A DNA stretch of 64,000 nucleotides. Source: Blastomussa wellsi (Eukaryota; Cnidaria; Anthozoa; Scleractinia; Plerogyridae). Below the pieces are notes generated by a model that did no database searches, was not told the origin of the DNA, and saw nothing but the letters and a program-made list of their open reading frames with translations. The stretch covers positions 11,209,378 through 11,273,377 of the forward strand of contig OX393569.1 in the NCBI GenBank assembly GCA_947652115.1, given 5' to 3'. Every line of letters starts with the position of its first letter. Position 1 is the stretch's first letter. Made by a program: the position numbers and the translations under genes. Positions 1 through 64,000 of the stretch are shown piece after piece.

Positions 1-129
1 ACCCTTCACCAAGGTGAGTGATGATTGAGAGCACTATTTGGTCTGAGACGGACACTGGCCTGGCCATTCAGAGTTTGATAATGTCCTTTGTGTCAGGCCC
101 TCGGAGTAGCAACCCGGCCCTCAGCCTGG

Positions 130-990
130 TCACCAAGCCTCGGAGTTACAGAAAAACAAAATGGCTGACCTCTCACGATTACGTCTTTTGGTGAGAAAAA
201 TCTAACCATAGCTGAATTGTGCAAAAATGTACGCTCACTTTGCGTGCTGTAAGTTTTTTTTCCACCACAGAAGTTGGTGAATCGTTGCAAAGAGAAGAAC
301 AGTGTGGAACAACACGATTTGATCAAACCGATTTATCGAACTGTCGATTTGATCTTTCTTGAAAATTGGCTCGATCAGAGCCTGTTTTCATTTTTTCCAC
401 CTCTCATATTGCCTCTACAACTTGCTATGTTATCCGTCTGACCTCGTTCTGCCAAACAGGTGTTGAAAGTTCCTTGTAAATACAGAAAATCATGTGGAAA
501 AGCAGAAGCATTTTGGACTTCAGAAGCTGTTTATATGAGTTATCAAAGATTTGCCTCTCTTTAATTTATTCTTACATCATCCGTGCCCCCAAAAGCGCAT
601 GCGTATGTTACCAAATATGGGGGGATTTTTTGGCAAGGGACCGAGAAAGAACACCACAATAGAAGGAAATGCCTGTCTGATGGCAATATATAAGCGAACT
701 TGTCATTAACTTGTTAGTTCACATATTCTGGTGAAGCTCTGGGAGGTGAAAGTTGGTCACTTTCTGAATCCTGCTAAAGGCTTGTGTACATGGTGAATTA
801 CCAGGTATAGGGGAAAGTCTTTCCAGTGAGACAGTAGCCTCGGGTTGAGCCCACCTGGGCCCTACTGGTAACAGGGGTTGCTCAGAAATCCCTCGGGATT
901 TCAAACCTCGCTCCCAGAGGTAAAATGGAGTGAAAGTCCTGGCCACGGCCAGGCAACGAACAGCCAACCGAGCACCCCCCAACAAGGGCA
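130..990. repeat. Long inverted terminal-type repeat, copy L
   Basis: This stretch matches 49340-50150 in inverted orientation. By eye the match runs from the sequence around 'aaaatggctgacc' (about 150) through the paired segments near 'ggtgaattacc' (about 790) to the cluster around 960-985. It is read as the terminal repeat of a virus-like element whose decayed genes follow at 2071-6596. The two copies differ at many positions and by small indels, so they are old. EEFSEC exon 1 lies between them, so they are more likely the outer ends of two separate insertions in opposite orientation than the two ends of one element. The exact outer edge at the start of the window was not resolved. Confidence 0.7.
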
Positions 991-1913
991 CTTGTGGTTT
1001 TTGTGGATGAAGTGTTTCTGTGATGTGAGAAAATTATTTGTTGCTTTAATAACATGTATGCAACGCTTGGTTGCCAGCACAGATTACACGCTTCAACCAC
1101 TGGGTTCAAAAACAAATACTTTCAGGGGCGAATGACGTCATTTCCATCAACCATGTGCTTCATAGCTGTGCTTCGTTTCTAGCAGAGTCGAGTTTCACGT
1201 TCTTGTTCCGCGTCTTGGTAGATTGTTGAGTTCTTGACTGTGCTTTTGCGAATTGTTGTCGAATTCTGGACTGTGCTTCTTCTTTTGTTCGGAGTGTTCT
1301 CAGGTAAGCTGTGTTGTATACATTGTTTTCGAGTCCCTTCGAGTGTTTTTCGATTTTGTCTAACTTTTTTCGCAGTTGTATTGATTTATTTGGGCTATCA
1401 CGGGCAAAGATGATTAAAGCTACTTATCAGAACATCAGAAGCCTGCCTACTGCTGGTGTGTTTTCTAGGAAACAGATGCTGCAATTCACCCAAGCAACCC
1501 ACTGATCTCATAATAAAACTTGGCTGCTTTTCATTGGAGATTCAACTTCTGTCCGCATAGTGTTGTGACGCTCTACTGTTCAAATCAGCCTTATTGTTAT
1601 CCAAGAAGAACCTTGTAGCGAAGATTGTACAACTCCTGGTGCGAATATATAACAGCAGATTTCGATCGGTACCGTGACAATGTCTGTAATAGTGAATTTT
1701 ATGTTTGCATTTTAGCTTGCATGTGCGTTTGGTGCGTTAAATTGTTTACATTTGTTGGGCGACAAAGAAATGATATTTGTCATACACAGTCTGCAGTTTT
1801 CGAAACACTGACTGCAACTTTGTTATTTGTGAATAGCGGTGTCACGCAATGCAAAAAGCTCCAAATATTGTATTTGTATGAATAAATCGGAAAAATCATG
1901 TTCATCAACCACA
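991..1913. other. Unassigned non-coding stretch
   Basis: No convincing gene is seen. A possible splice donor, TCAG followed by GTAAGC, occurs near 1300 and a polyadenylation-like AATAAA occurs near 1511. The ORFs here are short and without recognisable domains. The other virus-like copy has no counterpart to this stretch, so it probably contains later insertions. Confidence 0.4.
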
Positions 1914-2052
1914 GTTATGTTAAGAGTTTCATAATGATTTTTAAAATGTTGATTTCAGTATTAAAGAAAGCTTGAATTTCTGAAACCAAATCGAAATAAA
2001 GCCAAGTGAATCGAACTCGTTGAACGCACTCCTAATCTTTGATTACTACTAG
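1914..2052 (+). repeat. ~140-bp direct repeat, copy 1
   Basis: The stretch from 'gttatgttaagagtttc' to 'gattactactag' recurs in the same orientation at about 9430-9570 with scattered substitutions. The pair brackets the decayed virus-like copy L, the 6716-7085 array and a TA-flanked transposon. It could be a repeated family or a duplicated host segment. Confidence 0.7.
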
Positions 2053-2070
2053 TCTAATTTCAATAACACT

Positions 2071-2601
2071 TCAAATTTGTGCTGGACGCCACCAGTTTTT
2101 TTCAAAACTCTGGTTTTTTATCTTTTCAAGATCCGGCTGGCGTAAATCGGTCTGTTTTTTCACAAAGTTTGATCGTAAAGTCTCTTTGATTTCGCGATAT
2201 TTCTGCATTTCACGTGTAATTTGTTTGAATGCTGAGTCAGAAACATTATTATCGTCAAGAGCTTGAGAGACAGGCCTGTGGAAGCAAAACCTGAAAGGGC
2301 AGCAATTCCTGCAATAGGCGCACCGACCACAATTCCGACACCAGTGAGTGAAGTTGCAACAGCCCTTGGAAGACAGGGCGGCAGACACAGCGCCAAGAGA
2401 GACCACGGAATATTGAATCACTTTCCAAGCTTTTTTTATATTTTTTCAACACAAGCCTGTACTGTTCTGCCTCATTGGCTATTTCTTTTTCAATTTTGCT
2501 GATCTCAGTTAGCCGGAAATTTTCTGGGGTTCTTGAGAGGGGTAGCTCTGGACAAATATTATCAGGCGGTCAACTTGCCAAAACACATTTGCTGAAGACA
2601 T
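2071..2601 (-). pseudogene. Virus-like element accessory protein remnant (copy L)
   Basis: A coding remnant on the minus strand starts at the ATG at 2601. The frame changes several times: an N-terminal piece, a hydrophobic glycine/alanine-rich middle (about 2260-2400) and a charged C-terminal part ending at 2071. The C-terminal part contains the segment SQALDDNNVSDSAF followed by a helical stretch. A homologous C-terminal fragment lies at 49022-49227 on the opposite strand, next to the matching terminal repeat, which ties both to the same element family. The hydrophobic middle suggests a membrane-associated protein. The function is unknown. The gene is inactivated by frameshifts. Confidence 0.55.
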
Positions 2602-2691
2602 GGCATATTATAACATTTCAATTTATCTCTAAAATAAAACGAATTGGGAACCTGTGAAAGTCAAACAGTTCGCCATTCACGAAGGCTGCAC

Positions 2692-4009
2692 AAGACAAGG
2701 TGTGGGCAGCTTTTTCTGCAAGGTTTCTGAGGGCCAACAAAAGCAAATTTGTAGCACAGACAATTTTAGCGTTGGACCACACGGCAACAGCTGACATATT
2801 TTACAAAGAGGGTGAAGGCAGTCTGCAAAGCGTCTTCGGTTCAGACAGCAAATATTGGAGTGAAGGCATGAAAAGCGCGCTGGGTTTGGATGACGCTGGC
2901 GGCTTCCCTTACCAGTTATCGCCTAGCGCAGAAAAAAGTTCGCTGCTGGCTCCAGCAGTTGAATTTGAAGACACTGCACCAAGTTTGAAGACAATATTCA
3001 ACAACTCAATTAACATTTATGTAACGCCTGACCTTGTACCAACTCAGAGGCAGCAAAAGCTTGAGCGCATTGCCGGGTGACCCTACATTCAGTCAGATCA
3101 ACGACCATAACGACGTGGCTTCTTACAAAAGATTGTGTACAGAGTTTGGCATTGGCCCGTCAACTGACTTCCGCTTCACGTACGGGGCAAACCACGGGCT
3201 AGGAAGCGTTTACATTTATTGCCGCGACCCTTTCATACTGGACGTGCCCTATCCATCACCAAAAGCAAAATTCGACAACGAGGACCCTAAGGCATCAGGA
3301 AAAGGGAATTTCAGTATGCTTCATAAAAAACGATGCCACGGAAGAGCAATTCAATTGGTTCGCACCCAAAACCTCGGCAGGTTTGACCCAGGCAGGGCTT
3401 TCACGTATCAATCAGTCAATTGAAGCCTTTGTGTATTTCATCTTGGGCGCGCAAGTCAACGTGAGAAGCAGCATTCTTGGCGCTGGAGGCAGAGCAAAAG
3501 AAGCCCAGAGTGAGTTCCTTGTCTTGGTGGAAGACGCGATAAGGCAAACGGAACTGGCCAAGTCAGTTCAAAGATACCAACTTGCCGTAAACGAGGCAAG
3601 GGTGAGGCTCAACCTTGCTGTGTGCCCGGGGGCCTGGCTGATGCCCGCGCAGATGATAATTAACACAGAGAGCATGGTTGGCTACAACAACCAGCTCAAA
3701 CAAGCGACGCCAGGTATGAAGCTGGGTGTCAACGACGGGGTAAACAAAAGCACAAAAAAAGCAGGGCTTCGGCTAATGGATGGCGGGGACTCAAAAATAA
3801 ACCCACCAAACAGTCACCCTCCGAATCCAAGTCACAAGGCAGCAAAAAAAGAGGCAGCACCTGTGATCCAAACAGCTGCAGAAGAGCAAACGGAATCTGA
3901 ACCAACGCCAACGGCTGGCTCCGGCAGCGAGTCACATGATGTGAACAAAATAGCTGTCATTGTTGGCGTGGTTGCAGTTGCGGGTTTGGCATTCTTGTCA
4001 TTTCGTTAA
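2692..4009 (+). pseudogene. Putative virion-associated protein, truncated (copy L)
   Basis: This is homologous to the longer gene at 46639-48296 in copy R. The N-terminus is missing before about 2692. About 110 codons present in copy R are deleted near 3030. Frame changes occur near 3030 and 3390, and the last frame, 3383-4009, is open to the stop. That part contains INQSIEAFVY, then a conserved C-terminal region, a Ser/Thr/Pro-rich stretch and a final hydrophobic segment that looks like a C-terminal membrane anchor (VIVGVVAVAGLAFLSF). It converges on the coiled-coil gene at 4006, the same arrangement as in copy R. A virion role is inferred only from its place beside capsid and ATPase genes. 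Confidence 0.6.
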
Positions 4010-5264
4010 GGCCGCTTCTTGATATAGGTCTCCATTAGCAAGGCCACCACAGCCAACATCAGCAGCCAGGTGTGCTCAGCGAGAAAACCGATGGCCTGAC
4101 CAGCGGCTTTGAAGAGGAAACTCACAATTGAGCCAATGAGACCTGGCAGAGCAGTTGCAACCTTTGAGCCAATATCTTTCAGACCTTTTCCCAACGCTTT
4201 GCCAATGGTTTTCAAAGAGTTGGTGATGGCGCCAATAACAGCACCAATCGTGACACCAGCAGCAAGAAAGATTGCCGTGACTGTCACGCCATATTTTTTG
4301 AAGATCTCTTTGACCCTTTCACGAAGTGGTAGCGCTCTTTCTCTTTCCTCAATCTGCGTTTGCAACCGCGCGAGCTCCTCTGTTCTTTCCGCAACTCTTC
4401 CTTCTGCGGCTTCTTTGTCAGAGGGTGAGGCGTTCTCATTGTTGATGATTTTCTGATCTTCATCATTTTGTCGTTGAAGGTCGGATTCTTGCTCACGCAG
4501 TTCATCCAACGTTCTTCTTGTGTTAAGCCTTTTTTCCATGGTGTTTCTTTCGCTCTCTTTGGCCGCGAGGCTTGTCCTGAGTTGGTCGATCCGGGTTTGT
4601 TCTTTGGCTTTACTTTTTGCTTGTTTTTCAAGAGCAGCCACCTCTTCTTTTGCATTTTCAAAATCTGTTTTAAGATTTTTTTATCAGTTGCTGCTGTCTC
4701 CGCAGTTCTGCCTCACTTTCAACATTCAAACCATGTTCATCTTGTAACCCATCAATCCTTGCTTGATTTTGCTCAATTCTGTTTCTCAGATTTTGAGCCT
4801 CTTGTCTGGCAGAGGGTGAGGCGTTCTCATTGTTGATGATTTTCTGATCTTCATCATTTTGTCGTTGAAGGTCGGATTCTTGCTCACGCAGTTCATCCAA
4901 CGTTCTTGTTTCGTTGAGCCTTTTTGGCCGCGAGGCTTGCCCTGAGTTGGTCGATCCGGGTTTGTTCTTTGGCTTTACTTTTTGCTTGTTTTTCAAGAGC
5001 TGCCACCTCTTTTTTTGCATTTTCAAAATCTGTTTTAAGATTTTTTATCAGTTGCTGCTGTCTCTGCAGTTCTGCCTCACTTTCAACATTTAAACCATGT
5101 TCATCTTGTAACCCATCAATCCTTGCTTGAGTTTGCTCAATTCTGTTTCTCAGATTTTGAGCCTCTTGTGTAGCTTTTTCCTTTTCTGCAGCATTTTTTT
5201 CAGCATCTCTTAATTGTTGTTCGGTCTCTCTCAATCTCTGACGTTGTTCTCTTATGCTCTCGTT
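4006..5264 (-). pseudogene. Coiled-coil protein with C-terminal membrane segments (copy L)
   Basis: A long heptad-rich coiled coil (E, Q, R and K rich) leads to a C-terminal domain from about 4330 down, with two glycine-rich hydrophobic segments and a final transmembrane-like helix, ending at 4006. It is homologous to 45275-46638 in copy R. The N-terminal third is lost: the coil is joined in frame to a PolB N-terminal fragment upstream. The coil contains a ~0.39-kb partial tandem duplication (4420-4810 repeated at 4812-5200) and frameshifts near 4670 and 4900, so it is not functional as it stands. The architecture resembles a virion or membrane-remodelling structural protein, but no function is known. 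Confidence 0.65.
4421..5200. repeat. ~391-bp tandem duplication inside the coiled-coil gene
   Basis: The sequence beginning 'gagggtgaggcgttctcatt' occurs at 4421 and again at 4812. The flanking coil-coding sequence follows in both copies with small indels. The duplication is confined to copy L; copy R has one unit. Confidence 0.75.
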
Positions 5265-6596
5265 GGCTTGAGCAATACCGTAAACACCCGCAGATAAGCC
5301 GCACCCTGAATTTAGCAACTTAAATTTTGGAAAAACAAGTTTTTTGAAAGAAATCAAACGAAATCCAAGGTCAAGTCTTGAGACATCTTCATCAAACGTA
5401 AATGCATCATAACATTGAAACGGAAAATACTTTGAAGTCTTACCAACAACCAATGCCTCAAAGTCCACGTATATCACGTATGGCACCTTTATCTTTATCT
5501 TTTGGAAAGAAAGGGTGTTTTTCCCCTCTTCCTGCATCTCGATCCTTGTCAGCCCGCCATTCACGCCGTTGCAGTATTTTTTGTGGTTCTCGAGCAACTC
5601 CGCTCGTGTGAAACGTGATAAGCACATCATGCAATAGAAAGTTTTATTATTAATTGCCTTGTCAAACAGCAAAGCGCTCACCCATTTTACACAACAATAG
5701 TGCTGTATTTCCCCCGACTCTATTAGCATCAGGCTTATCCGCGGCACATTCGCTTCTTTTCTGCTTATCCTGTGTACTATCAGGCAGTTGTTTTCCCAGC
5801 CGAAGACATTTATTGCGAGGCCTTTGTTTTGCGCCTCAAGCTTGTCTATCTGCTTTACCGGTGTTGGGAAATCGATGCCATTGTAGCTGATACCATCGTT
5901 AACCGGATATTTGCTTGGTCTTTGTGGGTTCTTTCCATCTTTTGGAGGGAATAAAGCAGCTCTTAGTGCCCACTTCAAACATTCGTTATCCCTGTTTTGC
6001 ACGTTGACTATGGCCTTCTTTTTTGCCAGATTGGCCGGAAGAGGCAAATAAGTTCCTCCGCGCAGTGGTTGATAGCGTGCGACATTCACAAACGCAGTCT
6101 TTATCATTTCAACTTCCCATTCTGATCCCTCCACAGACCAGTTTTCTATTTCTCCCTTTGTTCTTTCAATGAATTCATCGAATTTTTGTTTTATCAGTTC
6201 TTCATCGTCCTTGTTAAAAACATGCAGTTCTTTTTCTTTAAAATAATGTTTCATGTGTTGCGTTTCATCGTTTCTTTCTATTGAAAACTTTACTTCTAAC
6301 CCAAAACTTGCTTTCACGCTTTTTAACTTTTGGAGTTCTTGTTCAACCAAATCAGTAAACCTTGCTTTATTTTCTCTTGCAAACACTAATAAACCTTTGT
6401 TGTTTGGATTTCCTTCGGATACATCCATTCTCCAAACACGAATCCATTCCCGGAAATTATTTTGTGATAATAGAAACCTGTCATATAATACAACCAGTTG
6501 TGGTTGTAATGGTTGACGTAGGTTTCTGTTTTCCTGCCTCGTTATTGGACCATAAAACATTTGCAAAACAGCGGATGTATAATTTGCGGCAGCCAT
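5265..6596 (-). pseudogene. PolB N-terminal fragment of the virus-like element (copy L)
   Basis: An ORF starts at the ATG at 6596 and encodes about 385 residues resembling the N-terminal region of a viral protein-primed family B DNA polymerase: a conserved block with NRDNECLKWAL, a CxxC...HxxxxC zinc finger (CMMCLSRFTRAELLENHKKYC), and the first exonuclease motif as YVDFEAL. The polymerase palm motifs are absent. After the exonuclease motif the frame runs through about 50 unassigned residues and then into the coiled coil of the neighbouring gene at 5264, as expected from a deletion that fused two genes. It is one continuous frame down to 4893. It cannot be an active polymerase. Confidence 0.7.
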
Positions 6597-6715
6597 ATTG
6601 GGGTATATACTTGTGCAGATATTTCTTCAATTGGAAATTAATTCTGGCACACATCCGCTCGCTTGGTTGGGGTCATGCTCTTTTGTTTACTTCTGTGTAA
6701 TTTGCTTTTTCACAC

Positions 6716-7085
6716 ACATATAAAATACTGGTTCTGGACAAAGCAAGTTCGCACAAATTGTTGCCCTTATCGCTGGAAGCAGTTTTACACTAAACTCGGC
6801 GACATAACACACATATAAAATACTGGTTCTGGACACAGCAATTTGCAGTTTGTTTTAACTTATCGCTGGAAGCCGAGTTTACACTAAACTCGGCGACATA
6901 ACACACATAAAATACCGGTTCTGGACACAGCACAATTTTGCAGTTGTTTTAACTTATTGCTGGAAGCTGTTTACACTAAACTCAGCGACATTTTGGAGCC
7001 GAGTTTAGTGTAAAGTCAGCTTCCAGCGATAAGTTAAAACAACTGCAAAATTTCTGTGCCAGAACCAGTATTTTATATGTGTGTT
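6716..7085. repeat. Three ~100-bp direct repeats plus one inverted copy
   Basis: Three head-to-tail units carry 'aaaataCtggttctggac', a 'cgctggaag' block and 'tttacactaaactcggcgac' (about 6716-6797, 6803-6900, 6903-6990). A fourth unit at 7000-7085 is inverted, so units three and four can form a long hairpin. The array starts about 120 bp upstream of the PolB fragment start. Confidence 0.8.
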
Positions 7086-7206
7086 GCATGCGTCCAGATT
7101 CAGTTCAATGCAGTGGTCGTTTTCTAGTTATCTAAGCGAAGCTTTAGCGACGACGGTATAAATCTTCTAAAAATATCCCCGTTCGGTTTTATCCTTGAGT
7201 GATATA

Positions 7207-9038
7207 CAGTACCGTTCAAAAGTAAGTTGACAGTCTCGACTCGATCCTCGATTCTCAAAAACTTTGAGGATCGAGGATCGAGTTTTGAGGATCGAGAAAT
7301 AAGGCTTTCTCAAATATGCAAACTCATTTAGGGCTTTCGAGAAAACGATTTATTTCTCGAAGAAAGAACAATAGCGGCTCACACCTCAAGTACAAGTGTT
7401 TCGTGTCAACCATTATCGCGTTTGACCGAACGATGTCTTCACGCACTGCACGTCATTTTTTCAACAACTTGTGTTAAAAACTTGATGAAGAACTGCAGTC
7501 GCAATGGAAACTTTCGACATGATTTAACTTTCATGATCTGAAGCCATTTTCAAAATCAATCAAAATAAAACTCCGTAAAAATATAAAGTTACAGAAGTCA
7601 ACGGCAGTAGTGCCATCACATCTAGCGTAACTGTAATAGTAATGCAATCAAAATGATCCGTGTTTTGTTGACTTTTCTTCACGCACTGCACGTCATTTTT
7701 TCAACAACTTGTGTTAAAAACTTGATGAAGAACTGCAGTCGCAATGGAAACTTTCGACATGATTTAACTTTCATGATCTGAAGCCATTTTCAAAATCAAT
7801 CAAAATAAAACTCCGTAAAAATATAAAGTTACAGAAGTCAACGGCAGTAGTGCCATCACATCTAGCGTAACTGTGATAGTAATGCAATCAAAATGATCCG
7901 TGTTTTGTTGACTTTGCATACCAGTAAAATAGAACCTGAGTTTCCTTTTCGTGAAAGCTGAAGTATTAAAACTCCATCAAAATTTCTCGCTGAGAACGAA
8001 AATTGGAATCGAAAGTAAACAACATTATGCAAATTTATCTTGAAATGTGAAACCACGCTCGTTGTGTGAAAGAATTTTTCGTGGATATTTATACAATTCT
8101 AGCAAAACCGTAGCGGTCCGTAAACATGCCGTTAACCATTCATCAGTTTTTATCAACATCGCTCTAATAACACACTAAATTTGCAAAGGGTATCCGTCGA
8201 ATTAAGTGAATAAATACTCGATGTAGTTTGCCACGGAAGTTTAAAGTCGTAGATCGAATTTCCATTTCGTTTAGCGTTCGTCATTTGAATGAAACTCGTT
8301 TGGGTTACTATCGAAAATAAAGGGCTTCGATGGTAATTTATGGAAAGGAAAGAAACGAGCGAGTTCGCTAAGATTGTCAACTAAAACCTTTTGAATCACG
8401 CAATTACTGTAAATTATTCACCTGATAGCACTAAAATTGATGAAACGAAAGCATCCGAATCTCTTTTCTTACCAAATGACATGAATGAAACAAAATGTTA
8501 GAATGGTAGGTAAGGTTATTTTCATCCCCAGCAATATTACATATTACAGAAATGGGAGATTTTACCTTTTTGCGTTAGATCTTAATTATGATAACAAAGC
8601 AATCCGAGACATACTGTCGCGCCAACTTGCACGAAGCGACATGGTACGCGAGTAGCCTGAACGTCAATTTTTGCTCTCGATTTATCAAACTTAAAAACTG
8701 GAATACGTTTGGTGGACAAGCAGTCAAATTTATTTTTGTTGTCGATAAAAATGTTTGCGACAGCAAGACTTGGTTAAATTTCTTTATCGCAATCAAAATT
8801 AATGTTTGCATTTGGAATCGGCTCCAGCGCACGAGTTGGAATTTGCTGTACAACATACACGAATGTGGTCTATTTGGGAAATTTATTTCTCGAGAGATCA
8901 GTCAAGCAACTGGCTCATTAACTTTCTCGACTCGAAACTCGATTCTCGATCCTCGATCCACGAAATTTTCGAGAATCGTTTATCAAGGATCGAGGATCGA
9001 GGCTTGAGGGACTGTCAACTTACTTTTGAGCGGTACTG
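7207..9038. mobile_element. TA-flanked TIR transposon, non-autonomous (family A)
   Basis: The ends are inverted: CAGTACCGTTCAAAAGTAAG at 7207 and its complement ending at 9038, both flanked by TA, as in the Tc1/mariner/pogo superfamily. A palindromic subterminal zone is made of repeated 'gatcctcgat'-type motifs. No transposase ORF is recognised. Related ends occur at 10855-15831 and 13101-14796. Confidence 0.8.
7436..7915. repeat. Recent 240-bp tandem duplication
   Basis: 7436-7675 is repeated exactly in register at 7676-7915 (period 240). One internal difference was seen (ctgtaatagt versus ctgtgatagt). It lies inside the family A transposon and must be recent, or an assembly duplication. 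Confidence 0.9.
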
Positions 9039-9239
9039 TAAAGGCAGTTTACATGTTGTACTGAGCCATTCATGTTATATTTATACTGCGAGTGAATCAA
9101 TTTCGAATCAGCTAAACAATAAAGATTTTAGTTCATTGAACTGTGTTAATACCTCTCACACTTGCTCCTCTTGTTAAAACTCAGTTAAAGAGTGAATTCC
9201 TTCCAATTCTACTAAGAGTTAATGCTTATCAATTTTGTA

Positions 9240-9425
9240 TACCATTTTGTTTTTCTACCGAACAAAATCGAACCAAACGCGTCAATTGAGTTCAATTTGG
9301 GTTCGGTAATCGAACTCACAAAAAAGCTCCAGTTCGATTATGTTCGATTGCCGAAACAATCGAACTCCAATCGAACGATTGGGTTCGATCGGTTTTTGGT
9401 TCGGTTTCGTTCGATTGACTACGCC
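9240..9425. other. TCGAAC-rich inverted-repeat segment
   Basis: Dense 'tcgaac' and 'gttcga' motifs alternate on the two strands over about 185 bp, suggesting a small palindromic repeat. No coding evidence. Confidence 0.5.
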
Positions 9426-9429
9426 GGGA

Positions 9430-9570
9430 TTATGTTAAGAGTTTCAAGCTGATATTTAAAAGTGTTGATTTCAGCATTAAAGAAGGATTGAATTTCGGGA
9501 AAGCAAGTCAAAATGAAGCCAAGTGAATCGAAGACGTCGAACACACTCCTAATGTTTGATTACTACTAGC
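9430..9570 (+). repeat. ~140-bp direct repeat, copy 2
   Basis: Partner of 1914-2052, same orientation, ending again at 'gattactactag'. The remaining 9571-10097 holds only the 5' flank of EEFSEC; no TATA box is evident. Confidence 0.7.
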
Positions 9571-10097
9571 TGCGAGATAATCATGAAGTACAGGTACTGT
9601 AATCTTCCAATACTGTGTTCAGCCACCTTAATTATACGCGCCATAACAAATTGATGTAAACAAATGGATGCGTACTGTTTCAAAATCTGGTCGTGTTAAC
9701 ACAATTAATAAACTACTTAAAATTATCATTGTGCATGCATGGATTTTTCTGAGGAAACTTCAAAGGTTAGAGGGGGGAGTGTTCACGATCAGGAACCTGA
9801 AAAGAAAGCAACATGATCTCGACAAATTTTCTTTGGTAAGGGGGCGCCAACTTTACCTACCTAAAAATTCTGCAAACTCGAGGCACAAACTTTTCTCTTC
9901 GAAAGTTGCTTCGTCGTTCAGGTCCGAAAGTGGAAACCAAGGAAAACACAGGAAAACTGCATGCAATGCAAGGCCCACCTTGTCATTCAATCTTCATCCA
10001 ATCACAAACGGAACGAAAATGATGTCATGATGCGAAAAACACTGAGTAATCCTGAGTAAACTGGGTACTAATCTCGCTTCCACGGACGTGGCGGTCA

Positions 10098-10547
10098 ATG
10101 GCGGCTGTAAAGAAGATTTTGAACTTCAATATTGGAGTTCTTGGTCACATTGACAGTGGAAAAACATCTCTTGTCAAAGTTTTGAGCTCAACCGCATCTA
10201 CGGCGTCTTTTGATAAGAACCCCCAGAGTCAAGAACGTGGAATAACTCTTGATATCGGGTTTTCCTCATTTCAAGTCCCCATCCCAGAGCATCTAAAGCA
10301 CCATGATTACGAGGTTCTTCAGTTTACACTCGTTGATTGCCCAGGTCATGCTTCTCTTATCAGGACTATCATTGGAGGTGCTCAGATTATTGATATGATG
10401 ATGCTCGTAGTGGATGTCACCAAAGGATTGCAGACCCAGACAGCTGAGTGTCTCGTGATTGGAGAGATTCTTTGTGAGAAGCTGGTCGTCGTATTAAACA
10501 AGATCGACTTATTGAAAGAAGAAAAGAGGGACGTGCTAGTCGAAAAG
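10098..10547 (+). CDS. EEFSEC: Selenocysteine-specific elongation factor, exon 1 (GTPase domain)
   Basis: EEFSEC delivers selenocysteyl-tRNA to UGA codons marked by SECIS elements, with GTP, at the ribosome. This exon gives residues 1-150, the translational-GTPase G domain: P loop GHIDSGKTS (about residue 16), switch region RGITLDIGF, DCPGH (G3) and NKID (G4). The start ATG lies in a gene-like GC-rich context (gcggtcaATGGCGG). The frame is open past the exon, but AAAG followed by GTAACA at 10548 is a good donor. It leaves phase 0 and joins in phase to 53856. The combined length, 576 residues, is close to the roughly 600 expected for animal EEFSEC. No frameshift or stop is seen, so the host gene looks functional. 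Confidence 0.93.
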
Positions 10548-10608
10548 GTAACAACACTTTCTTCTATAACTTCCGTAGAAAAAAATATATATCAAATGAT
10601 ACAATAAT

Positions 10609-10786
10609 CAGGGTTGTCAGTAGGTTTTTGAGTAGCAGGTTCCATTTAAAAAGTAGGCGGCTATTTCCATTTTATTTCTCCAATATCACGCTCAAAACTG
10701 ACCTACTACTAACATTCGGAGTAGCTGGGCAGTATTCGGAATAGTAGGTGAAATGCGCCGGTCGCCGGCTATTTTGACAACCCCGA
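10609..10786. mobile_element. Small MITE-like element
   Basis: Begins 'cagggttgtca' and ends near 'ttttgacaacccc', an imperfect inverted pair about 178 bp apart, starting about 60 bp inside the EEFSEC intron. It includes repeated 'agtagg' motifs. A convincing target duplication was not found. A related sequence occurs around 52520-52745. Confidence 0.5.
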
Positions 10787-10985
10787 AGAATATGAGGTAC
10801 TCCTAGTCTCTTTCGGAGATCGTCATGCAACGCTTCTCCCCACTAATGCATGTACAGTACCGCTCAAAGGTAAGTTGACAGTCTCGACTCGATCCTCGAA
10901 ACTCGATCCTCGATCCTCAAAATTTTCGAGAATCGAGGATCGAGGATTGAGTTTCGAGGATCGAGAAATAAGGCTTTCTCGAATA

Positions 10986-12995
10986 TGTGACCCTCCACGG
11001 GAAAACAGGGACAAAGGTGATAGCACGCTCACAACACGCTAGCACAACACGCTTAGCGTGTCTAATGTCACGGATATGCGCATATTTAATCACTACAACA
11101 ATGCAGGACACACTAGCTTTGTTTCGGGATTTTTAGCACGCTAAATCTTTTGTTGCAAATAGTGTGCTCGAGGTCACGCTTAGCGGGCAATTTAACACGC
11201 TAAAACACTCAAGAACACGCTAGAATTATGGCGGAAACCACACATTCATTACAGATTTCGTTATTCAGAAATAATTATATGAGAAACTTTCGCAAACGAA
11301 GAAGCAACGCCAAAAGTAAACGCTTCAGTTATTCGAGTTTAATAAATGTACGATGTACCGTTTTCGAACCGAAAATACCGCTAGTGCTACAAATACTAAG
11401 TAAATAATAAGATCAAATCAACTATGAAATTGAGCGTAAAAATATTCCTTTCACTTACTTAAAATTTTATCGTAAGATACATTGTGTTGCCATGATTTAA
11501 ATGTCCATTGAGTTACGACTTCGAGTACAACATTCTCAGAATAAAAGTTACCGTATTTATTCACTTGTAAGGCGCACGAGAAAATATGCTTGTTCAATCA
11601 AAATCTGCTCAAAACTCGGGGTGCGTCTTATAACCGAGTATTTTCCCGCAACAAAATAAAACTTTTCCAAATTTCCCTAATAATTACCGTACATTTATTT
11701 GTCTATAAGCCGGTTGTGGCGGTGTTATAAGCCGAGCGATTCTTGCATGATCTGACATTCCATCGGCGTAGATTTCATCATCACAGGGGGATCATCATCT
11801 GTGCTGTCGCCAGCTTTTGAAATCCTGCATGTTTTGAATGATTTTCTCATCATCTCCCCTAGAATTTCCTCCCAAGCCTGCTTTACCCAACGGAGGACCA
11901 GATTTCTCGATGAACTGTGGATAGCACACCTCCTTTGCCTTTAGCTGAAGAATTCCCGTGAACTTTCGATCGATCGATCAATTGTTTTGAAAATATCCGA
12001 AACTGGCCAATCAGAAGAGGCCGTTCCCACGGCCAAGTAAACATTGCAACACGATCTGACAGAAATCGGCTGGCAGCATTGCTGTAATTGCGGTTCAAAA
12101 CAGAAAACTTACCCTCACTTCTCTGCTCCAAAGACCACTTCAGAAGTGTTTCATCCAATTCAGAATACTTTGGCGAATAAACAGCCCATTGCGTTTCATT
12201 TTTTGGTTACATTTTTAGTTCACCATTGAAGAGGTTCGCTTGATCTTTTCGCCAGCGACGAACCATGGATTCACCGATCCCGTATTCACTCCAGCCGTAA
12301 CTACTTTTAATTTGAAAGCTAAGTTCTACGAAGAAGGACGGGCTTCGCTGAGAAAAACAGAACAAAGCTAAAGACTGAACAAGAGAGAGACAATTTCTAG
12401 GAGCCGAAATCGCATCTTTTGTTGAAAACACACAGTTCGAAGCTTTCTTGGATGTATTCTTGAGAAATGAAATTCGTGGCAAAAAGAATCGATGCAATCC
12501 AATACAGGTTATTACCACGATAAATGAAAGGATGGAATTTTTGTTTTCGTGAATAAAGGAATGGTAGGTTGAAAACATACCCTGAACACTGTTTTCGTTT
12601 TTTGCTGTTCAATAACACGATCTTTCTTTATACTGTTATACTTTCTTTATACTTACTCTATACTGTTTTAGGAGTATTTCTTTTAAAGCTTAAAGGTTGG
12701 TCACGCTTTGCGTGCGCGTTCGCACACCCAGTGTGTTGTGCTTTTTCGCACACAACTGACACGCAGCTTTTGTTTTGAAGCTTGACACGCTTTTTTGTTC
12801 GACTGCTCACGCTTCTTTCTTCGGCCTCGCACGCTTAATTGTGTTTAGTGTGTCCTGTAAAACAAAAGATCCACTAATGAGGCAAGTTTCAGAACACGCT
12901 TTAAGCGTGCTAAAATCGAAATCTATTGTTTTAAGGTGGAAGCGTGTTGTGAGCGTGCTATCACCTTTGTCCCTGTTTTCCCGTGGAGGGTCACA
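10986..12995. mobile_element. Nested TA-flanked transposon with pogo-like remnants (family C)
   Basis: Inverted ends TGTGACCCTCCACGGGAAAA (10986) and complement (to 12995), each flanked by TA. The related element at 7207 shows the uninterrupted site at about 7311, so this insertion can be read directly. Inside, minus-strand remnants at about 11750-12320 resemble a pogo/Tigger transposase. The piece at 12207-12320 ends in a CENP-B-like helix-turn-helix segment (GIGESMVRRWRKDQANLF). The C-terminal zone at 11800-11900 matches 18840-18955 inverted. All are broken by stops. The subterminal parts repeat 'acacgct' and 'agcgtg' motifs. Confidence 0.75.
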
Positions 12996-13100
12996 TATGC
13001 AAACTCGAAAGGGCTTTCGAGGAAATGATTGGCTCACACCTCAAGTACAAGTGTTTCGCGTCACCCATTATCGCGTGAAAACATTCGACCAAGTGATATA

Positions 13101-14796
13101 CAATACCGCTCAAATGTAAGTTACCACCATCTCGCGAGAAACGCGACTCGTATTGCGAGAAACAAGACTCGTATCGCGAGAAACGAAACTCGTATCGCAG
13201 GAAACGAGAACTGTCTCTCGAGAAATTTCTCGTTTCTCGCGAGTGCACTGCAAGTACCACTTGACGTTTTTTTGGAGAAACAAAATAAACTGCTTCTCTG
13301 TAAACAGTTGTTTGCATGCATTGGAAAAATTGTTCAGCGAGCATGTATCGTTGGTTTATTTTTTCGGCGAGATAAGCATGGGAGATGTGCGACTGGAGTT
13401 TTATTGTTACTGCTCAGTGGGCAATGTTTACATACATGTATTGAGCGACATTTGTTTTGCCTGTTCTTAAACTGCTTAAATTGAAATGAAACTTGGTTGG
13501 CATTCGATATCGGTATCGACGCCGCGAAGTGCCTGATTTAATTGACTAGATACACTGTGCATGTTCTACATATATTCAGTGGCATAAAATCAACTCAACT
13601 GACTTCTTCGTTAATTACATAGGTTAGCGCTAAAACATTTTGTGTTAGTAGCACCTTCGCTTTTCGGAAAACTTTTACTTTCATCAAACAATTGACTCGA
13701 CAAGTTGTTGAGATGTCGCCCAATCGCTGTGACGGTCTTATCTGACTTGTTTGGCTGCTTTCAACCAGCTGTTTATTTGTCGTTCGGCTTGAATTTTGGT
13801 TTTTCTTTATGCAGATAAGAATTACTTTCATCAGATGAAAAGTAAATTTCTTCGGTCAATTCCAATTTCGGCGGAAGGGAAAGTCTGGAAACACAGCACG
13901 TTGAACACGTGCATTCTGGCCCGGCAAATTCCCGGAAAAGAACTTGATAATTTCAACTTCTTTTATTTTGATTTTTGCATTATTCAATGGGTGTGGAAAA
14001 GTTGAAGGAAACAAAAAATATGCAGAAATCCGCTGAGTATATATGCCTTTCAAATATAATAAATGTAGACAAGATTCTCAGATTCAGGGAAAGCGAGCAA
14101 AGGTCAAGAAAGCATGACAAAAGCATGACGCATTGGCCTGTCACAAGTTTTATTTACTTGCGTCTACACTTACATTGCTGGAATCTTGAAAGTTGTTCGT
14201 AAAACCTTGGGATTTCAACCTCGTGCGGTCGCTTGCAATCTTTGGTGACTCCTTGTGATCGATTGTTTCAAACTGGGCCAAATTCTAGCGACGCAAGTTT
14301 CGATACAGAAGCTTGCGGTCAATATTTCGGGCACACAATATGCAAATTCACCACGCTGGTAATGAACTGAAAGAAGTGTAAACTTTTCCGCAGGTACCTT
14401 AACTGGTGTATTAATTTGAGATTATTGACAATGCTTTTCACTTATGTTTTGCATTTAAGATAAATTCTAACAACACGACAAGTTTCAATTCAAAAGTTTT
14501 CTTGAGTTCGTTCGCACGCAAATATGCCAACATGCAAATTCAATGCACTGTCTGTCGTGAAGTAAAAACATCCTGTGCAGTTTTGTGTAAGCACTTTTAC
14601 CATGTCTCTATTTTCGATTTTTGAAATTGTTTTCATTCAAGTTTTGCATTTCAGATGAGAACAATAAAGTTTAGCGACACGGCGAGTTTCGATTCAATCA
14701 CTTGCATGTAAACAAGCTGAAACAAGCCAATATTCAGTGCACTGTCTATCAGCTCAAATGAGACGAGAGGTGGTAACTTACATTTGAGCGGTACTG
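13101..14796. mobile_element. Nested TA-flanked TIR element (family D)
   Basis: Ends CAATACCGCTCAAATGTAAG at 13101 and complement ending at 14796, flanked by TA. A repeated 'cgagaaac' palindromic zone lies at 13130-13245. The terminal bases match family A/B ends, but the interior differs. The ORFs inside are short and not recognised. Confidence 0.75.
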
Positions 14797-15833
14797 TATC
14801 AGCGCACTGCACGGCATTTTTTCGAAGACACTTGTATTTATAACTCAATGTAGATTTGCAGTCAGCAACGGAAGCTTTCGAGGTTCCGCAGCCGTTTTCA
14901 AAATCAATCAAAATACATTCGTGTTGAACTCTGTAACCTGATATACGTTACAAGTTGTCAACGGCAGTCGCGCCATCGCGTCTAGCCCGCAACTTAGTAA
15001 TTAAAAGAACTGATTTAAACACAAAACACCTTTTTATTTGGTTTAGGTATCTTCCTTAAACTTTCCTTTCCGTAAAAGCCAAAATATTAAAACTCCATCA
15101 CGTGCATGAATCGTGAAATTCCAAAGTAAACAACATTATGCAAATTTCTCTTGAAATTTGAACCGCGCTTGTTTTGAGAACGAATCTTTCGTGGATATTT
15201 ATACACAAACCGTAACACGCCGTTAACCTGCGTTAACCATTCCTCAACATCTCTCTCTCTGACAAGAAAAGATGAAATTTCGACACAAAGTAAAATGCTG
15301 GTGGCCAAACTTCCAACAGCGACATCAAGGTACAAATCCAGACAAGCGAGACGACACGGGGAACCGTGCTTTAGTGAAGTTATCCTGCGTTTAATATAAT
15401 TAGAATACTTAAATGAACTTATGCTACGTTTTCCTTTGGAGCCGCAGAGACTCGTCAATTGCAATAACGCACTTTTTCCATTGCTGTTCCTTCTGGGTTG
15501 ACGGTGTCGGAAACATTCTAAACGTACACCACTTAACTTTTTCTAATTTACTCGCCTCTAAAGGCACCTTCCCCCTTGACCCCATACAGTTACGATTTTG
15601 TAATTCATTTGAATGAAAAAAATTTTTAACTAGCTTCACAGCAAAATTTCCAATTGAACAGCTTTGCTCCTATAAAAGTCATCATCTTCCTCCCCGTTTA
15701 ACCCATCTAATACAAAATTATCCTCCCCAGGAAGAAACTCAATACTCGATCCTCGATCCTCGAAATTTTTGAGAATCGTGGATCAAGGATCGAGGCTCGA
15801 GGGACTGTCAACTTACCTTTGAGCGGTACTGTA

Positions 15834-16923
15834 TCAGCGGCTCCCCCTGATTGACACCCCCAGGGACCCAGGGGGTGGGGGTTGTCAAAATGCTCAAACA
15901 AATGTTGTCAAATCCCCCTGGGTATGGGGTAGAAAACAACTCACAATCTCCCCAACCCTGGGGATCCAAAAATGTGGGTCAAATGATAAAAAACATTAGA
16001 AAAATAGCAAAATTTTGAGTTAAAAGAAACCATATCATAAATACTCTTGTTCCTTGGCCATCGTCACCCTCTTACCCAGGGTCACTCAGGAAACAAGGGA
16101 CCCTGGAAAGATCCGATTTGAAGTCCGAAAATATCGGACTTCCGGTTGAACTGCGCATGCCTATCTTTCAAAAGCTTGACCCAACGAACTAAATGGCATT
16201 TTACTTCCAGCAATTTTTATTGTCTTCAAAACCAAGCAAAATTGATCCTGTAATGGAACTTTCGAGAGTTGCTTGTTTTGTCAAGCCTGTGCAGCAAGGA
16301 ACGAAGACTCAATGTTGATAGAGTAGAAAAAAGCCAAGGAAGGCAATATTTTTGGCCTAGACTCTTGACAAGCTTGAAAAATGTGATGGTTCACGGGAAT
16401 ACATACCTTGACGCTTATCCGTTAAACAGGCAAAACCGTCAACCATCTGTTAGAAAGTTTTCTCCGAAACGTTGGAGGCGTTAACATAACCGTTAGCTTT
16501 AAATGTCATAGTGTTAGAACGAAAGTTTTGTTTCCATTAGCCGTTAGCATCAGAGCGTTAGATCGGACAGCGTAGGCGTTAACACAAAATTTGCATCCGT
16601 TAGAACAGCTGACAGAAGTGTTAGAAAAAATTACCATCCGTTAAACGGGTAATGCAACTGTTTGCTATTACATGACCAGAAGTTTCGCTGCCCCGAACAT
16701 GAAGACTGACTTGGCGAATGAAGCGAGCTTTTAAGGCCATTTATGTCATGAAGCGGATGAGCGAGCGAACTTCTCGTTTGCAGACATGTCCCAGACAAAT
16801 TTTAACTTTCTCTTCAGCCAAACAAGATCGTAAGAAACCATTTCAAAACCACGAGATAAAAAACTCTTTTATAGTCTTTGTTTCGTGTAAAAAGCGTTGT
16901 TTATTTATCTTGCCACGACACTA
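15834..16923. other. Unassigned stretch with clustered GTTAG/GTTAA
   Basis: No gene is recognised. A C/G-rich inverted zone lies at 15838-15990. About a dozen GTTAG or GTTAA motifs at irregular spacing occur within 16405-16650. A short self-complementary segment lies near 16110-16145. Confidence 0.4.
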
Positions 16924-17287
16924 CAGTACCACTCGGAGATAAGCGAACCACCTAATGCGTTCTCAGCGCGAAGGAAACGTGAAGGCAACGTGAAGGAAAC
17001 GCATTTGCATTTGCGTTCCCAGAATATATTGTTTGATTCTCTATCAGTCACAACAATAAAAGCGTTACCTTGCTTTAACTTAAAATTATGCAAATTCGGA
17101 TGGTTTTCAAGTTAGGATCAAAGCCGTCCTTTGAGTTGTTTAACAAAAGCACACAAAACAACGCAAGTTAGAGGTGAAATGAATAACAAAAGCCAAACGC
17201 GTTGGCAAAAATTCACCAATGTGTTGAGAACGCGAAGCAACACTTTGAGAACGCGTTAGATGGTTCGCTTATCTTCGAGTGGTACTG
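16924..17287. mobile_element. MITE with CAGTACCACTCG-type ends
   Basis: Inverted ends CAGTACCACTCGGAGATAAG at 16924 and near-complement ending at 17287. The left flank is TA; the right flank is CA, probably a mutated TA. 364 bp, no coding capacity. Confidence 0.7.
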
Positions 17288-18339
17288 CATGTCGCGGAAT
17301 GTTTGCTTAATTAATAATCAAAGTTTTAGATCCATCACGGAAAAAAAAGCAAGAAAGTGTGGAATTTCGTGCAACCCTTTCACTAACTTATCATTTTCCA
17401 ATTTTAAACATTACTTTTATTCAAGATTTCTTTAGCTCATTAGTTGTGATCCGGTTATTTCGCTTGGAGACATCTTACAAATTTGTATCGGACTGAAAAA
17501 AATTATTTTGATCTTGTCTCTTTTTTTGTTTCGGTGAAACCATCAAACGCTCCTCGGTCCATAATAGGAATCATTATCTTTACATTTGCAGCTGTGTAAA
17601 ATGATTTCTGACGGCAGTAACGAGTCTAGCTAAGAGTTCAAATGTGCACTTCGTTGCAACATTTTAGTTATGTTGTCACTAAAAATAAAAACAACAACTC
17701 GGCAAGTGTGCGAGTGCAAGCCTAAAATTCCGGATTAAAGATTGAAATATGAAAGAAACTTGAAATAAACATTGCTTCAAATTAAATTTCACTATGAACA
17801 AGCCAAGAAATATACTCAAAATCGTCAACATATCGAAAATTGAAAGCAGAGCAATTTTGCACGGGTAATTAGTTTATTGACATTTCACTGGCTTCACACT
17901 AAAAGTAGAAAGTTCTAATGTTAGCAGACGTGTGAAACTTTTCTTGTATGACTTCAATAACCTTTCAATAAGCTTTCAAATAGTGTATGGTTTCTTAAAA
18001 ATCTTTTCTAATGCAGTCGATTTTGAAATGCCCGTGTCTTGAAGATGGAAATCCAGCGCCGGTATTAATGTTTTTCGTCTTCCACGTTTTCGCATTGAGG
18101 AATTAAATTTTACTTTTCGAACGTTTTCCAACCGGTAAGTGCTTGGTTTCTTGTTTTTTGTCAAATTCCTTTAATTTTTTTCATACAGTATCAGCGATTT
18201 AGATTGCTGTTTTTCATTTTGGATGTCCTTTTATTCGATTGGCGAATTGACAGAAACACGCTTCAAATAAATTTGCTAGTAGGCGACAATCATACGTTCC
18301 ATTCTCTGTTCAAGTTTACTTTTCTGGCCCTGCACTTTT
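17288..18339. other. No recognisable feature
   Basis: AT-rich sequence with only short, unremarkable ORFs. I see no gene, RNA or clear repeat boundary. Confidence 0.5.
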
Positions 18340-18556
18340 ACCGTGTTGTATCGCACATTTAGCATGACATCGAACACGCCACTTGAACAAAAGCTTTAGC
18401 GTGTCAAGCCATGCCAACAAAAGCTACCGTGACTATCACTGTTTTGCTTATTAAATATGTGCATATCCGTGTCATATGGCATGCTAAGCGTGCCATGTCA
18501 TCGCATGTGTGCCCGTGTCATCACCTTCTTATCTGTTTTCCCGTGGAGGGTCACAA
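18340..18556. mobile_element. Truncated family C transposon end
   Basis: Ends with a diverged copy of the family C terminus (ttttcccgtggagggtcac near 18538-18556), preceded by subterminal 'gcgtgcca' and 'catatccgtgtc' motifs like those in 10986-12995. The other end is missing. Confidence 0.6.
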
Positions 18557-18569
18557 ATGTTAGCAAAAT

Positions 18570-18955
18570 GAAAGACAATGGGCTGTTATTCATGAAAGTA
18601 TTCTGAATTTGATGAGACATTTCTAAAGTGATTTTTGGGGCAGAGAAGTCGCAGAAAGTTTTCTGGTTTGAACCACATTTACAACACTACCTCCAGCTGA
18701 TTTCTGTCAGATCGTGTTGCAATGTTTACTTGACCATGGGAACAGCCACTCCTGATTGGCAAGTTTCGGATGTTGTCAAAACAATCGATCAAAAGTTCAC
18801 AGGAATTCAGGAATTGCGGTCAACAACGTTAGTGGATTTTAGAATTAAGTTTTGCAGTAGAAATCTGGTCCTCTGTTGGGTAAAGCAGGCTTGGAAGAAA
18901 TTCTATGCAAGATGATGAGGGAATAATTCAAAACATTCGGGATTTCAAACGCTCG
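18570..18955 (+). pseudogene. Pogo/Tigger-like transposase C-terminal fragment
   Basis: Nucleotide-level homology, inverted, to about 11815-12200 of the family C element, including the shared 'gatttctgtcagatcgtgttgcaatgttta' region and the segment translating to W-V-K-Q-A-W near 18875-18900. The transposase role is known from the pogo superfamily. Here it is a short remnant with frame breaks. It stops abruptly at about 18955, where virus-like copy R begins. Confidence 0.55.
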
Positions 18956-19361
18956 GAACCGGAAGGCTGCATAGCCCAGAGCGAGCACCCTGGCACCCAT
19001 GAACGCGAGTTCACCCCTTTTCTGCTGCTCGCTTGGCTGATAGAAATCAGAGAACTTGGGCTCTTTGGGAGGTGCCATCCGTTCTTCAGGGTGCAGCCTG
19101 TTGTAGAGTTTGAAGGCGTAGTCAGTGTTGGTGAAATTCTGCTAGGCCTCCTCCTTTATTTGCGCGTTTGTCGCAATCCAGTCGAGAAGTTTCGTGCGGT
19201 CACGTGCGTATTTTGAGTACGAGAGCTTTATCATGCTGCACTTTTTCTTCTAGCACTGCTTTGTCACCGCCCGCAAAAGCCCTGGCGAGATAATTACCGC
19301 CGATGAAAGCCGCTGCGTTCAACACAGCCCCGCCAACCATAATCGCGACACTTGCCATTTT
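18956..19361 (-). pseudogene. Small alanine/glycine-rich protein remnant, virus-like copy R
   Basis: The ATG at 19361 opens a hydrophobic N-terminal segment (GGAVLNAAAFIGGNY), followed by a charged helix. The frame breaks around 19220. The C-terminal part, with PPKEPKFSDFYQPSEQQKRG and a final hydrophobic patch, continues to about 18956 in another frame. The element is cut at this point, so the natural stop is lost. It is the last gene before the truncated end of copy R. A small membrane or structural protein of the virus-like family is inferred from context. Confidence 0.55.
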
Positions 19362-19400
19362 TCTTTTATATATTTTTTCAAATATTGGTGGGAAGGATTT

Positions 19401-19613
19401 TCAGGTATTGGTTGGAAGGATTTTTTGGTCCTCCAGGTACTTTTTGAGCGCAACGCTCCCAGCCATGACAGCTGTGAACAATGGGTAGTTTTCGATAGAA
19501 TTAGAAGGGTCACCTGTTAAACTTTTCTTGAACGTTTTTTTGGCCACCCAGCCTATGCCAGCAGCGAGGCCGGTAAGGGTGGTGGCATCCATGACGAGCT
19601 TGTTGTCGGACAT
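19401..19613 (-). CDS. Small conserved protein of the virus-like element (copy R)
   Basis: Intact 70-residue ORF from the ATG at 19613. It has an alanine/glycine-rich hydrophobic segment (TTLTGLAAGIGWVAKK), a polar linker and a second hydrophobic segment (FTAVMAGSVALKKYL), so it may be a small two-helix membrane protein. It lies 40 bp downstream of the 19361 gene start in the same orientation. The Polinton insertion at 19643 is only 30 bp upstream and has separated it from the rest of its element, so any promoter is probably lost. Function unknown. Confidence 0.55.
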   Translation of the reverse strand: MSDNKLVMDATTLTGLAAGIGWVAKKTFKKSLTGDPSNSIENYPLFTAVMAGSVALKKYLEDQKILPTNT

Positions 19614-19642
19614 GTTTATATAGAAGAGAGAAATATCTAAAT

Positions 19643-19980
19643 AGTAGTAAGAGCCTATGCTTTGACAACGGACCAATCAGAATCGAGTATTTTTTGAATG
19701 GACCAATCAGGAGGCCTTATATCAAACACGTGACTTTTCTAAACCGAAAATGACGTCAGCAAAAACGTCACAAGCCAATGAACCAATCAGGAGACATGAA
19801 TTCAAATGACTTTAATGGTCACACAATACATGTCACACAAGTGGTAACACAAATACATGTCACGCAAAAACCTGGTAACGAGTTCAATAACGAGTTCAAT
19901 GTCACGCAAAAAACCTGGTAACGAGTTCAATGTCACGCAATGTCAATTCTTCTTCTTGATGAATTTGAATGGTACATTTT
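19643..19980 (+). repeat. Polinton left terminal inverted repeat
   Basis: The first ~185 bp match the right end with one difference seen. Contains three ATTGG/CCAAT motifs, a CRE-like TGACGTCA, and 'acatgtcacgcaa' subrepeats. The inner edge (about 19935-19980) is an inverted copy of the 3' coding end of the gene at 41600-42505. Confidence 0.9.
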
Positions 19981-20000
19981 TTATCATTGAAAGAGGAGAA

Positions 20001-20345
20001 TTACCTGTTTGATTTCCAACTTACTACGTCTAAAGGGTTTGCAAGAAAAAACGATTTTCTTGTTCGACATGCAAAAAGAAGTTTGGTGAAATGACACCCA
20101 TCTTCAAGAATATGGAAATTTCTTTGAACGACATTGGCCCACACAACACAGAGATATGTCGGCAAGATGTGGGGGAACACATGAAAGCATTTGCAGAAGA
20201 CCACGAGATCCTGAGTTCGCCTCGTCGAGTACTGATTGGAAGTTATTTTGGACAAAAGATTCTCCTGGCCACACTCCTGCTCAAGTTTTACCTGGAGTCT
20301 CTCAATAACCTTCGCGAGCGAGCACGGTATTTCGCAAAGAAGTGA
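20001..20345 (+). pseudogene. Possible PolB-like fragment between left TIR and PolB
   Basis: Opposite in direction to the main PolB. The frame around 20091-20345 reads with segments such as EMTPIFKNMEISLNDIG and LIGSYFGQKILLATLLLKFYL, which resemble a palm-proximal block of a different viral PolB family. No catalytic motif is present and the ends are abrupt. It might be a captured or recombined piece of another element's polymerase. An alternative is an unrelated unknown gene. Confidence 0.35.
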
Positions 20346-20370
20346 ATTCTAAGTAAACATCACCTACGTC

Positions 20371-23300
20371 TTAAAAAAACAATAAACTTTGCAAATTGAG
20401 TTCATCTTGTTCATCCCATTCGAATTCACCGTAATAGCCATATGGGTAAGAGTGAAATGTGATGGGATCCACTACTCGTTTGTCAAAAACGATTTGGTAA
20501 CGTTTTATTTCGGACATTGTTTCTAAATGTTTGGTTTTATTGTCTCTTGTGATCTTGAATGGATTGAAGACGGGAATCTGCCGTTGTTTTTCCTCCAAAG
20601 GTTTTGTCACTTCATCCATGACATTTTCTTTTAGGATTTCAAAGTTTAACTGTTCTTGTCCGCGTGTGTTCAGCGAGAAGCCACGCACCTTACATTCTAC
20701 TTTTCCCTTCATGGTTCGGTACCCGTAATTCTTGGGTCCTGCAGCAGCGAATTCTACAATGTGATCATCCGGGTCTTTCAATTCGTCTGTGTATTCTCCC
20801 AGGAAATCACCCAATGGTAAACTGGGTTCATTTCCTTTGTGGGAATAAATGATGGAGTCAGTGTCAAAGTACAAAGTCTGTAGAGGATTCAGTTTTGAGA
20901 GACCTTCTTGATACAATCGTAGTCTTGCCCAGCAAGTGGTGAAGCAAGCCACGAAAATGTTTATGTTCACTTGAATGGGGTCACACTCGCTTTGATACTT
21001 GTTTACGACTTCGATCATTTCCTCATTTACGATGCGGATGTCGTTTATTTCCTTGCTGTCGTCTTCCAACAACTTGTGGAATAGGGCCGGACTGGTGTAC
21101 GTTTGAACTTGAGTCTTGTTGCTTTGTTGCCCGTACTTTCCCCAGAAAGAGTTTAGCATCATTTTGGCTAGAGATCGTTTTCCCGGATTTTCTTTTATCT
21201 TGTCGGGTTCTAATTTGATTCCTTCCTTTTTCTCATAGTCCGTGATGTATTTCACGCGTTTGTCGGTGTCGTTCCCTATCCGTTTTGGCCACCCGCTGGC
21301 TTCTTGCTTTATTTTCAGGAAAGTGTTCACGTACGATTTGAACAACGTGTCGGACGTGTTTTGAAAATGCCAAACTTCGTGCACGTGTTGGATCACGTAA
21401 CCTTGACGCACTGCTTCTTCCAATTCGGGGGTGCACCAAGTACCGGTTAGTTCCCTTTCTTTGAGCGTGTGACTGCAACTTGCGCTGCGTTCTGTTAAGG
21501 GTTTGGATTGTTCTGTTTCTACGCAGGTGCGGCATAACGGGAAGGTCAGTTTTCCGCCGCTGCGGTAGGGTAAGACGGCGTGGTATAACCCGTAGGGTGG
21601 TGACACAGTGCATTTGGCAAGCCCGAAAAACTCGGATAGATCTGTGTGCCCTGGTTCTAGCAAGATGACGGGATGTCCTATGGGGTAAATGCAGTTTTTG
21701 TTGACGTAGGGATAGAGTGACGTGAAATCCACGTAATGGATCTTTTCACCCTCTTGCGTCTTGTGATGAAGTTTGACCGCATTGGTTCTACCCCCGAAAA
21801 AGGCATCTCTGGGTTCTAGTCGTTCCGTCAAGTTTAAAGATTTCAGGTAGGTTTGAATGTCCGTGTCTCGTTTTTTGAGATTGTTCCATTGACATTCCCA
21901 GATTTCCATTAGATTGTAACCTGCGTGTCTGATCTGATCGGCTCTACGTTGCGTGGTCTCGTGCACGTCGTACATGGTACGTTCATCCAGTTTGGTGTGT
22001 TTCTGGTATCGGTTTGGAAAACAAGTTCGGCAACCGTGATAGAAGCAACCGTAGAATTCGTACACGGTATTGGTGGACGCCGCGTACCCGTCTACGTGCA
22101 CTCGTCTGTTACCCACACGGATCACGTGTTCTCCACCGTTTCTGGCATGCGTCACACGGTCTGTCGATGTGGCATTGCGGTTCAAGTAATGTAACCATTC
22201 GATGGAAGCCTGGGAGTGAGGTTTTCCTTTTCCGTGCCAACCTCGCACTGGTTCCGAAGCCAAACAGTTATGGGGCATGCATGTTGTGCCATAGTACAGG
22301 TTGCAAGCCGAGGCAATGGTCAAACATTTTTCCATGGGATCAAATCCGGCCACTTGTTTGAATTGTTGTCGAAACACCTTACATCCGTCGTGTAACAATT
22401 TCACATCCGATTGGCAATAGGCCAACAGTTCCGCCTGGAAATCAAACAGGGAATTCTCCTCTTTCATTTTTTTGTGCCATTCGTCAAATTCTGTTTTTCT
22501 TTCTGGTTTCATACCTCCCGGGTCGTAATAATCGCGTGCCGGAATGGGACCCACGTACGATTGGTTGTCTGGAATATTGAAGAAATGAGGGAAAAACCCT
22601 TTTTTCTGTTCTGTCAGTCCAAATGCTTTTGGGAAGGCAGAAAGCGGCATCTGAAGAAAACACATCGAGTCCTTGAATTCAATGTCGTGAACTTTCATCG
22701 ACAAAATCTTGCTTCCGTTTACCAATTGATTGATTGACGGTATAGTTCGTTCAAAATGAAGTAGGAATCGTACCCTTTAAAATTGTGAGCAATGGCAATG
22801 ACTTTATTGTCGATGGCTATTTCTCGTAACCAGTCGAGAAAGTCTGTCACACATGTCGAACCCTCGAACTTGTGTTGCAAGTTACTGTTCGAGGTCATGG
22901 TGCAAATCAAATTGGGTACGTGAATTTCTCTTTCTTGCATGGCTTCGGCATCCCAAGTCACAAAAATGGGAGGTTCTTCTGGCTGAGTGTCGTCCGCTTT
23001 TCTCTTTCTCTTTTTTCTTTTTTCTTCCATTTCGTTTGGGTTCTGAATGAAACATGTGTGTTGATACAAGTTCAAGTATCGTTTGCAGGAAGGACATTCG
23101 CTGTGGCCGCACACGTGTTTACCCATTTCGATTTCGTAATGGGTCAGTGTCTTGCTACAATTCTTACATTTCTTATGCATGTGACAAACACTGTTCTTGG
23201 TGTTTTTTTCCACTTTTTTCCCGCTTTCTTCTTGTTGTTTCTTGTGCAGAGCAAAACACGCGTCTCCGAAGAACGAGCGATCACAATCGTTGCAAGGAAC

Positions 23301-24321
23301 CATGGCTTTGGTACCTTTGTCGACTTTGGTGAAATCTGGGCAATTCAATTGATGACAGGCATGACATCGTTTTCCTTTACATCTGTGATTTCTCCATTTG
23401 TCATGCTCGAAGGATTTTTCGCACGCTAGACAGAAATGGGCTTTGCCAAAGAATCCTTTCAGCGAGTTGCACGCATGGTAATGTTCTCCCACTTTGATCA
23501 AGACAAGGAGTTTATCTTCGGGTTGGTCCGGCCCTTTGAAAATGAATTGGTAACCATGATCCACGGAAACCACCACGATCTGGTACTCTTTCAGGTAAGT
23601 CTGAAATTGTTGAATTTCAGTCAAGCCGCAGGGTCCTTCGTGTACTTTGGCCGAGGCGTGTAATTCTTTGGCTTGTCGTTCTTGTATGAATTTGCCCATG
23701 TGTAAACTCTTCTAAGTGCTATGTCTGCTGCCTAGATCGCGGTAAGCTTTGATGGTGACCAAAGCTCTGGCACAACACAGTTCGTCCGTTTTTGATTTTG
23801 ATCACTGACTTTTTGTCGTTTAAGAGTTTCTCAATGTGCTCCGTTCCCAGTTTTTTTCGTCCGCTTCCCGTCCCGGTGGCTTTTATGTGAGAAATGTTCA
23901 AGTTAAACGTATCATCCATTCTGAAATTTTCGTTGGAGTTCAACAGTCTGCTTAATTCTTCCAAAACGGTGCGAGCAATCAATGCATTGTTTCTCCAATC
24001 ACGCACTCGCACTCGTCTTGAATGATAAGCGTTTCTTAGTCTGTTCGAGTTGATGTTGATCAGCAAATGATCGTCGGGTCGTACTTCCGAGTCTTCTAAT
24101 ATTTGTTCGTTGATGCTGCGTTGCAAGGCTTCCTCGATTTGTCCCGGCAAGACGGCTCTGTCCAAGTTGACCAATGCACCACCGCGCTGTGCCAATCGCG
24201 CCGTGTAACTTCTGTGATGTAAATCAAATCGTCTCAATCATCTGTCCACGTGTGGAGTCAAAATGAAATCAAATCCGCGTTCCCATTCACTTGCCGCCTC
24301 GATCATGGTGTCATCATCAAT
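20371..24321 (-). pseudogene. Protein-primed family B DNA polymerase, broken
   Basis: The replicative polymerase of the element. The 784-codon part (20371-22725) holds motif A DFTSLYPYVN, motif B KMMLNSFWGKYG and motif C YFDTDSI, plus a terminal-protein-region-type insertion between A and B. The 326-codon part (22719-23699) holds Cys/His clusters and exonuclease motif TWDAEAM. An N-terminal part lies at 23719-24237. Breaks: in-frame TGA at 24240-24238, frameshift near 23770, TAG near 23709, frameshift near 22725 in a short CAAT repeat. The frame upstream of the first stop opens at 24321, directly after a CAG acceptor-like site, suggesting translation from a spliced leader. Probably once about 1,300 residues; not functional now. 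Confidence 0.9.
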
Positions 24322-24616
24322 CTGCAATCATGTCAAGACAACAATAATTGTGATGCCAATCTGATTGACTGGGATTGACATGACACATGGTTGGTATTCG
24401 CCATGTGTTGTCTATGAATGTGGGGTTTCCTCGTATGTCTCCATTTTTACAAAGCCTGTGTCTCATTTCCAGAAAAAAATTGCAACGTCGACAATAACTG
24501 AAAGTGTTCAATGTTTTTGACCACGTTTTCTTTTTCTCTTTTACGTGCATGAGATCTGCCTGCCATTGAATGTATCTTTTCAATTCTTGCGGTAATGCAT
24601 CCCAGCGACTCTTTAT
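24317..24616 (-). CDS. F-box-like/zinc-binding unit 5 (candidate alternative terminal exon)
   Basis: Intact frame of 99 residues beginning right after an acceptor-like TTGCAG, without needing its own ATG. It has an F-box-like helix (W-D-A-L-P-Q-E-L-K...IQW), a CxxC (CRRC), the shared MRHR segment, and a C-terminal H-x5-C-C pair. The stop overlaps the next acceptor (24323-24322) that leads into PolB. It is paralogous to units 1-4. F-box proteins recruit targets to SCF ubiquitin ligases; that role is inferred, since only the short N-terminal motif resembles an F-box. Confidence 0.6.
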   Translation of the reverse strand: MKSRWDALPQELKRYIQWQADLMHVKEKKKTWSKTLNTFSYCRRCNFFLEMRHRLCKNGDIRGNPTFIDNTWRIPTMCHVNPSQSDWHHNYCCLDMIAD

Positions 24617-24966
24617 CTGCAATCAAGACACGTGTGTTCAAAGGGAGGTCTCATTATTGATAAAAAAAGGAAACCCTCATCCGTATATCCATGCCAATAT
24701 TCCCATTGATCTATATACGGATGATTGAATGTCTGATGAGCTATCCTACACATGACAGGATATACATCCTCTTGTTTAAAGTTCCCTGACGGTTCTATTC
24801 TGTCTCTCGTGTTCACGAAGTGACCTCAAAGTCGACAAGGAGATAATCGTAAGTGAAACTTGTACCAAAATCTATGGTTGTATTTGAGTTTGTCTTCCAC
24901 ATGCGATTTGTCCGAAAGCCATTGAATTTTTCGTTTCATTTCTTCTGGCAGAAAATTCCAATGACT
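24613..24966 (-). pseudogene. F-box-like/zinc-binding unit 4 with in-frame TGA
   Basis: Starts after acceptor TTTTCACAG in phase 0 with S-H-W-N-F-L-P-E-E. One TGA at 24828-24826 falls where the paralogues have the second Cys of the CxxC zinc motif; the frame continues beyond it to 24613. Its last codons overlap the acceptor of unit 5. A nonsense mutation (Cys codon to TGA) is the simplest reading. Confidence 0.6.
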
Positions 24967-25252
24967 CTGTGAAAAGACCAATTCTGTCAACGTAAAATGC
25001 AGATACATATCTTCCCTCCGTTGTGTAATAGTGCCAAGGTAAACGCGATTTTAACCATAGATATGACGGAGGTTTTTCCATTGAATCATAGTATATGAAA
25101 CTATGACAATAAATACAAGGGTCCAAGGAATTGAACAAAGCGGACCAATAAGGTAAATGGTGAATGATGTTGATCATGATTTGATCAGCTTGTCGCTGTA
25201 TGATTCGTTTCAGTTCGTCTGGTAATCGATCCCATGGGTTGACTCCCATTCC
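24872..25252 (-). CDS. F-box-like/zinc-binding unit 3 (candidate alternative terminal exon)
   Basis: Opens in phase 0 after acceptor TTCTATTCGCAG at 25253. Contains W-D-R-L-P-D-E-L-K-R-I-I-Q and a CxxC (CIYC). The C-terminal H/C pair of the other units is not obvious, which may reflect a frameshift near 25010. The frame reads on through the unit 4 acceptor to a stop at 24872. Confidence 0.5.
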   Translation of the reverse strand, partial: GMGVNPWDRLPDELKRIIQRQADQIMINIIHHLPYWSALFNSLDPCIYCHSFIYYDSMEKPPSYLWLKSRLPWHYYTTEGRYVSAFYVDRIGLFTESLEFSARRNETKNSMAFGQIACGRQTQIQP

Positions 25253-25652
25253 CTGCGAATAGAAATGTGATAGGGTATAATGCAATCTAGGTGTATCCAT
25301 AATCCTCCGTCGTAAAATGTTACGCGTTCTCCCACGGTCACGGTACGAATGTATTGTTTCCACGACTTTATTTTTTCCCCACTCTGTTCAATCATGCGAG
25401 AAGGTAAACGATCAATCTCCCAAATGTAACTTTTTTGAAATACGAATCTGTTCTTCTTGAAATTTCCTTCTTCATCGATGCGATGTCTCATGTCTATGAA
25501 GAATCCGCAATGACAACATTGATCCAATACAACTTTCAAGTTGAACCAATATTTAAAATTGCGATAGCGTTTTGTCTCAATCATCAAACGATCCGCTTTC
25601 CATTGTATCTTTTGTTGTATTTCTACGGAAGAATGTCCCAATGACTGATTAT
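25210..25652 (-). pseudogene. F-box-like/zinc-binding unit 2 with frameshift
   Basis: After acceptor ATGGCAG the phase-0 frame reads I-I-S-H-W-D-I-L-P and stops at 25623. The rest of the unit (V-E-I-Q-Q-K-I-Q-W..., CxxC as CCHC, MRHRI, C-terminal W-I-H-L-D-C) continues in the neighbouring frame to 25210. The pattern indicates one missing base near 25625. An ATG-like start (MADNQ) in the second frame spans the acceptor and could be fortuitous. Confidence 0.55.
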
Positions 25653-25665
25653 CTGCCATGAAATT

Positions 25666-26340
25666 TCAAACAAGAAAATGAACAACCAATTTGCCTTCAT
25701 CGCAAAACGGTAACTTTTTGATTTCATCGTACTTTTCATCTCTGGGATAAAAGAAGAAGTGACGAAAGTCATCGCATGCCTTTTCCGGATCGAAATGTGT
25801 TGCACACAGGCAACAATGTCCATGTTTGTCAGGGTGATCATGCATTATACATTCTTGATGAAACCAACGTTCATCCGTTTTCATGAAAGGAATTCGATCC
25901 GAAGCACCATACAATGTTCCTTGATTTACAATTTGTCCCGTTTCATTTGTTTTTTCTTCGTAACGAGAGAGGAATAAATCGCAACTTTCGCAAGGATCCA
26001 AGAATAAATGTATTAATTCCCAAGTTCCAAATTCTGTTTTGCTCTTGTCTAACATGACAGTTTTCATGCATGTGTAGTGTTGAAAGGCGAAAGTCACAGG
26101 CAGATGGAGATAATGATTATCTTCATTTACTTCTAGCTTCTTAATCTCGTAAGGAGTGTTCAATCGTTCCCGTACATGCATTTCTACACTTGCCCATTGT
26201 ATCTTTTCTTTGATTTCTTCTGGCAATACATCCCAATGACTTCTTACCTCTTCTTCTGCTTCTTTTTCTTCTCCAAGAAACTCCCATTGCATTGGCCCTT
26301 TCTTCCTCCATAACTTCTCTCTCTCATCGTTGCTTGCCAT
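25666..26340 (-). CDS. F-box-like/zinc-binding protein, unit 1 with leader exon
   Basis: Intact 224-residue ORF from the ATG at 26340, just downstream of a TATA-containing promoter. The first 31 codons are charged and then meet GAG|GTAAGA, a near-perfect splice donor at 26247. If unspliced, the frame continues directly into S-H-W-D-V-L-P-E-E-I-K, an F-box-like helix, a CxxC (CESC), and a C-terminal H-x3-C...CxxC zinc-binding region. It is the largest of five paralogous units. The stop at 25668-25666 lies in the pyrimidine tract of the unit 2 acceptor. Possible role: redirecting host ubiquitin ligases, inferred only from F-box resemblance. Confidence 0.7.
   Translation of the reverse strand: MASNDEREKLWRKKGPMQWEFLGEEKEAEEEVRSHWDVLPEEIKEKIQWASVEMHVRERLNTPYEIKKLEVNEDNHYLHLPVTFAFQHYTCMKTVMLDKSKTEFGTWELIHLFLDPCESCDLFLSRYEEKTNETGQIVNQGTLYGASDRIPFMKTDERWFHQECIMHDHPDKHGHCCLCATHFDPEKACDDFRHFFFYPRDEKYDEIKKLPFCDEGKLVVHFLV
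26248..26340 (-). other. Candidate shared leader exon with consensus donor
   Basis: 93 nt (31 codons, phase 0 end) from the ATG at 26340 to GAG|GTAAGA. Five downstream acceptors, with exon starts 25652, 25252, 24966, 24616 and 24321, are all in phase 0 relative to it, and each opens a paralogous unit or PolB. Confidence 0.6.
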
Positions 26341-26344
26341 CTTG

Positions 26345-26520
26345 TGTCAAACTTGAGAATGAAGCAAACGCTGCAAGTGAGTTCCTTATATAGGCCATGA
26401 GCTGGTTCCTGATTGGTTGATGAAAAGGGGGATACCCCCCATCCCCATACAATTGCTATCACGTGACCTGTTTTGAATGTATATAAGGCTTTCCATCCCA
26501 CACTGCCAGTTACCCTTTGA
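26345..26520. promoter_or_regulatory. Bidirectional promoter module 1
   Basis: Lies between divergent genes starting at 26340 (-) and 26523 (+). TATA-like sequences face both ways: 'cttatatagg' near 26387-26395 read leftward and 'gtatataagg' near 26480 read rightward. Between them are a CCAAT box (gattggttgatgaaaa), a run 'ggggatacccccc', and an E-box cacgtg. A close copy lies at 41425-41590. Confidence 0.7.
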
Positions 26521-26522
26521 AG

Positions 26523-26786
26523 ATGAGTGAGAGGATAGAGAAGCAACTGTTGTTGGATACCTATGAAGAAGCGACTGCTTTGATGTCTGCAAAGCTAGAA
26601 GCACATAAAGAAAATTGTGAAGGTGAAATATATTTACAAATGCTTGATTTGATAGAAGATGGGCCTTGGTTCCTAGATAGGATACTGCAATTATCCTGGG
26701 ATGCAACTGCGGAAGAAACTGAAGTGCTTTCCTTGTGGACTGATTTACTCAGATGGTCAGAGGCCTTCGATAAATTAGATCCTTGA
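26523..26786 (+). CDS. Small acidic protein, unknown
   Basis: 87 residues from the ATG at 26523, 20-40 bp after a rightward TATA element. Helical and Glu/Leu rich, no recognised domain and no membrane segment. First gene of a three-gene rightward cluster in the Polinton. The gene at 41600 occupies the equivalent place at promoter module 2, but the two proteins do not look alike. Confidence 0.6.
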   Translation: MSERIEKQLLLDTYEEATALMSAKLEAHKENCEGEIYLQMLDLIEDGPWFLDRILQLSWDATAEETEVLSLWTDLLRWSEAFDKLDP

Positions 26787-26838
26787 TCTATATTTTTGTT
26801 TTTTATTTCACCATCAGTTATCCTTTTAAACTAACGTC

Positions 26839-27096
26839 ATGGAGCCTGTGGACATTTTTCGGGAAAGTAAAGTGAGACTTGTTGACTGCGAGAGAATGTT
26901 AGTGGACGACAAGGAAAATCGGCATACCAGAAGATATAAGAAGCTGGTTAAAGTTTTGCGGAGACTGATGAGAAACATTGTTGCACTTGCACGCGTTGCC
27001 AGAGGTAGTGAAGAATACCATAACCGCCTCTGGCAACTGCGTGACGCCATTCGTAAGGCAGACTTTGTTTTATATGGGAAAACAAACATTTTATGA
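26839..27096 (+). CDS. Small basic helical protein, unknown
   Basis: 85 residues, Arg/Lys rich, predicted mostly helical. Not recognised. A pyrimidine-rich tract ending ATCAG precedes the ATG by about 20 bp, so it could be reached by splicing as well as by its own start. Confidence 0.55.
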   Translation: MEPVDIFRESKVRLVDCERMLVDDKENRHTRRYKKLVKVLRRLMRNIVALARVARGSEEYHNRLWQLRDAIRKADFVLYGKTNIL

Positions 27097-27200
27097 ACAG
27101 TTTCATGGATCCTTGATCTGCATTTTATGGACCGTTGATCTACATTTTATTGAACATTTTATTGCGTTATCATTTTGATTTTTGTTTTATTTCATCAGTC

Positions 27201-27491
27201 ATGTCTTGTAGAAATTTGCCTTCATGCTGTGTAGTCTGTGGCCAGGAACCTCCTACATGTACAAAGCCTATCCACAGAGTGCACAACGCTCATCACGAGA
27301 AGTTTGTGAAGGAGATAAAATGGGGCAAGATAACAGCCAAGTGGGGTGGTCGCGTTTTTCTTACTTGCTGTGGATCAATATATGGAGAATATTACGATAT
27401 CGAGGAGTGGAACTTTACAACCGTTTTTCTAGGTGAGAATCTTGATGCGGCACTCGCTCGTATAGATTTCGTGAAGGCTTTTTGTTTGTAG
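27201..27491 (+). CDS. Small Cys-rich protein, unknown
   Basis: 96 residues from the ATG at 27201, two bases after TTTTATTTCATCAG, an acceptor-like site. Contains CCVVC, a further Cys/His cluster and CC near the middle, suggesting zinc binding. Polyadenylation signal AATAAA lies downstream at 27633-27638. Function unknown. Confidence 0.6.
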   Translation: MSCRNLPSCCVVCGQEPPTCTKPIHRVHNAHHEKFVKEIKWGKITAKWGGRVFLTCCGSIYGEYYDIEEWNFTTVFLGENLDAALARIDFVKAFCL

Positions 27492-27632
27492 TATCATTGT
27501 TGTTTTTGTAAACGTTAGATGCATGATAGGTTTTAATCTGTGATTTTATTCTACTTGATGTAGCACTCGCTCATAGTGAATACTTTTTTAAATTTTTCAA
27601 CGTTAGAAGAAATGTATGGTAAGAGAAATGTA

Positions 27633-27671
27633 AATAAAACAATGTTGTTTGAAAAAAAGTCTGATTTTATT
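27633..27671. terminator. Convergent polyadenylation signals
   Basis: AATAAA on the + strand at 27633-27638 follows the rightward cluster. AATAAA on the - strand (complement of tttatt, 27666-27671) overlaps the stop of the exonuclease-like gene. Confidence 0.6.
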
Positions 27672-28188
27672 CTGCGTAAGTGTTCATCCATAACCAAAAA
27701 GCATGACATTCGACCATGCTGCAATGAGTGTTACAACAATTGAAATGAAATCCGCAATCGGGCAAAGGCTCGACAACACTCGATTTTAGTATTTCGTATT
27801 TAGGACAATTATACACTTCAAGGTTTAAACTTTGAATGTTAAGTCTATTCAACAAATCTTTTTCCACATGTCCTCCTTTGTAGGCTGTTACATATCTTTC
27901 ATTGCATTTGTTGTTCTGATACAAATTCATCAATATCTCTTCCAACTGGTGAGACTCGTATCCTCTTTCTTGTTTTATTGGGTCGTACGTCAGTCCGTGA
28001 TTGTTATACTTTTGAAAGGCAACAGTTCTTTTGTCTTCTATGGATAAATTGTGCCAAGGTACTTTTGCGTAAAATGCATATCGTCCGTGATCTCCTGTCC
28101 AAGCGTAATATCCCAGTTCTCGCACTTGAAATTTCTTGTTGACGAAAAATCCCTCCAAGTCCAATATCATACACACTTTCTCTTTCAT
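27667..28188 (-). CDS. DEDD-type exonuclease-like protein
   Basis: Intact 173 residues. An N-terminal ILDLEGFFV strand provides a D-x-E pair, a middle YKGGHVEKDLLNRL segment and a C-terminal Cys/His/Glu-rich end fit the layout of small DEDD-fold nuclease-like proteins seen repeatedly in metazoan Polintons and related viruses. The nuclease activity is inferred from motif spacing only. It overlaps the upstream GRF gene by 4 nt (28185-28188), implying co-expression. Confidence 0.55.
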   Translation of the reverse strand: MKEKVCMILDLEGFFVNKKFQVRELGYYAWTGDHGRYAFYAKVPWHNLSIEDKRTVAFQKYNNHGLTYDPIKQERGYESHQLEEILMNLYQNNKCNERYVTAYKGGHVEKDLLNRLNIQSLNLEVYNCPKYEILKSSVVEPLPDCGFHFNCCNTHCSMVECHAFWLWMNTYAE

Positions 28189-29182
28189 TCTGTCAGTCCA
28201 TGCTTCTTCATCAGACGTTTGATGTAAATCTGATTCTTTAACGCAGGTTCATTCTCTTCGGTATAGTGACATCCCCTTATTTCTGGAGGACTTATCACCT
28301 CTTGATTATGTTCCAAAAACGTGATGTTTACTTTTTGACACTCCAACCACAACGATTGGTCAAAAGGAATGGAATTGATATCTGTGTAGGTGGGTTTGTG
28401 ATACCAAGGAGAATCTTGTCCTCTCAGTGGGTAACCTTGTTCATCTCTGGACCAATGGATGTTGCCATGATGACGTTTTCCTCCTTCTATCCAAGCCAAG
28501 ACTTTTCCTCTCGGTAGCAAATCAGCCCATTGAAAGAATTTGCACATGTTTCGTCTGCAGCGGAAGTAAGGGCGATCTGGATTCTTCGGCGAATAAGAGA
28601 TACTGAGAATGATTGGTTCGTCACAGTAACACAACAATTTATCCAGGTTGTTTGAGTAGTAAGTCATCACAGTGTTCGTATTTCGAACGATGTCGATATA
28701 CGTTTTGGCTTCGTTTTTGTCCACCAAGACAAAACAATGATCTTTACGATCATCTCTTCCCACACCGCAAACCAGGTACTTCCATCCATTGCTTGCTGTT
28801 TTTTCTTGAAGTGCAACATTGTTGTGAATCGGACAATTCACTTCTGCTTGTGGAAAGAACTTGTTGAAAAAATCAATGGCTTCATCGTACGACGGTATTT
28901 CACCCTCTTCCATCACTTCCACGAGTTCTTTGTTTGTCTTTTTCTTCTTCTTCTTCTTGTTGGAAGCCGGTGGGTAATCTTTAGGCAACATGTAACGTGT
29001 GGGAGATTCGTCTCCTTTCTTCTTATTTTTACCGCGGTTTGACTTTTTTTTTTAGTCAAAATTGGCGATGCATCACCGGGTTGATAATGAATATAGTTAC
29101 CTTGTTCACTTTGCAAAAACTTTATTTGGTCTGTCAGTTCTTCTTCTTCTTTCTTGATCTCCGACATCTCTGCTTCCTCCAT
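28185..29182 (-). pseudogene. GRF-type zinc-finger protein, frame broken at a homopolymer
   Basis: The main frame 28185-28991 (268 residues) carries a GRF zinc finger: CYCDEP...NPDRPYFRCRRNMCKFFQW. GRF fingers bind single-stranded nucleic acid in nucleases, topoisomerases and helicases. An acidic coiled N-terminal piece (ATG at 29182, MEEAEMSEIKKEEEE) lies upstream in another frame. The frames meet at a run of ten A (minus strand) at about 29048-29057, so this may be an assembly error, slippage or real decay. If the break is real, the ATG at 28991 could still start the zinc-finger part. Confidence 0.65.
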
Positions 29183-29219
29183 TCTTGAAGTGATGAACAA
29201 CGAAAAATCGTTCTGCTTT

Positions 29220-29484
29220 TATATGAATCCAAATGGCCAATCAGAATCGAGTGACGCCAGCAGTCAAACCCGTTACTGAAACCCGTTAAAACCCGTTACT
29301 GAAACCCGTTAAAACCAGTCACATAAAAGCGGCGCGATGATCTTTGGACTTTACAGATGCGTCAACTACTCCTTATAAGGCAAAAAAATCGGGGTGATGC
29401 GCACCCAAAACATCATATATAAATGATCAGATGAAGACAAAGTAGTGCAGTGGAGCAGCGCAGAGGATCGATACTCTTTACGTG
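29220..29484. promoter_or_regulatory. Bidirectional promoter region with 23-bp direct repeats
   Basis: Separates the leftward GRF gene from the rightward capsid-gene cluster. It has a leftward TATA-like 'ttttatatg', a CCAAT box (ggccaatcag), two tandem copies of acccgttactgaaacccgtt (about 29271-29320), and a rightward 'catatataaatg' near 29412. Confidence 0.6.
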
Positions 29485-29694
29485 ATGGAAGAAAAGATTA
29501 GGTGGACGACCGTGTGTGATAAAGTGTGGTCGAGATTCGACGAAAACATCGAGTTACCCTATGAAATCGAATGTAATCCCTTAGACCTGTTTGACCGGGT
29601 TGACGTGGCATGCAATGCATTTCGATTGGTTCCCTTTGTGATGTGGTTGAAAAAAACAAAAACATGCAACGGAATGGTACGACATCATATATAG
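29485..29694 (+). CDS. Small protein, unknown
   Basis: 69 residues from the ATG at 29485. Acidic N-terminal half, hydrophobic/basic C-terminal end. No domain recognised. First ORF of the rightward structural cluster. Confidence 0.45.
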   Translation: MEEKIRWTTVCDKVWSRFDENIELPYEIECNPLDLFDRVDVACNAFRLVPFVMWLKKTKTCNGMVRHHI

Positions 29695-29750
29695 AATGCG
29701 ACTGTCGATCGTGAGACGCAGTTTCTTTGCACTGCGTGAAGCCGTCGACA

Positions 29751-30838
29751 ATGCCACTGAAAGGTAAAAGGAAGAAGAAGAAGAAGAAAAATGATCAAAG
29801 CATCTTGAAAGATTACCGCGATCCCACCGAACCTGGTAGTTTGGGAGGTATTGAACGATTTGCCAAGGCTCAGAAATTACCTGTCAACAGAGTCAAGAAA
29901 CTCTTGGAAAGAGAATTGGGATACACGCTTCATAAACCCAGAAGGAGACGATACACTACTTCTCCCGTCTTGGTGTTCAATATCGATCAACAATGGGTAG
30001 CTGATTTGGTGGAAGTGCAAACAACAAAGGCAACCGTTACCTGCTGATCGTTTTGGACGTGTTGTCCAAATACGCTTGGATAGAACCCGTGAAAAACAAG
30101 ACGGGAAAATCAGTGACGGAAGCTTTTGAAAAAATCCTGAAACGCGCCAAAGGACGTACACCTCAGAATTTACAAACCGATGATGGAAAGGAATTTTATA
30201 ACATGACCTTTGCTGAATTGATGAAACGAAAGAAGATCAATCATTTTTCGACGGCAGGTGACACGAAAGCCAGTATTGCGGAACGATTCAATCGTACCTT
30301 CAAGGAACGCATGTATCGTTATTTTACCGTCAAAAACACATTGAATTACATGTCTGCACTTCCCGCTTTGGTGAAGGGATACAATGCGTCGTTTCATAGA
30401 AGTATCGGCATGGCTCCAAACCGAGTCAACAAGAAAAACGAACACGAAGTGTGGATGAATTTGTATGCCAAGAAATTGCAAGGCAAAAAACCCAAACGAC
30501 GTACTTTGTTGAAAGTGGGTGATAAGGTACGACTCAACAAAAAATTCCGTACGTTCAAGAAAAGTTATTTGCCAGGCTGGACCGAAGAAATTTTCGTCGT
30601 GAGTGATGTCAGACCAGGTCCACCCGTCACCACCTACAAGATCAACGAATACGACGGAACGCCTCTCAAAGGAACATTTTACAAGGAAGAATTGCAAAAA
30701 GTCCTGCAAGACGACGAAGATCTGTTTCGAGTAGAAAGAATATTGAAACGAAAAGGTACTAAAGTGTTGGTTGAATGGAAAGGATGACCAGAGAAGTATA
30801 ACAGTTGGATCGAACGCTCCGCTCTGGAATCGCTATGA
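29751..30838 (+). pseudogene. Retrovirus-like integrase with chromodomain, broken
   Basis: Catalyses joining of element ends to host DNA. The start at 29751 follows a basic N-terminus. DDE catalytic residues are visible: D in QQWVADLVE, D in LQTDDGKEF and E in SIAERFNRTFKE, with D-E spacing typical of retroviral integrases. A C-terminal SH3-like region and a chromodomain (RVERIL...VEWKG) follow. Breaks: a frameshift near 30020-30045, just after the first catalytic Asp, and a TGA at 30785-30787 at the position of a conserved chromodomain Trp. The last stop at 30836-30838 overlaps the penton-like ATG at 30835. The element can no longer integrate itself. Confidence 0.9.
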
Positions 30839-31871
30839 GGGAATTTTATCTGAGACTCACCAGTCGATCGAACCGCGTGGAATTCCCCGACAATCAATCC
30901 AATCACTTCAAGAATCGTTTGCCTTACCCGTTGCGTTTCAAGGAATGAGGATGGAAAGTGGGTTGACCAGTATTCACGTACCAAAAGCACCACCTCATGT
31001 CCTAATCAAGGATCCCTTCTTGTTTCGGTTCGAATGGGACTTGTTGGAAGATGAGGACAACGAAGTTTATACAGAACAACGACTCCTCATCACTGAAGAT
31101 GTGTTGAACAAGTTCAATTCCAACATCACAAACGGCATGCAATTTATGACAGCCATAAAGAGATTGTACTATTGGAAACTAGAAGACATCGGTATTGCTG
31201 ATGCTCAATTGGGACAAGATGTGACAGAAGGTCAAGACGATGATGGTAACGACATCGTGAAATTCAAGAGGTTTTACACGCAAATGTATGCTGACAAAGA
31301 CCAATTCGTATTGGATAATATCGACATGTATTTCGGAGGCAACTCGAACAATTACCCAAAAGTGTTCGTGGGATATCAATTGGCCAAAGACATGGGATGG
31401 GTCAAAGAAGAAACAGATAGTGATGGTGATCCCGTTTACGAATTGGGAGACAATTTACGCAAAGAATTTCCCACAGATAAGGTGCCAGGCGCTACTGACA
31501 TTATAGAAGGAAACGACGAATTTTACAAAATCGACAAAGACGCAATTCAGTTGAGTTCTTTTTGCAATTGGGTGTTTTCGTACTTGGACCAAAGTTACGA
31601 ACGGGCATTCGGTCATCAGCAAAGACCTCTATTCGTTCACTCGACTGTCGTCCAGAGCAGCACGGTGGGAGTGCAGATCACTAATTTGTTGAGAGACATT
31701 CCCTACACGTTGTCTCAAAGTGGATACGAGATGCAAAACGTGCAATATATACCGGTGCGAGACGAAGTCATTGACATTATCGAAATCGACGTGATAGAGG
31801 AAGACGGAAGAGAAGTACACTTCGAAGAAGGAAGTACGATCGTGACATTACATTTCAAGTATGACGACTGA
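30835..31871 (+). pseudogene. Penton-like capsid protein A, broken
   Basis: The ATG at 30835 overlaps the integrase stop. The first 35 codons (REFYLRL...) match the N-terminus of the next gene. A TGA near 30947 and a frame change within the next 20 bp precede the long open part (to 31871). The C-terminal region has a jelly-roll-like penton pattern: LFVHSTVVQSSTVG, then YIPVRD, and the closing strand TIVTLHFKY. Paralogous to penton-like B. Expected at the capsid vertices. Confidence 0.7.
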
Positions 31872-32995
31872 AGAGTTCTACTTGACGTTACCCAATGACA
31901 GCAGTCGCAAAGAATTTCCAAACAATACAAACAACAGTTTCAAAGTGCGATTACCAACTCCCATTCGATTGGGTGAAGGATGGAAAGTGGGATTGAGTAG
32001 TATATCGTTGCCTGACAACCAACTAGCTATTCCTTCTGTCACGGATGATCCAAATACCATCCTGTTCAAGTATGAATGGTTTCATGGCGAGAATGACAAT
32101 CACTACTACACAAGCCGATTGAACATCAGCGATTTGAACAATGTATTCTCCAGACTGAATGGTGTGGAATTCATGAAAAGCGTGGTGAATTTCTATGATC
32201 AAAAAAGATACAAAACCGGTGGCAATGGCGCTCCGGTTTACAATCCAGAATGGGGAGCTTCTTTCAACAGTCCAATAGACAAAGGACGAACATTTGTCAA
32301 ATTCAAATGGGATGGTGACCAATTGATCGTAAAAAACATGGGAACCACGAAAAAACATCATGGCGTGACATTCAAAGTCAACGCTACACTGGCCAAGAAA
32401 ATGGGATGGTAAGCGTGTGCTTCCGCTTTTTAAACCTTTCCATCCTTCCGACGCACTTTCTTTGACGAGATCGGTGAAGAATCCACTCCCGTCTTGATCG
32501 GAAGACAAGATTCCTACTTATCCTGTTGATGTTGTCCGTTGGGATGTTTTCACAAATTACATCCCTGCACCCGGTGAACCAGACACCAGAGACATGAGAT
32601 TCTGGGTTGTGAAGGACGACATAGAAGACATACGCGATGTATCTAAAAGAAACGATGGCAGGTTTCTTTTTTTGTCTGTTCATTGCAATTGGCGATTCGT
32701 CAATTTGAACAAGGCGTATCAAAATGTGGCAGGAACGTCAATGAGATCGCTGTTTGTCTACTCGGATGTGGCGCAGAGTTCCGTGGTGGGAAATCAAGTG
32801 ACAGATCTGTTGCGTGAAGTCAACTACGAAAGAAGAGGAGAAGGTAACGCATACTTCGAACCGCTTCACATTCAATATATTCCCGTGCGCAAGGAAGAGT
32901 TGGACATTATCGAAACGCAAGTGGCTGAGACAAACGGACCTTTGGCAACGTTGGGTGAAGGCACGACCATCGTCACGTTACATTTCAAACGATAA
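31861..32995 (+). pseudogene. Penton-like capsid protein B, broken by an inverted duplication
   Basis: The ATG at 31861 overlaps the end of gene A by 11 nt. The frame 31861-32412 and the frame from 32501 to 32995 are two parts of one penton-like protein (ending VTLHFKR, with LFVYSDVAQSSVVG). They are separated by a 94-bp segment that is an inverted copy of 33027-33120 in the next gene, which also shifts the frame. The duplicate genes A and B might have formed distinct vertex proteins. Confidence 0.75.
32407..32500 (-). repeat. 94-bp inverted duplication, inserted copy
   Basis: Complement of 33027-33120 with a single mismatch (position 32425 region). It interrupts penton-like B. The source copy is in frame in the following gene, so this is the derived copy. 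Confidence 0.95.
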
Positions 32996-33204
32996 TGAGA
33001 GGAGGAAGTTTAACGCGTTATCATCCCGATCAAGACGGGAGTGGATTCTTCACCGATCTCGTCAAAGAAAGTGCGTCGGAAGGATGGAAAGGTTTAAAAA
33101 GTGGAAGCACACGCTTACCAAACATTTTGGGAGCCATCGCTGGCACGAAAAGGGGTGCCAAACGAGTTGTGAAACGAAAAGTATTGAACGAAATCACCAA
33201 GTGA
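32995..33204 (+). CDS. Small basic virion protein
   Basis: 69 residues, overlapping the previous stop by 1 nt (TAATG). Begins MRGG; the middle has an aromatic/acidic patch (DGSGFFTDLVKES), then a basic tail. Likely a minor capsid or core protein by position between penton and major capsid. Its central 94 bp is the source of the inverted duplication at 32407. Confidence 0.55.
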   Translation: MRGGSLTRYHPDQDGSGFFTDLVKESASEGWKGLKSGSTRLPNILGAIAGTKRGAKRVVKRKVLNEITK

Positions 33205-33236
33205 GCTAAACGAGGATTGAACGATCTTTTTGGAGC

Positions 33237-33473
33237 ATGAATCCAATCTACTCGAGACGCGTGAAAAGGATAAGAAAAATACATCAACGCGGTGGTACCA
33301 TCATTCCTTCACCATTGGACATGATGATTCGGTTTGGAAGGAGACAACGCGGCGGTCAAATTTTTCCCACTAGAACTCGCTTACCGTGGAAAGACATGGT
33401 GGAACAGTTTACAAAGTCTAGGCTTATAAAAAGGCAACAACGGGGTAGACGCCGAAGAAGAAGAAGAAGATGA
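33237..33473 (+). CDS. Arginine-rich core protein with two QRGG sites
   Basis: 78 residues ending in a run of arginines, likely DNA-condensing like the small core proteins of adenoviruses. HQRGGT and RQRGGQ resemble adenain-type GG cleavage sites. The ATGA overlap at 33470-33473 couples it to the major capsid gene. Confidence 0.65.
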   Translation: MNPIYSRRVKRIRKIHQRGGTIIPSPLDMMIRFGRRQRGGQIFPTRTRLPWKDMVEQFTKSRLIKRQQRGRRRRRRRR

Positions 33474-34855
33474 CAGATCTTGTCCCATTGACCGGTTCGG
33501 CCGGAGTGAAAAATCCTGCGTTGGATCTCTTCCGAGTACCTCCGACAGATGTCAGCATCTCCAGTAAACGCTACGTTCCTGTTCAGACGTTCACCACAGG
33601 CATCAACCCCATTGAATTTCAGATCGACCCTCAAGAGGATTACATCGATTTGAGTCGCAGTTACTTCGAATTGGAATTGAGTCTAAAGAAAGCCAATGGA
33701 GAAAATTTGGTGGCTGCCGAAAACATGTTCCCAGCCAATAACTTTGCCCACACTCTGTTCAAGCAGATCAACATGAAACTCAATTCAACTTTGATCAGTC
33801 CTCAGACCGACACGTATCATTACAAGGCTTACTTAGAAACCTTGTTGAATTATGACAGAGATGACGGAGAAACGATCTTGAAACCCCAAGGGTGGTACAA
33901 TGCCATTGATTGTGCTGCTACCCTGACGGCCAACAACCTGGACAGCGGTACACCCCATGCCAATTACAATACTCTGTCTGCCACCCAGAAAGAAGCAGTG
34001 CTAGCCATGAAAGCCGAACTGACCAAATATGCAGGAGGTAAAACACACGTGTTACGCTTCACACCTAACATCGAAATATTTCACATGAGCAAAGCATTGG
34101 TGCCGGGAGTGCAAATGCAGATCCAGTTGTATTTCAATTCTCCTACGGTGTTCATGAACGGAGTAGGTGTGAATGTACGACTCAACAGCGATGATGTCAA
34201 AGTGAGACTGTACCTTTGTCAAATGAGACTCAATCCATCCGTGTACCTGGAATTGGAGCAAAAACAAAGACAGACCAGGAGACCAGTGACTTACCCCACA
34301 GTACGAGGAGAAATAAGGACCTTCAACGTGCAAGCAGGTCAGCAACACTATGAATGCATCAATCTGTTCCAGAACAGGGTGCCCAATCGACTCATCGTGG
34401 GAATGGTATTGTCAACTGCATTCACTGGCACCTACGCAAATAATCCATTCAGTTTTCAAAAGTTTGCATTGAGTAACATCCGTCAATTGGTGAGAGGAGA
34501 AGAATATCCCTACGAGACCTTGGAATTGATTCACAACGATAGCACCCGCGATTTGAGAGGTTACTTCAGATTTCTACAAGCCACAGGATGTCTATGCAAA
34601 CAGAAAGGAAATATGGTGAGGGAAGCAGAATGGGGACAGGGCAAAAACTGCACGTTGTTTGTATTTGATAACACGGCCAACGGATGTTTGGACAGTCCAG
34701 TGTTGAATCCCAAGCAGAGCGGTGATGTACAAGTGATCCTGAATTTCGGAACCCCACTCGCAAACAACATCACCATCATTCTCTACGGAGAATTTGAGGA
34801 ACTGTTGGAGATCGACGACAACAAAGCAGTATTGTACAACGTGTATCAACGTTGA
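33470..34855 (+). CDS. Major capsid protein (double jelly-roll, hexon-like), intact
   Basis: 461 residues, no break. It matches the major capsid family of metazoan Polintons/adintoviruses: N-terminal extension with the TTGINPIEFQI strand, PANNFAHTLFKQI, a long first jelly roll, RPVTYPTVRGEIRTFNVQAG between domains, and a second roll with NDSTRDLRGYFRFLQATG. Forms the trimeric hexon-like capsomers. Starts in an ATGA overlap with the core protein and ends in a TTGATG junction with the protease. Intact while neighbours are broken. Confidence 0.9.
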   Translation: MTDLVPLTGSAGVKNPALDLFRVPPTDVSISSKRYVPVQTFTTGINPIEFQIDPQEDYIDLSRSYFELELSLKKANGENLVAAENMFPANNFAHTLFKQINMKLNSTLISPQTDTYHYKAYLETLLNYDRDDGETILKPQGWYNAIDCAATLTANNLDSGTPHANYNTLSATQKEAVLAMKAELTKYAGGKTHVLRFTPNIEIFHMSKALVPGVQMQIQLYFNSPTVFMNGVGVNVRLNSDDVKVRLYLCQMRLNPSVYLELEQKQRQTRRPVTYPTVRGEIRTFNVQAGQQHYECINLFQNRVPNRLIVGMVLSTAFTGTYANNPFSFQKFALSNIRQLVRGEEYPYETLELIHNDSTRDLRGYFRFLQATGCLCKQKGNMVREAEWGQGKNCTLFVFDNTANGCLDSPVLNPKQSGDVQVILNFGTPLANNITIILYGEFEELLEIDDNKAVLYNVYQR

Positions 34856-35424
34856 TGGAAAGGGTCACTTTGAACAACGTTCAATTGGATCATTTGGCCG
34901 AAACCGATCCCATCCTCAAACCCTACTTCCACGGGACAGTAGCTTGCGATCTCTTACCCAAGAAACCACGCAAAGACATTTCACAAGGTTACATCGTCAA
35001 CACAGATCCGCAGGACAAACCAGGTCGACATTGGATAAGTATATGGACCAAAGGAAACTTGTGCGAAGTGATGGACAGTTACGCTTTACCATTGAACAGT
35101 TATTGCACCACACAACCTATACAAGCATGGTTAGACAAACATTGGAAATACGTGATAAACAATAAACAAAGTTTACAGTCCCCTTTCAGTCAAAGTTGTG
35201 GCGATTACGCCTTGATGTATTTGAAAGCCAAAGCCAGGGGAAAAACTATGCAAGAATTTGTGAATCAATTTTCGAAACACGATTACATCGCCAACGATCA
35301 CAAAGTGGGTCAAATGTTAAAAGCTTTGATTGTCAAACAACTGAAATGGCACGACGTCTGCAAAAGACCCTTTAAACAAAATGGCATCAGCTCCCGTGGA
35401 AGCGGTGTAAGAGATTTGTTGTGA
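34855..35424 (+). CDS. Adenain-like maturation cysteine protease, intact
   Basis: 189 residues from the ATG at 34855, overlapping the capsid stop by one base. Catalytic residues are visible in order: His in GRHWISIW, Asp in EVMDSY, oxyanion Gln and Cys in SPFSQSCGDYAL. This is the Ulp1/adenain (C5) arrangement. Would cleave precursor core proteins at GG motifs during virion maturation; such motifs are present in at least three neighbours. Confidence 0.88.
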   Translation: MERVTLNNVQLDHLAETDPILKPYFHGTVACDLLPKKPRKDISQGYIVNTDPQDKPGRHWISIWTKGNLCEVMDSYALPLNSYCTTQPIQAWLDKHWKYVINNKQSLQSPFSQSCGDYALMYLKAKARGKTMQEFVNQFSKHDYIANDHKVGQMLKALIVKQLKWHDVCKRPFKQNGISSRGSGVRDLL

Positions 35425-35477
35425 AATAAAATATATATTAACACAAACGCATTTTTGCACTTTTTCATTGTGAGACG

Positions 35478-36134
35478 ATGGAACAACGAGAAGCATTTAG
35501 ATTTCGCACCCCTTCCAGCATATTGATCGTCGGACCTTCAGGATGTGGAAAAACATCGTTCACCAGCAAACTTCTGACAAACAATCGAAACCTGTTCGAA
35601 AAATCGCCCAACAAGATTCATTATTGTTACGGTGCGTGGCAAGACGGATTCAACAAGATAAAAAAACAAGGAATTGCGTTTCACGAAGGAATACCCGATT
35701 CGGAGGATTTACGAAAATGGTTTCCAAAAGGAGGTGTACTCGTGATGGACGATTTGATGGAAGAAGGAGGAAACGACAAACGCGTATTGGATTTGTTCAC
35801 AAAACATTCCCATCATCGAAACATTACGGTAATATACTTATGTCAAGACATGTTCCCTCCTGGAAAATACGCAAAGAGCATTTCACGCAATGTACATTAC
35901 ATCGTGGCTTTCAAAAATCCTCGTGATCAATTAGGGTTCCGGAATCTATTACTTCAATCTTTTCCTACACGCTGGAAAGAGGTATAAGAACGATTCAGAC
36001 GCGTGACAGATCGACCGTTTGGATACATGATGTTAGATTTACATCCTGCCAGCCCAGACGATTGTCGCATCATGAGTCACTTGTTAAAAGAAGAAGGATA
36101 CATGCGATGTTATCAGTTCAACAATGACTCGTGA
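35478..36134 (+). pseudogene. FtsK/HerA-type genome-packaging ATPase, stop near C-terminus
   Basis: Walker A GPSGCGKTS near residue 17, Walker B GVLVMDD near 95, and a sensor-like region YLCQDMF. A TAA at 35985-35987 cuts the frame; 48 further codons continue in the same frame to 36134 with conserved-looking sequence (GYMMLDLHPASPDD). The ATPase core up to the stop is intact, so a truncated product is possible. The AATAAA near 35425 just upstream would end the transcript of the previous block. Confidence 0.85.
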
Positions 36135-36252
36135 ATGGAATAGATTTCGGTACTTGTGCCGAAAAGAATTACACAAGATGGCCAATGACGAATTAATCAC
36201 GGAAAAATTGATACAAGAAGATCACCATGAAACGAATAGTAGAAAACTGTAA
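36124..36252 (+). CDS. Short basic ORF, unknown
   Basis: 42 codons overlapping the ATPase frame end by 11 nt and the next ORF by 26 nt. Tight overlaps on both sides, as elsewhere in this cluster, favour a real gene. Too short to classify. Confidence 0.4.
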   Translation: MTREWNRFRYLCRKELHKMANDELITEKLIQEDHHETNSRKL

Positions 36253-36457
36253 AACGCGGGAACAAGTGTGGGATATCGTAACTGCATATAACGAGACGTA
36301 CTTCAGAGAATTAATTCAAACGTTGGAAGAGAGAGCCAAACGTCACCCGTGGACAACAGGAAAGCCAGCGGTAAAAAAATATGGCCAGCAACATCGGAGT
36401 AGGAAGTTCACCCGATCTCATTCAACTGGCCATGATGGATACATCACCCCTTGGTAG
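36227..36457 (+). CDS. Small helical protein, unknown
   Basis: 76 residues from the ATG at 36227. N-terminal half amphipathic helix (ENCKTREQVWDIVTAYNETY). The C-terminal end overlaps the next gene by 77 nt in another frame and looks random, so the stop may have been lost. Confidence 0.45.
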   Translation: MKRIVENCKTREQVWDIVTAYNETYFRELIQTLEERAKRHPWTTGKPAVKKYGQQHRSRKFTRSHSTGHDGYITPW

Positions 36458-37076
36458 CGATTCGGATATTCTGCAGCAATTTGAACTCAATCCGCAACAA
36501 ATCTTTGATCCTTCAGAACTCTCCTTGGAGCTCTCACCTTTCAATCAAATGCTTGCCGAAGCAATCGGACAACCGCCACCTACACCCGTACTATCACCAG
36601 CACCAGCTGCACCAGCAGCACCAGGTGTAGGTACATCCACACCTCGATCGTCCGATGTGTCAAGAACTTCAGTGGGTGTAGGAAGCAGCACCCCGCCAGC
36701 TCCACGAACTCCCACTGGCAGAAGAACTGCTCCAACAATCGCAGCTTACAAAACAACAACTCCAAGACGCCCATCACATCCTCCACCCAGCAGACGATAT
36801 TTGAGAAGCATTGGTAAAACACCACGCAACAGAAGAGGTAGTGACGTTAGCAGTACACCACCTTCGTCACTTGCTTCACCAGATGCTCCACGCAGAGTAA
36901 CACGAATGGATCAAGACGATTTACAAAGACAATTGCAAATTTTACTAAACGATCAACAACAAACTGCTTCTGGAAGAAGAATCGCAGGTATCACAACCAC
37001 CAATACCATAACAACGACATACAAAGACGGCGGTAGACCTGCCGTACGTCGCACTTCGACGAGAGTGAGCAATTGA
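36381..37076 (+). CDS. Proline/serine/threonine-rich protein
   Basis: 231 residues, low complexity. The N-terminal third has acidic/hydrophobic helices, the middle is Pro/Ala/Ser/Thr-rich, and the C-terminal third is basic with RRIAGITTTNTITTTYKDGG. Unknown; composition suits a virion surface, scaffold or tegument-like protein. No breaks. Confidence 0.6.
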   Translation: MASNIGVGSSPDLIQLAMMDTSPLGSDSDILQQFELNPQQIFDPSELSLELSPFNQMLAEAIGQPPPTPVLSPAPAAPAAPGVGTSTPRSSDVSRTSVGVGSSTPPAPRTPTGRRTAPTIAAYKTTTPRRPSHPPPSRRYLRSIGKTPRNRRGSDVSSTPPSSLASPDAPRRVTRMDQDDLQRQLQILLNDQQQTASGRRIAGITTTNTITTTYKDGGRPAVRRTSTRVSN

Positions 37077-37080
37077 AAAC

Positions 37081-37554
37081 ATGGAAGCATCGCACAAGTC
37101 AAATGAATTATTTGCTTTTTACCACAAGCAGTGGTGGTGTCATCGACAAATGTTTTATCATTTCAAATGGTATCACGGATGCTTGAACGGATTGGCTTTG
37201 CTCGTGGTGGCAGCAGGGATAGTCGTCGGATCCGTATTGCAAAACACCATCGTGACCGCGTGTTTGTCGGCGGTAGGTACCATGGTCAAAGGGTGGAATG
37301 ATTTCAAAAAGTTTTCTTTCAAAGTCGACATGAGTCATTTCGCCTACACCACCTACGACAAAACGTTGATCGAATTGAGAACCTACGCACGCGGTCTAAA
37401 GATAGATGAATTGGACGGATTCTTGATAAAGATGCAAACCCTAGACGACACGATCACGGATTTTGCTCCACCCGTGTCAGACAAATGCGTGAGAGAGTAC
37501 GAACGTCGATTCGGCAACTCACGAGAGGATAAAAGCATGGCAACAGCAATATAA
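37081..37554 (+). CDS. Two-transmembrane protein, SLATT-like
   Basis: 157 residues. Aromatic/basic N-terminus (FYHKQWWCHRQMFYHFKW), two adjacent hydrophobic helices (ALLVVAAGIVVGSVL and TACLSAVGTMVKG), then a soluble alpha-helical tail. This layout resembles SLATT-type two-helix membrane proteins known from conflict systems and some large DNA viruses. The match is by architecture only. Could act in membrane permeabilisation or entry; unproven. Confidence 0.5.
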   Translation: MEASHKSNELFAFYHKQWWCHRQMFYHFKWYHGCLNGLALLVVAAGIVVGSVLQNTIVTACLSAVGTMVKGWNDFKKFSFKVDMSHFAYTTYDKTLIELRTYARGLKIDELDGFLIKMQTLDDTITDFAPPVSDKCVREYERRFGNSREDKSMATAI

Positions 37555-37572
37555 GCATCAGTTCATGTCGCG

Positions 37573-37794
37573 ATGGCCAGACGAACAGTACGAAGAAGAA
37601 GAAGAAGACGAAGAATAAGTCAACGAGGAGGTGCATCATCGCTAGCATCACTTCTTCCAGTTTTGATCAGTGGAGGCAAATCATTAGCAAAATCAGCAGC
37701 GTTAGGTGCCTTGCAAGGCGCAGTGGATGACGGTGTGAGACGAGGATTGACAGCTCAAACCAGTAAACGAAAACGACGAAGACGACGGCGATGA
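37573..37794 (+). CDS. Basic core protein with QRGG site and hydrophobic middle
   Basis: 73 residues: Arg-rich N-terminus, ISQRGGASSL, a small hydrophobic/alanine-rich middle, then a Lys/Arg-rich tail. Resembles adenovirus core peptides in having a GG protease-type site after a basic leader. ATGA overlap with the next gene at 37791. Confidence 0.6.
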   Translation: MARRTVRRRRRRRRISQRGGASSLASLLPVLISGGKSLAKSAALGALQGAVDDGVRRGLTAQTSKRKRRRRRR

Positions 37795-37997
37795 AGAGAG
37801 CAAAAAAACGAAAAATAAAACAAAAAAGAAGGAGCACAAAAAGGAAGAAAAAGCAGCGTGGAGGAGGACTACCATCCATACTCGCAGGCGCAGCCGAAAT
37901 GGGATACAAATTAGGAAAAGATAAAAGGTATAAGAGGATGGGGGCAATAGGCGTCACTGGCAGTTATAATCGACGTGCAGCACCGTGGGAAGAATGA
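37791..37997 (+). CDS. Basic core protein with QRGG site
   Basis: 68 residues: very basic N-terminal 24 residues, then KQRGGGLPSI, a small hydrophobic segment and a basic tail. Same design as the previous gene. Ends in an ATGA overlap with the gene at 37994. Confidence 0.6.
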   Translation: MKRAKKRKIKQKRRSTKRKKKQRGGGLPSILAGAAEMGYKLGKDKRYKRMGAIGVTGSYNRRAAPWEE

Positions 37998-38320
37998 AGA
38001 GGATAATACGTCAAAGACCTTTCTTGGAAAGCATACTGAACGAAAGCAATCGATACAAACGGCAAGATATGTTAACGCACGCCAATTCTGATCAAATCAA
38101 CGCTGTCAGCGAAATGGTCTTGAATCTTCTAAAAAAGAACATTCCCGTGTCGCCCTCGCTGGTCAAGAAACTGGGAAGACATAAAACAAAGTTGCGAGAA
38201 ATAGGGAAATGCAAAAACTCGGTGAAGCGACGAAGAGAACATCTGCTAAGTCAAAAGGGTCAAGGATTTTGGTCAGGTTTACGAGAGACTTTCAAAGCAT
38301 GTCGATGCAAAAAAGGATAA
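37994..38320 (+). CDS. Conserved Polinton basic protein, unknown
   Basis: 108 residues from the ATG at 37994. Helical; contains SEMVLNLLKKNIPVS and a C-terminal RR..LLSQKGQGFW pattern that recurs in animal Polintons as I know them. The C-terminal QKGQGFW might be another protease site. Function unknown; likely virion-associated. Confidence 0.55.
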   Translation: MKRIIRQRPFLESILNESNRYKRQDMLTHANSDQINAVSEMVLNLLKKNIPVSPSLVKKLGRHKTKLREIGKCKNSVKRRREHLLSQKGQGFWSGLRETFKACRCKKG

Positions 38321-38691
38321 ACGCGTTACACGAAACCAACAGCATGCTCGTCAAATTATTGAAAGAAGCCAATGACAGGAACATGGAATTGCAAGAAACG
38401 ATCGACCATTGCCATAAAACCCACGACAAACTCTTGCAAGAGCATTTGGCATACAAATACAACGACGAAAGGACGTGCCTGACCTGTGAAGAGATAAGAG
38501 TCACCACACCACCAGGAAAAACGGTCACTTTGTGCAACGAGTGCAACGAAGCAAGACGAAATTGGAAGAAAGAAATCAAAGACTTGGAGGAAGAAGCAAT
38601 CTACTGGCAAACCTGTTACGAGAACTTATTAAAGCAACACTTAGAAAATGACGGAAGAAGTAATAATGGTGCCTGCCAACGAGATGGATAA
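38299..38691 (+). CDS. Coiled-coil protein with zinc-ribbon-like Cys pairs
   Basis: 130 residues from the ATG at 38299, overlapping both neighbours. N-terminal coiled coil, then CLTC...CNEC (two CxxC pairs about 25 residues apart) and a C-terminal coil. The last residues overlap the next gene. Confidence 0.5.
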   Translation: MSMQKRINALHETNSMLVKLLKEANDRNMELQETIDHCHKTHDKLLQEHLAYKYNDERTCLTCEEIRVTTPPGKTVTLCNECNEARRNWKKEIKDLEEEAIYWQTCYENLLKQHLENDGRSNNGACQRDG

Positions 38692-39619
38692 ACTGACGGT
38701 TCATTACAAAGGCAAATTGACAGAGAGTGCTCTGTTAAAAAAAGCGGCTCGCATGTCCGCAGAAAAACAACTCATCTCTCAATCCAAACGCATTCCTCCA
38801 GGTATCGCCGTCAAAAAAATCAAACCAATGGCAAGAGAAATAGGACGATTAACCAAAAAAATCAGACAAGGTCCTTTGCGGGCGGGACCCGCATCAGCCA
38901 CAGGAAAAGATGACGAGGAAGACGCCTTGTTATACACCCCTTTAGAAAACCTACTGAAACAAGTCATCAAAAGCACAAAGAAAACACCTACTGTACAAGC
39001 AATCAAAAAGGAACCAAAAATGGAACCTTCCACTCCGGTGCCTGCAATAACAAAAAAAGCAAAAGAATTGAAAAAAAGATTCGAAGAGATCAAAGAAAAA
39101 CTAAGTACAAAGGCAGCTACCGCATACGACGACGAGGATGATGACGAAGATGATGAGGAGGAGGAAGAGCCGCCAAAAAGAAGAAGAAAAAGAAAAACGG
39201 AAGCAGAAAAGTTAAAACCTGGACCTGGTTGGCAAGATTGGGCCAAAGGAAAAAAATTACGCAGACCCTTAGACTACGACGACGACGACGAGGACTAACG
39301 CAAAGAAAAAAGAGGAGGATTTCACATTCAAAGGTTATTAGGCAAGATCAGAATAGAATTTCACTGGCCTGGTTATCAGTTCATGGGACCCGGTACTCAT
39401 TTAGCCAAGAGATTGAAACGAGGTGACAAGGGAATCAATCGACTGGACAGAATTGCCAAACAACACGACATCGATTACAATCATGCAAAGACTTTAAAAG
39501 ACAAATGGAAAGCAGACAAAAAAATGATAAAAGCAATCAATAAGTTACCCGGACGCAAGACCATAACAGAAAGGATTGTCAAAAAAATCATACAAGTTAA
39601 GTTGAAACTTCATCTTTAA
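38648..39619 (+). pseudogene. Charged protein plus parvovirus-type phospholipase A2 domain, split by TAA
   Basis: The first part (38648-39298, 216 residues) is basic with an acidic Asp/Glu tract and KRRRKRK. After a TAA at 39296-39298 the same frame stays open to 39619 and encodes KRGGFHIQ, then a PLA2-like domain: calcium-loop-like YQFMGPGTHLAKRL and catalytic pair in KQHDIDYNHA. This is the domain type at the VP1 N-terminus of parvoviruses, used to breach endosomes, and is known from several animal Polintons. Because the frame is shared, a single stop (mutation or readthrough) separates two parts of one protein; alternatively the domain starts at the ATG at 39383. Confidence 0.75.
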
Positions 39620-39700
39620 TCTGTTGTAACTTTTTTTACACAATTTCATCAAAAAACTACTTTGTTGTAACTTTTTTTACACAATTTCATTAAAAAACTA
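39620..39700. repeat. Two 42-bp tandem repeats
   Basis: 'ttgttgtaactttttttacacaatttcatcaaaaaactac' occurs twice with one difference. Contains an ATTAAA signal on the minus strand near 39613-39620, a possible 3' end for the leftward RING gene. Confidence 0.7.
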
Positions 39701-39858
39701 CTGCGTGTCTTCGCATCCATTCGTACCAAGTTATGCGAGCATAAAATAATGTAACAGGTAAAATAGGAAAACCAAAAATGAAATAACGAAATCTATCATA
39801 GTATTGAATTTCAAACATTGAAAGACTGCAATCTTCCAAGCAACGCAGTGTTCAAAAA

Positions 39859-40620
39859 ACTACAATCACTACTACTGCGTGTCTTGTCTTCGCATCCATT
39901 CGTACCAAGTTATGCGAGCATAAAATAATGTAACAGGTAAAATAGGAAAACCAAAAATGAAATTGATATAACGAAATCGATCATAGTATTGAATTTCAAA
40001 TACAATATTGAAAGACTGCAATCTTCCAAGCAACACAGTGTTCAGAAAATGACCTACAACGAAAAAAACAAACCAAATTCACACATCGCCTATCACAATC
40101 TAACTGGTCTAATACGCCAAATATGACGTAGAGAACGGAAAAAAAGACCATCGGCAGGAAAAAACAATCCATTCATTCCATCCATCCACGTAAATTGAAA
40201 TTCAATGTAATCGAGCGAAAATCTCCTATCGCAAACCATTTGCAGAAAATCACCTAAGAAAAAGATCAAAGAGTGCGTTCATACACCCACACGTCATCTT
40301 CGGGAACGAAACGAACACGCAAATCATACATTTCAACAACATTTTCATGTCGTGTTTCATCAGTCAACCACGGTATAAACTCTCTATGCCAAAGTCAATC
40401 ACAGTACGAAATCTATCAAAACACATGTGACGCACAAAACCACCTAGGAAAACGAGAGACAACGGTTACCATCTCCGATATTGAAAATAAAACGATTCAA
40501 AAAAAATAACAGAATCGCACTCGTAAAAGTCAAAATCAAAACAACCCGAATAATTACATTCAAAAACAAAATCAGTGCAATATCTCTCTGCCATTAACAA
40601 TTCTTCAGTTATAAAAATAC
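39859..40620 (-). repeat. ~190-bp tandem units, each with a 3' splice-site-like start
   Basis: Exon-like starts at 40620, 40443, 40253, 40053 and 39859, spaced 177, 190, 200 and 194 bp. Each start follows a pyrimidine tract ending TAG (the last is degraded). Encoded stops: 40466, 40364, 40093 and 39872. The two most 3' units are nearly identical; the others are diverged but share G-x-F-hydrophobic starts and an aromatic/acidic F-E or D-F motif. Confidence 0.7.
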
Positions 40621-41405
40621 CTAAAAAACAACAAACGAAAATCATCACCACCACATATGATCCGAACTATAATGATACCAACTCATGTTACTACAAAAAA
40701 AAAACGCAGCACTCTCCAACAAATAATAATTCAAATGAAAACACACGGTGCGAATAAACCCATAACGATGAATAAATCGCGGATGAAAAATATAAAAAGT
40801 AAAAAACCTACGTAAAATTTCCTCGATGTACAGTTCATCCGTCACATCCAACTCGTGGTACGAGTACACCTCGCCTCTGATCACAACACGGTGGTGACGG
40901 TTGATCAAATGTCTGTTGTTAACTATCTGTTCAGCGATCTCCAGCAACTTTAAACCAAATATCCTCGTCAAATGGATGAGGTATCTGCAAACAAAATACA
41001 AAAAACATTCAATCCCACTACTCTTTGCGCTCGCCCACAACAACAACAAATACTCACCATGGTGTACGACACAGTTCCAGGTGCATGGAACGAACGATAA
41101 AGTCGCTCCCGACGATAAAGTTCAATGCGTCGCAGGGCCATCTCCGCATGTTCCTCAGGGTCTTCAGGCGATTCGTCAGACGCAAAAAGAATTGGTTTAC
41201 GGCAATGTCCACAAGCCACGCGAGGACGAGCACTAAATTTCTTATGACATCTCTTGTGTAGAAATTTGCCGCAACACTCCAACGCCGTGCAATTCAACAA
41301 CGAACCGACATCGAGGGGCAACAAACAAATAAAGCAACAGTCACTATAAAGCTCTTTCTCCAGTCCAAGTCCTGCCAATCGTCGACTCCTTCTAGGCAAC
41401 GCCAT
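39872..41405 (-). pseudogene. RING-like gene with introns and tandem candidate terminal exons
   Basis: Exon 1 (41405-41058) starts MALPRRSRR and has a RING-like Cys/His array: CCFIC, a central CC with H-x3-C, and CGHC near the end. Candidate intron 1 is 41057-40985 (GTGAGT ... TTTGCAG). Exon 2 (40984-40812) ends at a donor GTAGGT. Four acceptors downstream (exon starts 40620, 40443, 40253, 40053) open frames that all fit this donor in phase 1, each with its own stop; a fifth unit at 39859 has decayed. Exon 1 and exon 2 frames do not join cleanly; a one-base disruption near 40935-40965 is likely, so I class it as broken. RING proteins act as ubiquitin ligases; here inferred. Confidence 0.6.
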
Positions 41406-41409
41406 CGCA

Positions 41410-41599
41410 AACAAACCAACAAAGTCAGGTCTCCACTTATATAGGCTAGGAGCTGGTTCCTGATTGGTCAATGAAAAAGGGGGGATACCCCCCACCCCAC
41501 CCTCAGTCACCCTCCACGTGACAAAATACGTCATCACAATAACTATATAAAGAACGCAAGCAGAGGGGATACATCAACTCAAAGCAAGCAGAGAGAAAC
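41410..41599. promoter_or_regulatory. Bidirectional promoter module 2
   Basis: Close copy of module 1 at 26345-26520: 'cttatatagg', 'gagctggttcctgattggt', 'atgaaaaaggggggatacccccc', an E-box cacgtg, then a rightward 'ctatataaag' at 41543. Serves the RING-like gene leftward and the 41600 gene rightward. Confidence 0.75.
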
Positions 41600-42505
41600 A
41601 TGTCAAACGAGTGGGCAAAAGCAACAACATCGGGGGAAGACTGGGTGAAAGAAAACAACATAGAAGAAAGACAGTTCGTGTTGGCGCCCGCATGGGAAGA
41701 AGAAGACGATGCAGAGTCAACGGCAAGCGATGCCGATTCGCTGCTCACCAACGCAGACTCCATGACAGACGTAAGCGACATGGAACACACGGATCACAAG
41801 GACATATGCAGTAAAAATGCTGTCTTGTTGATGCAGGGAGTAGAAAAAGTCAAATCTCAGTTGAGACTGAGGAAGAAGACAGATGCCTTGACCGAAGAGC
41901 TGAAACAAATACTGGATCAAGGCGAGATCAGAAATGAACAAAGATACCAAGAAGTGCAAGAGCTGATACAAAAAGTAAAGAACGTTTACGACAAACAAAA
42001 ACAAGAAGAGAAAAAACTGGAGGCCTGGGTCAAAACCGTATTGCCTGATTCAGACGACGAAGACGAAGAAGAGCAGCTAGAGGCAAACGAAACGCTTCCA
42101 GAATCGGAAGACGAAATGGAGGACAACAAAAAAACAGAAGACAACGCAGCTGAAAAAATGAGGGCAGAGGCTGCAAACACAGTGGACAATGACGAAAACG
42201 ATCCAGTCAAAATGATCATCAGATTAAACACCAAATTTGTGATGGATCAAGAATTTGTGATAGTCACAAGGGAATTGTTGATGTACAGGGAAACCGTGTC
42301 AAAGTTCCTCATCCAAAAGTGCATGGAAGATCCCAGCATCGGCAACATCCCGATGAATTTGCACAACTTTGGCCAAGCATTCAGAGCCGGATGGAGAGCA
42401 TGGAAAACGCAAGTGAAAAATCATCCCGCACTCGCTTGTGAGAAATTCTGGGAAAAGATGATCCCAAATGCACCATTCAAATTCATCAAGAAGAAGAAGA
42501 ATTGA
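41600..42505 (+). CDS. Large acidic coiled-coil protein, unknown, intact
   Basis: 301 residues from the ATG at 41600. Acidic N-terminus, coiled coil (about 90-150), an Asp/Glu-rich linker, then a helical C-terminal domain with WRAWKTQVKNHPALACEKFWEKM and a lysine-rich end. No known domain recognised. Its last ~12 codons lie inside the right terminal repeat, so a partial copy exists at the left end (about 19940-19980). Confidence 0.65.
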   Translation: MSNEWAKATTSGEDWVKENNIEERQFVLAPAWEEEDDAESTASDADSLLTNADSMTDVSDMEHTDHKDICSKNAVLLMQGVEKVKSQLRLRKKTDALTEELKQILDQGEIRNEQRYQEVQELIQKVKNVYDKQKQEEKKLEAWVKTVLPDSDDEDEEEQLEANETLPESEDEMEDNKKTEDNAAEKMRAEAANTVDNDENDPVKMIIRLNTKFVMDQEFVIVTRELLMYRETVSKFLIQKCMEDPSIGNIPMNLHNFGQAFRAGWRAWKTQVKNHPALACEKFWEKMIPNAPFKFIKKKKN

Positions 42506-42956
42506 CATTGCGTGACATTGAACTCGTTACTCGTTATTGAACTCGTTACTCGTTACCAGGTTTTTTTCGTAACTCGTTATCACTTGCGTGACATGTATTG
42601 CGTGACCACTTGCGTGACATGTATAGAGTGACCACGTGCGTGACATGTATTGTGTGACCACTTGCATGACATGTATTGCGTGACCACTTGCGTGACAAGA
42701 AATTGCGTGACTCGTTACCAGTTATTGAACTCGTTATCGAACTCGTTACCAGCTTTTTTTGCGTGACATGTATTGTGTGACCATTAAAGTCATTTGAATT
42801 CATGTCTCCTGATTGGTTCATTGGCTTGTGACGTTTTTGCTGACGTCATTTTCGGTTTAGAAAAGTCACGTGTTTGATATACGGCCTCCTGATTGGTCCA
42901 TTCAAAAAATACTCGATTCTGATTGGTCCGTTGTCAAAGCATAGGCTCTTACTACT
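42468..42956 (-). repeat. Polinton right terminal inverted repeat
   Basis: Partner of 19643-19980, longer because of an internal array of ~37-bp units (about 42560-42715) built from 'gcgtgacatgtattgcgtgaccactt' variants. It begins inside the last codons of the 41600 gene. Confidence 0.9.
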
Positions 42957-42999
42957 TTAAATCGAAATTACTCAGGCAACATTTCTTTTATTATCTGTT

Positions 43000-43230
43000 T
43001 TAGCTATTCTTTTGTAGACTCGTCTTGATTTTTTTGTAGTGTTTTTTCAACAGCTGCTTTTCTACATCTTTCAAACTCCAAAATTGCTCCTCGTCAAGTA
43101 GCTCGACTACGACAGGCTTTTTGAAACAATTGCCAGTTTTAAGGCACTGATACGTCACCACCCCCAAACCAAACCCAATAGCTGTAACTGCTGCGATGTT
43201 TTTTAACCGTTGGTAGTATGCTTCCCCCAT
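43000..43230 (-). CDS. Small membrane protein of virus-like copy R
   Basis: 76 residues from the ATG at 43230. One glycine-rich transmembrane segment (AVTAIGFGLGVVTYQCL), then a charged helical tail. First gene of copy R beyond the Polinton, same strand as its neighbours. Function unknown. Confidence 0.5.
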   Translation of the reverse strand: MGEAYYQRLKNIAAVTAIGFGLGVVTYQCLKTGNCFKKPVVVELLDEEQFWSLKDVEKQLLKKHYKKIKTSLQKNS

Positions 43231-43239
43231 TGCGATGTT

Positions 43240-43736
43240 TAGTCCATCTGGCAAATGCCTTTTTTGGGTGGCGTTGCAGATGCGGGTGCAGGTGCAGGTG
43301 CTTCCAGTGCAGATGCGGGTGCAGGTGCAGATGCCGGTGGCCATGCCCGTGCCTTAAAAAAGGCTCGGATGTCTTCACGCTTGACATAGGCTGTAACAAG
43401 TGTAGTGCCGATTCCAATAATAGAGATCCACTGGTTTTTGCTGAGAACATTTTGAAAACGTTTGGAATCGGGCGGTGGTGCGGTCTCTGGAACCTGCGGA
43501 GCAGGTGCAGATTGTTTATCTTTTGTAATTATGACAGAAGCCTCGGCTACGGCTTTTTTCTACGCTTCGCGGGCCAACCGTGTTCTTTCAGCAACCATTT
43601 TGCCAGTGGCTACCCGCTTGGGATTTTTGGCAGGCTTTGTTGCCGGACTTTGTTAAGTTGCCTGTGAGACTGGAGCGGTCGGTTGCTGTTCTTCAGACAT
43701 CTGTTAGACAGCAGTCGGTTGCTGTTCTTCAGACAT
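43240..43736 (-). pseudogene. Ala/Pro-rich membrane protein remnant, copy R
   Basis: The start region is tandemly duplicated (36 bp, ATGs at 43736 and 43700). In-frame stops and frame changes follow. A recognisable order remains: Lys/Ala-rich helix, Pro-rich linker, hydrophobic segment (WISIIGIGTTLVTAYV) and an Ala/Pro repeat tail encoded by the 'gcaggtgcaggtgc' tract at 43275-43345. Not functional. Confidence 0.5.
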
Positions 43737-43820
43737 TTGCGAGGGATGCCGATGATTATTTCTGTGTATTCAATTGAGAAAAATAATTTTTGTGAGGAAT
43801 TGCAATGCAATGCAAAGTAA

Positions 43821-44369
43821 TTATTCAATAGTTGGTGAGTTTTGCTCATTAATTTCTTCCGATTTTGCTTCGCGCTTGCTTTTCAAAAACTCATTTAAAA
43901 CAAGGTGTTTTGTGGTGATCAGCCCCGCGTTGGCCACAGCAAGAAAACGGCCACACTTTAAAGCCATGTTGCCGGCCAGGTTGGAGAGCTCTTTGTTGAT
44001 GATGTAGTCGTTTCTGAGTTCTTTTTGATAAGCATCGATGTCATCTATGTCAACGACCATTCCGACGCCTTTGGTCACAAGAAAAATGAAGCTGTCGATC
44101 AAGCTGTAAGTTGTCTTTGAGCCCAGGTATGCCTCGTACCGTTTGGTGTATTTCTCAACATCTTTGTCACAGAGGCGCTTCACCTGCTCGTGTGTTAACT
44201 GCACCCCGATGACCTCTTTGGCTTTTCCTGTTGACACCAGCACGGCCAGCTGCTCACGAAGAGCAGGAATATCGAACCCGGAGCCTGTCACAACAACAGC
44301 GGGCCCGCTCGACGGCTCGGCTTCCAGCAGGTTCATAACCTCTGCGATAGCAAGCTCTACTCCCGCCAT
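43821..44369 (-). CDS. Conserved helical protein of the virus-like family
   Basis: Intact, 182 residues from the ATG at 44369. Mostly helical, with GVQLTHEQVKRLCDKDVEKY and a hydrophobic patch IDSFIFLVTKGVGMVV. It follows the ATPase remnant in the same direction, as expected for a structural-gene operon-like cluster. Function unknown. Confidence 0.55.
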   Translation of the reverse strand: MAGVELAIAEVMNLLEAEPSSGPAVVVTGSGFDIPALREQLAVLVSTGKAKEVIGVQLTHEQVKRLCDKDVEKYTKRYEAYLGSKTTYSLIDSFIFLVTKGVGMVVDIDDIDAYQKELRNDYIINKELSNLAGNMALKCGRFLAVANAGLITTKHLVLNEFLKSKREAKSEEINEQNSPTIE

Positions 44370-44400
44370 TGTGTATAATAATCTTACAAACTCCGTTTTT

Positions 44401-44810
44401 TCAATTCAAAATAACTCCGTAGGGGTGCCGAAGCGAGAACACGAGATTCGCAAACTTTTGAACTTTAAGCTTTGAAATAAGACCTTTGTACTCATTCTGG
44501 GAGAGTTCCCCGGCGTAATCTTCAAAGATGGCTTTCAAAGTCTTGGCCGCGGGGGTGTAAAAGAGAACGACCACCTCCACGTTCTCCCGGAAGGAGGCTG
44601 TTATGCTGGTCATCTTCTGTGTCAGCACCCAAACGCTGATGCCAATATGTCGGGCAGAAAAGGCAAGATTTACCAGCGGGCCTGTGCGCCCTTTCACATC
44701 TTTAGAGGCTGCACAGTCGTCGAGGTGTTGGTGCCCTCGAAAAGCCAGGCCACGAGCTTCAACCAAATTTCCACCCTGTGGTGCGCGCATATTATCACAA
44801 ACATTCGCGG
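44401..44810 (-). pseudogene. Packaging-type ATPase C-terminal fragment, copy R
   Basis: Contains a Walker-B-like LDDCAAS, then GISVWVLTQ and FRENVEVVVLFYTP, the C-terminal signatures of A32-type viral genome-packaging ATPases. The P-loop part is missing, the frame shifts around 44740, and the 5' end is fused to the truncated capsid-like gene at about 44810-44830. It identifies copy R as a DNA-virus-like element different from the Polinton, whose own ATPase is at 35478. Confidence 0.65.
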
Positions 44811-44819
44811 ATCATCTTC

Positions 44820-45228
44820 AGCAAATCTTGCAGAGGTCGGCGCTTTCAATTCCATCAAGCAGCCTGTTGTCCCGCTCCTCCTATGAGAGGAAAAGGTCCT
44901 CCCAGATCTTGAAGATGTCATACCCCACCGTGTCCTGCAGTACTTCGCCCCCGTACTTCACAACAAGCTTGTCAACCAGAGCGTGCCGGACGTTTTGAAC
45001 GAGGAAGTGGTTGGGTTCCCCTCCAGTCAAGTCGATGTTAAAAAGCAGTGCGAGCAAGCCGGGCACGAGGACCTCTTCCTTATTCAGCTTGGGCATGGAA
45101 ACATTCAGGGTCTCGCTGGGGTTGGCGTCGCTACGATCAAAGGTGATGCGCTTTACTGCATGCTCAAATTTCATCGCATTGAGAATTTTCTCTTTGTGCG
45201 TTGGACAAAGATTTGCTTGCACTGCCAT
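44820..45228 (-). pseudogene. Putative major capsid protein, N-terminal part, copy R
   Basis: ATG at 45228; 116 codons open to a TAG at 44883-44881, then the same frame continues about 20 codons to a junction with the ATPase fragment. Beta-rich sequence (EEVLVPGLLALLFNIDL, LVDKLVVKYGGEVLQDTV) fits the first strands of a jelly-roll capsid protein; this assignment is by pattern and context only. Divergent from the coiled-coil gene with 46 bp between starts, implying a compact shared promoter. Confidence 0.5.
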
Positions 45229-45274
45229 TTTGTCTATATTAAACAGAAAAATATTTTTGTTCAAATATACAACA

Positions 45275-46638
45275 ATGGCGGAAGGTGGACACTTTGGATT
45301 AGACGACCCTCAACTTGACCATGCTATTGACCACAATGACGATGACCATGATGATGAACAAGAGGTCAATACAACTCAGCCTGTCTCTGCATTGACACCC
45401 CACCATGGTGGTGAAGAAATTGAACTGGTAACAATGCAGCACGAACAGAGCGGGCTGCCTGACGAATCCTATGTTGAAGCACCTTTGTTGGACGATATTT
45501 TGGACAAACGAACAATTCTTGAAAGAGCTAGATACTTTATCAAAAAGAGTTTCCCAAAGGTGGACTTTGGAAAATTAGGTCCAATAGGTTTTAGCAAAAA
45601 GGGTGGCAATGAGACAACAGTTGTATCATTTGGTCCACAAGGTGGTGAGACTGAAATTTTCAGAAAAGATGGTGGTGGTCTTCTCAAAAAATTCACAGAC
45701 AAGTTCAAAAAAGCTCTTGGGCCAGAAGCTGAATCTCTACTTGCTCCAGACAATTATAGCATAAGAGAACAACGCCAGATATTGAGAGAGGCCGAACAAC
45801 AATTAAGAGATGCTGAAAAAATCTCTGCAGAAAAGCAAAAAACTGAACAAGAGGCTCAAAATCTGAGAAACAGAATTGAGCAAACTCAAGCAAGAATTGA
45901 TGCAATTCATGATGAACATGGCTCAAATGTTGAAAGTGGGGCAAAACTTCGTGAACTTAAGCAAATGAAAAAAATCTTCAAACTGATCTTGAAAACGTAA
46001 AGAAAGAGTTGGCTTCACTCGAAAAACGTGCAAAAAATATAACAAAAGAACAAGAAAATGTTGATAAAATCAGATCAGGCATTCTTTCCACAGAAAAAGA
46101 AAGAAACGCTCTTCAACAAAATCTTAACGACACGAGAGCGCTTTCACAACTGCGTGAGCAAGAAACCGACCTTCAATGACAAAATGATGAAGATCAGAAA
46201 ATAATCAACGATGAGAACGCCTCACCCTCTGACAAAGAAGCTGCGGAAGAAAGAGTTGCAGAAAGAACCGAGGAGCTTTCGCGTCTGCAAACGCAGATTG
46301 AGGAAAGAGAAAGAGTGCTTCCACTTCGTGAGAGGGTCAAAGAGATCTTCAAAAAATACGGCGTGACAGTTACATCAGTCCTTCTTGCTGCTGGTGTCAC
46401 GACTGGTGCTGTCATTGGTGTCATTAACAACTCGCTGAAAGCCACCGGCAAAGGGTTGGGAAATGGCTTGAAAGAGATTGGTAAAAAACTTGCTTCAATT
46501 CTTCCCGGGTTAATTGGCTCGATTGTTTCTTTCCTATTCAAAGCTGCTGGCCAGGTCATCTCTTTTCTGGCAGAGAATACCTGGCTTCTGATTCTGGCTG
46601 TTGTGGCGTTTCTGGTCGAGACCTATGCAAAGAAGTAG
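45275..46638 (+). pseudogene. Coiled-coil protein with C-terminal membrane segments (copy R)
   Basis: Starts MAEGGHFGLDD; acidic N-terminus, a conserved FKKALGPEAESLLAPDN-type segment, a long coiled coil, then glycine-rich hydrophobic segments and a final transmembrane-like helix. Frames: 45275-46000, then shifted, with an in-frame TGA near 46177, and the last frame 46315-46638. Homologous to 4006-5264 in copy L but with a complete N-terminus and no internal duplication. Convergent with the gene ending at 46639 (zero gap). Confidence 0.7.
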
Positions 46639-48296
46639 TTAACAAAGTGACAAGAATGCCAAATCCGCAACTGCAACCTCGCCAACAGCGACAGCTATTT
46701 TGTTGACGTCATGTCTCTGGCTGCCGGAGCCAGCCGTTGGCGTTGGTTCAGATTCCGTTTGCTCCTCTGCAGCTGTTTGGAACACAGGTGCTATAGCTTT
46801 TTTTGCCATTGCTGCTTTGTGAATTGGGTTCGAAGGGTGACTGTTTGGCGGGTTTATTTTCAATTTCCCGCCATCCATCACCCGAAGCTCCGCTTTTTTT
46901 GTGCTTTTGTTTGCCCCATCGTTGACCCCCAGCTTCATACCCGGTATCACTTTTTTCAACCGGTTGTTGTAGCCAACCGTGCTTTCTGTGTTAATTACCA
47001 TCTGCGCGGGCATCAGCCAGGCGCCCGGGCATACAGCAAGGTGTAGCCTCACCTTCCCTTCGTCCACCGCCAGTTGGTACCGCTGCACGCTTTTTGTCAG
47101 GTCAGGCATTCTTATCGCGTCTTCCACCAAGACCACGAACTCACTCTGCGCCTCCTTTGCGCGCCCCCCATCGCCCAGGATGCTGCTGCGGACGTTGACT
47201 TGTGCGCCCAAAATGCAATACACGAACGCCTCTATCGACTGGTTTATTCGCGACAAACCCGCCTTGATCAAACCTGCCGAGGTTTTGGGCGCGAACCAGT
47301 TGAATTGCTCTTCCGCGGCGTTGTTTCTTATAAAACATACTGAAATTCCCTTTTCTGGTGCCCTTGGGTCCTCGTCGTCGAATTTTGCTTTTGCCGATGG
47401 ATAGGGCATGTCCAGTATGAAATGGTCGCGGCAATAAATGTAAACGCTCCCCAGCCCGTGGTTTGGACCTGTAGCGGAAATCGATTGACGGAGGAACGCT
47501 GAACTCTGCGCATAATCTTTTGCAAGACGCCACGTCATGGTTGTTGTTGGTCTGACTGAATGTTGGGTCGCCCGGCAGCACGCTCACGCTTTGGATGCCT
47601 CCGTGCTGATACAGGATGCGCCGAACCGTGAAGTAAATGTGGAAGATGTAGAAAGCCCGCACCTGCAGCGGCAGATTCAGCATTGTGTGCTCTTTGTCAA
47701 ATACTTCTCGTGAGATTCTGCAACCTGTCGTCACACACCACACTGCAAAGTTCAGCTGCTGTTCCCAGAAAGATAGATCAGGCCCCGCTAGCCATTTTTT
47801 TGCGGGCTTTGACGTTTCGAACTTCTGTTGTTCCTTTTGGAATACCTCTCTGAACTTTGTTGTAAAATACTGGTCAGGGGCGACATAAATATCCACTGAG
47901 TTGTTGAATATTTTCTTCAAACTTGGTGCCGCGTCTTCCAATGGAACTGCTGGAACCGGCAGCGAACTTTTTTCTGTGCGGGGCGATAACTGGAAAGGGA
48001 AGCCGCCAACGTCAACCAAACCCGGCGCGCTTTTCATGCCTGCACTCCAATATTTGCGGTCTGAACCAAAGACGTTTTGCAGACTGCTGGGACCCTCTGT
48101 AAAATATTTCAGCTGTTGCGGTGTGGTCCGACGCAAAAAATGTCTCTTCTTCAAATTGGCTTTTGTCAGCCCTCAGAAACTGTGCAGAAAAAGCCGTCGC
48201 ATTCACCGTGGAGATGCCGTTGGCAGACTGCGCTCTTTTTTTGAGATAGTCAAACGCAACAGAATCTTGCTTGCGTGCGGTTTTCCAGATGTTCAT
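46639..48296 (-). pseudogene. Putative virion-associated protein (copy R)
   Basis: ATG at 48296, stop at 46639, with at least two frame changes (about 48110 and 47480-47530). About 550 codons originally. Segments include FSAQFLRADKSQF, KKWLAGPDLSFWEQQLNFA, INQSIEAFVYCILGAQVNVR and a C-terminal Ser/Thr/Pro stretch before a hydrophobic end. Homologous to 2692-4009. Its size and place beside penton-, capsid- and ATPase-like genes suggest a major structural or packaging role; none is established here. Confidence 0.65.
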
Positions 48297-48344
48297 CTTA
48301 TTCCCCGTTATTTTTCAATTGCAAATTTGCGTGCAACAAAATAA

Positions 48345-49006
48345 AATGGTTGTGCTTACTATTTCTACGTCTTCAAATCCATGCACCTTCAATTTTGCCC
48401 CCCCCCCCCCCGATTCCGGAAGCCTCTTTCGTAAGGCTGTTGTCTTGTTTGCTTTATAATTCGTGGCACAATTTGAAAAAAGATGGGGTAATTGCAATGT
48501 CTGATCCAGATGGTAAACGTGCTGTTCCCATTACTTTCCCCAAAGGGTATTACACTCTTGAAAGTATGGCTCAAAATATAGAACATGCTTTCACTAAATT
48601 TGATGTAAAACTTCCCACTCAAATCCATACACCAGTTGGTGCAATGGAAATTAGGAACTTTGGGAATAAAAAAATAACTCTTGACGACGACTTCGCCGAT
48701 TTTCTTGGTATATTTTGCGTATTGTGGTTTAGAACTTTCGTCAACAGGCTTAGAACACCGAGTACGGACTCTGTTGACTGCAATCAAAATTTGGTAAATG
48801 GCAAAGCTTCAACCCTTCTTGCAAAGTTTGACATCCGAGGGGAAGCTTTCCAAAAAGTCCACTATCAAACGGACGAACAGCCGCCCTTTCGTGACGCTTC
48901 GACAGACAAATATGTCAACAGCGTTACACCTTCAGTCAAAGATGAGGACGGAGAGCTTTTTGATTTTAACGATCAACCCCTAGAATTCGAATTGCAAATC
49001 ATTTAA
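48345..49006 (+). pseudogene. Penton-like protein (copy R), frame broken at a C run
   Basis: ATG at 48345, only 48 bp from the divergent start at 48296. The first 20 codons run into a run of about 14 C (48399-48412), after which the protein continues in another frame. Later parts contain GYYTLESMAQNIEHAF, KKITLDDDFADFLG, LVNGKASTLLAKFDIRGEAF and a closing D-F-N-D-Q-P-L-E-F-E-L strand, a pattern like viral penton-base proteins. A small deletion/frame change near 48710 is also possible. Confidence 0.55.
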
Positions 49007-49021
49007 AAAAATAAAATCTGT

Positions 49022-49227
49022 GTATATACCAGGTCTTCGGCAAATGTGTTGCCAAGTCCAAAAGGTCCGTCTCTCAAGCTCTTGACGATAACAATGTTTC
49101 CGACACTGAATTCAAACAGATCTCTCGTGAAATGCAGAAATATCGTGAACTCAAAGAGAGGCTGCGGGAAAACTTCACGGAAAAACCGTCCGATTCGCCG
49201 GATATTGAAATGATAAAAATAGCTTAA
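49022..49227 (+). pseudogene. C-terminal fragment, homologue of the 2071-2601 gene
   Basis: Contains SQALDDNNVSDTEF and continues to a stop at 49227. The N-terminal and hydrophobic parts are missing. Lies just inside the terminal repeat at 49340-50150, mirroring copy L. Confidence 0.6.
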
Positions 49228-49339
49228 AAAAAAAAATGACGTCCAGCACAAATTTGAACTAAACTTTGAGACAAAAAAAAACAAAAATCTCTCTCTGTTT
49301 TAAAAAGTAGACAACGCGTGACGTTGCGTGACTGGTCAC

Positions 49340-50150
49340 ACAGGGGCAAAACCATTGTCGGGGGGGTGCTCGGTTGCTGTTTGTTGCCTGGCCCCAGCCA
49401 GGACTTTCGTGCCACTGACAAGGCAGCTGTCAATTCCCATTTTACCTCTGGGAGCGAGGTTTGAAATCCCGCGGGGGGATTTTTGAGCACCCCCTGTTAC
49501 CAGTATGGCCCAGGCGGGCTCAACCTGAGGGTAATGTCCCACTGGAAGGACTTCCCCTATACCCGGTAATTCACCATCCGCACAAGCCATTATAACGGGA
49601 TTCAGACAGTTGCCAGCGGTCACCTCCCTTCATTTCACCAGAATTTGTGAACTAACACGTTCATGGCAAGTTCGCTTATATATTGAGACCAGTCTGGCGT
49701 TTCCCTCTATTGTGGTGGCCTTTCTCTGTCTCTTGCAAAAAATCCCCCATATTTGTCATACGCATGCACTTTGGGGCTCATGCATAATTAAAGAGAGGCA
49801 AACTCACATATAAACAGCTTCTCCAATGCTTCTGCTTTTCCACACGCTTTTCTGTATTTACAAGGAATTATCAACACCAGTTTGGCAGAGCGAGGTCAGA
49901 CGGATAACAAGAGGCAATGTCCGAGGTGGGAAAAGTGAAATCAGGCTCTGAACGAGTCAATTTTCAAGAAGGTTCAGATCGACAGTTCGATCGTGCGCTT
50001 TGAACAAATCTTGCGTTCCACCTCGTCTCAACTTCTGTGGCGGAAAAAGAACTTTCAGCTCGCTGGGCCTAAGATTTTGCTCAATTCAGCCTCTGGTTTG
50101 CCAAAGTTGTGAGCGGTCAGCCATTTTGTAATCCGATGGCCTGGGGGACA
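49340..50150. repeat. Long inverted terminal-type repeat, copy R
   Basis: Inverted homologue of about 150-990. The match ends near 'gccattttgtaatcc' (about 50120-50140). It marks the outer end of virus-like copy R. No matching end is present at 18956, where copy R is truncated. Confidence 0.7.
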
Positions 50151-50188
50151 AAGACTTCAAATTGGTCACGTTGTTTGAGCGTCTCGGT

Positions 50189-50443
50189 TCACATTCCGTC
50201 GTAGTTGATTTCATCAAACGTTGGGTCTCCATTTATAAAGCACGAGAAGCACAATGATCCATTCAGTTCACAGAAGCTGCATTTTCTCTTCACAATTTGT
50301 TCACGTCTGCTACAGAAAGGAGCGAGTTCCTTGTGAATTTTATCCCAGCCAAGAGATAACCTTTGCTTAATCTTTAAGGTAAGATACTCCTTGTATATCT
50401 TTTCCCTTAACTCCGGGGGTAGCATTTGTATGTAATTCTGCAT
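50189..50443 (-). CDS. Small F-box-like protein
   Basis: 84 residues from the ATG at 50443: MLPPELREKIYKEYL is an F-box-like first helix; CSFC and C..C further on could bind zinc. The layout resembles the Polinton F-box-like units (24317-26340), but the sequence is clearly different. It lies outside the copy R terminal repeat and may belong to a further element. A 63-bp tandem duplication lies upstream (50540-50660). Confidence 0.5.
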   Translation of the reverse strand: MQNYIQMLPPELREKIYKEYLTLKIKQRLSLGWDKIHKELAPFCSRREQIVKRKCSFCELNGSLCFSCFINGDPTFDEINYDGM

Positions 50444-50456
50444 CGTTGCTTTTTAC

Positions 50457-50720
50457 TTATGCAGTTAATTGTTCAACTTGAAAATAATTCTGGCATGCAA
50501 ATTTGCATATATCCAGTGCAGACATTTCGTCTACAACATACTCCTTGCATAATATTTCAATTAATGCCGCTAGTTCTTGTTCAGACATTTCGTCTCCATA
50601 CTTCTTGCATAATATTTCAATTTCCGCCGCTAGTTCTTGTTCTAAATTCTGCATCGTTGCTGGTCCTATTTCCTTTGCAGCCATGCAAATTTGTTAATAT
50701 CCAGTGCAGACATTTCTTTA
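50457..50720. repeat. ~60-bp tandem duplication and flanking direct repeats
   Basis: 'gacatttcgtct...cttgcataatatttcaatt...gccgctagttcttgttc' occurs twice (about 50521-50582 and 50584-50642), and 'atatccagtgcagacatttc' occurs at 50507 and 50697. The minus-strand ORF over it is an in-frame repeat of this unit and may be fortuitous. Confidence 0.6.
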
Positions 50721-50734
50721 ACAGGGAGTATTTT

Positions 50735-50995
50735 CTATGTCACATCCGCCGCTTGGCTTGGGGTCGTCTCTCTTTTGTTTACTTGTGTTGCGTTTGACAC
50801 CCGATACCACCATGCACACTTGCGCGCTCTAGCTGCGCTGAAACCCTCATAATATTTAGTAGTAATTGCAATTCTGGTTTGCAATTGTCGGTAGTCTTTA
50901 TTTTGTAAGGCATTCAAAAACGCTTTATTTATAACTGAATACAAAGTGCCTAATCTCTTGATGGCATTACTTGTTAAAATCATCACACTTTCCAA
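50735..50995 (-). other. Unclassified ORF remnant
   Basis: 86-residue frame with a plausible helical N-terminal half and no stop, but no recognised family. The + strand sequence 'cacatccgc.gcttgg.ttgggg' at 50741-50765 also occurs at 6651-6675 upstream of the PolB fragment, suggesting a shared promoter-type segment. Confidence 0.3.
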
Positions 50996-51186
50996 TTGTT
51001 TCTAATGCTGCTTGTGTCCGTTAATGGAAGGTGCTCGCAAAACAAATGAATTCTAATACCCCGCTTCATTTTCACTTGACTACCGTGTTGACAACAAGTT
51101 GCAATCATGGCTAGTAGGATGCAAAGACTTGATGTGGACTTAGCAAATTGTTATGAGAACAACCTGGACTGGATGTTGTTGCCTAT

Positions 51187-52115
51187 ATTCTAAGTCCACA
51201 TAATGACAAGCAGTTCCCCAATCGAACACCAATGGAATGACCGTCTATTCCATTCGTACCAATTGTACAAATCGAACCAATCGATCAACGGAATAAACCC
51301 CTCAAAACAGTCTCAGACACATACAAATATATTCTAAGTCCACATAAGGACATAAAGATCATCAATCGAATATGAATGGATGATCATCAATTCCATTCGT
51401 ACAAGTCGAACAAATCGAACCAATCAACCAACGGAATAAACCCCTCTAAACAGACTTGGGCACATAGAAATATATTCTAAGTCCACATAATGACATGCAG
51501 TTCACCAATCGAATACCAATGGAATGACTGTATGTTCCATTCGTACCAATCGTACAAGTCGAACCAATCGACCAACGGAATAAACCCCTCTAAACAGACT
51601 CGGGCACATACAAATATATTCTAAGTCCACATAATGACATGCAGTTCACCAGTCGAATACCAGTGGAATGATCGTCTATTCCATTCGTACCAATCGTACA
51701 AATTGAACCAATCGACCAACAGAATAAACCCCTCCAAACAGTCTCAGGCACGCATAAGGTCATAATGACATGCAGTTCACCAATCGAGTACCAATGGGAT
51801 GACTGTATATTCCATTCATACAAATCAAACCAACGGACCAACGGAATAAACCCCTCTAAACAGACTCGGGCACATACAAATATTCTAAGTCCACATAATG
51901 ACATGCAGTTCACCAATCGAATACCAATGGAATGACTGTATATTCCATTCGTACCAATTGTATAAATCGAACCAATCAACCAACGGAATAAACCTTTCTA
52001 AACAGACTCGGGCACATACAAATATATTCTAAGTCCACATAATGACATGCAGTTCACCAATCGCACACCAATGGAATGATGGTCTATTCCATTCGTACCA
52101 ATCGTACAAATCAAA
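51187..52115 (+). repeat. ~145-bp satellite array, about seven units
   Basis: Units begin 'attctaagtccacataatgacatgcagttc' near 51187, 51333, 51473, 51619, (partial 51755), 51882 and 52025. Each contains 'caccaatcgaataccaatggaatga' and 'ggaataaacccctctaaacag'. Long ORFs across it are by-products of the period. Confidence 0.9.
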
Positions 52116-53855
52116 CGCCAAGAAAGGCCATTGGATTCCGTTTGTGTGTATTGGACAACCTTCACCAATGTGGCCTGGGTTTAATTCCCGGATGCAGCGT
52201 CATATGTGGGTTGAGTTTGTTGTTGGTTCTCGTCCTTATTTGGGGGTTTTTCTCCAGGTTCTCCAGTTTTCCTCCTTCCACAAAAACCAACACCACTGAA
52301 TTCCAATTTGATCGGAAATTCAAGGGCCACATGTTTGTCAGTCCCAGACTGTTAAGTACTACTTGCGTAAAAAATATGTTACTGTTTAGTACACTACTAC
52401 AAGAAGTAATCAAAGATTATGGAGTGCATTCGATGAAATGCAAATAATGAAAGTAGTTGCAGCACACTAATACATGAGGTGTTTGGAACATTTTCCCTTA
52501 GGAAATAGATGTAGGCTGTTTTACGGATTTCAAATTGTCACACAAAATTTCAATTTTCAGTGCTTTTCCAGGGATTTCAAAATGTTTTGGAGTAGGGGTC
52601 ATCGACTGGAAGAGTAGGCGGCTGTCACAAGTGAACTTCTTGGTGACAAGCTGATTGCTATGACCAGAGTAGCCGGCGGCATAATAGTGAAGAAGCCTGT
52701 TGAACTCCGGCAGCCGCCAGCTTGTTTTGAAACCCCTGCTTTTCATTAAAACAAAAATTCATCTGGAAAGATTGATTTATAGTACCAAACATTCCGTTGC
52801 AAACTCTTGGAAATATGAGAGCCTGAAAATGCCAAAATTTACAAAGAAATGTATGAAAAGGGGCAACACTTGCCCCCTCTCCGAGAGTTTGTAGCCGATT
52901 GTTATCTATCGTGCTTTCCAGGTTAACTAAAATTGGTACAGTAAATCATTTTATGGAGATGAATTTTGTTGAATTAAAAGCACTGAAAAATTGCATGTTT
53001 GTGTGGCATCCGTAATATGGCCTATGTTGAACTGCATGTCTTGATATCTTCTTAAAATCTTGAGAAGTTTATGAACAGGAATTCAAGATGGTTCTCTATT
53101 CGTTTTTATCTTCTGATTTCTTTTTGTCAGTGATTACACTTTTTCAAAATGCATTACAAGCCCTGTGGCCTTTCAAAATACAAACTATTATTTATCGATG
53201 CTTTGCAGGAAGGTTGCATACGAGCTTCAGCACTGTATTTCCTTTGATTTGACTGCTTGGGTTAAGAACCTCCCCGACTTTGTCACATATAAGCCCACTA
53301 CTTTTTCCAAACGAAAACTGAGCATCAGAGATTATTTATAGTCTGTAATGAACATAGTTGGGACTTGAAAAGTTCTGTTCACGATCACAAATGTTTTGTT
53401 TACAATAATAAATCGGCAATTTCCCAAACCACCTGACTCGTATTTGATAACTTAGTTTTGACCACATGCCATGGCCATTTGCAGAGGCAAACAACTTGCT
53501 TTCTGATCACAAATCATGGCCGTTTGCCGAGCTACACAACTAATCATGGCGATATTTTGGTGAGTGAAGCAGCACTGGTTTCTTTACAAAGTCGAAGTGA
53601 AAAAGATGGGTAAACAACAGGCTGTCAACCTGCAGCTTTGTGTTCGCTCCAAAAGCCATTCTGGGAGCATTCATTTTAAACAGTTTCTAGGGCACCATGC
53701 CCCTGGACCCCCCAGATGGCCTGCAGCATTTGCATTAGTCCTCCCCTATTGCAAAGATGCTGTGTGGTCCCTGTAATGTTTGAGCTGTACAAATTTTTAG
53801 TTAATGATTTAATTTTATTTATTTTATATCTTGTTTGTGTATTTTTTTTCTACAG
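52116..53855 (+). other. Intron sequence without recognised genes
   Basis: Contains a repeat-like stretch at 52520-52745 with 'agtaggcggct' and 'gccgccggct' motifs similar to 10640-10780 inverted. Otherwise nothing is identified. It ends at the pyrimidine-rich EEFSEC acceptor. Confidence 0.5.
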
Positions 53856-55136
53856 ATGACCAAAAAACTGGCTAAAACATTGCAAAACACCAAGTTTTGT
53901 GGTTGTCCAATCATACCAGTGGCAGCAAAGCCGGGAGGCCCCGACTGTCTAGAATCCAAACCTGTTGGTACACACAAGTTGGTTGGTTTACTTTCATCAC
54001 TGGCATACCTCCCTAGTCGAGACCCATCAGGACCTCTGGTATTTGCTGTTGACCATTGCTTCTGCATACGAGGCCAGGGCACTGTGATGACAGGCACAAT
54101 CCTCAGCGGGACTCTCAAGGTCAATGATACAATTGAGATTCCCTCCAAGAAGGTTACTAAAAAGGTCAAATCCATGCAGATGTTCAAGACCGCTATAGCA
54201 GAGGCATCTCAGGGTGATAGGGTAGGGATGTGTGTTACACAGTTTGATCCAAAGCTGTTAGAGAGAGGTTTAATTTGCAGCCCTGGTACTGTACCGACAG
54301 TTTTTGCAGCTGTTATCTCAGTGAAGCATATACCCTATTACAAAGGAGCTATCAGTTCAAAGTCAAAGTTCCACATTACCATCGGTCATGAAACAGTGAT
54401 GGGTACACTCCAAGTATTTGGCCTTCCTCCTGGGCAGTCAGTGAATCCTTCACAAGAGAGTGACATCTTTGATATAAGCAGAGAATATGTTTTTCAAGAA
54501 GAGGTGGTGAATCAGTCCAATGATGAGGATGAAAATGTAGATTCTGGAAACAAGCCATTTTCACATCAACAGTGGCTTTTTCTTGAGTTTGAAAAATCAG
54601 TGACATGTCCTGAACATTCTCTGGTAATTGGCTCGCGTCTTGACACTGACATTCATCTAAACCTTTGTAGGTTAGCATTTCATGGGAGGCTATTAATTCC
54701 TGTCACAGACAGAAACTTTAAGGAAACATTTTTACCCCATTTGAAGATTTACAAGACCAAGACAAAAGAGGGTGTCATTGAAAGGATGGCTGATAACTAT
54801 TGTGTTATTGCACACTCTCTTTTTAAGAAAGAAACAAATATTCAAAGTTTTGTTGGTATGAAGGTGACCCTCTCAACTGGAGAGCAAGGAAGTATTGAGG
54901 GAAGTTTTGGCCAAAGTGGTAAAGTGAAGATTAGAATTCCTACTGGCCTGTATGCTGATACTGTCTTGGGACTTTCTTCAACTGAAAAGAAAAAAGGAGG
55001 AAAGAATAAAGTAACCACGTCGACAACTCAAGAAGAGTCAGCCAATTCTATTGAGCAGCTTACAAAGCCCATCAAAGTGATACTGGAATTTAAGCGATAT
55101 AATTATGATCCTAACAAGAAAATGGTACAGTCATGA
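53856..55136 (+). CDS. EEFSEC: Selenocysteine-specific elongation factor, exon 2
   Basis: Begins in phase 0 after TTTCTACAG. Residues 151-576: the end of the G domain (FCGCPIIPVAAKPGG), beta-barrel domains 2 and 3 (HCFCIRGQGTVMTGTILSG), and the C-terminal selenocysteine-specific domain 4 thought to contact SECIS-bound SBP2 and tRNA. Domain 4 ends in the conserved basic style FKRYNYDPNKKM before TGA at 55134-55136. No break or repeat insertion. The remaining gene after the giant intron is a single uninterrupted exon, unusual for an animal gene of this size. Confidence 0.93.
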   Translation: MTKKLAKTLQNTKFCGCPIIPVAAKPGGPDCLESKPVGTHKLVGLLSSLAYLPSRDPSGPLVFAVDHCFCIRGQGTVMTGTILSGTLKVNDTIEIPSKKVTKKVKSMQMFKTAIAEASQGDRVGMCVTQFDPKLLERGLICSPGTVPTVFAAVISVKHIPYYKGAISSKSKFHITIGHETVMGTLQVFGLPPGQSVNPSQESDIFDISREYVFQEEVVNQSNDEDENVDSGNKPFSHQQWLFLEFEKSVTCPEHSLVIGSRLDTDIHLNLCRLAFHGRLLIPVTDRNFKETFLPHLKIYKTKTKEGVIERMADNYCVIAHSLFKKETNIQSFVGMKVTLSTGEQGSIEGSFGQSGKVKIRIPTGLYADTVLGLSSTEKKKGGKNKVTTSTTQEESANSIEQLTKPIKVILEFKRYNYDPNKKMVQS

Positions 55137-55167
55137 GCCAAAAAGTGTTTTCATGTAATATACATGT

Positions 55168-55306
55168 ATCAAACACGAGAGACAGTGTTTCATCACGATT
55201 TCAAACTCCGAGAAGAGAGTTGAAAATACGACGCTACAGAGTATTTCTGACGAACTTCGAGGTGTTTGAAATCGTGATGAAACACTGTCTCTCGTGTTTG
55301 ATATAT
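55168..55306. mobile_element. Hairpin MITE
   Basis: A ~45-bp arm 'atcaaacacgagagacagtg...' at 55168 is inverted at 55262-55306, with a ~50-bp loop between. It lies about 30 bp after the EEFSEC stop, so it would fold in the 3' UTR. It is not a recognisable SECIS. Confidence 0.8.
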
Positions 55307-55776
55307 CTTCTCGAACAAAACTAAAACTACGGAGAAAACAATGAAATAAAATCGTAAAAATCTATGCTAATTAAGATCACGTTTTCAAACCTCCTTCACG
55401 GTTCTGATTTCCTTTGTTTTAACGTGATGAATTATTAATGAGTTTGAGAAGTAATTATCAAAACTTATGTTGGTAATTAAAATAAATTAACCATAAACAA
55501 CAGTGAATAAACAAGTCAGTTCCTGGTATAGTAAGTGATGAGTCATTTCTGTGGATAAAGATTCAACAAGCAGTTATTCTTGTTTTCTCATGCAAATTTT
55601 AATACATATACTGAATTTCACTTGTTATCTTGTACTCCAAGCCGTATGCTAATGAGAAAAATGTAAACAATGACGTCAGCATGAATCCCACTATTGTGAT
55701 GGTATGTCGTGGGGCTGCGAATCTAAACCGCCCTACGCTAAGGTGTGAACTTTAATGTTTTTTAAATTAATTAATT

Positions 55777-56050
55777 TGGGAGGCGCAGTGGCCTAATGGT
55801 TAGTGCGCTGGACTCCAGATCGAGCAGTCCGGGCTCAAGCCTCTAGCCGGGGCACTGCGTTGTGTTCTTGGGCAAGAAACTTTACGCTCACAGTGCCTCT
55901 CTCCACCCAGGTGTGTAAATGGGTACCTGCGAATGTACTGCTGGGGATAACCTTGCGATGGACTAGCATCCCATCCAGGGGGGACTAGAAATACTCTCTG
56001 TCGCTTCATGCAACAGAAACCGGGATAAGCTCCGGCCTGGTGGGCAGACT
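55777..56050 (+). mobile_element. tRNA-derived SINE
   Basis: A tRNA-like head with A-box-type 'gtggcctaatggttagtg' and B-box-type 'cagtccgggctcaagcc', followed by a conserved-looking body ('acagtgcctctctccacccaggtgtgtaaatgggtac') and a tail ending near 'ccggcctggtgggcag'. Flanked by 'ttaattaatt' on both sides. Not a functional tRNA gene. Confidence 0.75.
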
Positions 56051-57198
56051 TTCCTTTTTTAATTAATTGATTAATATCAATTAATTAAAGGGCATGATAC
56101 ATTTCCTGTACGGATGTAAAAAAGCCAGATTTTGGCTTTTTATCTTATTGGTCGAGCAACAATGCTTATGACGTGCTTGTGTTCTCATTGGCTGTCTTGT
56201 TTAAATGAGGCTTCCGGTCGAGACAAAGTATGTTTATAAGTTGGAACGATTTAGCTGAAACCCTGACAAATTTACGGCATAATTCTCAAAAGGCCGAGCA
56301 CAGAGAGCGTTTTTAAACGCTTACAAGACGCGTTATTTGTTTGCGTGGAGATGTTTTGGTGTTTAGCCCAACGGGTTTTTCAAATAATTTCAAAGGTATT
56401 TTCCGGTAAATTGAAAAAACTACGTAATCGCCCGCGTTATAAACCCACTCGAATGTTGTTATAGAAATAATTCGTTTTAGTTACTGAAATAACCCCGCGA
56501 ACACCAGTTCAACCTTCTTCCAAATTCATTTTAATACGCGAGGAAGAAATATAGTCGTTGCATGTCAACGAATTATTCTGCAGACATTTTTCGCGCCTGG
56601 TGGAAATCCGAGCCACGAAATTAAAGCCAATTAACTGCAGTGGTTTTGACAACTGACTTTGGAGGCGGATGGCGACCGGTTCAATAAATATAGCAGGCGT
56701 AATTTTTTTCTTCATCAGTTAAAAAAAGAAAACGTCAAACAATTTGCCTGATCGCAGGTTACGGCGGAAATGACTTCTTTCTCGAAGTAGAGGCTACTCA
56801 GTCCTTGTCACTCGAAAATGGCGGGCTTCTGAGTAGTCTCCTTCGCAGCCGGAGGAGACTAGCTTCTGAGCTTAGATGGTTTTTCCGTTTCCTTATTTAC
56901 TTATACTAGTGCTGTTTCTCATAGGAGCGATGTTTTACCAGCGTTGTGGCACCTCATGTGTGACTGATGCCACTGTGTAAATAGTGGGCCAAGGTTAGCG
57001 AAAGCTTTTTATGTTACGCAGAACAGTCAGCAAATGCCATGAATAGACACATGAAATGTGTTTGTGTTCAAATGCATTAAGAAGTACCGGTAGCTGCATG
57101 AACAAGTTTTACTTTTAAGATTGCTTGTGGAACTGACTTTTAACAGAAGATGGCTGATGTGAGAAAAAAAGTTTTCTTTATTCAAATTCTGCGAGCGT
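56051..57198. other. No recognised feature
   Basis: Contains a short inverted stretch at 56785-56870 ('gaggctactcag' and 'ctgagtagtctcc'). No gene seen. Confidence 0.4.
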
Positions 57199-58031
57199 TA
57201 GGCCCGGTTCAAACGTCGAACTTTACATGTGCCGAATCTAATAATTAGGTTCGGCACATGTAAGGTTCGACGTTTGAATCAATTAGGTTCGACAGATTTG
57301 TATTTGGGTCGACCTGCCGTTCTATTCGACATGGCTTGTCGAATAGAACGGCAAAAAAACCGACTTCGTTTCATACGTCGGTCTTTACATGTGCCGAACC
57401 TAATGCATAAATTACGCTAATGTATTTCTTGATATAAGAGAGTTTGTGATTGGCGAGTGAGCTGTCAAAAACGCGGTCGTGCATGAAATGGCGCGACATT
57501 GGGCGACATAACACTGGACCGCAAAAAATGTAGCCAGAGTTTATCGGACACAATTCGCATACTGTTTCCCATTTTATTGTTGAATATGCGTCTAGACCAA
57601 AATCAAACAAAAGACAAGGCTAGAAACTAAAGTCAGTAGTTAAAGTTTCAGTCTAAACGATACTGAAGACATTTGACCAAAGCCTGGCGACCACATTACC
57701 AGGGCCGTACCTAGCGGGGGGGCAGGGGGGGCAGTTGCCCCCCCTAGGAAAATTAAATGTTGTTTTTTTTTAACGAAGTGTTTGTTTTTGATGGGATATT
57801 TCTTGTAGCCATATTGGTCCAAAATCTCAAAAAAACCGGCTAATTGACTGACAAATATTCCTTCAATGTAAATTCCACATAGTTATTTTAGAAAATCTTT
57901 CGCAGCAAAAGCCAGAAAGAGTTTTCTTATGACAATAGCTTGGGCCGTGATATGAACAGGTGAAATGCGTTCAAGAGTAAACGAGTGGGATTGGGACCGA
58001 GCGAATGTTGATGAACTACGCCGGGTCGAAG

Positions 58032-59489
58032 ATGAAGAAAATAACAGACTTTTATACCAAGAAATCAGGTAAGTTTGTGGTTCTTTTGTAAAAAATGTTG
58101 TTTAAGTTAATTTTATAGCAATAATAACTAATTTCAACTGCCGATAGCATCGAAATACCGTGCAATTAATACAAATCGTTTTTCCATCCCGCCGCCATGT
58201 TGAAAACTGGCTGGCAAGAAACTCGTGTCTTTAATAAACTTTCGTATATAATTTAAAACATTTCGCAGATTCAGCCCAATCAAGGCCTGAAGAATCTCCT
58301 TCTGCGAGTGATCATAATGGAGGTAGTAATGAAGGTAAGCAGAAAAAATTGTCATTGGACGGAGACAGAGACAATACTTATTTATTAGACCTTCACTATG
58401 TGAACTGTCATTTAAATTATAAACACAGAAAGAAGCTGTGCTCCTCCTAGCAAGGCAGCAAAAGTCAGCAACGATCAGGCTGTAGCGCCCAGGATCGAAG
58501 GTAAATTTTTTATCTTAATTTTATTTATCTGAAAAGCAAACTTTTTAATTATCGACCAGTACTGAGAAAGAGTATTTAAACCGACGTTGTAAGAAGTCTA
58601 GTGAATTCCAAACAAACTGACTAGTATTAATGTCGTTCTAATGATTGAAGAAGCTAAGTTGCATAATCTAGTATTTGTAATGGTTACTAAGTAATTAATT
58701 TCCTTTTACATAAGTATAAAAATAAGTGTTTCCCTTTTAGGTGGAATAATGATAGAAGGAAACCCCTTGCCCTTTGAAGTTCTGATGGAAATTTTTAAAT
58801 GGTTTTCAACAGAGGAACGACTTCAGCAACTGGCGCCAGTGTGCAAACTCTTTTATCAAGCCGTCCATATACCAAAATTTTGGAAGATAGTTGACACTAA
58901 TTCAGAATTCACACTTTCTTCTTTTCATTCTGTTTTTGGGCATGCTGAACATATAACACATCTCGGTTTTCGTTATTCTCAACGACAATTAGGGAGAAAT
59001 CTTATACAAAATGCTCTGAATAATTGTGTCAACCTTGTCCACTTAGACCTGGCGTACAACAGGTCAATTTTCACTTTGCATTTTATACAAAGCATGCCAT
59101 TTTTAAGACACCTTGACATAACAAGCTGCCAAAATGTGAAGGAAAGTAGTTTAACACTATCCCTTAAAAACAAGAGAGGACTGCAGGTTTTAAAAATGGC
59201 AAATTGTTTTCAGATAGAAGGAAATTCACTCGTTTCCTTAATAAGGGGTCTGCCTGACGTAAGGAACGTAGTTGCCAATTGGTGTGGCTCAATAACAGTA
59301 GAACAAGCCCGCGATGTTTTGCAGCAGTGCAAACTGCTGGCGTTTTCATTTTCACCATGCTGGGGGCCTCCAAACTTGTGGGAAGAATTTGTACAAGATT
59401 TTAAACATATAGAGTTTGGTGAGGATCTGTTAGATCACGTCAAACGAGTAAACCTGCCGGGATTTTTGTATGATGACGAAATAGAATAA
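58032..59489 (+). CDS. F-box/LRR protein encoded inside the hAT element (four exons)
   Basis: Predicted exons 58032-58068, 58269-58334, 58429-58500 and 58741-59489. All have GT-AG borders and each junction is phase 1, giving one 307-residue frame. The short first exons encode M-K-K-I-T-D-F-Y-T-K-K-S and Ser/Pro-rich polar linkers. The last exon holds an F-box (LPFEVLMEIFKWFSTEERLQQLAPVCKLF) and leucine-rich repeats of the Cys-containing type (HLDITSCQNVKESSL, LKMANCFQIEGNSL). F-box/LRR proteins select substrates for SCF ubiquitin ligases. A polyadenylation-like AATAAA follows near 59553. A gene captured by the transposon is the likely origin. Confidence 0.7.
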
Positions 59490-59580
59490 ATTGAGAATGA
59501 TTTGTAATAGGTTCTATGAAAAATGGTGTAGTAAGTAGAAGTAAGAAAGTGTTAATAAAAAAGACAAATATATATGACAG

Positions 59581-61182
59581 TACACGTCTCCGAAGATTCA
59601 GAACGAAATAATTAATTTTTGCGACAGATTGATTAGAAACCGTGTCCGAGCATCAATACCAAAGTATTGGAGTGTAATGGCCGATGAAACACAAGATTGT
59701 TCTACAACTGAACAACTCAGTATATGTGTGCGATATCTCAGCAGTGAAAATGAAGTCTGTGAAGAATTCATTGGATTCGTAAAGCTTCAAGAAATGAATG
59801 CCCAGACCATTGCAGATACCTTGTTACACGCACTACAAGAATGGGGCTTTAATATGTCCGGCCTGGTTGGCCAAGGATATGATGGAGCAAGCGTCATGAG
59901 TTCAAGTAGGAATGGGGTGCAAGCTAAAGTTGCAGAGAAGTACCCCAATGCTACGTACGTTCACTGCAGGTCCCACGTTTTGAACCTTGCAATCTCGAGT
60001 GGTTGCAAAGCTGTGCGATCCATTCAGAATCTATTTGATAATGTCAGCAAACTTACGTGGTTTCTAAGTGGCAGCGCCAAAAGGAAAGAAATATTTCTTA
60101 AGACTGCCGCGGCCACCGATGACAGTGAACTGTTGAGCGCTCTAGTCGCAAGTGCTGGTGAAGACGAAAAAGATGAATTTGCCAAAACATTAGAAGAAGG
60201 AAGCAAGCGACAGATTGTACCGAGATTCTGTGCTACTCGTTGGAGTGCAAAGGTTACTACCCTCTCTGCTCTTCTCGCTAAATATGGCTCTGTACTTCTT
60301 GCTCTGGATGAAATTTCGTCATCAAGCAGTGGCGATGCTAAACGTGATGCTTCAGCTTATTCACGTATTCTCCAAGACTCTGAATTCATAGTCGCTTTGA
60401 CGGTTTCTCAGTTTGTTCTGTCATTTTTGGCCCAAGTTACAAAGTCTCTACAAGCTAAGAGCTGTAACCTTGGCGATGCATACCAAAGTGTAACTCTCGC
60501 GAAAGAATGTATTAAATCAGCAAGAGGAGATGAATCCTGGCAGAAGTTGTGGAGACGAATCAGCCAGGTAGCTGACTCTATCAACGTCACCCTGGTAAAG
60601 CCTCGTACAACGACTGTTCAGCGTCATCGAGCAAACGCCGGACACAACGATCAGCCATCGGATTACTACAGGATTAATGTGTTCTATCCATTTATAGATC
60701 ACGTTGTCGGTGAACTTGAAACGAGATTTTCAATCCAGCACGAAGGCCTGATTGCCGCTCAAAACCTACTCCCTTTGTACTTGCCCAAGTTAACTGACAG
60801 GCATATCGAGAAGATCAAGGACTACTTCAGCAAGCATCTAGATTTCTCGGAGAAGTCTAATTTTGACGCAGAGCTGGCAAGGTGGAAGATGAAACACGCG
60901 ATGGAGCCAGAGTCAGAACAAGAGGGTGCAATGCCTGATTGCAGTCCGCAAGAATTTCCCGCCATTCACAAGGTGCTGTCGATCTTTTTAACCACGCCTG
61001 TCGGAAGCGTTAGTTGCGAACGCTCCTTCTCAGCCCTACGCCGACTGAAGCTATGGACTCGGTCATCAATGACAGAAGATCGATTAAGTGGCCTTGCTAT
61101 GCTGTTAATTCATCGCGGAACGGATTTCATTCCCACTCCAACAGAGATCTATGACATGAAGTCAAACTGGAGAGGAATCTAA
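59581..61182 (+). CDS. hAT transposase C-terminal exon (ZMYM/DUF4371-like)
   Basis: An acceptor-like ATATGACAG opens a 533-codon frame to 61182. It contains the RNase-H-type core with VMADETQDCSTTEQLS, HCRSHVLNLAISSGC, CATRWSAK and the C-terminal hAT dimerisation region (SVSCERSFSALRRLKLW). The N-terminal zinc-finger part expected for this family is missing, and phase 0 here does not match the phase-1 exons upstream, so a full transposase may not be made. The frame itself has no internal stop, so the copy is fairly young. Confidence 0.8.
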   Translation, partial: YTSPKIQNEIINFCDRLIRNRVRASIPKYWSVMADETQDCSTTEQLSICVRYLSSENEVCEEFIGFVKLQEMNAQTIADTLLHALQEWGFNMSGLVGQGYDGASVMSSSRNGVQAKVAEKYPNATYVHCRSHVLNLAISSGCKAVRSIQNLFDNVSKLTWFLSGSAKRKEIFLKTAAATDDSELLSALVASAGEDEKDEFAKTLEEGSKRQIVPRFCATRWSAKVTTLSALLAKYGSVLLALDEISSSSSGDAKRDASAYSRILQDSEFIVALTVSQFVLSFLAQVTKSLQAKSCNLGDAYQSVTLAKECIKSARGDESWQKLWRRISQVADSINVTLVKPRTTTVQRHRANAGHNDQPSDYYRINVFYPFIDHVVGELETRFSIQHEGLIAAQNLLPLYLPKLTDRHIEKIKDYFSKHLDFSEKSNFDAELARWKMKHAMEPESEQEGAMPDCSPQEFPAIHKVLSIFLTTPVGSVSCERSFSALRRLKLWTRSSMTEDRLSGLAMLLIHRGTDFIPTPTEIYDMKSNWRGI

Positions 61183-61770
61183 GAACAGCCTGTAGAGGCA
61201 GCGTATGTATTCTGATACTGAAACCTGCAATTCTAGCTTAGTTCCTTCAAGCCAATCTTTGTTCAAACAAATGAATGCTTTTTTTGAAACTAAACAAGGT
61301 GTTGATGCCATAATAAATCATTACAATTTAAAACAAAAAGCATCAGTGTGTGTTTTTTCTTTAAAGGTCTCAGAGGCAACCCTCTGTGTGTTTGTCGGGG
61401 GGGGGGGGAAAAACTCCAACTTTAGACCCCGTTTGTATACGGGAGATGATTGTGTGGAGCGTGCCCCCCCAGATGAAAAATCCTAGGTACGGCCCTGATT
61501 ACAAGTACGATCTTCAAAAAGTGTTGTTTGTTTTTTTTTTTATAAAGCAACTGAAGCGGTCCCATTATGTTGTAGAGTACGGTGACGAGTATTTATTTCG
61601 TTCCATAGAGTGTACAACTGGAAAATTCACCGTTTTCCTCTTAGCCGATATTGAGTTCGGCACATGTGAAAGTTCGACGTTTGAATCAACTGCCGAACTT
61701 AATTATTCGGGTCGACCCAAATAGGTATTAGGTTCGGCACATGTAAAGTTCGACGTTTGAACCGGGCCTA

Positions 61771-62230
61771 AGTCATTTTTATTTGCATTCTTTTCCACAT
61801 GTAGAATTTAGGGCAATTTTCGAACTTTTCTCATATATTCTGTTACACAATGTCACAGAAAATCACCTACAACGTATGGGCGGCCTGTGGTGTTGGTCTC
61901 TGTCTGATACCATTTGGCCAACTGCAGGACCTGCAAAAATAAAATACAGCACAATTATAATGTTCTGTTGAGGTGAATAAGTTTTAGCCACAACCACTCA
62001 AGTGGACATCCATCACCAAATAGTTACTCACAGGACTATCAAATGCAATCAGCACTACATGTACCGGTATGTTTCAGCTACAATAGCCAATGGGAGTGCA
62101 CAGAAGATACCAGCTGCTCATTTGATTTACAAGTATGTCATATCCAAACAGATGAAAAGTAAACACTTGTGTAACACAATAATAATAATTATTATTGTTA
62201 TACAGGATAGGGTAATACATCTGTAATTAC
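61771..62230. other. No recognised gene
   Basis: Short ORFs only; a small AT-rich 'aataataattattattgtta' hairpin at 62179-62200. Confidence 0.4.
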
Positions 62231-62668
62231 CAGGGCTCGACACTAACGGTAGTCGACAAGCCACAGACTAGTAGAAATTTAGTTTTGGTTAGTAGGTTTT
62301 TGATTTCCACTAGCCACTTTGGCTAGTAAACAAAATGAAATTGGCAGTTTCTGTATTCCCCAAGCAAGACACACACACACTTTGCTCGGAAACTGAAGAT
62401 CAGAATTTAATCATGGACATCTCACGCTACCAAACAATGTTCCATAAAAATTGTTTTATTATTGGAACTGGTTTAAAAACAATGCAATTACCAACATTAT
62501 GTGTTCAAAGAAAGTCGCTTGATTTTTGCTTTCAAGTCTTGCTAGCGATCAGCTGTTATCTGACCTAGCCAACACCAACGCTGGGCTAGTAAAAAAAAAT
62601 TGGCTAGTAACATCTAAGTTGTCACCAGCCACGAGGCTAGTAAGCTGAAAAGTTAGTGTCGAACACTG
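62231..62668. mobile_element. hAT-like MITE
   Basis: Ends CAGGGCTCGACACTAAC (62231) and GTTAGTGTCGAACACTG (to 62668), flanked by ATTAC on both sides (62226-62230 and 62669-62673). Internal 'actagcca' and 'ggctagtaa' motifs in both orientations. Non-coding. Confidence 0.8.
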
Positions 62669-62673
62669 ATTAC

Positions 62674-64000
62674 ACTGATTTTGATTATCAAGGAGTGAAT
62701 CTGGGAAAAAATTCTGCAATAATAATTGCTTGAACAGGTAATTGATAAGTTTCTTCAGTGACCACATTGTAATCATTGTAATATCATGGGTGACAAATTA
62801 CTCCTTAATTTTGGCGTGAAATTTCAGCGTTAATCTGTAATTTCACATGTGAAATTATAAAATTGCCATGCTAACGTTTGGCGCAATTTTTCTCGATGCA
62901 ATAAACAAGTCAAAAACCCACGATTCTGGGTGTAATTTGTCACCGTACACTTGTACACTCGTGAAATTAGGAAATACTTTCACTTGCATTTTGTCCAAAT
63001 GCAAGTGCAAATAGCAGAAGCGGTGAGAAAAGGCAGTACAATTATCCGAACAAATTTAAAAAAGAGAAAAACGTGCATGAAATTATGTCCTAATTTCACT
63101 CGTCACCATTTTATTACCCATACTAATTACACATTTCAACTGCAAATTGGTAGGCACATTTTTAGTGGAATTAGGAAGAATAAAAAATGCTTCACGAGGA
63201 ATAAAAAGCTGTGTCCAGACTTTTCCATCTTACCCAATGGAGAAGGTCCTGTGGCTGTCTGCCAATGGGAAAGTCTTTCCCAGGGCAAACAAAACTTGAG
63301 TAGCTTGCCTGAAGGGAAAGTTATAATTAAAGGTTTTCTATCAAACCCTGTTAAACATATTATTTTTTTCCTCAGGCTGTTTCAAATGTGTAAACAAATG
63401 CTAACCCAAACTGTCTTAACAAAAAAGTTGAACGCCCTGCTAGATTTTGAAATCTAGAAGCTCTGAAATGCTATTTCAGATAATTAATGAGGAATTTCTG
63501 ACAAAATCAATGTTCCAGTAAAAAAAATGACACATTTAAGATTAAGCTTTAATTGCCTGTTGGACAGGGGAAACAAATGATTTTCCTCGTCTGAGACCTA
63601 ATAAAACAATGTTAAATCAGCTCACCTGATGCAACAAGACAGGTATTTAACATATCCCTAAACCCTTGAATTCATTTAAATGAAAGATATTTCTCCAAAG
63701 ATCTTTCGTGACAAGATGGAATAAAATAATGAAAGAAAATAAAATAACATCAAAATCTAACACTAACCAAACAGACCAACTTTGGCAACAAAATCCAAAC
63801 AATCCATTGGGCACTGCCTGTCTTTGGGGTGGGGGGAGGGCTGTGATTTGCGAACCCGAAACAATTATACACAGTGCCCCAAATGTGTGAGTGTAAAACC
63901 GGTATGAAAACGCCCAAAAATTACATTTAATACTAGACTTTTGCAATTTACTTGCTTATTGAAACTTTCACTTATTATTCCAAAATTATTTACTGACAAA
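62674..64000. other. No recognised gene
   Basis: Repeated 'gtgaaatta' and 'aatttcac' motifs near 62810-63130 suggest a further palindromic repeat. The 168-residue frame at 62951-63457 has no recognisable domain and overlaps this repeat. Nothing further supported. Confidence 0.4.

Follow-up and report, generated by a model that had tools for sequence, protein, structure and literature searches.

The window, a stretch of 64,000 nucleotides from Blastomussa wellsi (contig OX393569.1), contains a Polinton bounded by terminal inverted repeats of 198 nt that differ at two positions. The flanks of the two repeats match at five of six positions, and they are likely a 6-bp target duplication. The features outside the region of main interest are:

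19643..19840, no strand: left terminal inverted repeat of the Polinton (198 nt), flank ctaaat
20371..24237, reverse strand: remainder of the broken PolB gene, in pieces 23719-24237, 22719-23699, and 20371-22725
40968..41405, reverse strand: sister gene, RING-like by eye, beneath a second promoter copy, with a predicted 73-nt intron (40985-41057)
42759..42956, no strand: right terminal inverted repeat, flank ttaaat

PolB is a type B DNA polymerase of the viral or organellar kind. The piece at 20371-22725 matches PF03175 in Pfam (E = 1.7e-33), PolB has 2806 homologues at E ≤ 1e-10 (the anthozoans Oculina and Porites have PolB at 57-68% identity), and the breaks in its frame are evident against its relatives. 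The candidate rve integrase scored 31.8 bits with PF00665 (the curated cut-off is 32.6), and its reading frame looks broken. There are weak matches to the adenovirus-type protease (PF00770, 20.0 versus a cut-off of 21.3) and to the packaging ATPase (PF04665, 20.9 versus 22.8). A 461-aa ORF at 33470-34855, which is the candidate for a double jelly-roll major capsid protein, matched no family in the Pfam search. The element resembles adintoviruses and Polintons/Mavericks in its PolB, its inverted termini, and its candidate rve-type integrase; the protease matches are weak. In the available text of PMC11071296, Adintoviridae are defined by an OTU-like N-terminus of PolB, a hexon that is recognisable by BLASTp, and an rve domain with a chromodomain.

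The second promoter copy, at 41436-41491, is 84% alike to the first (see below) over 56 nt. Both the GT and the AG of the intron in the sister gene are kept in two other copies of the element (L042 and L037), and we counted this predicted intron in favor of splicing. A spliced leader for another gene, at 28185-29182, was considered and rejected: its ORFs look like one gene whose frame is broken at an A-run.

The leader exon and the tandem units

Upstream of PolB lies an array of units, all on the reverse strand. All bit scores for splice sites are from a vertebrate-like matrix that was not fitted to the host.

24238..24321, reverse strand: N-terminal PolB exon piece; acceptor at 24321 (4.0 bits), ATG at 24306, 15 nt into the exon
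24317..24616, reverse strand: unit u5, 99 codons; acceptor before 24616 (6.6 bits)
24618..24966, reverse strand: unit u4, interrupted by an in-frame stop (24826-24828); its acceptor (8.0 bits) precedes 24966
24872..25252, reverse strand: unit u3, with 126 open codons behind an 8.5-bit acceptor that precedes 25252
24975..24985, reverse strand: junction; about 0.5-1 kb of array that is present in all nine sister copies is missing
25210..25652, reverse strand: unit u2, preceded by an acceptor (before 25652); its 149-aa ORF is not in the phase-0 frame
25666..26247, reverse strand: unit u1, the leader ORF continued through the donor; 224-aa ORF in all
26242..26250, reverse strand: candidate splice donor GAG/GTAAGA, junction after GAG, final exon base 26248
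26248..26340, reverse strand: candidate leader exon of 31 codons, beginning with the ATG and rich in GAA at its end
26385..26440, reverse strand: candidate promoter module, CCAAT plus TATATAAG, 52 nt before the leader ATG

The earlier note had described a 31-codon leader that ends in GAG/GTAAGA, followed by four more diverged copies of the domain that begins u1, and both its coordinates and its phase hold. At 10.1 bits, the donor is in the top 0.25% of 7472 GT sites, and just 0.002 donors as strong are expected by chance in the 12-nt bracket. It sits exactly at the start of the homology among the units. DNA and protein comparisons confirmed that u1 to u5 are homologous (over 48 nt, 81% for u1/u4 and 79% for u1/u2; the lowest protein E-value is 1e-11), and the DNA homology sets in 0 nt (u4), 6 nt (u1, u2, and u5), or 12 nt (u3) behind the junction. 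The proposed exon starts at 25652, 25252, 24966, 24616, and 24321 each follow an AG and are in phase 0 with the leader. The anatomy of the units is as proposed, but the window copy is decayed: PolB is broken, u4 has an internal stop, the phase-0 frame of u2 is shut after 9 codons, and the missing 0.5-1 kb falls between u3 and u4 (near 24979). As for u5, there is a stop 2 codons before its acceptor, and its first ATG comes after 22 codons.

The acceptors at 25252, 24966, and 24616 are strong, and those at 25652 (2.1 bits) and 24321 are weak. The region's strongest acceptor (25741, 11.8 bits) opens no unit and lies out of phase. It is present in 9 of 10 copies, with scores of 9.7-11.8 bits, and a leader joined to it would hit a stop after one codon. 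Our first test of the four unit acceptors, with a reach of 15 nt, gave P = 1 and missed the u3 site at 18 nt; with a reach of 18 or 24 nt, which was chosen post hoc once the u3 site had been seen, P ranged from below 2e-6 to 1.3e-4. If CAG[AG] is taken as given, then finding three of four unit acceptors at 6.5 bits or more has P = 0.001-0.019. This excess over chance argues against the idea that the CAG codons are remnants of coding sequence that was duplicated and that the array is a decaying gene family without splicing. In favor of that idea, all copies belong to one family, the window copy is decayed, and the acceptors of u5 and PolB look related: in the 37 nt ahead of the CAGs, 18 positions are identical between u5 and PolB, and 7-15 are identical in the nine other pairs. 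Given the comparisons below, we consider it highly unlikely.

The description of the units as F-box-like was not supported. None of five unit pieces matched any Pfam family at E ≤ 1 (including PF00646 and PF12937), and the best match of a PDB profile search with the units (E = 0.9) is not an F-box protein. AlphaFold models of u5 and u1 are too poor for a fold search: the best have a mean pLDDT of 58 and 48, with one long N-terminal helix.

Sister copies and a diverged subfamily

All the relatives that we compared for the anatomy of the array are from one genome, in which u1 has 31 matches (83-100% identity) that span residues 3-224 or more. Nine sister copies (with the window copy, family A) have 4-6 downstream units each. 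The layout is also present in a more diverged subfamily (B), so we rejected a coincidence that is specific to the window.

In family A, 9 of 10 copies carry TATATAAG at -52 or -48 (6 of 10 have the exact CCAATCAGGAACCAG), the donor sequence is identical in 9 of 10 (it is absent in L028), and the dN/dS of the leader is 0.22 (8 copies). Within 3 kb, 6 of 10 copies have no donor of 7 bits or more besides that of the leader; three others have one or two. Because no other such donor is present in those six copies, we rejected the possibility that the units are cassette exons of one long protein.

We recognized 54 downstream units in the window and the nine sister copies. For 48 of these, the best AG of any phase within 30 nt before the domain is in phase 0, which speaks against leftover CAGs. 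From the phase-0 acceptor, 43 of the 54 units are open for at least 90 codons. Among 50 open frames (43 units and 7 PolB), the genomic phase relative to the leader ATG was 0, 1, or 2 in 14, 12, and 24 cases (the count takes distances to phase-0 AGs only, so these are multiples of three by construction). Because the genomic phases are spread in this way, simple continuation from the leader does not determine the frame. The site before u2 counts against leader splicing: it scores under 5 bits in 8 of 9 copies, and the best AG is outside phase 0 in 4 of 9.

Alternatively, the units could be tandem ORFs on a polycistronic mRNA that are translated by reinitiation or leaky scanning, without splicing. 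Stops and starts do lie close together in this element (e.g., ATGA at 28185-28188), the u2 ORF in the window begins 6 nt past the stop of u1, and an ATG is often found close to the exon start in u3 and u3b. However, in 28 of the 43 open units no ATG lies in frame after the previous stop and before the conserved domain (u4, 7 of 7; u5a, 6 of 6; u5b, 7 of 8; u2, 3 of 3; u3, 4 of 13; u3b, 1 of 6). Furthermore, 5 of 7 u2 and 6 of 8 u4 frames in the sister copies, and 10 of 13 u5-type frames when the window is included, have an in-frame stop no more than 13 codons ahead of the conserved W. We consider polycistronic translation to be very improbable. The units have a dN/dS of 0.42-1.05, or modest constraint on the protein. 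Codon-position tests among the copies were not significant except for u1, with an excess at first, not third, positions. The test of amino-acid changes in a 16-codon block gave P = 0.02 (for u5 alone, P = 0.13; this is a weak test).

Because the sister copies are close to each other, conservation among them alone proves little. Subfamily B (seven loci) has about 40% protein identity to family A (19-21 of 50-53 residues and 100-107 of 154-156 nt are identical), and its leader has 20 codons instead of 31. Despite the different length of the leader, all seven loci have a donor (GAG/GTAACT or GAG/GTAAAT) in phase 0 at the homologous place before V-[TN]-S-Y. We identified 15 downstream units in L076-L080 and L083 (the last is a 63% relative of family A and is counted among the 15). 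A phase-0 AG lies 12 nt before the domain in 14 of these, is the best AG in 13, and scores at least 6 bits in 10. Just 7 of these 15 remain open over 90 codons or more, and none are seen in L081 and L082. That the diverged subfamily keeps both the donor and the acceptors also speaks against leftover CAGs.

Acceptors without an ATG would also suit spliced-leader trans-splicing, with a leader from elsewhere. But a local leader with an ATG and a phase-0 donor is upstream in both subfamilies, and we know of no spliced-leader trans-splicing in anthozoans. We find this alternative barely credible. Overall, the units pass the comparison for which the earlier note had called: the donor, acceptors, and phase are kept while the units diverge, in nine sister copies and one diverged subfamily of the same genome, and most intact units lack an ATG of their own. 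The leader is very probably spliced to the unit exons.

Expression of the polymerase

The earlier note had extended leader splicing to PolB. There is a phase-0 AG at 24321, as it proposed, but support for this part is weak, with mixed evidence from subfamily B. L080 supports it: the acidic start of PolB follows the CAG in phase, and the first ATG is codon 22. L079 opposes it, with an ATG ahead of the acidic block. In L078, the acidic block is out of frame, so this locus supports the proposal in its letters but not in its frame, and L076 is unreadable.

A narrower reading is that the leader is spliced to the units and PolB is expressed separately, via its own ATG (24306), a promoter within the array, or another route. 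The PolB acceptor is weak (3.8-4.0 bits in 10 of 10 family-A copies), with an ATG 15 nt behind it in all 10. Besides L079, more distant relatives of PolB have their own methionine before the acidic block. On the other hand, no TATA[AT]A[AG]G motif is found near PolB, the window copy has an in-frame stop 2 codons ahead of the acceptor, and L080 has the acidic block after an in-phase AG and before any ATG. (The N-terminal frame of PolB in the window itself runs into a stop at 24238-24240.) We consider a separate start of PolB possible but rather unlikely; the leader is probably joined to the acceptor that opens PolB as well.

Probable shared-leader splicing and known systems

There is strong sequence evidence for adenovirus-E2-like splicing from a shared leader, and for an exon array that can expand: several in-phase acceptors at the units follow a single promoter and a single donor, with the mixed picture at PolB. 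The array would be an early-type transcription unit of a Polinton. One TATA promoter would give a transcript whose first exon supplies the ATG and 31 codons. Without splicing, the leader ORF would run into u1; with it, the leader would pass from the single strong donor, in phase 0, to one or another acceptor among the tandem, duplicated, and diverged unit exons. The resulting mRNAs would form a nested set, each translated only in the ORF that adjoins the leader. We infer that the splices take place and that PolB is made by leader splicing. The earlier note spoke of alternative last exons. The shared leader of the units stands, but because AATAAA motifs are few in the array and do not follow each unit, we prefer alternative 3' splice sites on nested transcripts. 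It is quite likely that the array forms an expandable cassette in which a constant, ATG-bearing leader is joined to any of 4-6 tandem, fast-diverging exons or to the polymerase. The element's set of early proteins would shift by exon duplication and loss, with expression and frame guaranteed by the leader and the phase-0 acceptors. The unit proteins may face fast-changing host targets.

In adenoviruses, a common short upstream exon gives pTP and Pol their initiator ATG. The E2 unit (DBP, pTP, and AdPol) is a single reverse-strand unit that is alternatively spliced to replication proteins, including the viral polymerase (available text of PMC9499273 and PMC7851563). The Polinton array would likewise be one reverse-strand unit with alternative splicing that includes the polymerase, as predicted here from sequence; unlike E2, it has a leader of 20-31 codons and a variable number of tandem homologous exons between the leader and PolB. 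The tripartite leader of the adenovirus major late unit is also one leader with many acceptors, but it is non-coding, whereas the Polinton leader would be coding and in frame. Clustered protocadherins and the T antigens of polyomaviruses also splice a common part to one of several alternatives. However, the variable exons of the protocadherins have their own promoters, and the T antigens have no expanding array of homologous exons. For adintoviruses and Polintons, the available text of PMC11071296, PMC12220804, and PMC3671162 mentions neither a coding leader that is shared nor an array of alternative exons, and no title or abstract opening among the Polinton papers found by our searches describes a shared-leader design.

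If this reading is correct, then alternative splicing in the adenovirus style, from a coding leader common to several products, occurs in animal Polintons and would tie them to adenoviruses in gene expression besides gene content. It would also explain how early genes in such elements can escape annotation that relies on ATGs, and it would give a virus-like element a simple route to enlarge a fast-changing protein family without new promoters.

Among 5.8 billion proteins, there was no match to u1 (E ≤ 0.01) or to a profile of the units (E ≤ 1). Scans of viral contigs with PolB, u1, a PolB alignment, and the 461-aa ORF found no relative. Among genome contigs, 10 from bacterial bins carry a PolB, at 31-46% identity.

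A shared donor and in-phase acceptors in the window

According to the earlier note, one leader donor feeds acceptors at 25652, 25252, 24966, 24616, and 24321. This anatomy is present, and all five sites are in phase 0 (in frame with the leader after splicing). The relevant features are:

26340-26248 (-): leader, the first exon with its ATG; donor GAG|GTAAGA at 26248
from 26340 (-): 224-codon ORF that reads through the donor into unit u1
25741 (-): acceptor within u1, out of phase
25652, 25252, 24966, 24616 (-): starts of units u2-u5, each after an AG
24321 (-): PolB frame, likewise after an AG

The part of u1 behind the donor is homologous to u2-u5, and a TATA/CCAAT module lies 52 nt ahead of the leader ATG on the minus strand. 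The splice-site matrix is vertebrate-like and not fitted to this host, so ranks weigh more than bits. The leader donor ranks in the top 0.25% among the 7472 GT sites of the window. Among the four unit acceptors, that of u2 is weak and the others are strong; PolB's is weak as well. A chance test of the unit acceptors with a reach of 15 nt failed because u3 has its acceptor 18 nt ahead of its W. After the reach had been widened post hoc to 18 or 24 nt, the chance was <2e-6 to 1.3e-4, depending on the null, and with CAG[AG] taken as given it was 0.001-0.019. The u5 frame has a stop two codons ahead of its acceptor and no ATG over the first 22 codons behind it.

The top-scoring acceptor of the region is the one at 25741, which scores 9.7-11.8 bits in each of the nine copies, out of 10, that have the stretch. 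If used, it would add a single codon to the leader peptide before a stop.

TATATAAG occurs on both strands, at 26480 (+) and 26392 (-), so that the leader seems to share a divergent promoter with a gene that begins near 26522 on the plus strand. A second promoter module (41436-41491, 84% identical to the leader's) precedes a sister gene whose motif we judge by eye to be RING-like; no Pfam match was found for it. Its predicted 73-nt intron runs from a donor ATG|GTGAGT (10.1 bits) to an acceptor scoring 8.6 bits. The sister gene is present at two of the nine places expected in other copies (L042 and L037), and the GT and AG are kept in both, with CAG changed to TAG in L042. Apart from a gap of one base in the second exon of L042, length differences are confined to the intron. 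These features make splicing under this type of promoter plausible in general.

Sister copies and a diverged subfamily

The earlier note had proposed to check whether donor, acceptors, and phase are conserved in relatives while the units diverge; for the units this largely holds among the relatives read, all from one genome. That genome has 10 occurrences of a 26-nt leader pattern, one of them in the window, and we read 4.8 kb from the nine others (L028-L036; with the window, family A). Over the first 1.5 kb, eight sister copies are 88-97% identical to the window and the ninth is 91-98% identical, in pieces. About 0.5-1 kb between u3 and u4 is present in all nine and missing from the window. 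Each copy has 4-6 recognised downstream units (54 in all, window included); their number and order vary among copies in a way that resembles unequal exchange or deletion inside the array.

Within 30 nt upstream of the domain, the best AG is in phase 0 for 48 of the 54 units.

Downstream units of family A whose best AG is in phase 0, by unit type
u2: 5/9
u3: 14/15
u3b: 7/7
u4: 8/9
u5a: 6/6
u5b: 8/8

The four misses at u2 (the window, L031, L032, and L034) include two, L032 and L034, in which a translation-based scan places a phase-0 AG 12 nt ahead of the domain; some of the misses thus stem from projecting the domain across an indel. From a phase-0 AG, 43 of the 54 units are open for at least 90 codons, and in 28 of these 43 no in-frame ATG lies from the preceding stop up to the domain. 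One sister copy is open throughout: u1, all six of its downstream units, and PolB as far as the sequence was read. Four of these six downstream units lack an ATG in the exon ahead of the domain. The genomic phase of 50 open frames (43 units and 7 PolB) relative to the leader is 0, 1, or 2 in 14, 12, and 24 cases, so the frame does not depend on reading on from the leader; distances in this tally were taken only to phase-0 AGs and are multiples of three by construction, and the unbiased figure is the 48 of 54.

Nine of the 10 copies share an identical leader donor, and L028 lacks it. It is the sole donor of at least 7 bits in 3 kb in six copies; three copies have one or two besides it, and L028 has none. 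Close copies would not by themselves prove selection, and the weight lies on the unlike units of each array and on the diverged subfamily.

With u1 as the protein query, the genome yielded 98 matches, drawn from 150 of the 281 candidates of a first look. Among these, seven loci (L076-L082, subfamily B) match u1 within residues 6-80 only, at 36-42%, a stretch that spans both the leader and the start of the unit. Their leader has 20 codons, and they agree with family A at 19-21 of 50-53 residues. All seven have a phase-0 donor, GAG|GTAACT or GAG|GTAAAT, directly ahead of V-[TN]-S-Y. TATATAAAG is present in the upstream stretch of five of the seven; L077 lacks it, and the stretch examined for L081 lies elsewhere. 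L076-L080 and L083, a 63% relative of family A, show 15 downstream units, of which 14 carry a phase-0 AG 12 nt ahead of the domain; this AG is the best one in 13 units, and 10 units reach at least 6 bits. Seven of the 15 are open for at least 90 codons. L081 and L082 have a stop immediately behind V-[TN]-S-Y, and no recognisable downstream units were seen in them. These two loci share one contig, and their leader regions are identical at 199 of 200 nt.

PolB and the proposed transcripts

The earlier note also had the leader spliced to PolB. In family A, the PolB exon begins IDDDTM after CAG. We located PolB in four subfamily-B loci (L076, L078, L079, and L080). In L080, a long pyrimidine tract and a CAG (4.5 bits) precede a frame that reads Q|IEDDDEIFFHPS and has its first ATG at codon 22. 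L078 has the same CAG and acidic codons, yet out of frame with the later PolB match, and L079 has an ATG ahead of the acidic block; in L076, the PolB start was not recognisable. With one locus for, one in letters only, and one against, support for splicing of the leader to PolB is mixed and weaker than for the units.

In the proposed mechanism, the single leader donor would compete with retention (which would give u1) and would be joined to one among several acceptors. AATAAA motifs in the array are few and are not placed after each unit. We therefore favor nested mRNAs, with translation of the first ORF behind the leader, over the alternative last exons of the earlier note; its single leader with several acceptors is supported by the sequence for the units.

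In adenovirus E2, pTP and Pol have an ATG-bearing exon in common. DBP, pTP, and Pol are produced via alternative splicing (PMC9499273, PMC7851563). The Polinton unit would work in the same way; unlike E2, it adds an expandable array of homologous exons. No description of such a design was met in the Polinton literature searched, largely open-access papers.

Constraint and the state of the element

The leader (dN/dS 0.22, 8 copies) and the PolB start (0.23, 7 copies) are constrained. The units are looser (0.42-1.05), and codon-position tests on them showed no third-position excess. By eye, the units all open with W-[DN]-x-L-P and have Cys/His pairs in common; searches and models assigned neither a fold nor a family to the domain. 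Fast-changing proteins, if made early, would be likely to meet host factors.

Judged by its reading frames, the window copy of the Polinton is decayed. Its PolB frame is interrupted by stops at 24238-24240 (in frame) and near 23714 and, with relatives as the yardstick, by two frame shifts; the integrase frame likewise appears broken. Identity of the PolB piece is 65-68% to proteins of Oculina patagonica and 57% to one of Porites lutea, which points to a probably anthozoan host; the top match, to a further protein, is at 72%. Features of the window, which comes from a 367.8-Mb assembly, are:

19643-42956: Polinton, bounded by 198-nt inverted repeats with 2 mismatches; 6-bp flanks match at 5 of 6 positions
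313-5275 and 45741-50013: inverted repeats of several kb (80-93%), flanking a 40-kb spacer that encloses the Polinton
28185-28991 (-): GRF zinc ribbon gene (PF06839), N-terminal part seemingly frame-broken at an A-run; overlaps the next ORF, 27667-28188 (-), by ATGA
31738-31808 and 32868-32938: 70% identity over 71 nt between two tandem related ORFs, minor-capsid-like at a guess from position
32407-32501/33026-33120: 95-nt inverted repeat (99%) inside the second of these ORFs
53835-55133 (+): host-type reading frame of eEFSec (selenocysteine elongation factor)
58749-59486 and 59629-61179 (+): genuine F-box match (PF00646) adjoining a hAT transposase-like ORF

PolB relatives L001-L010 were found in contigs binned as bacteria; these contigs are probably of eukaryotic or viral origin and contaminate the metagenome bins.
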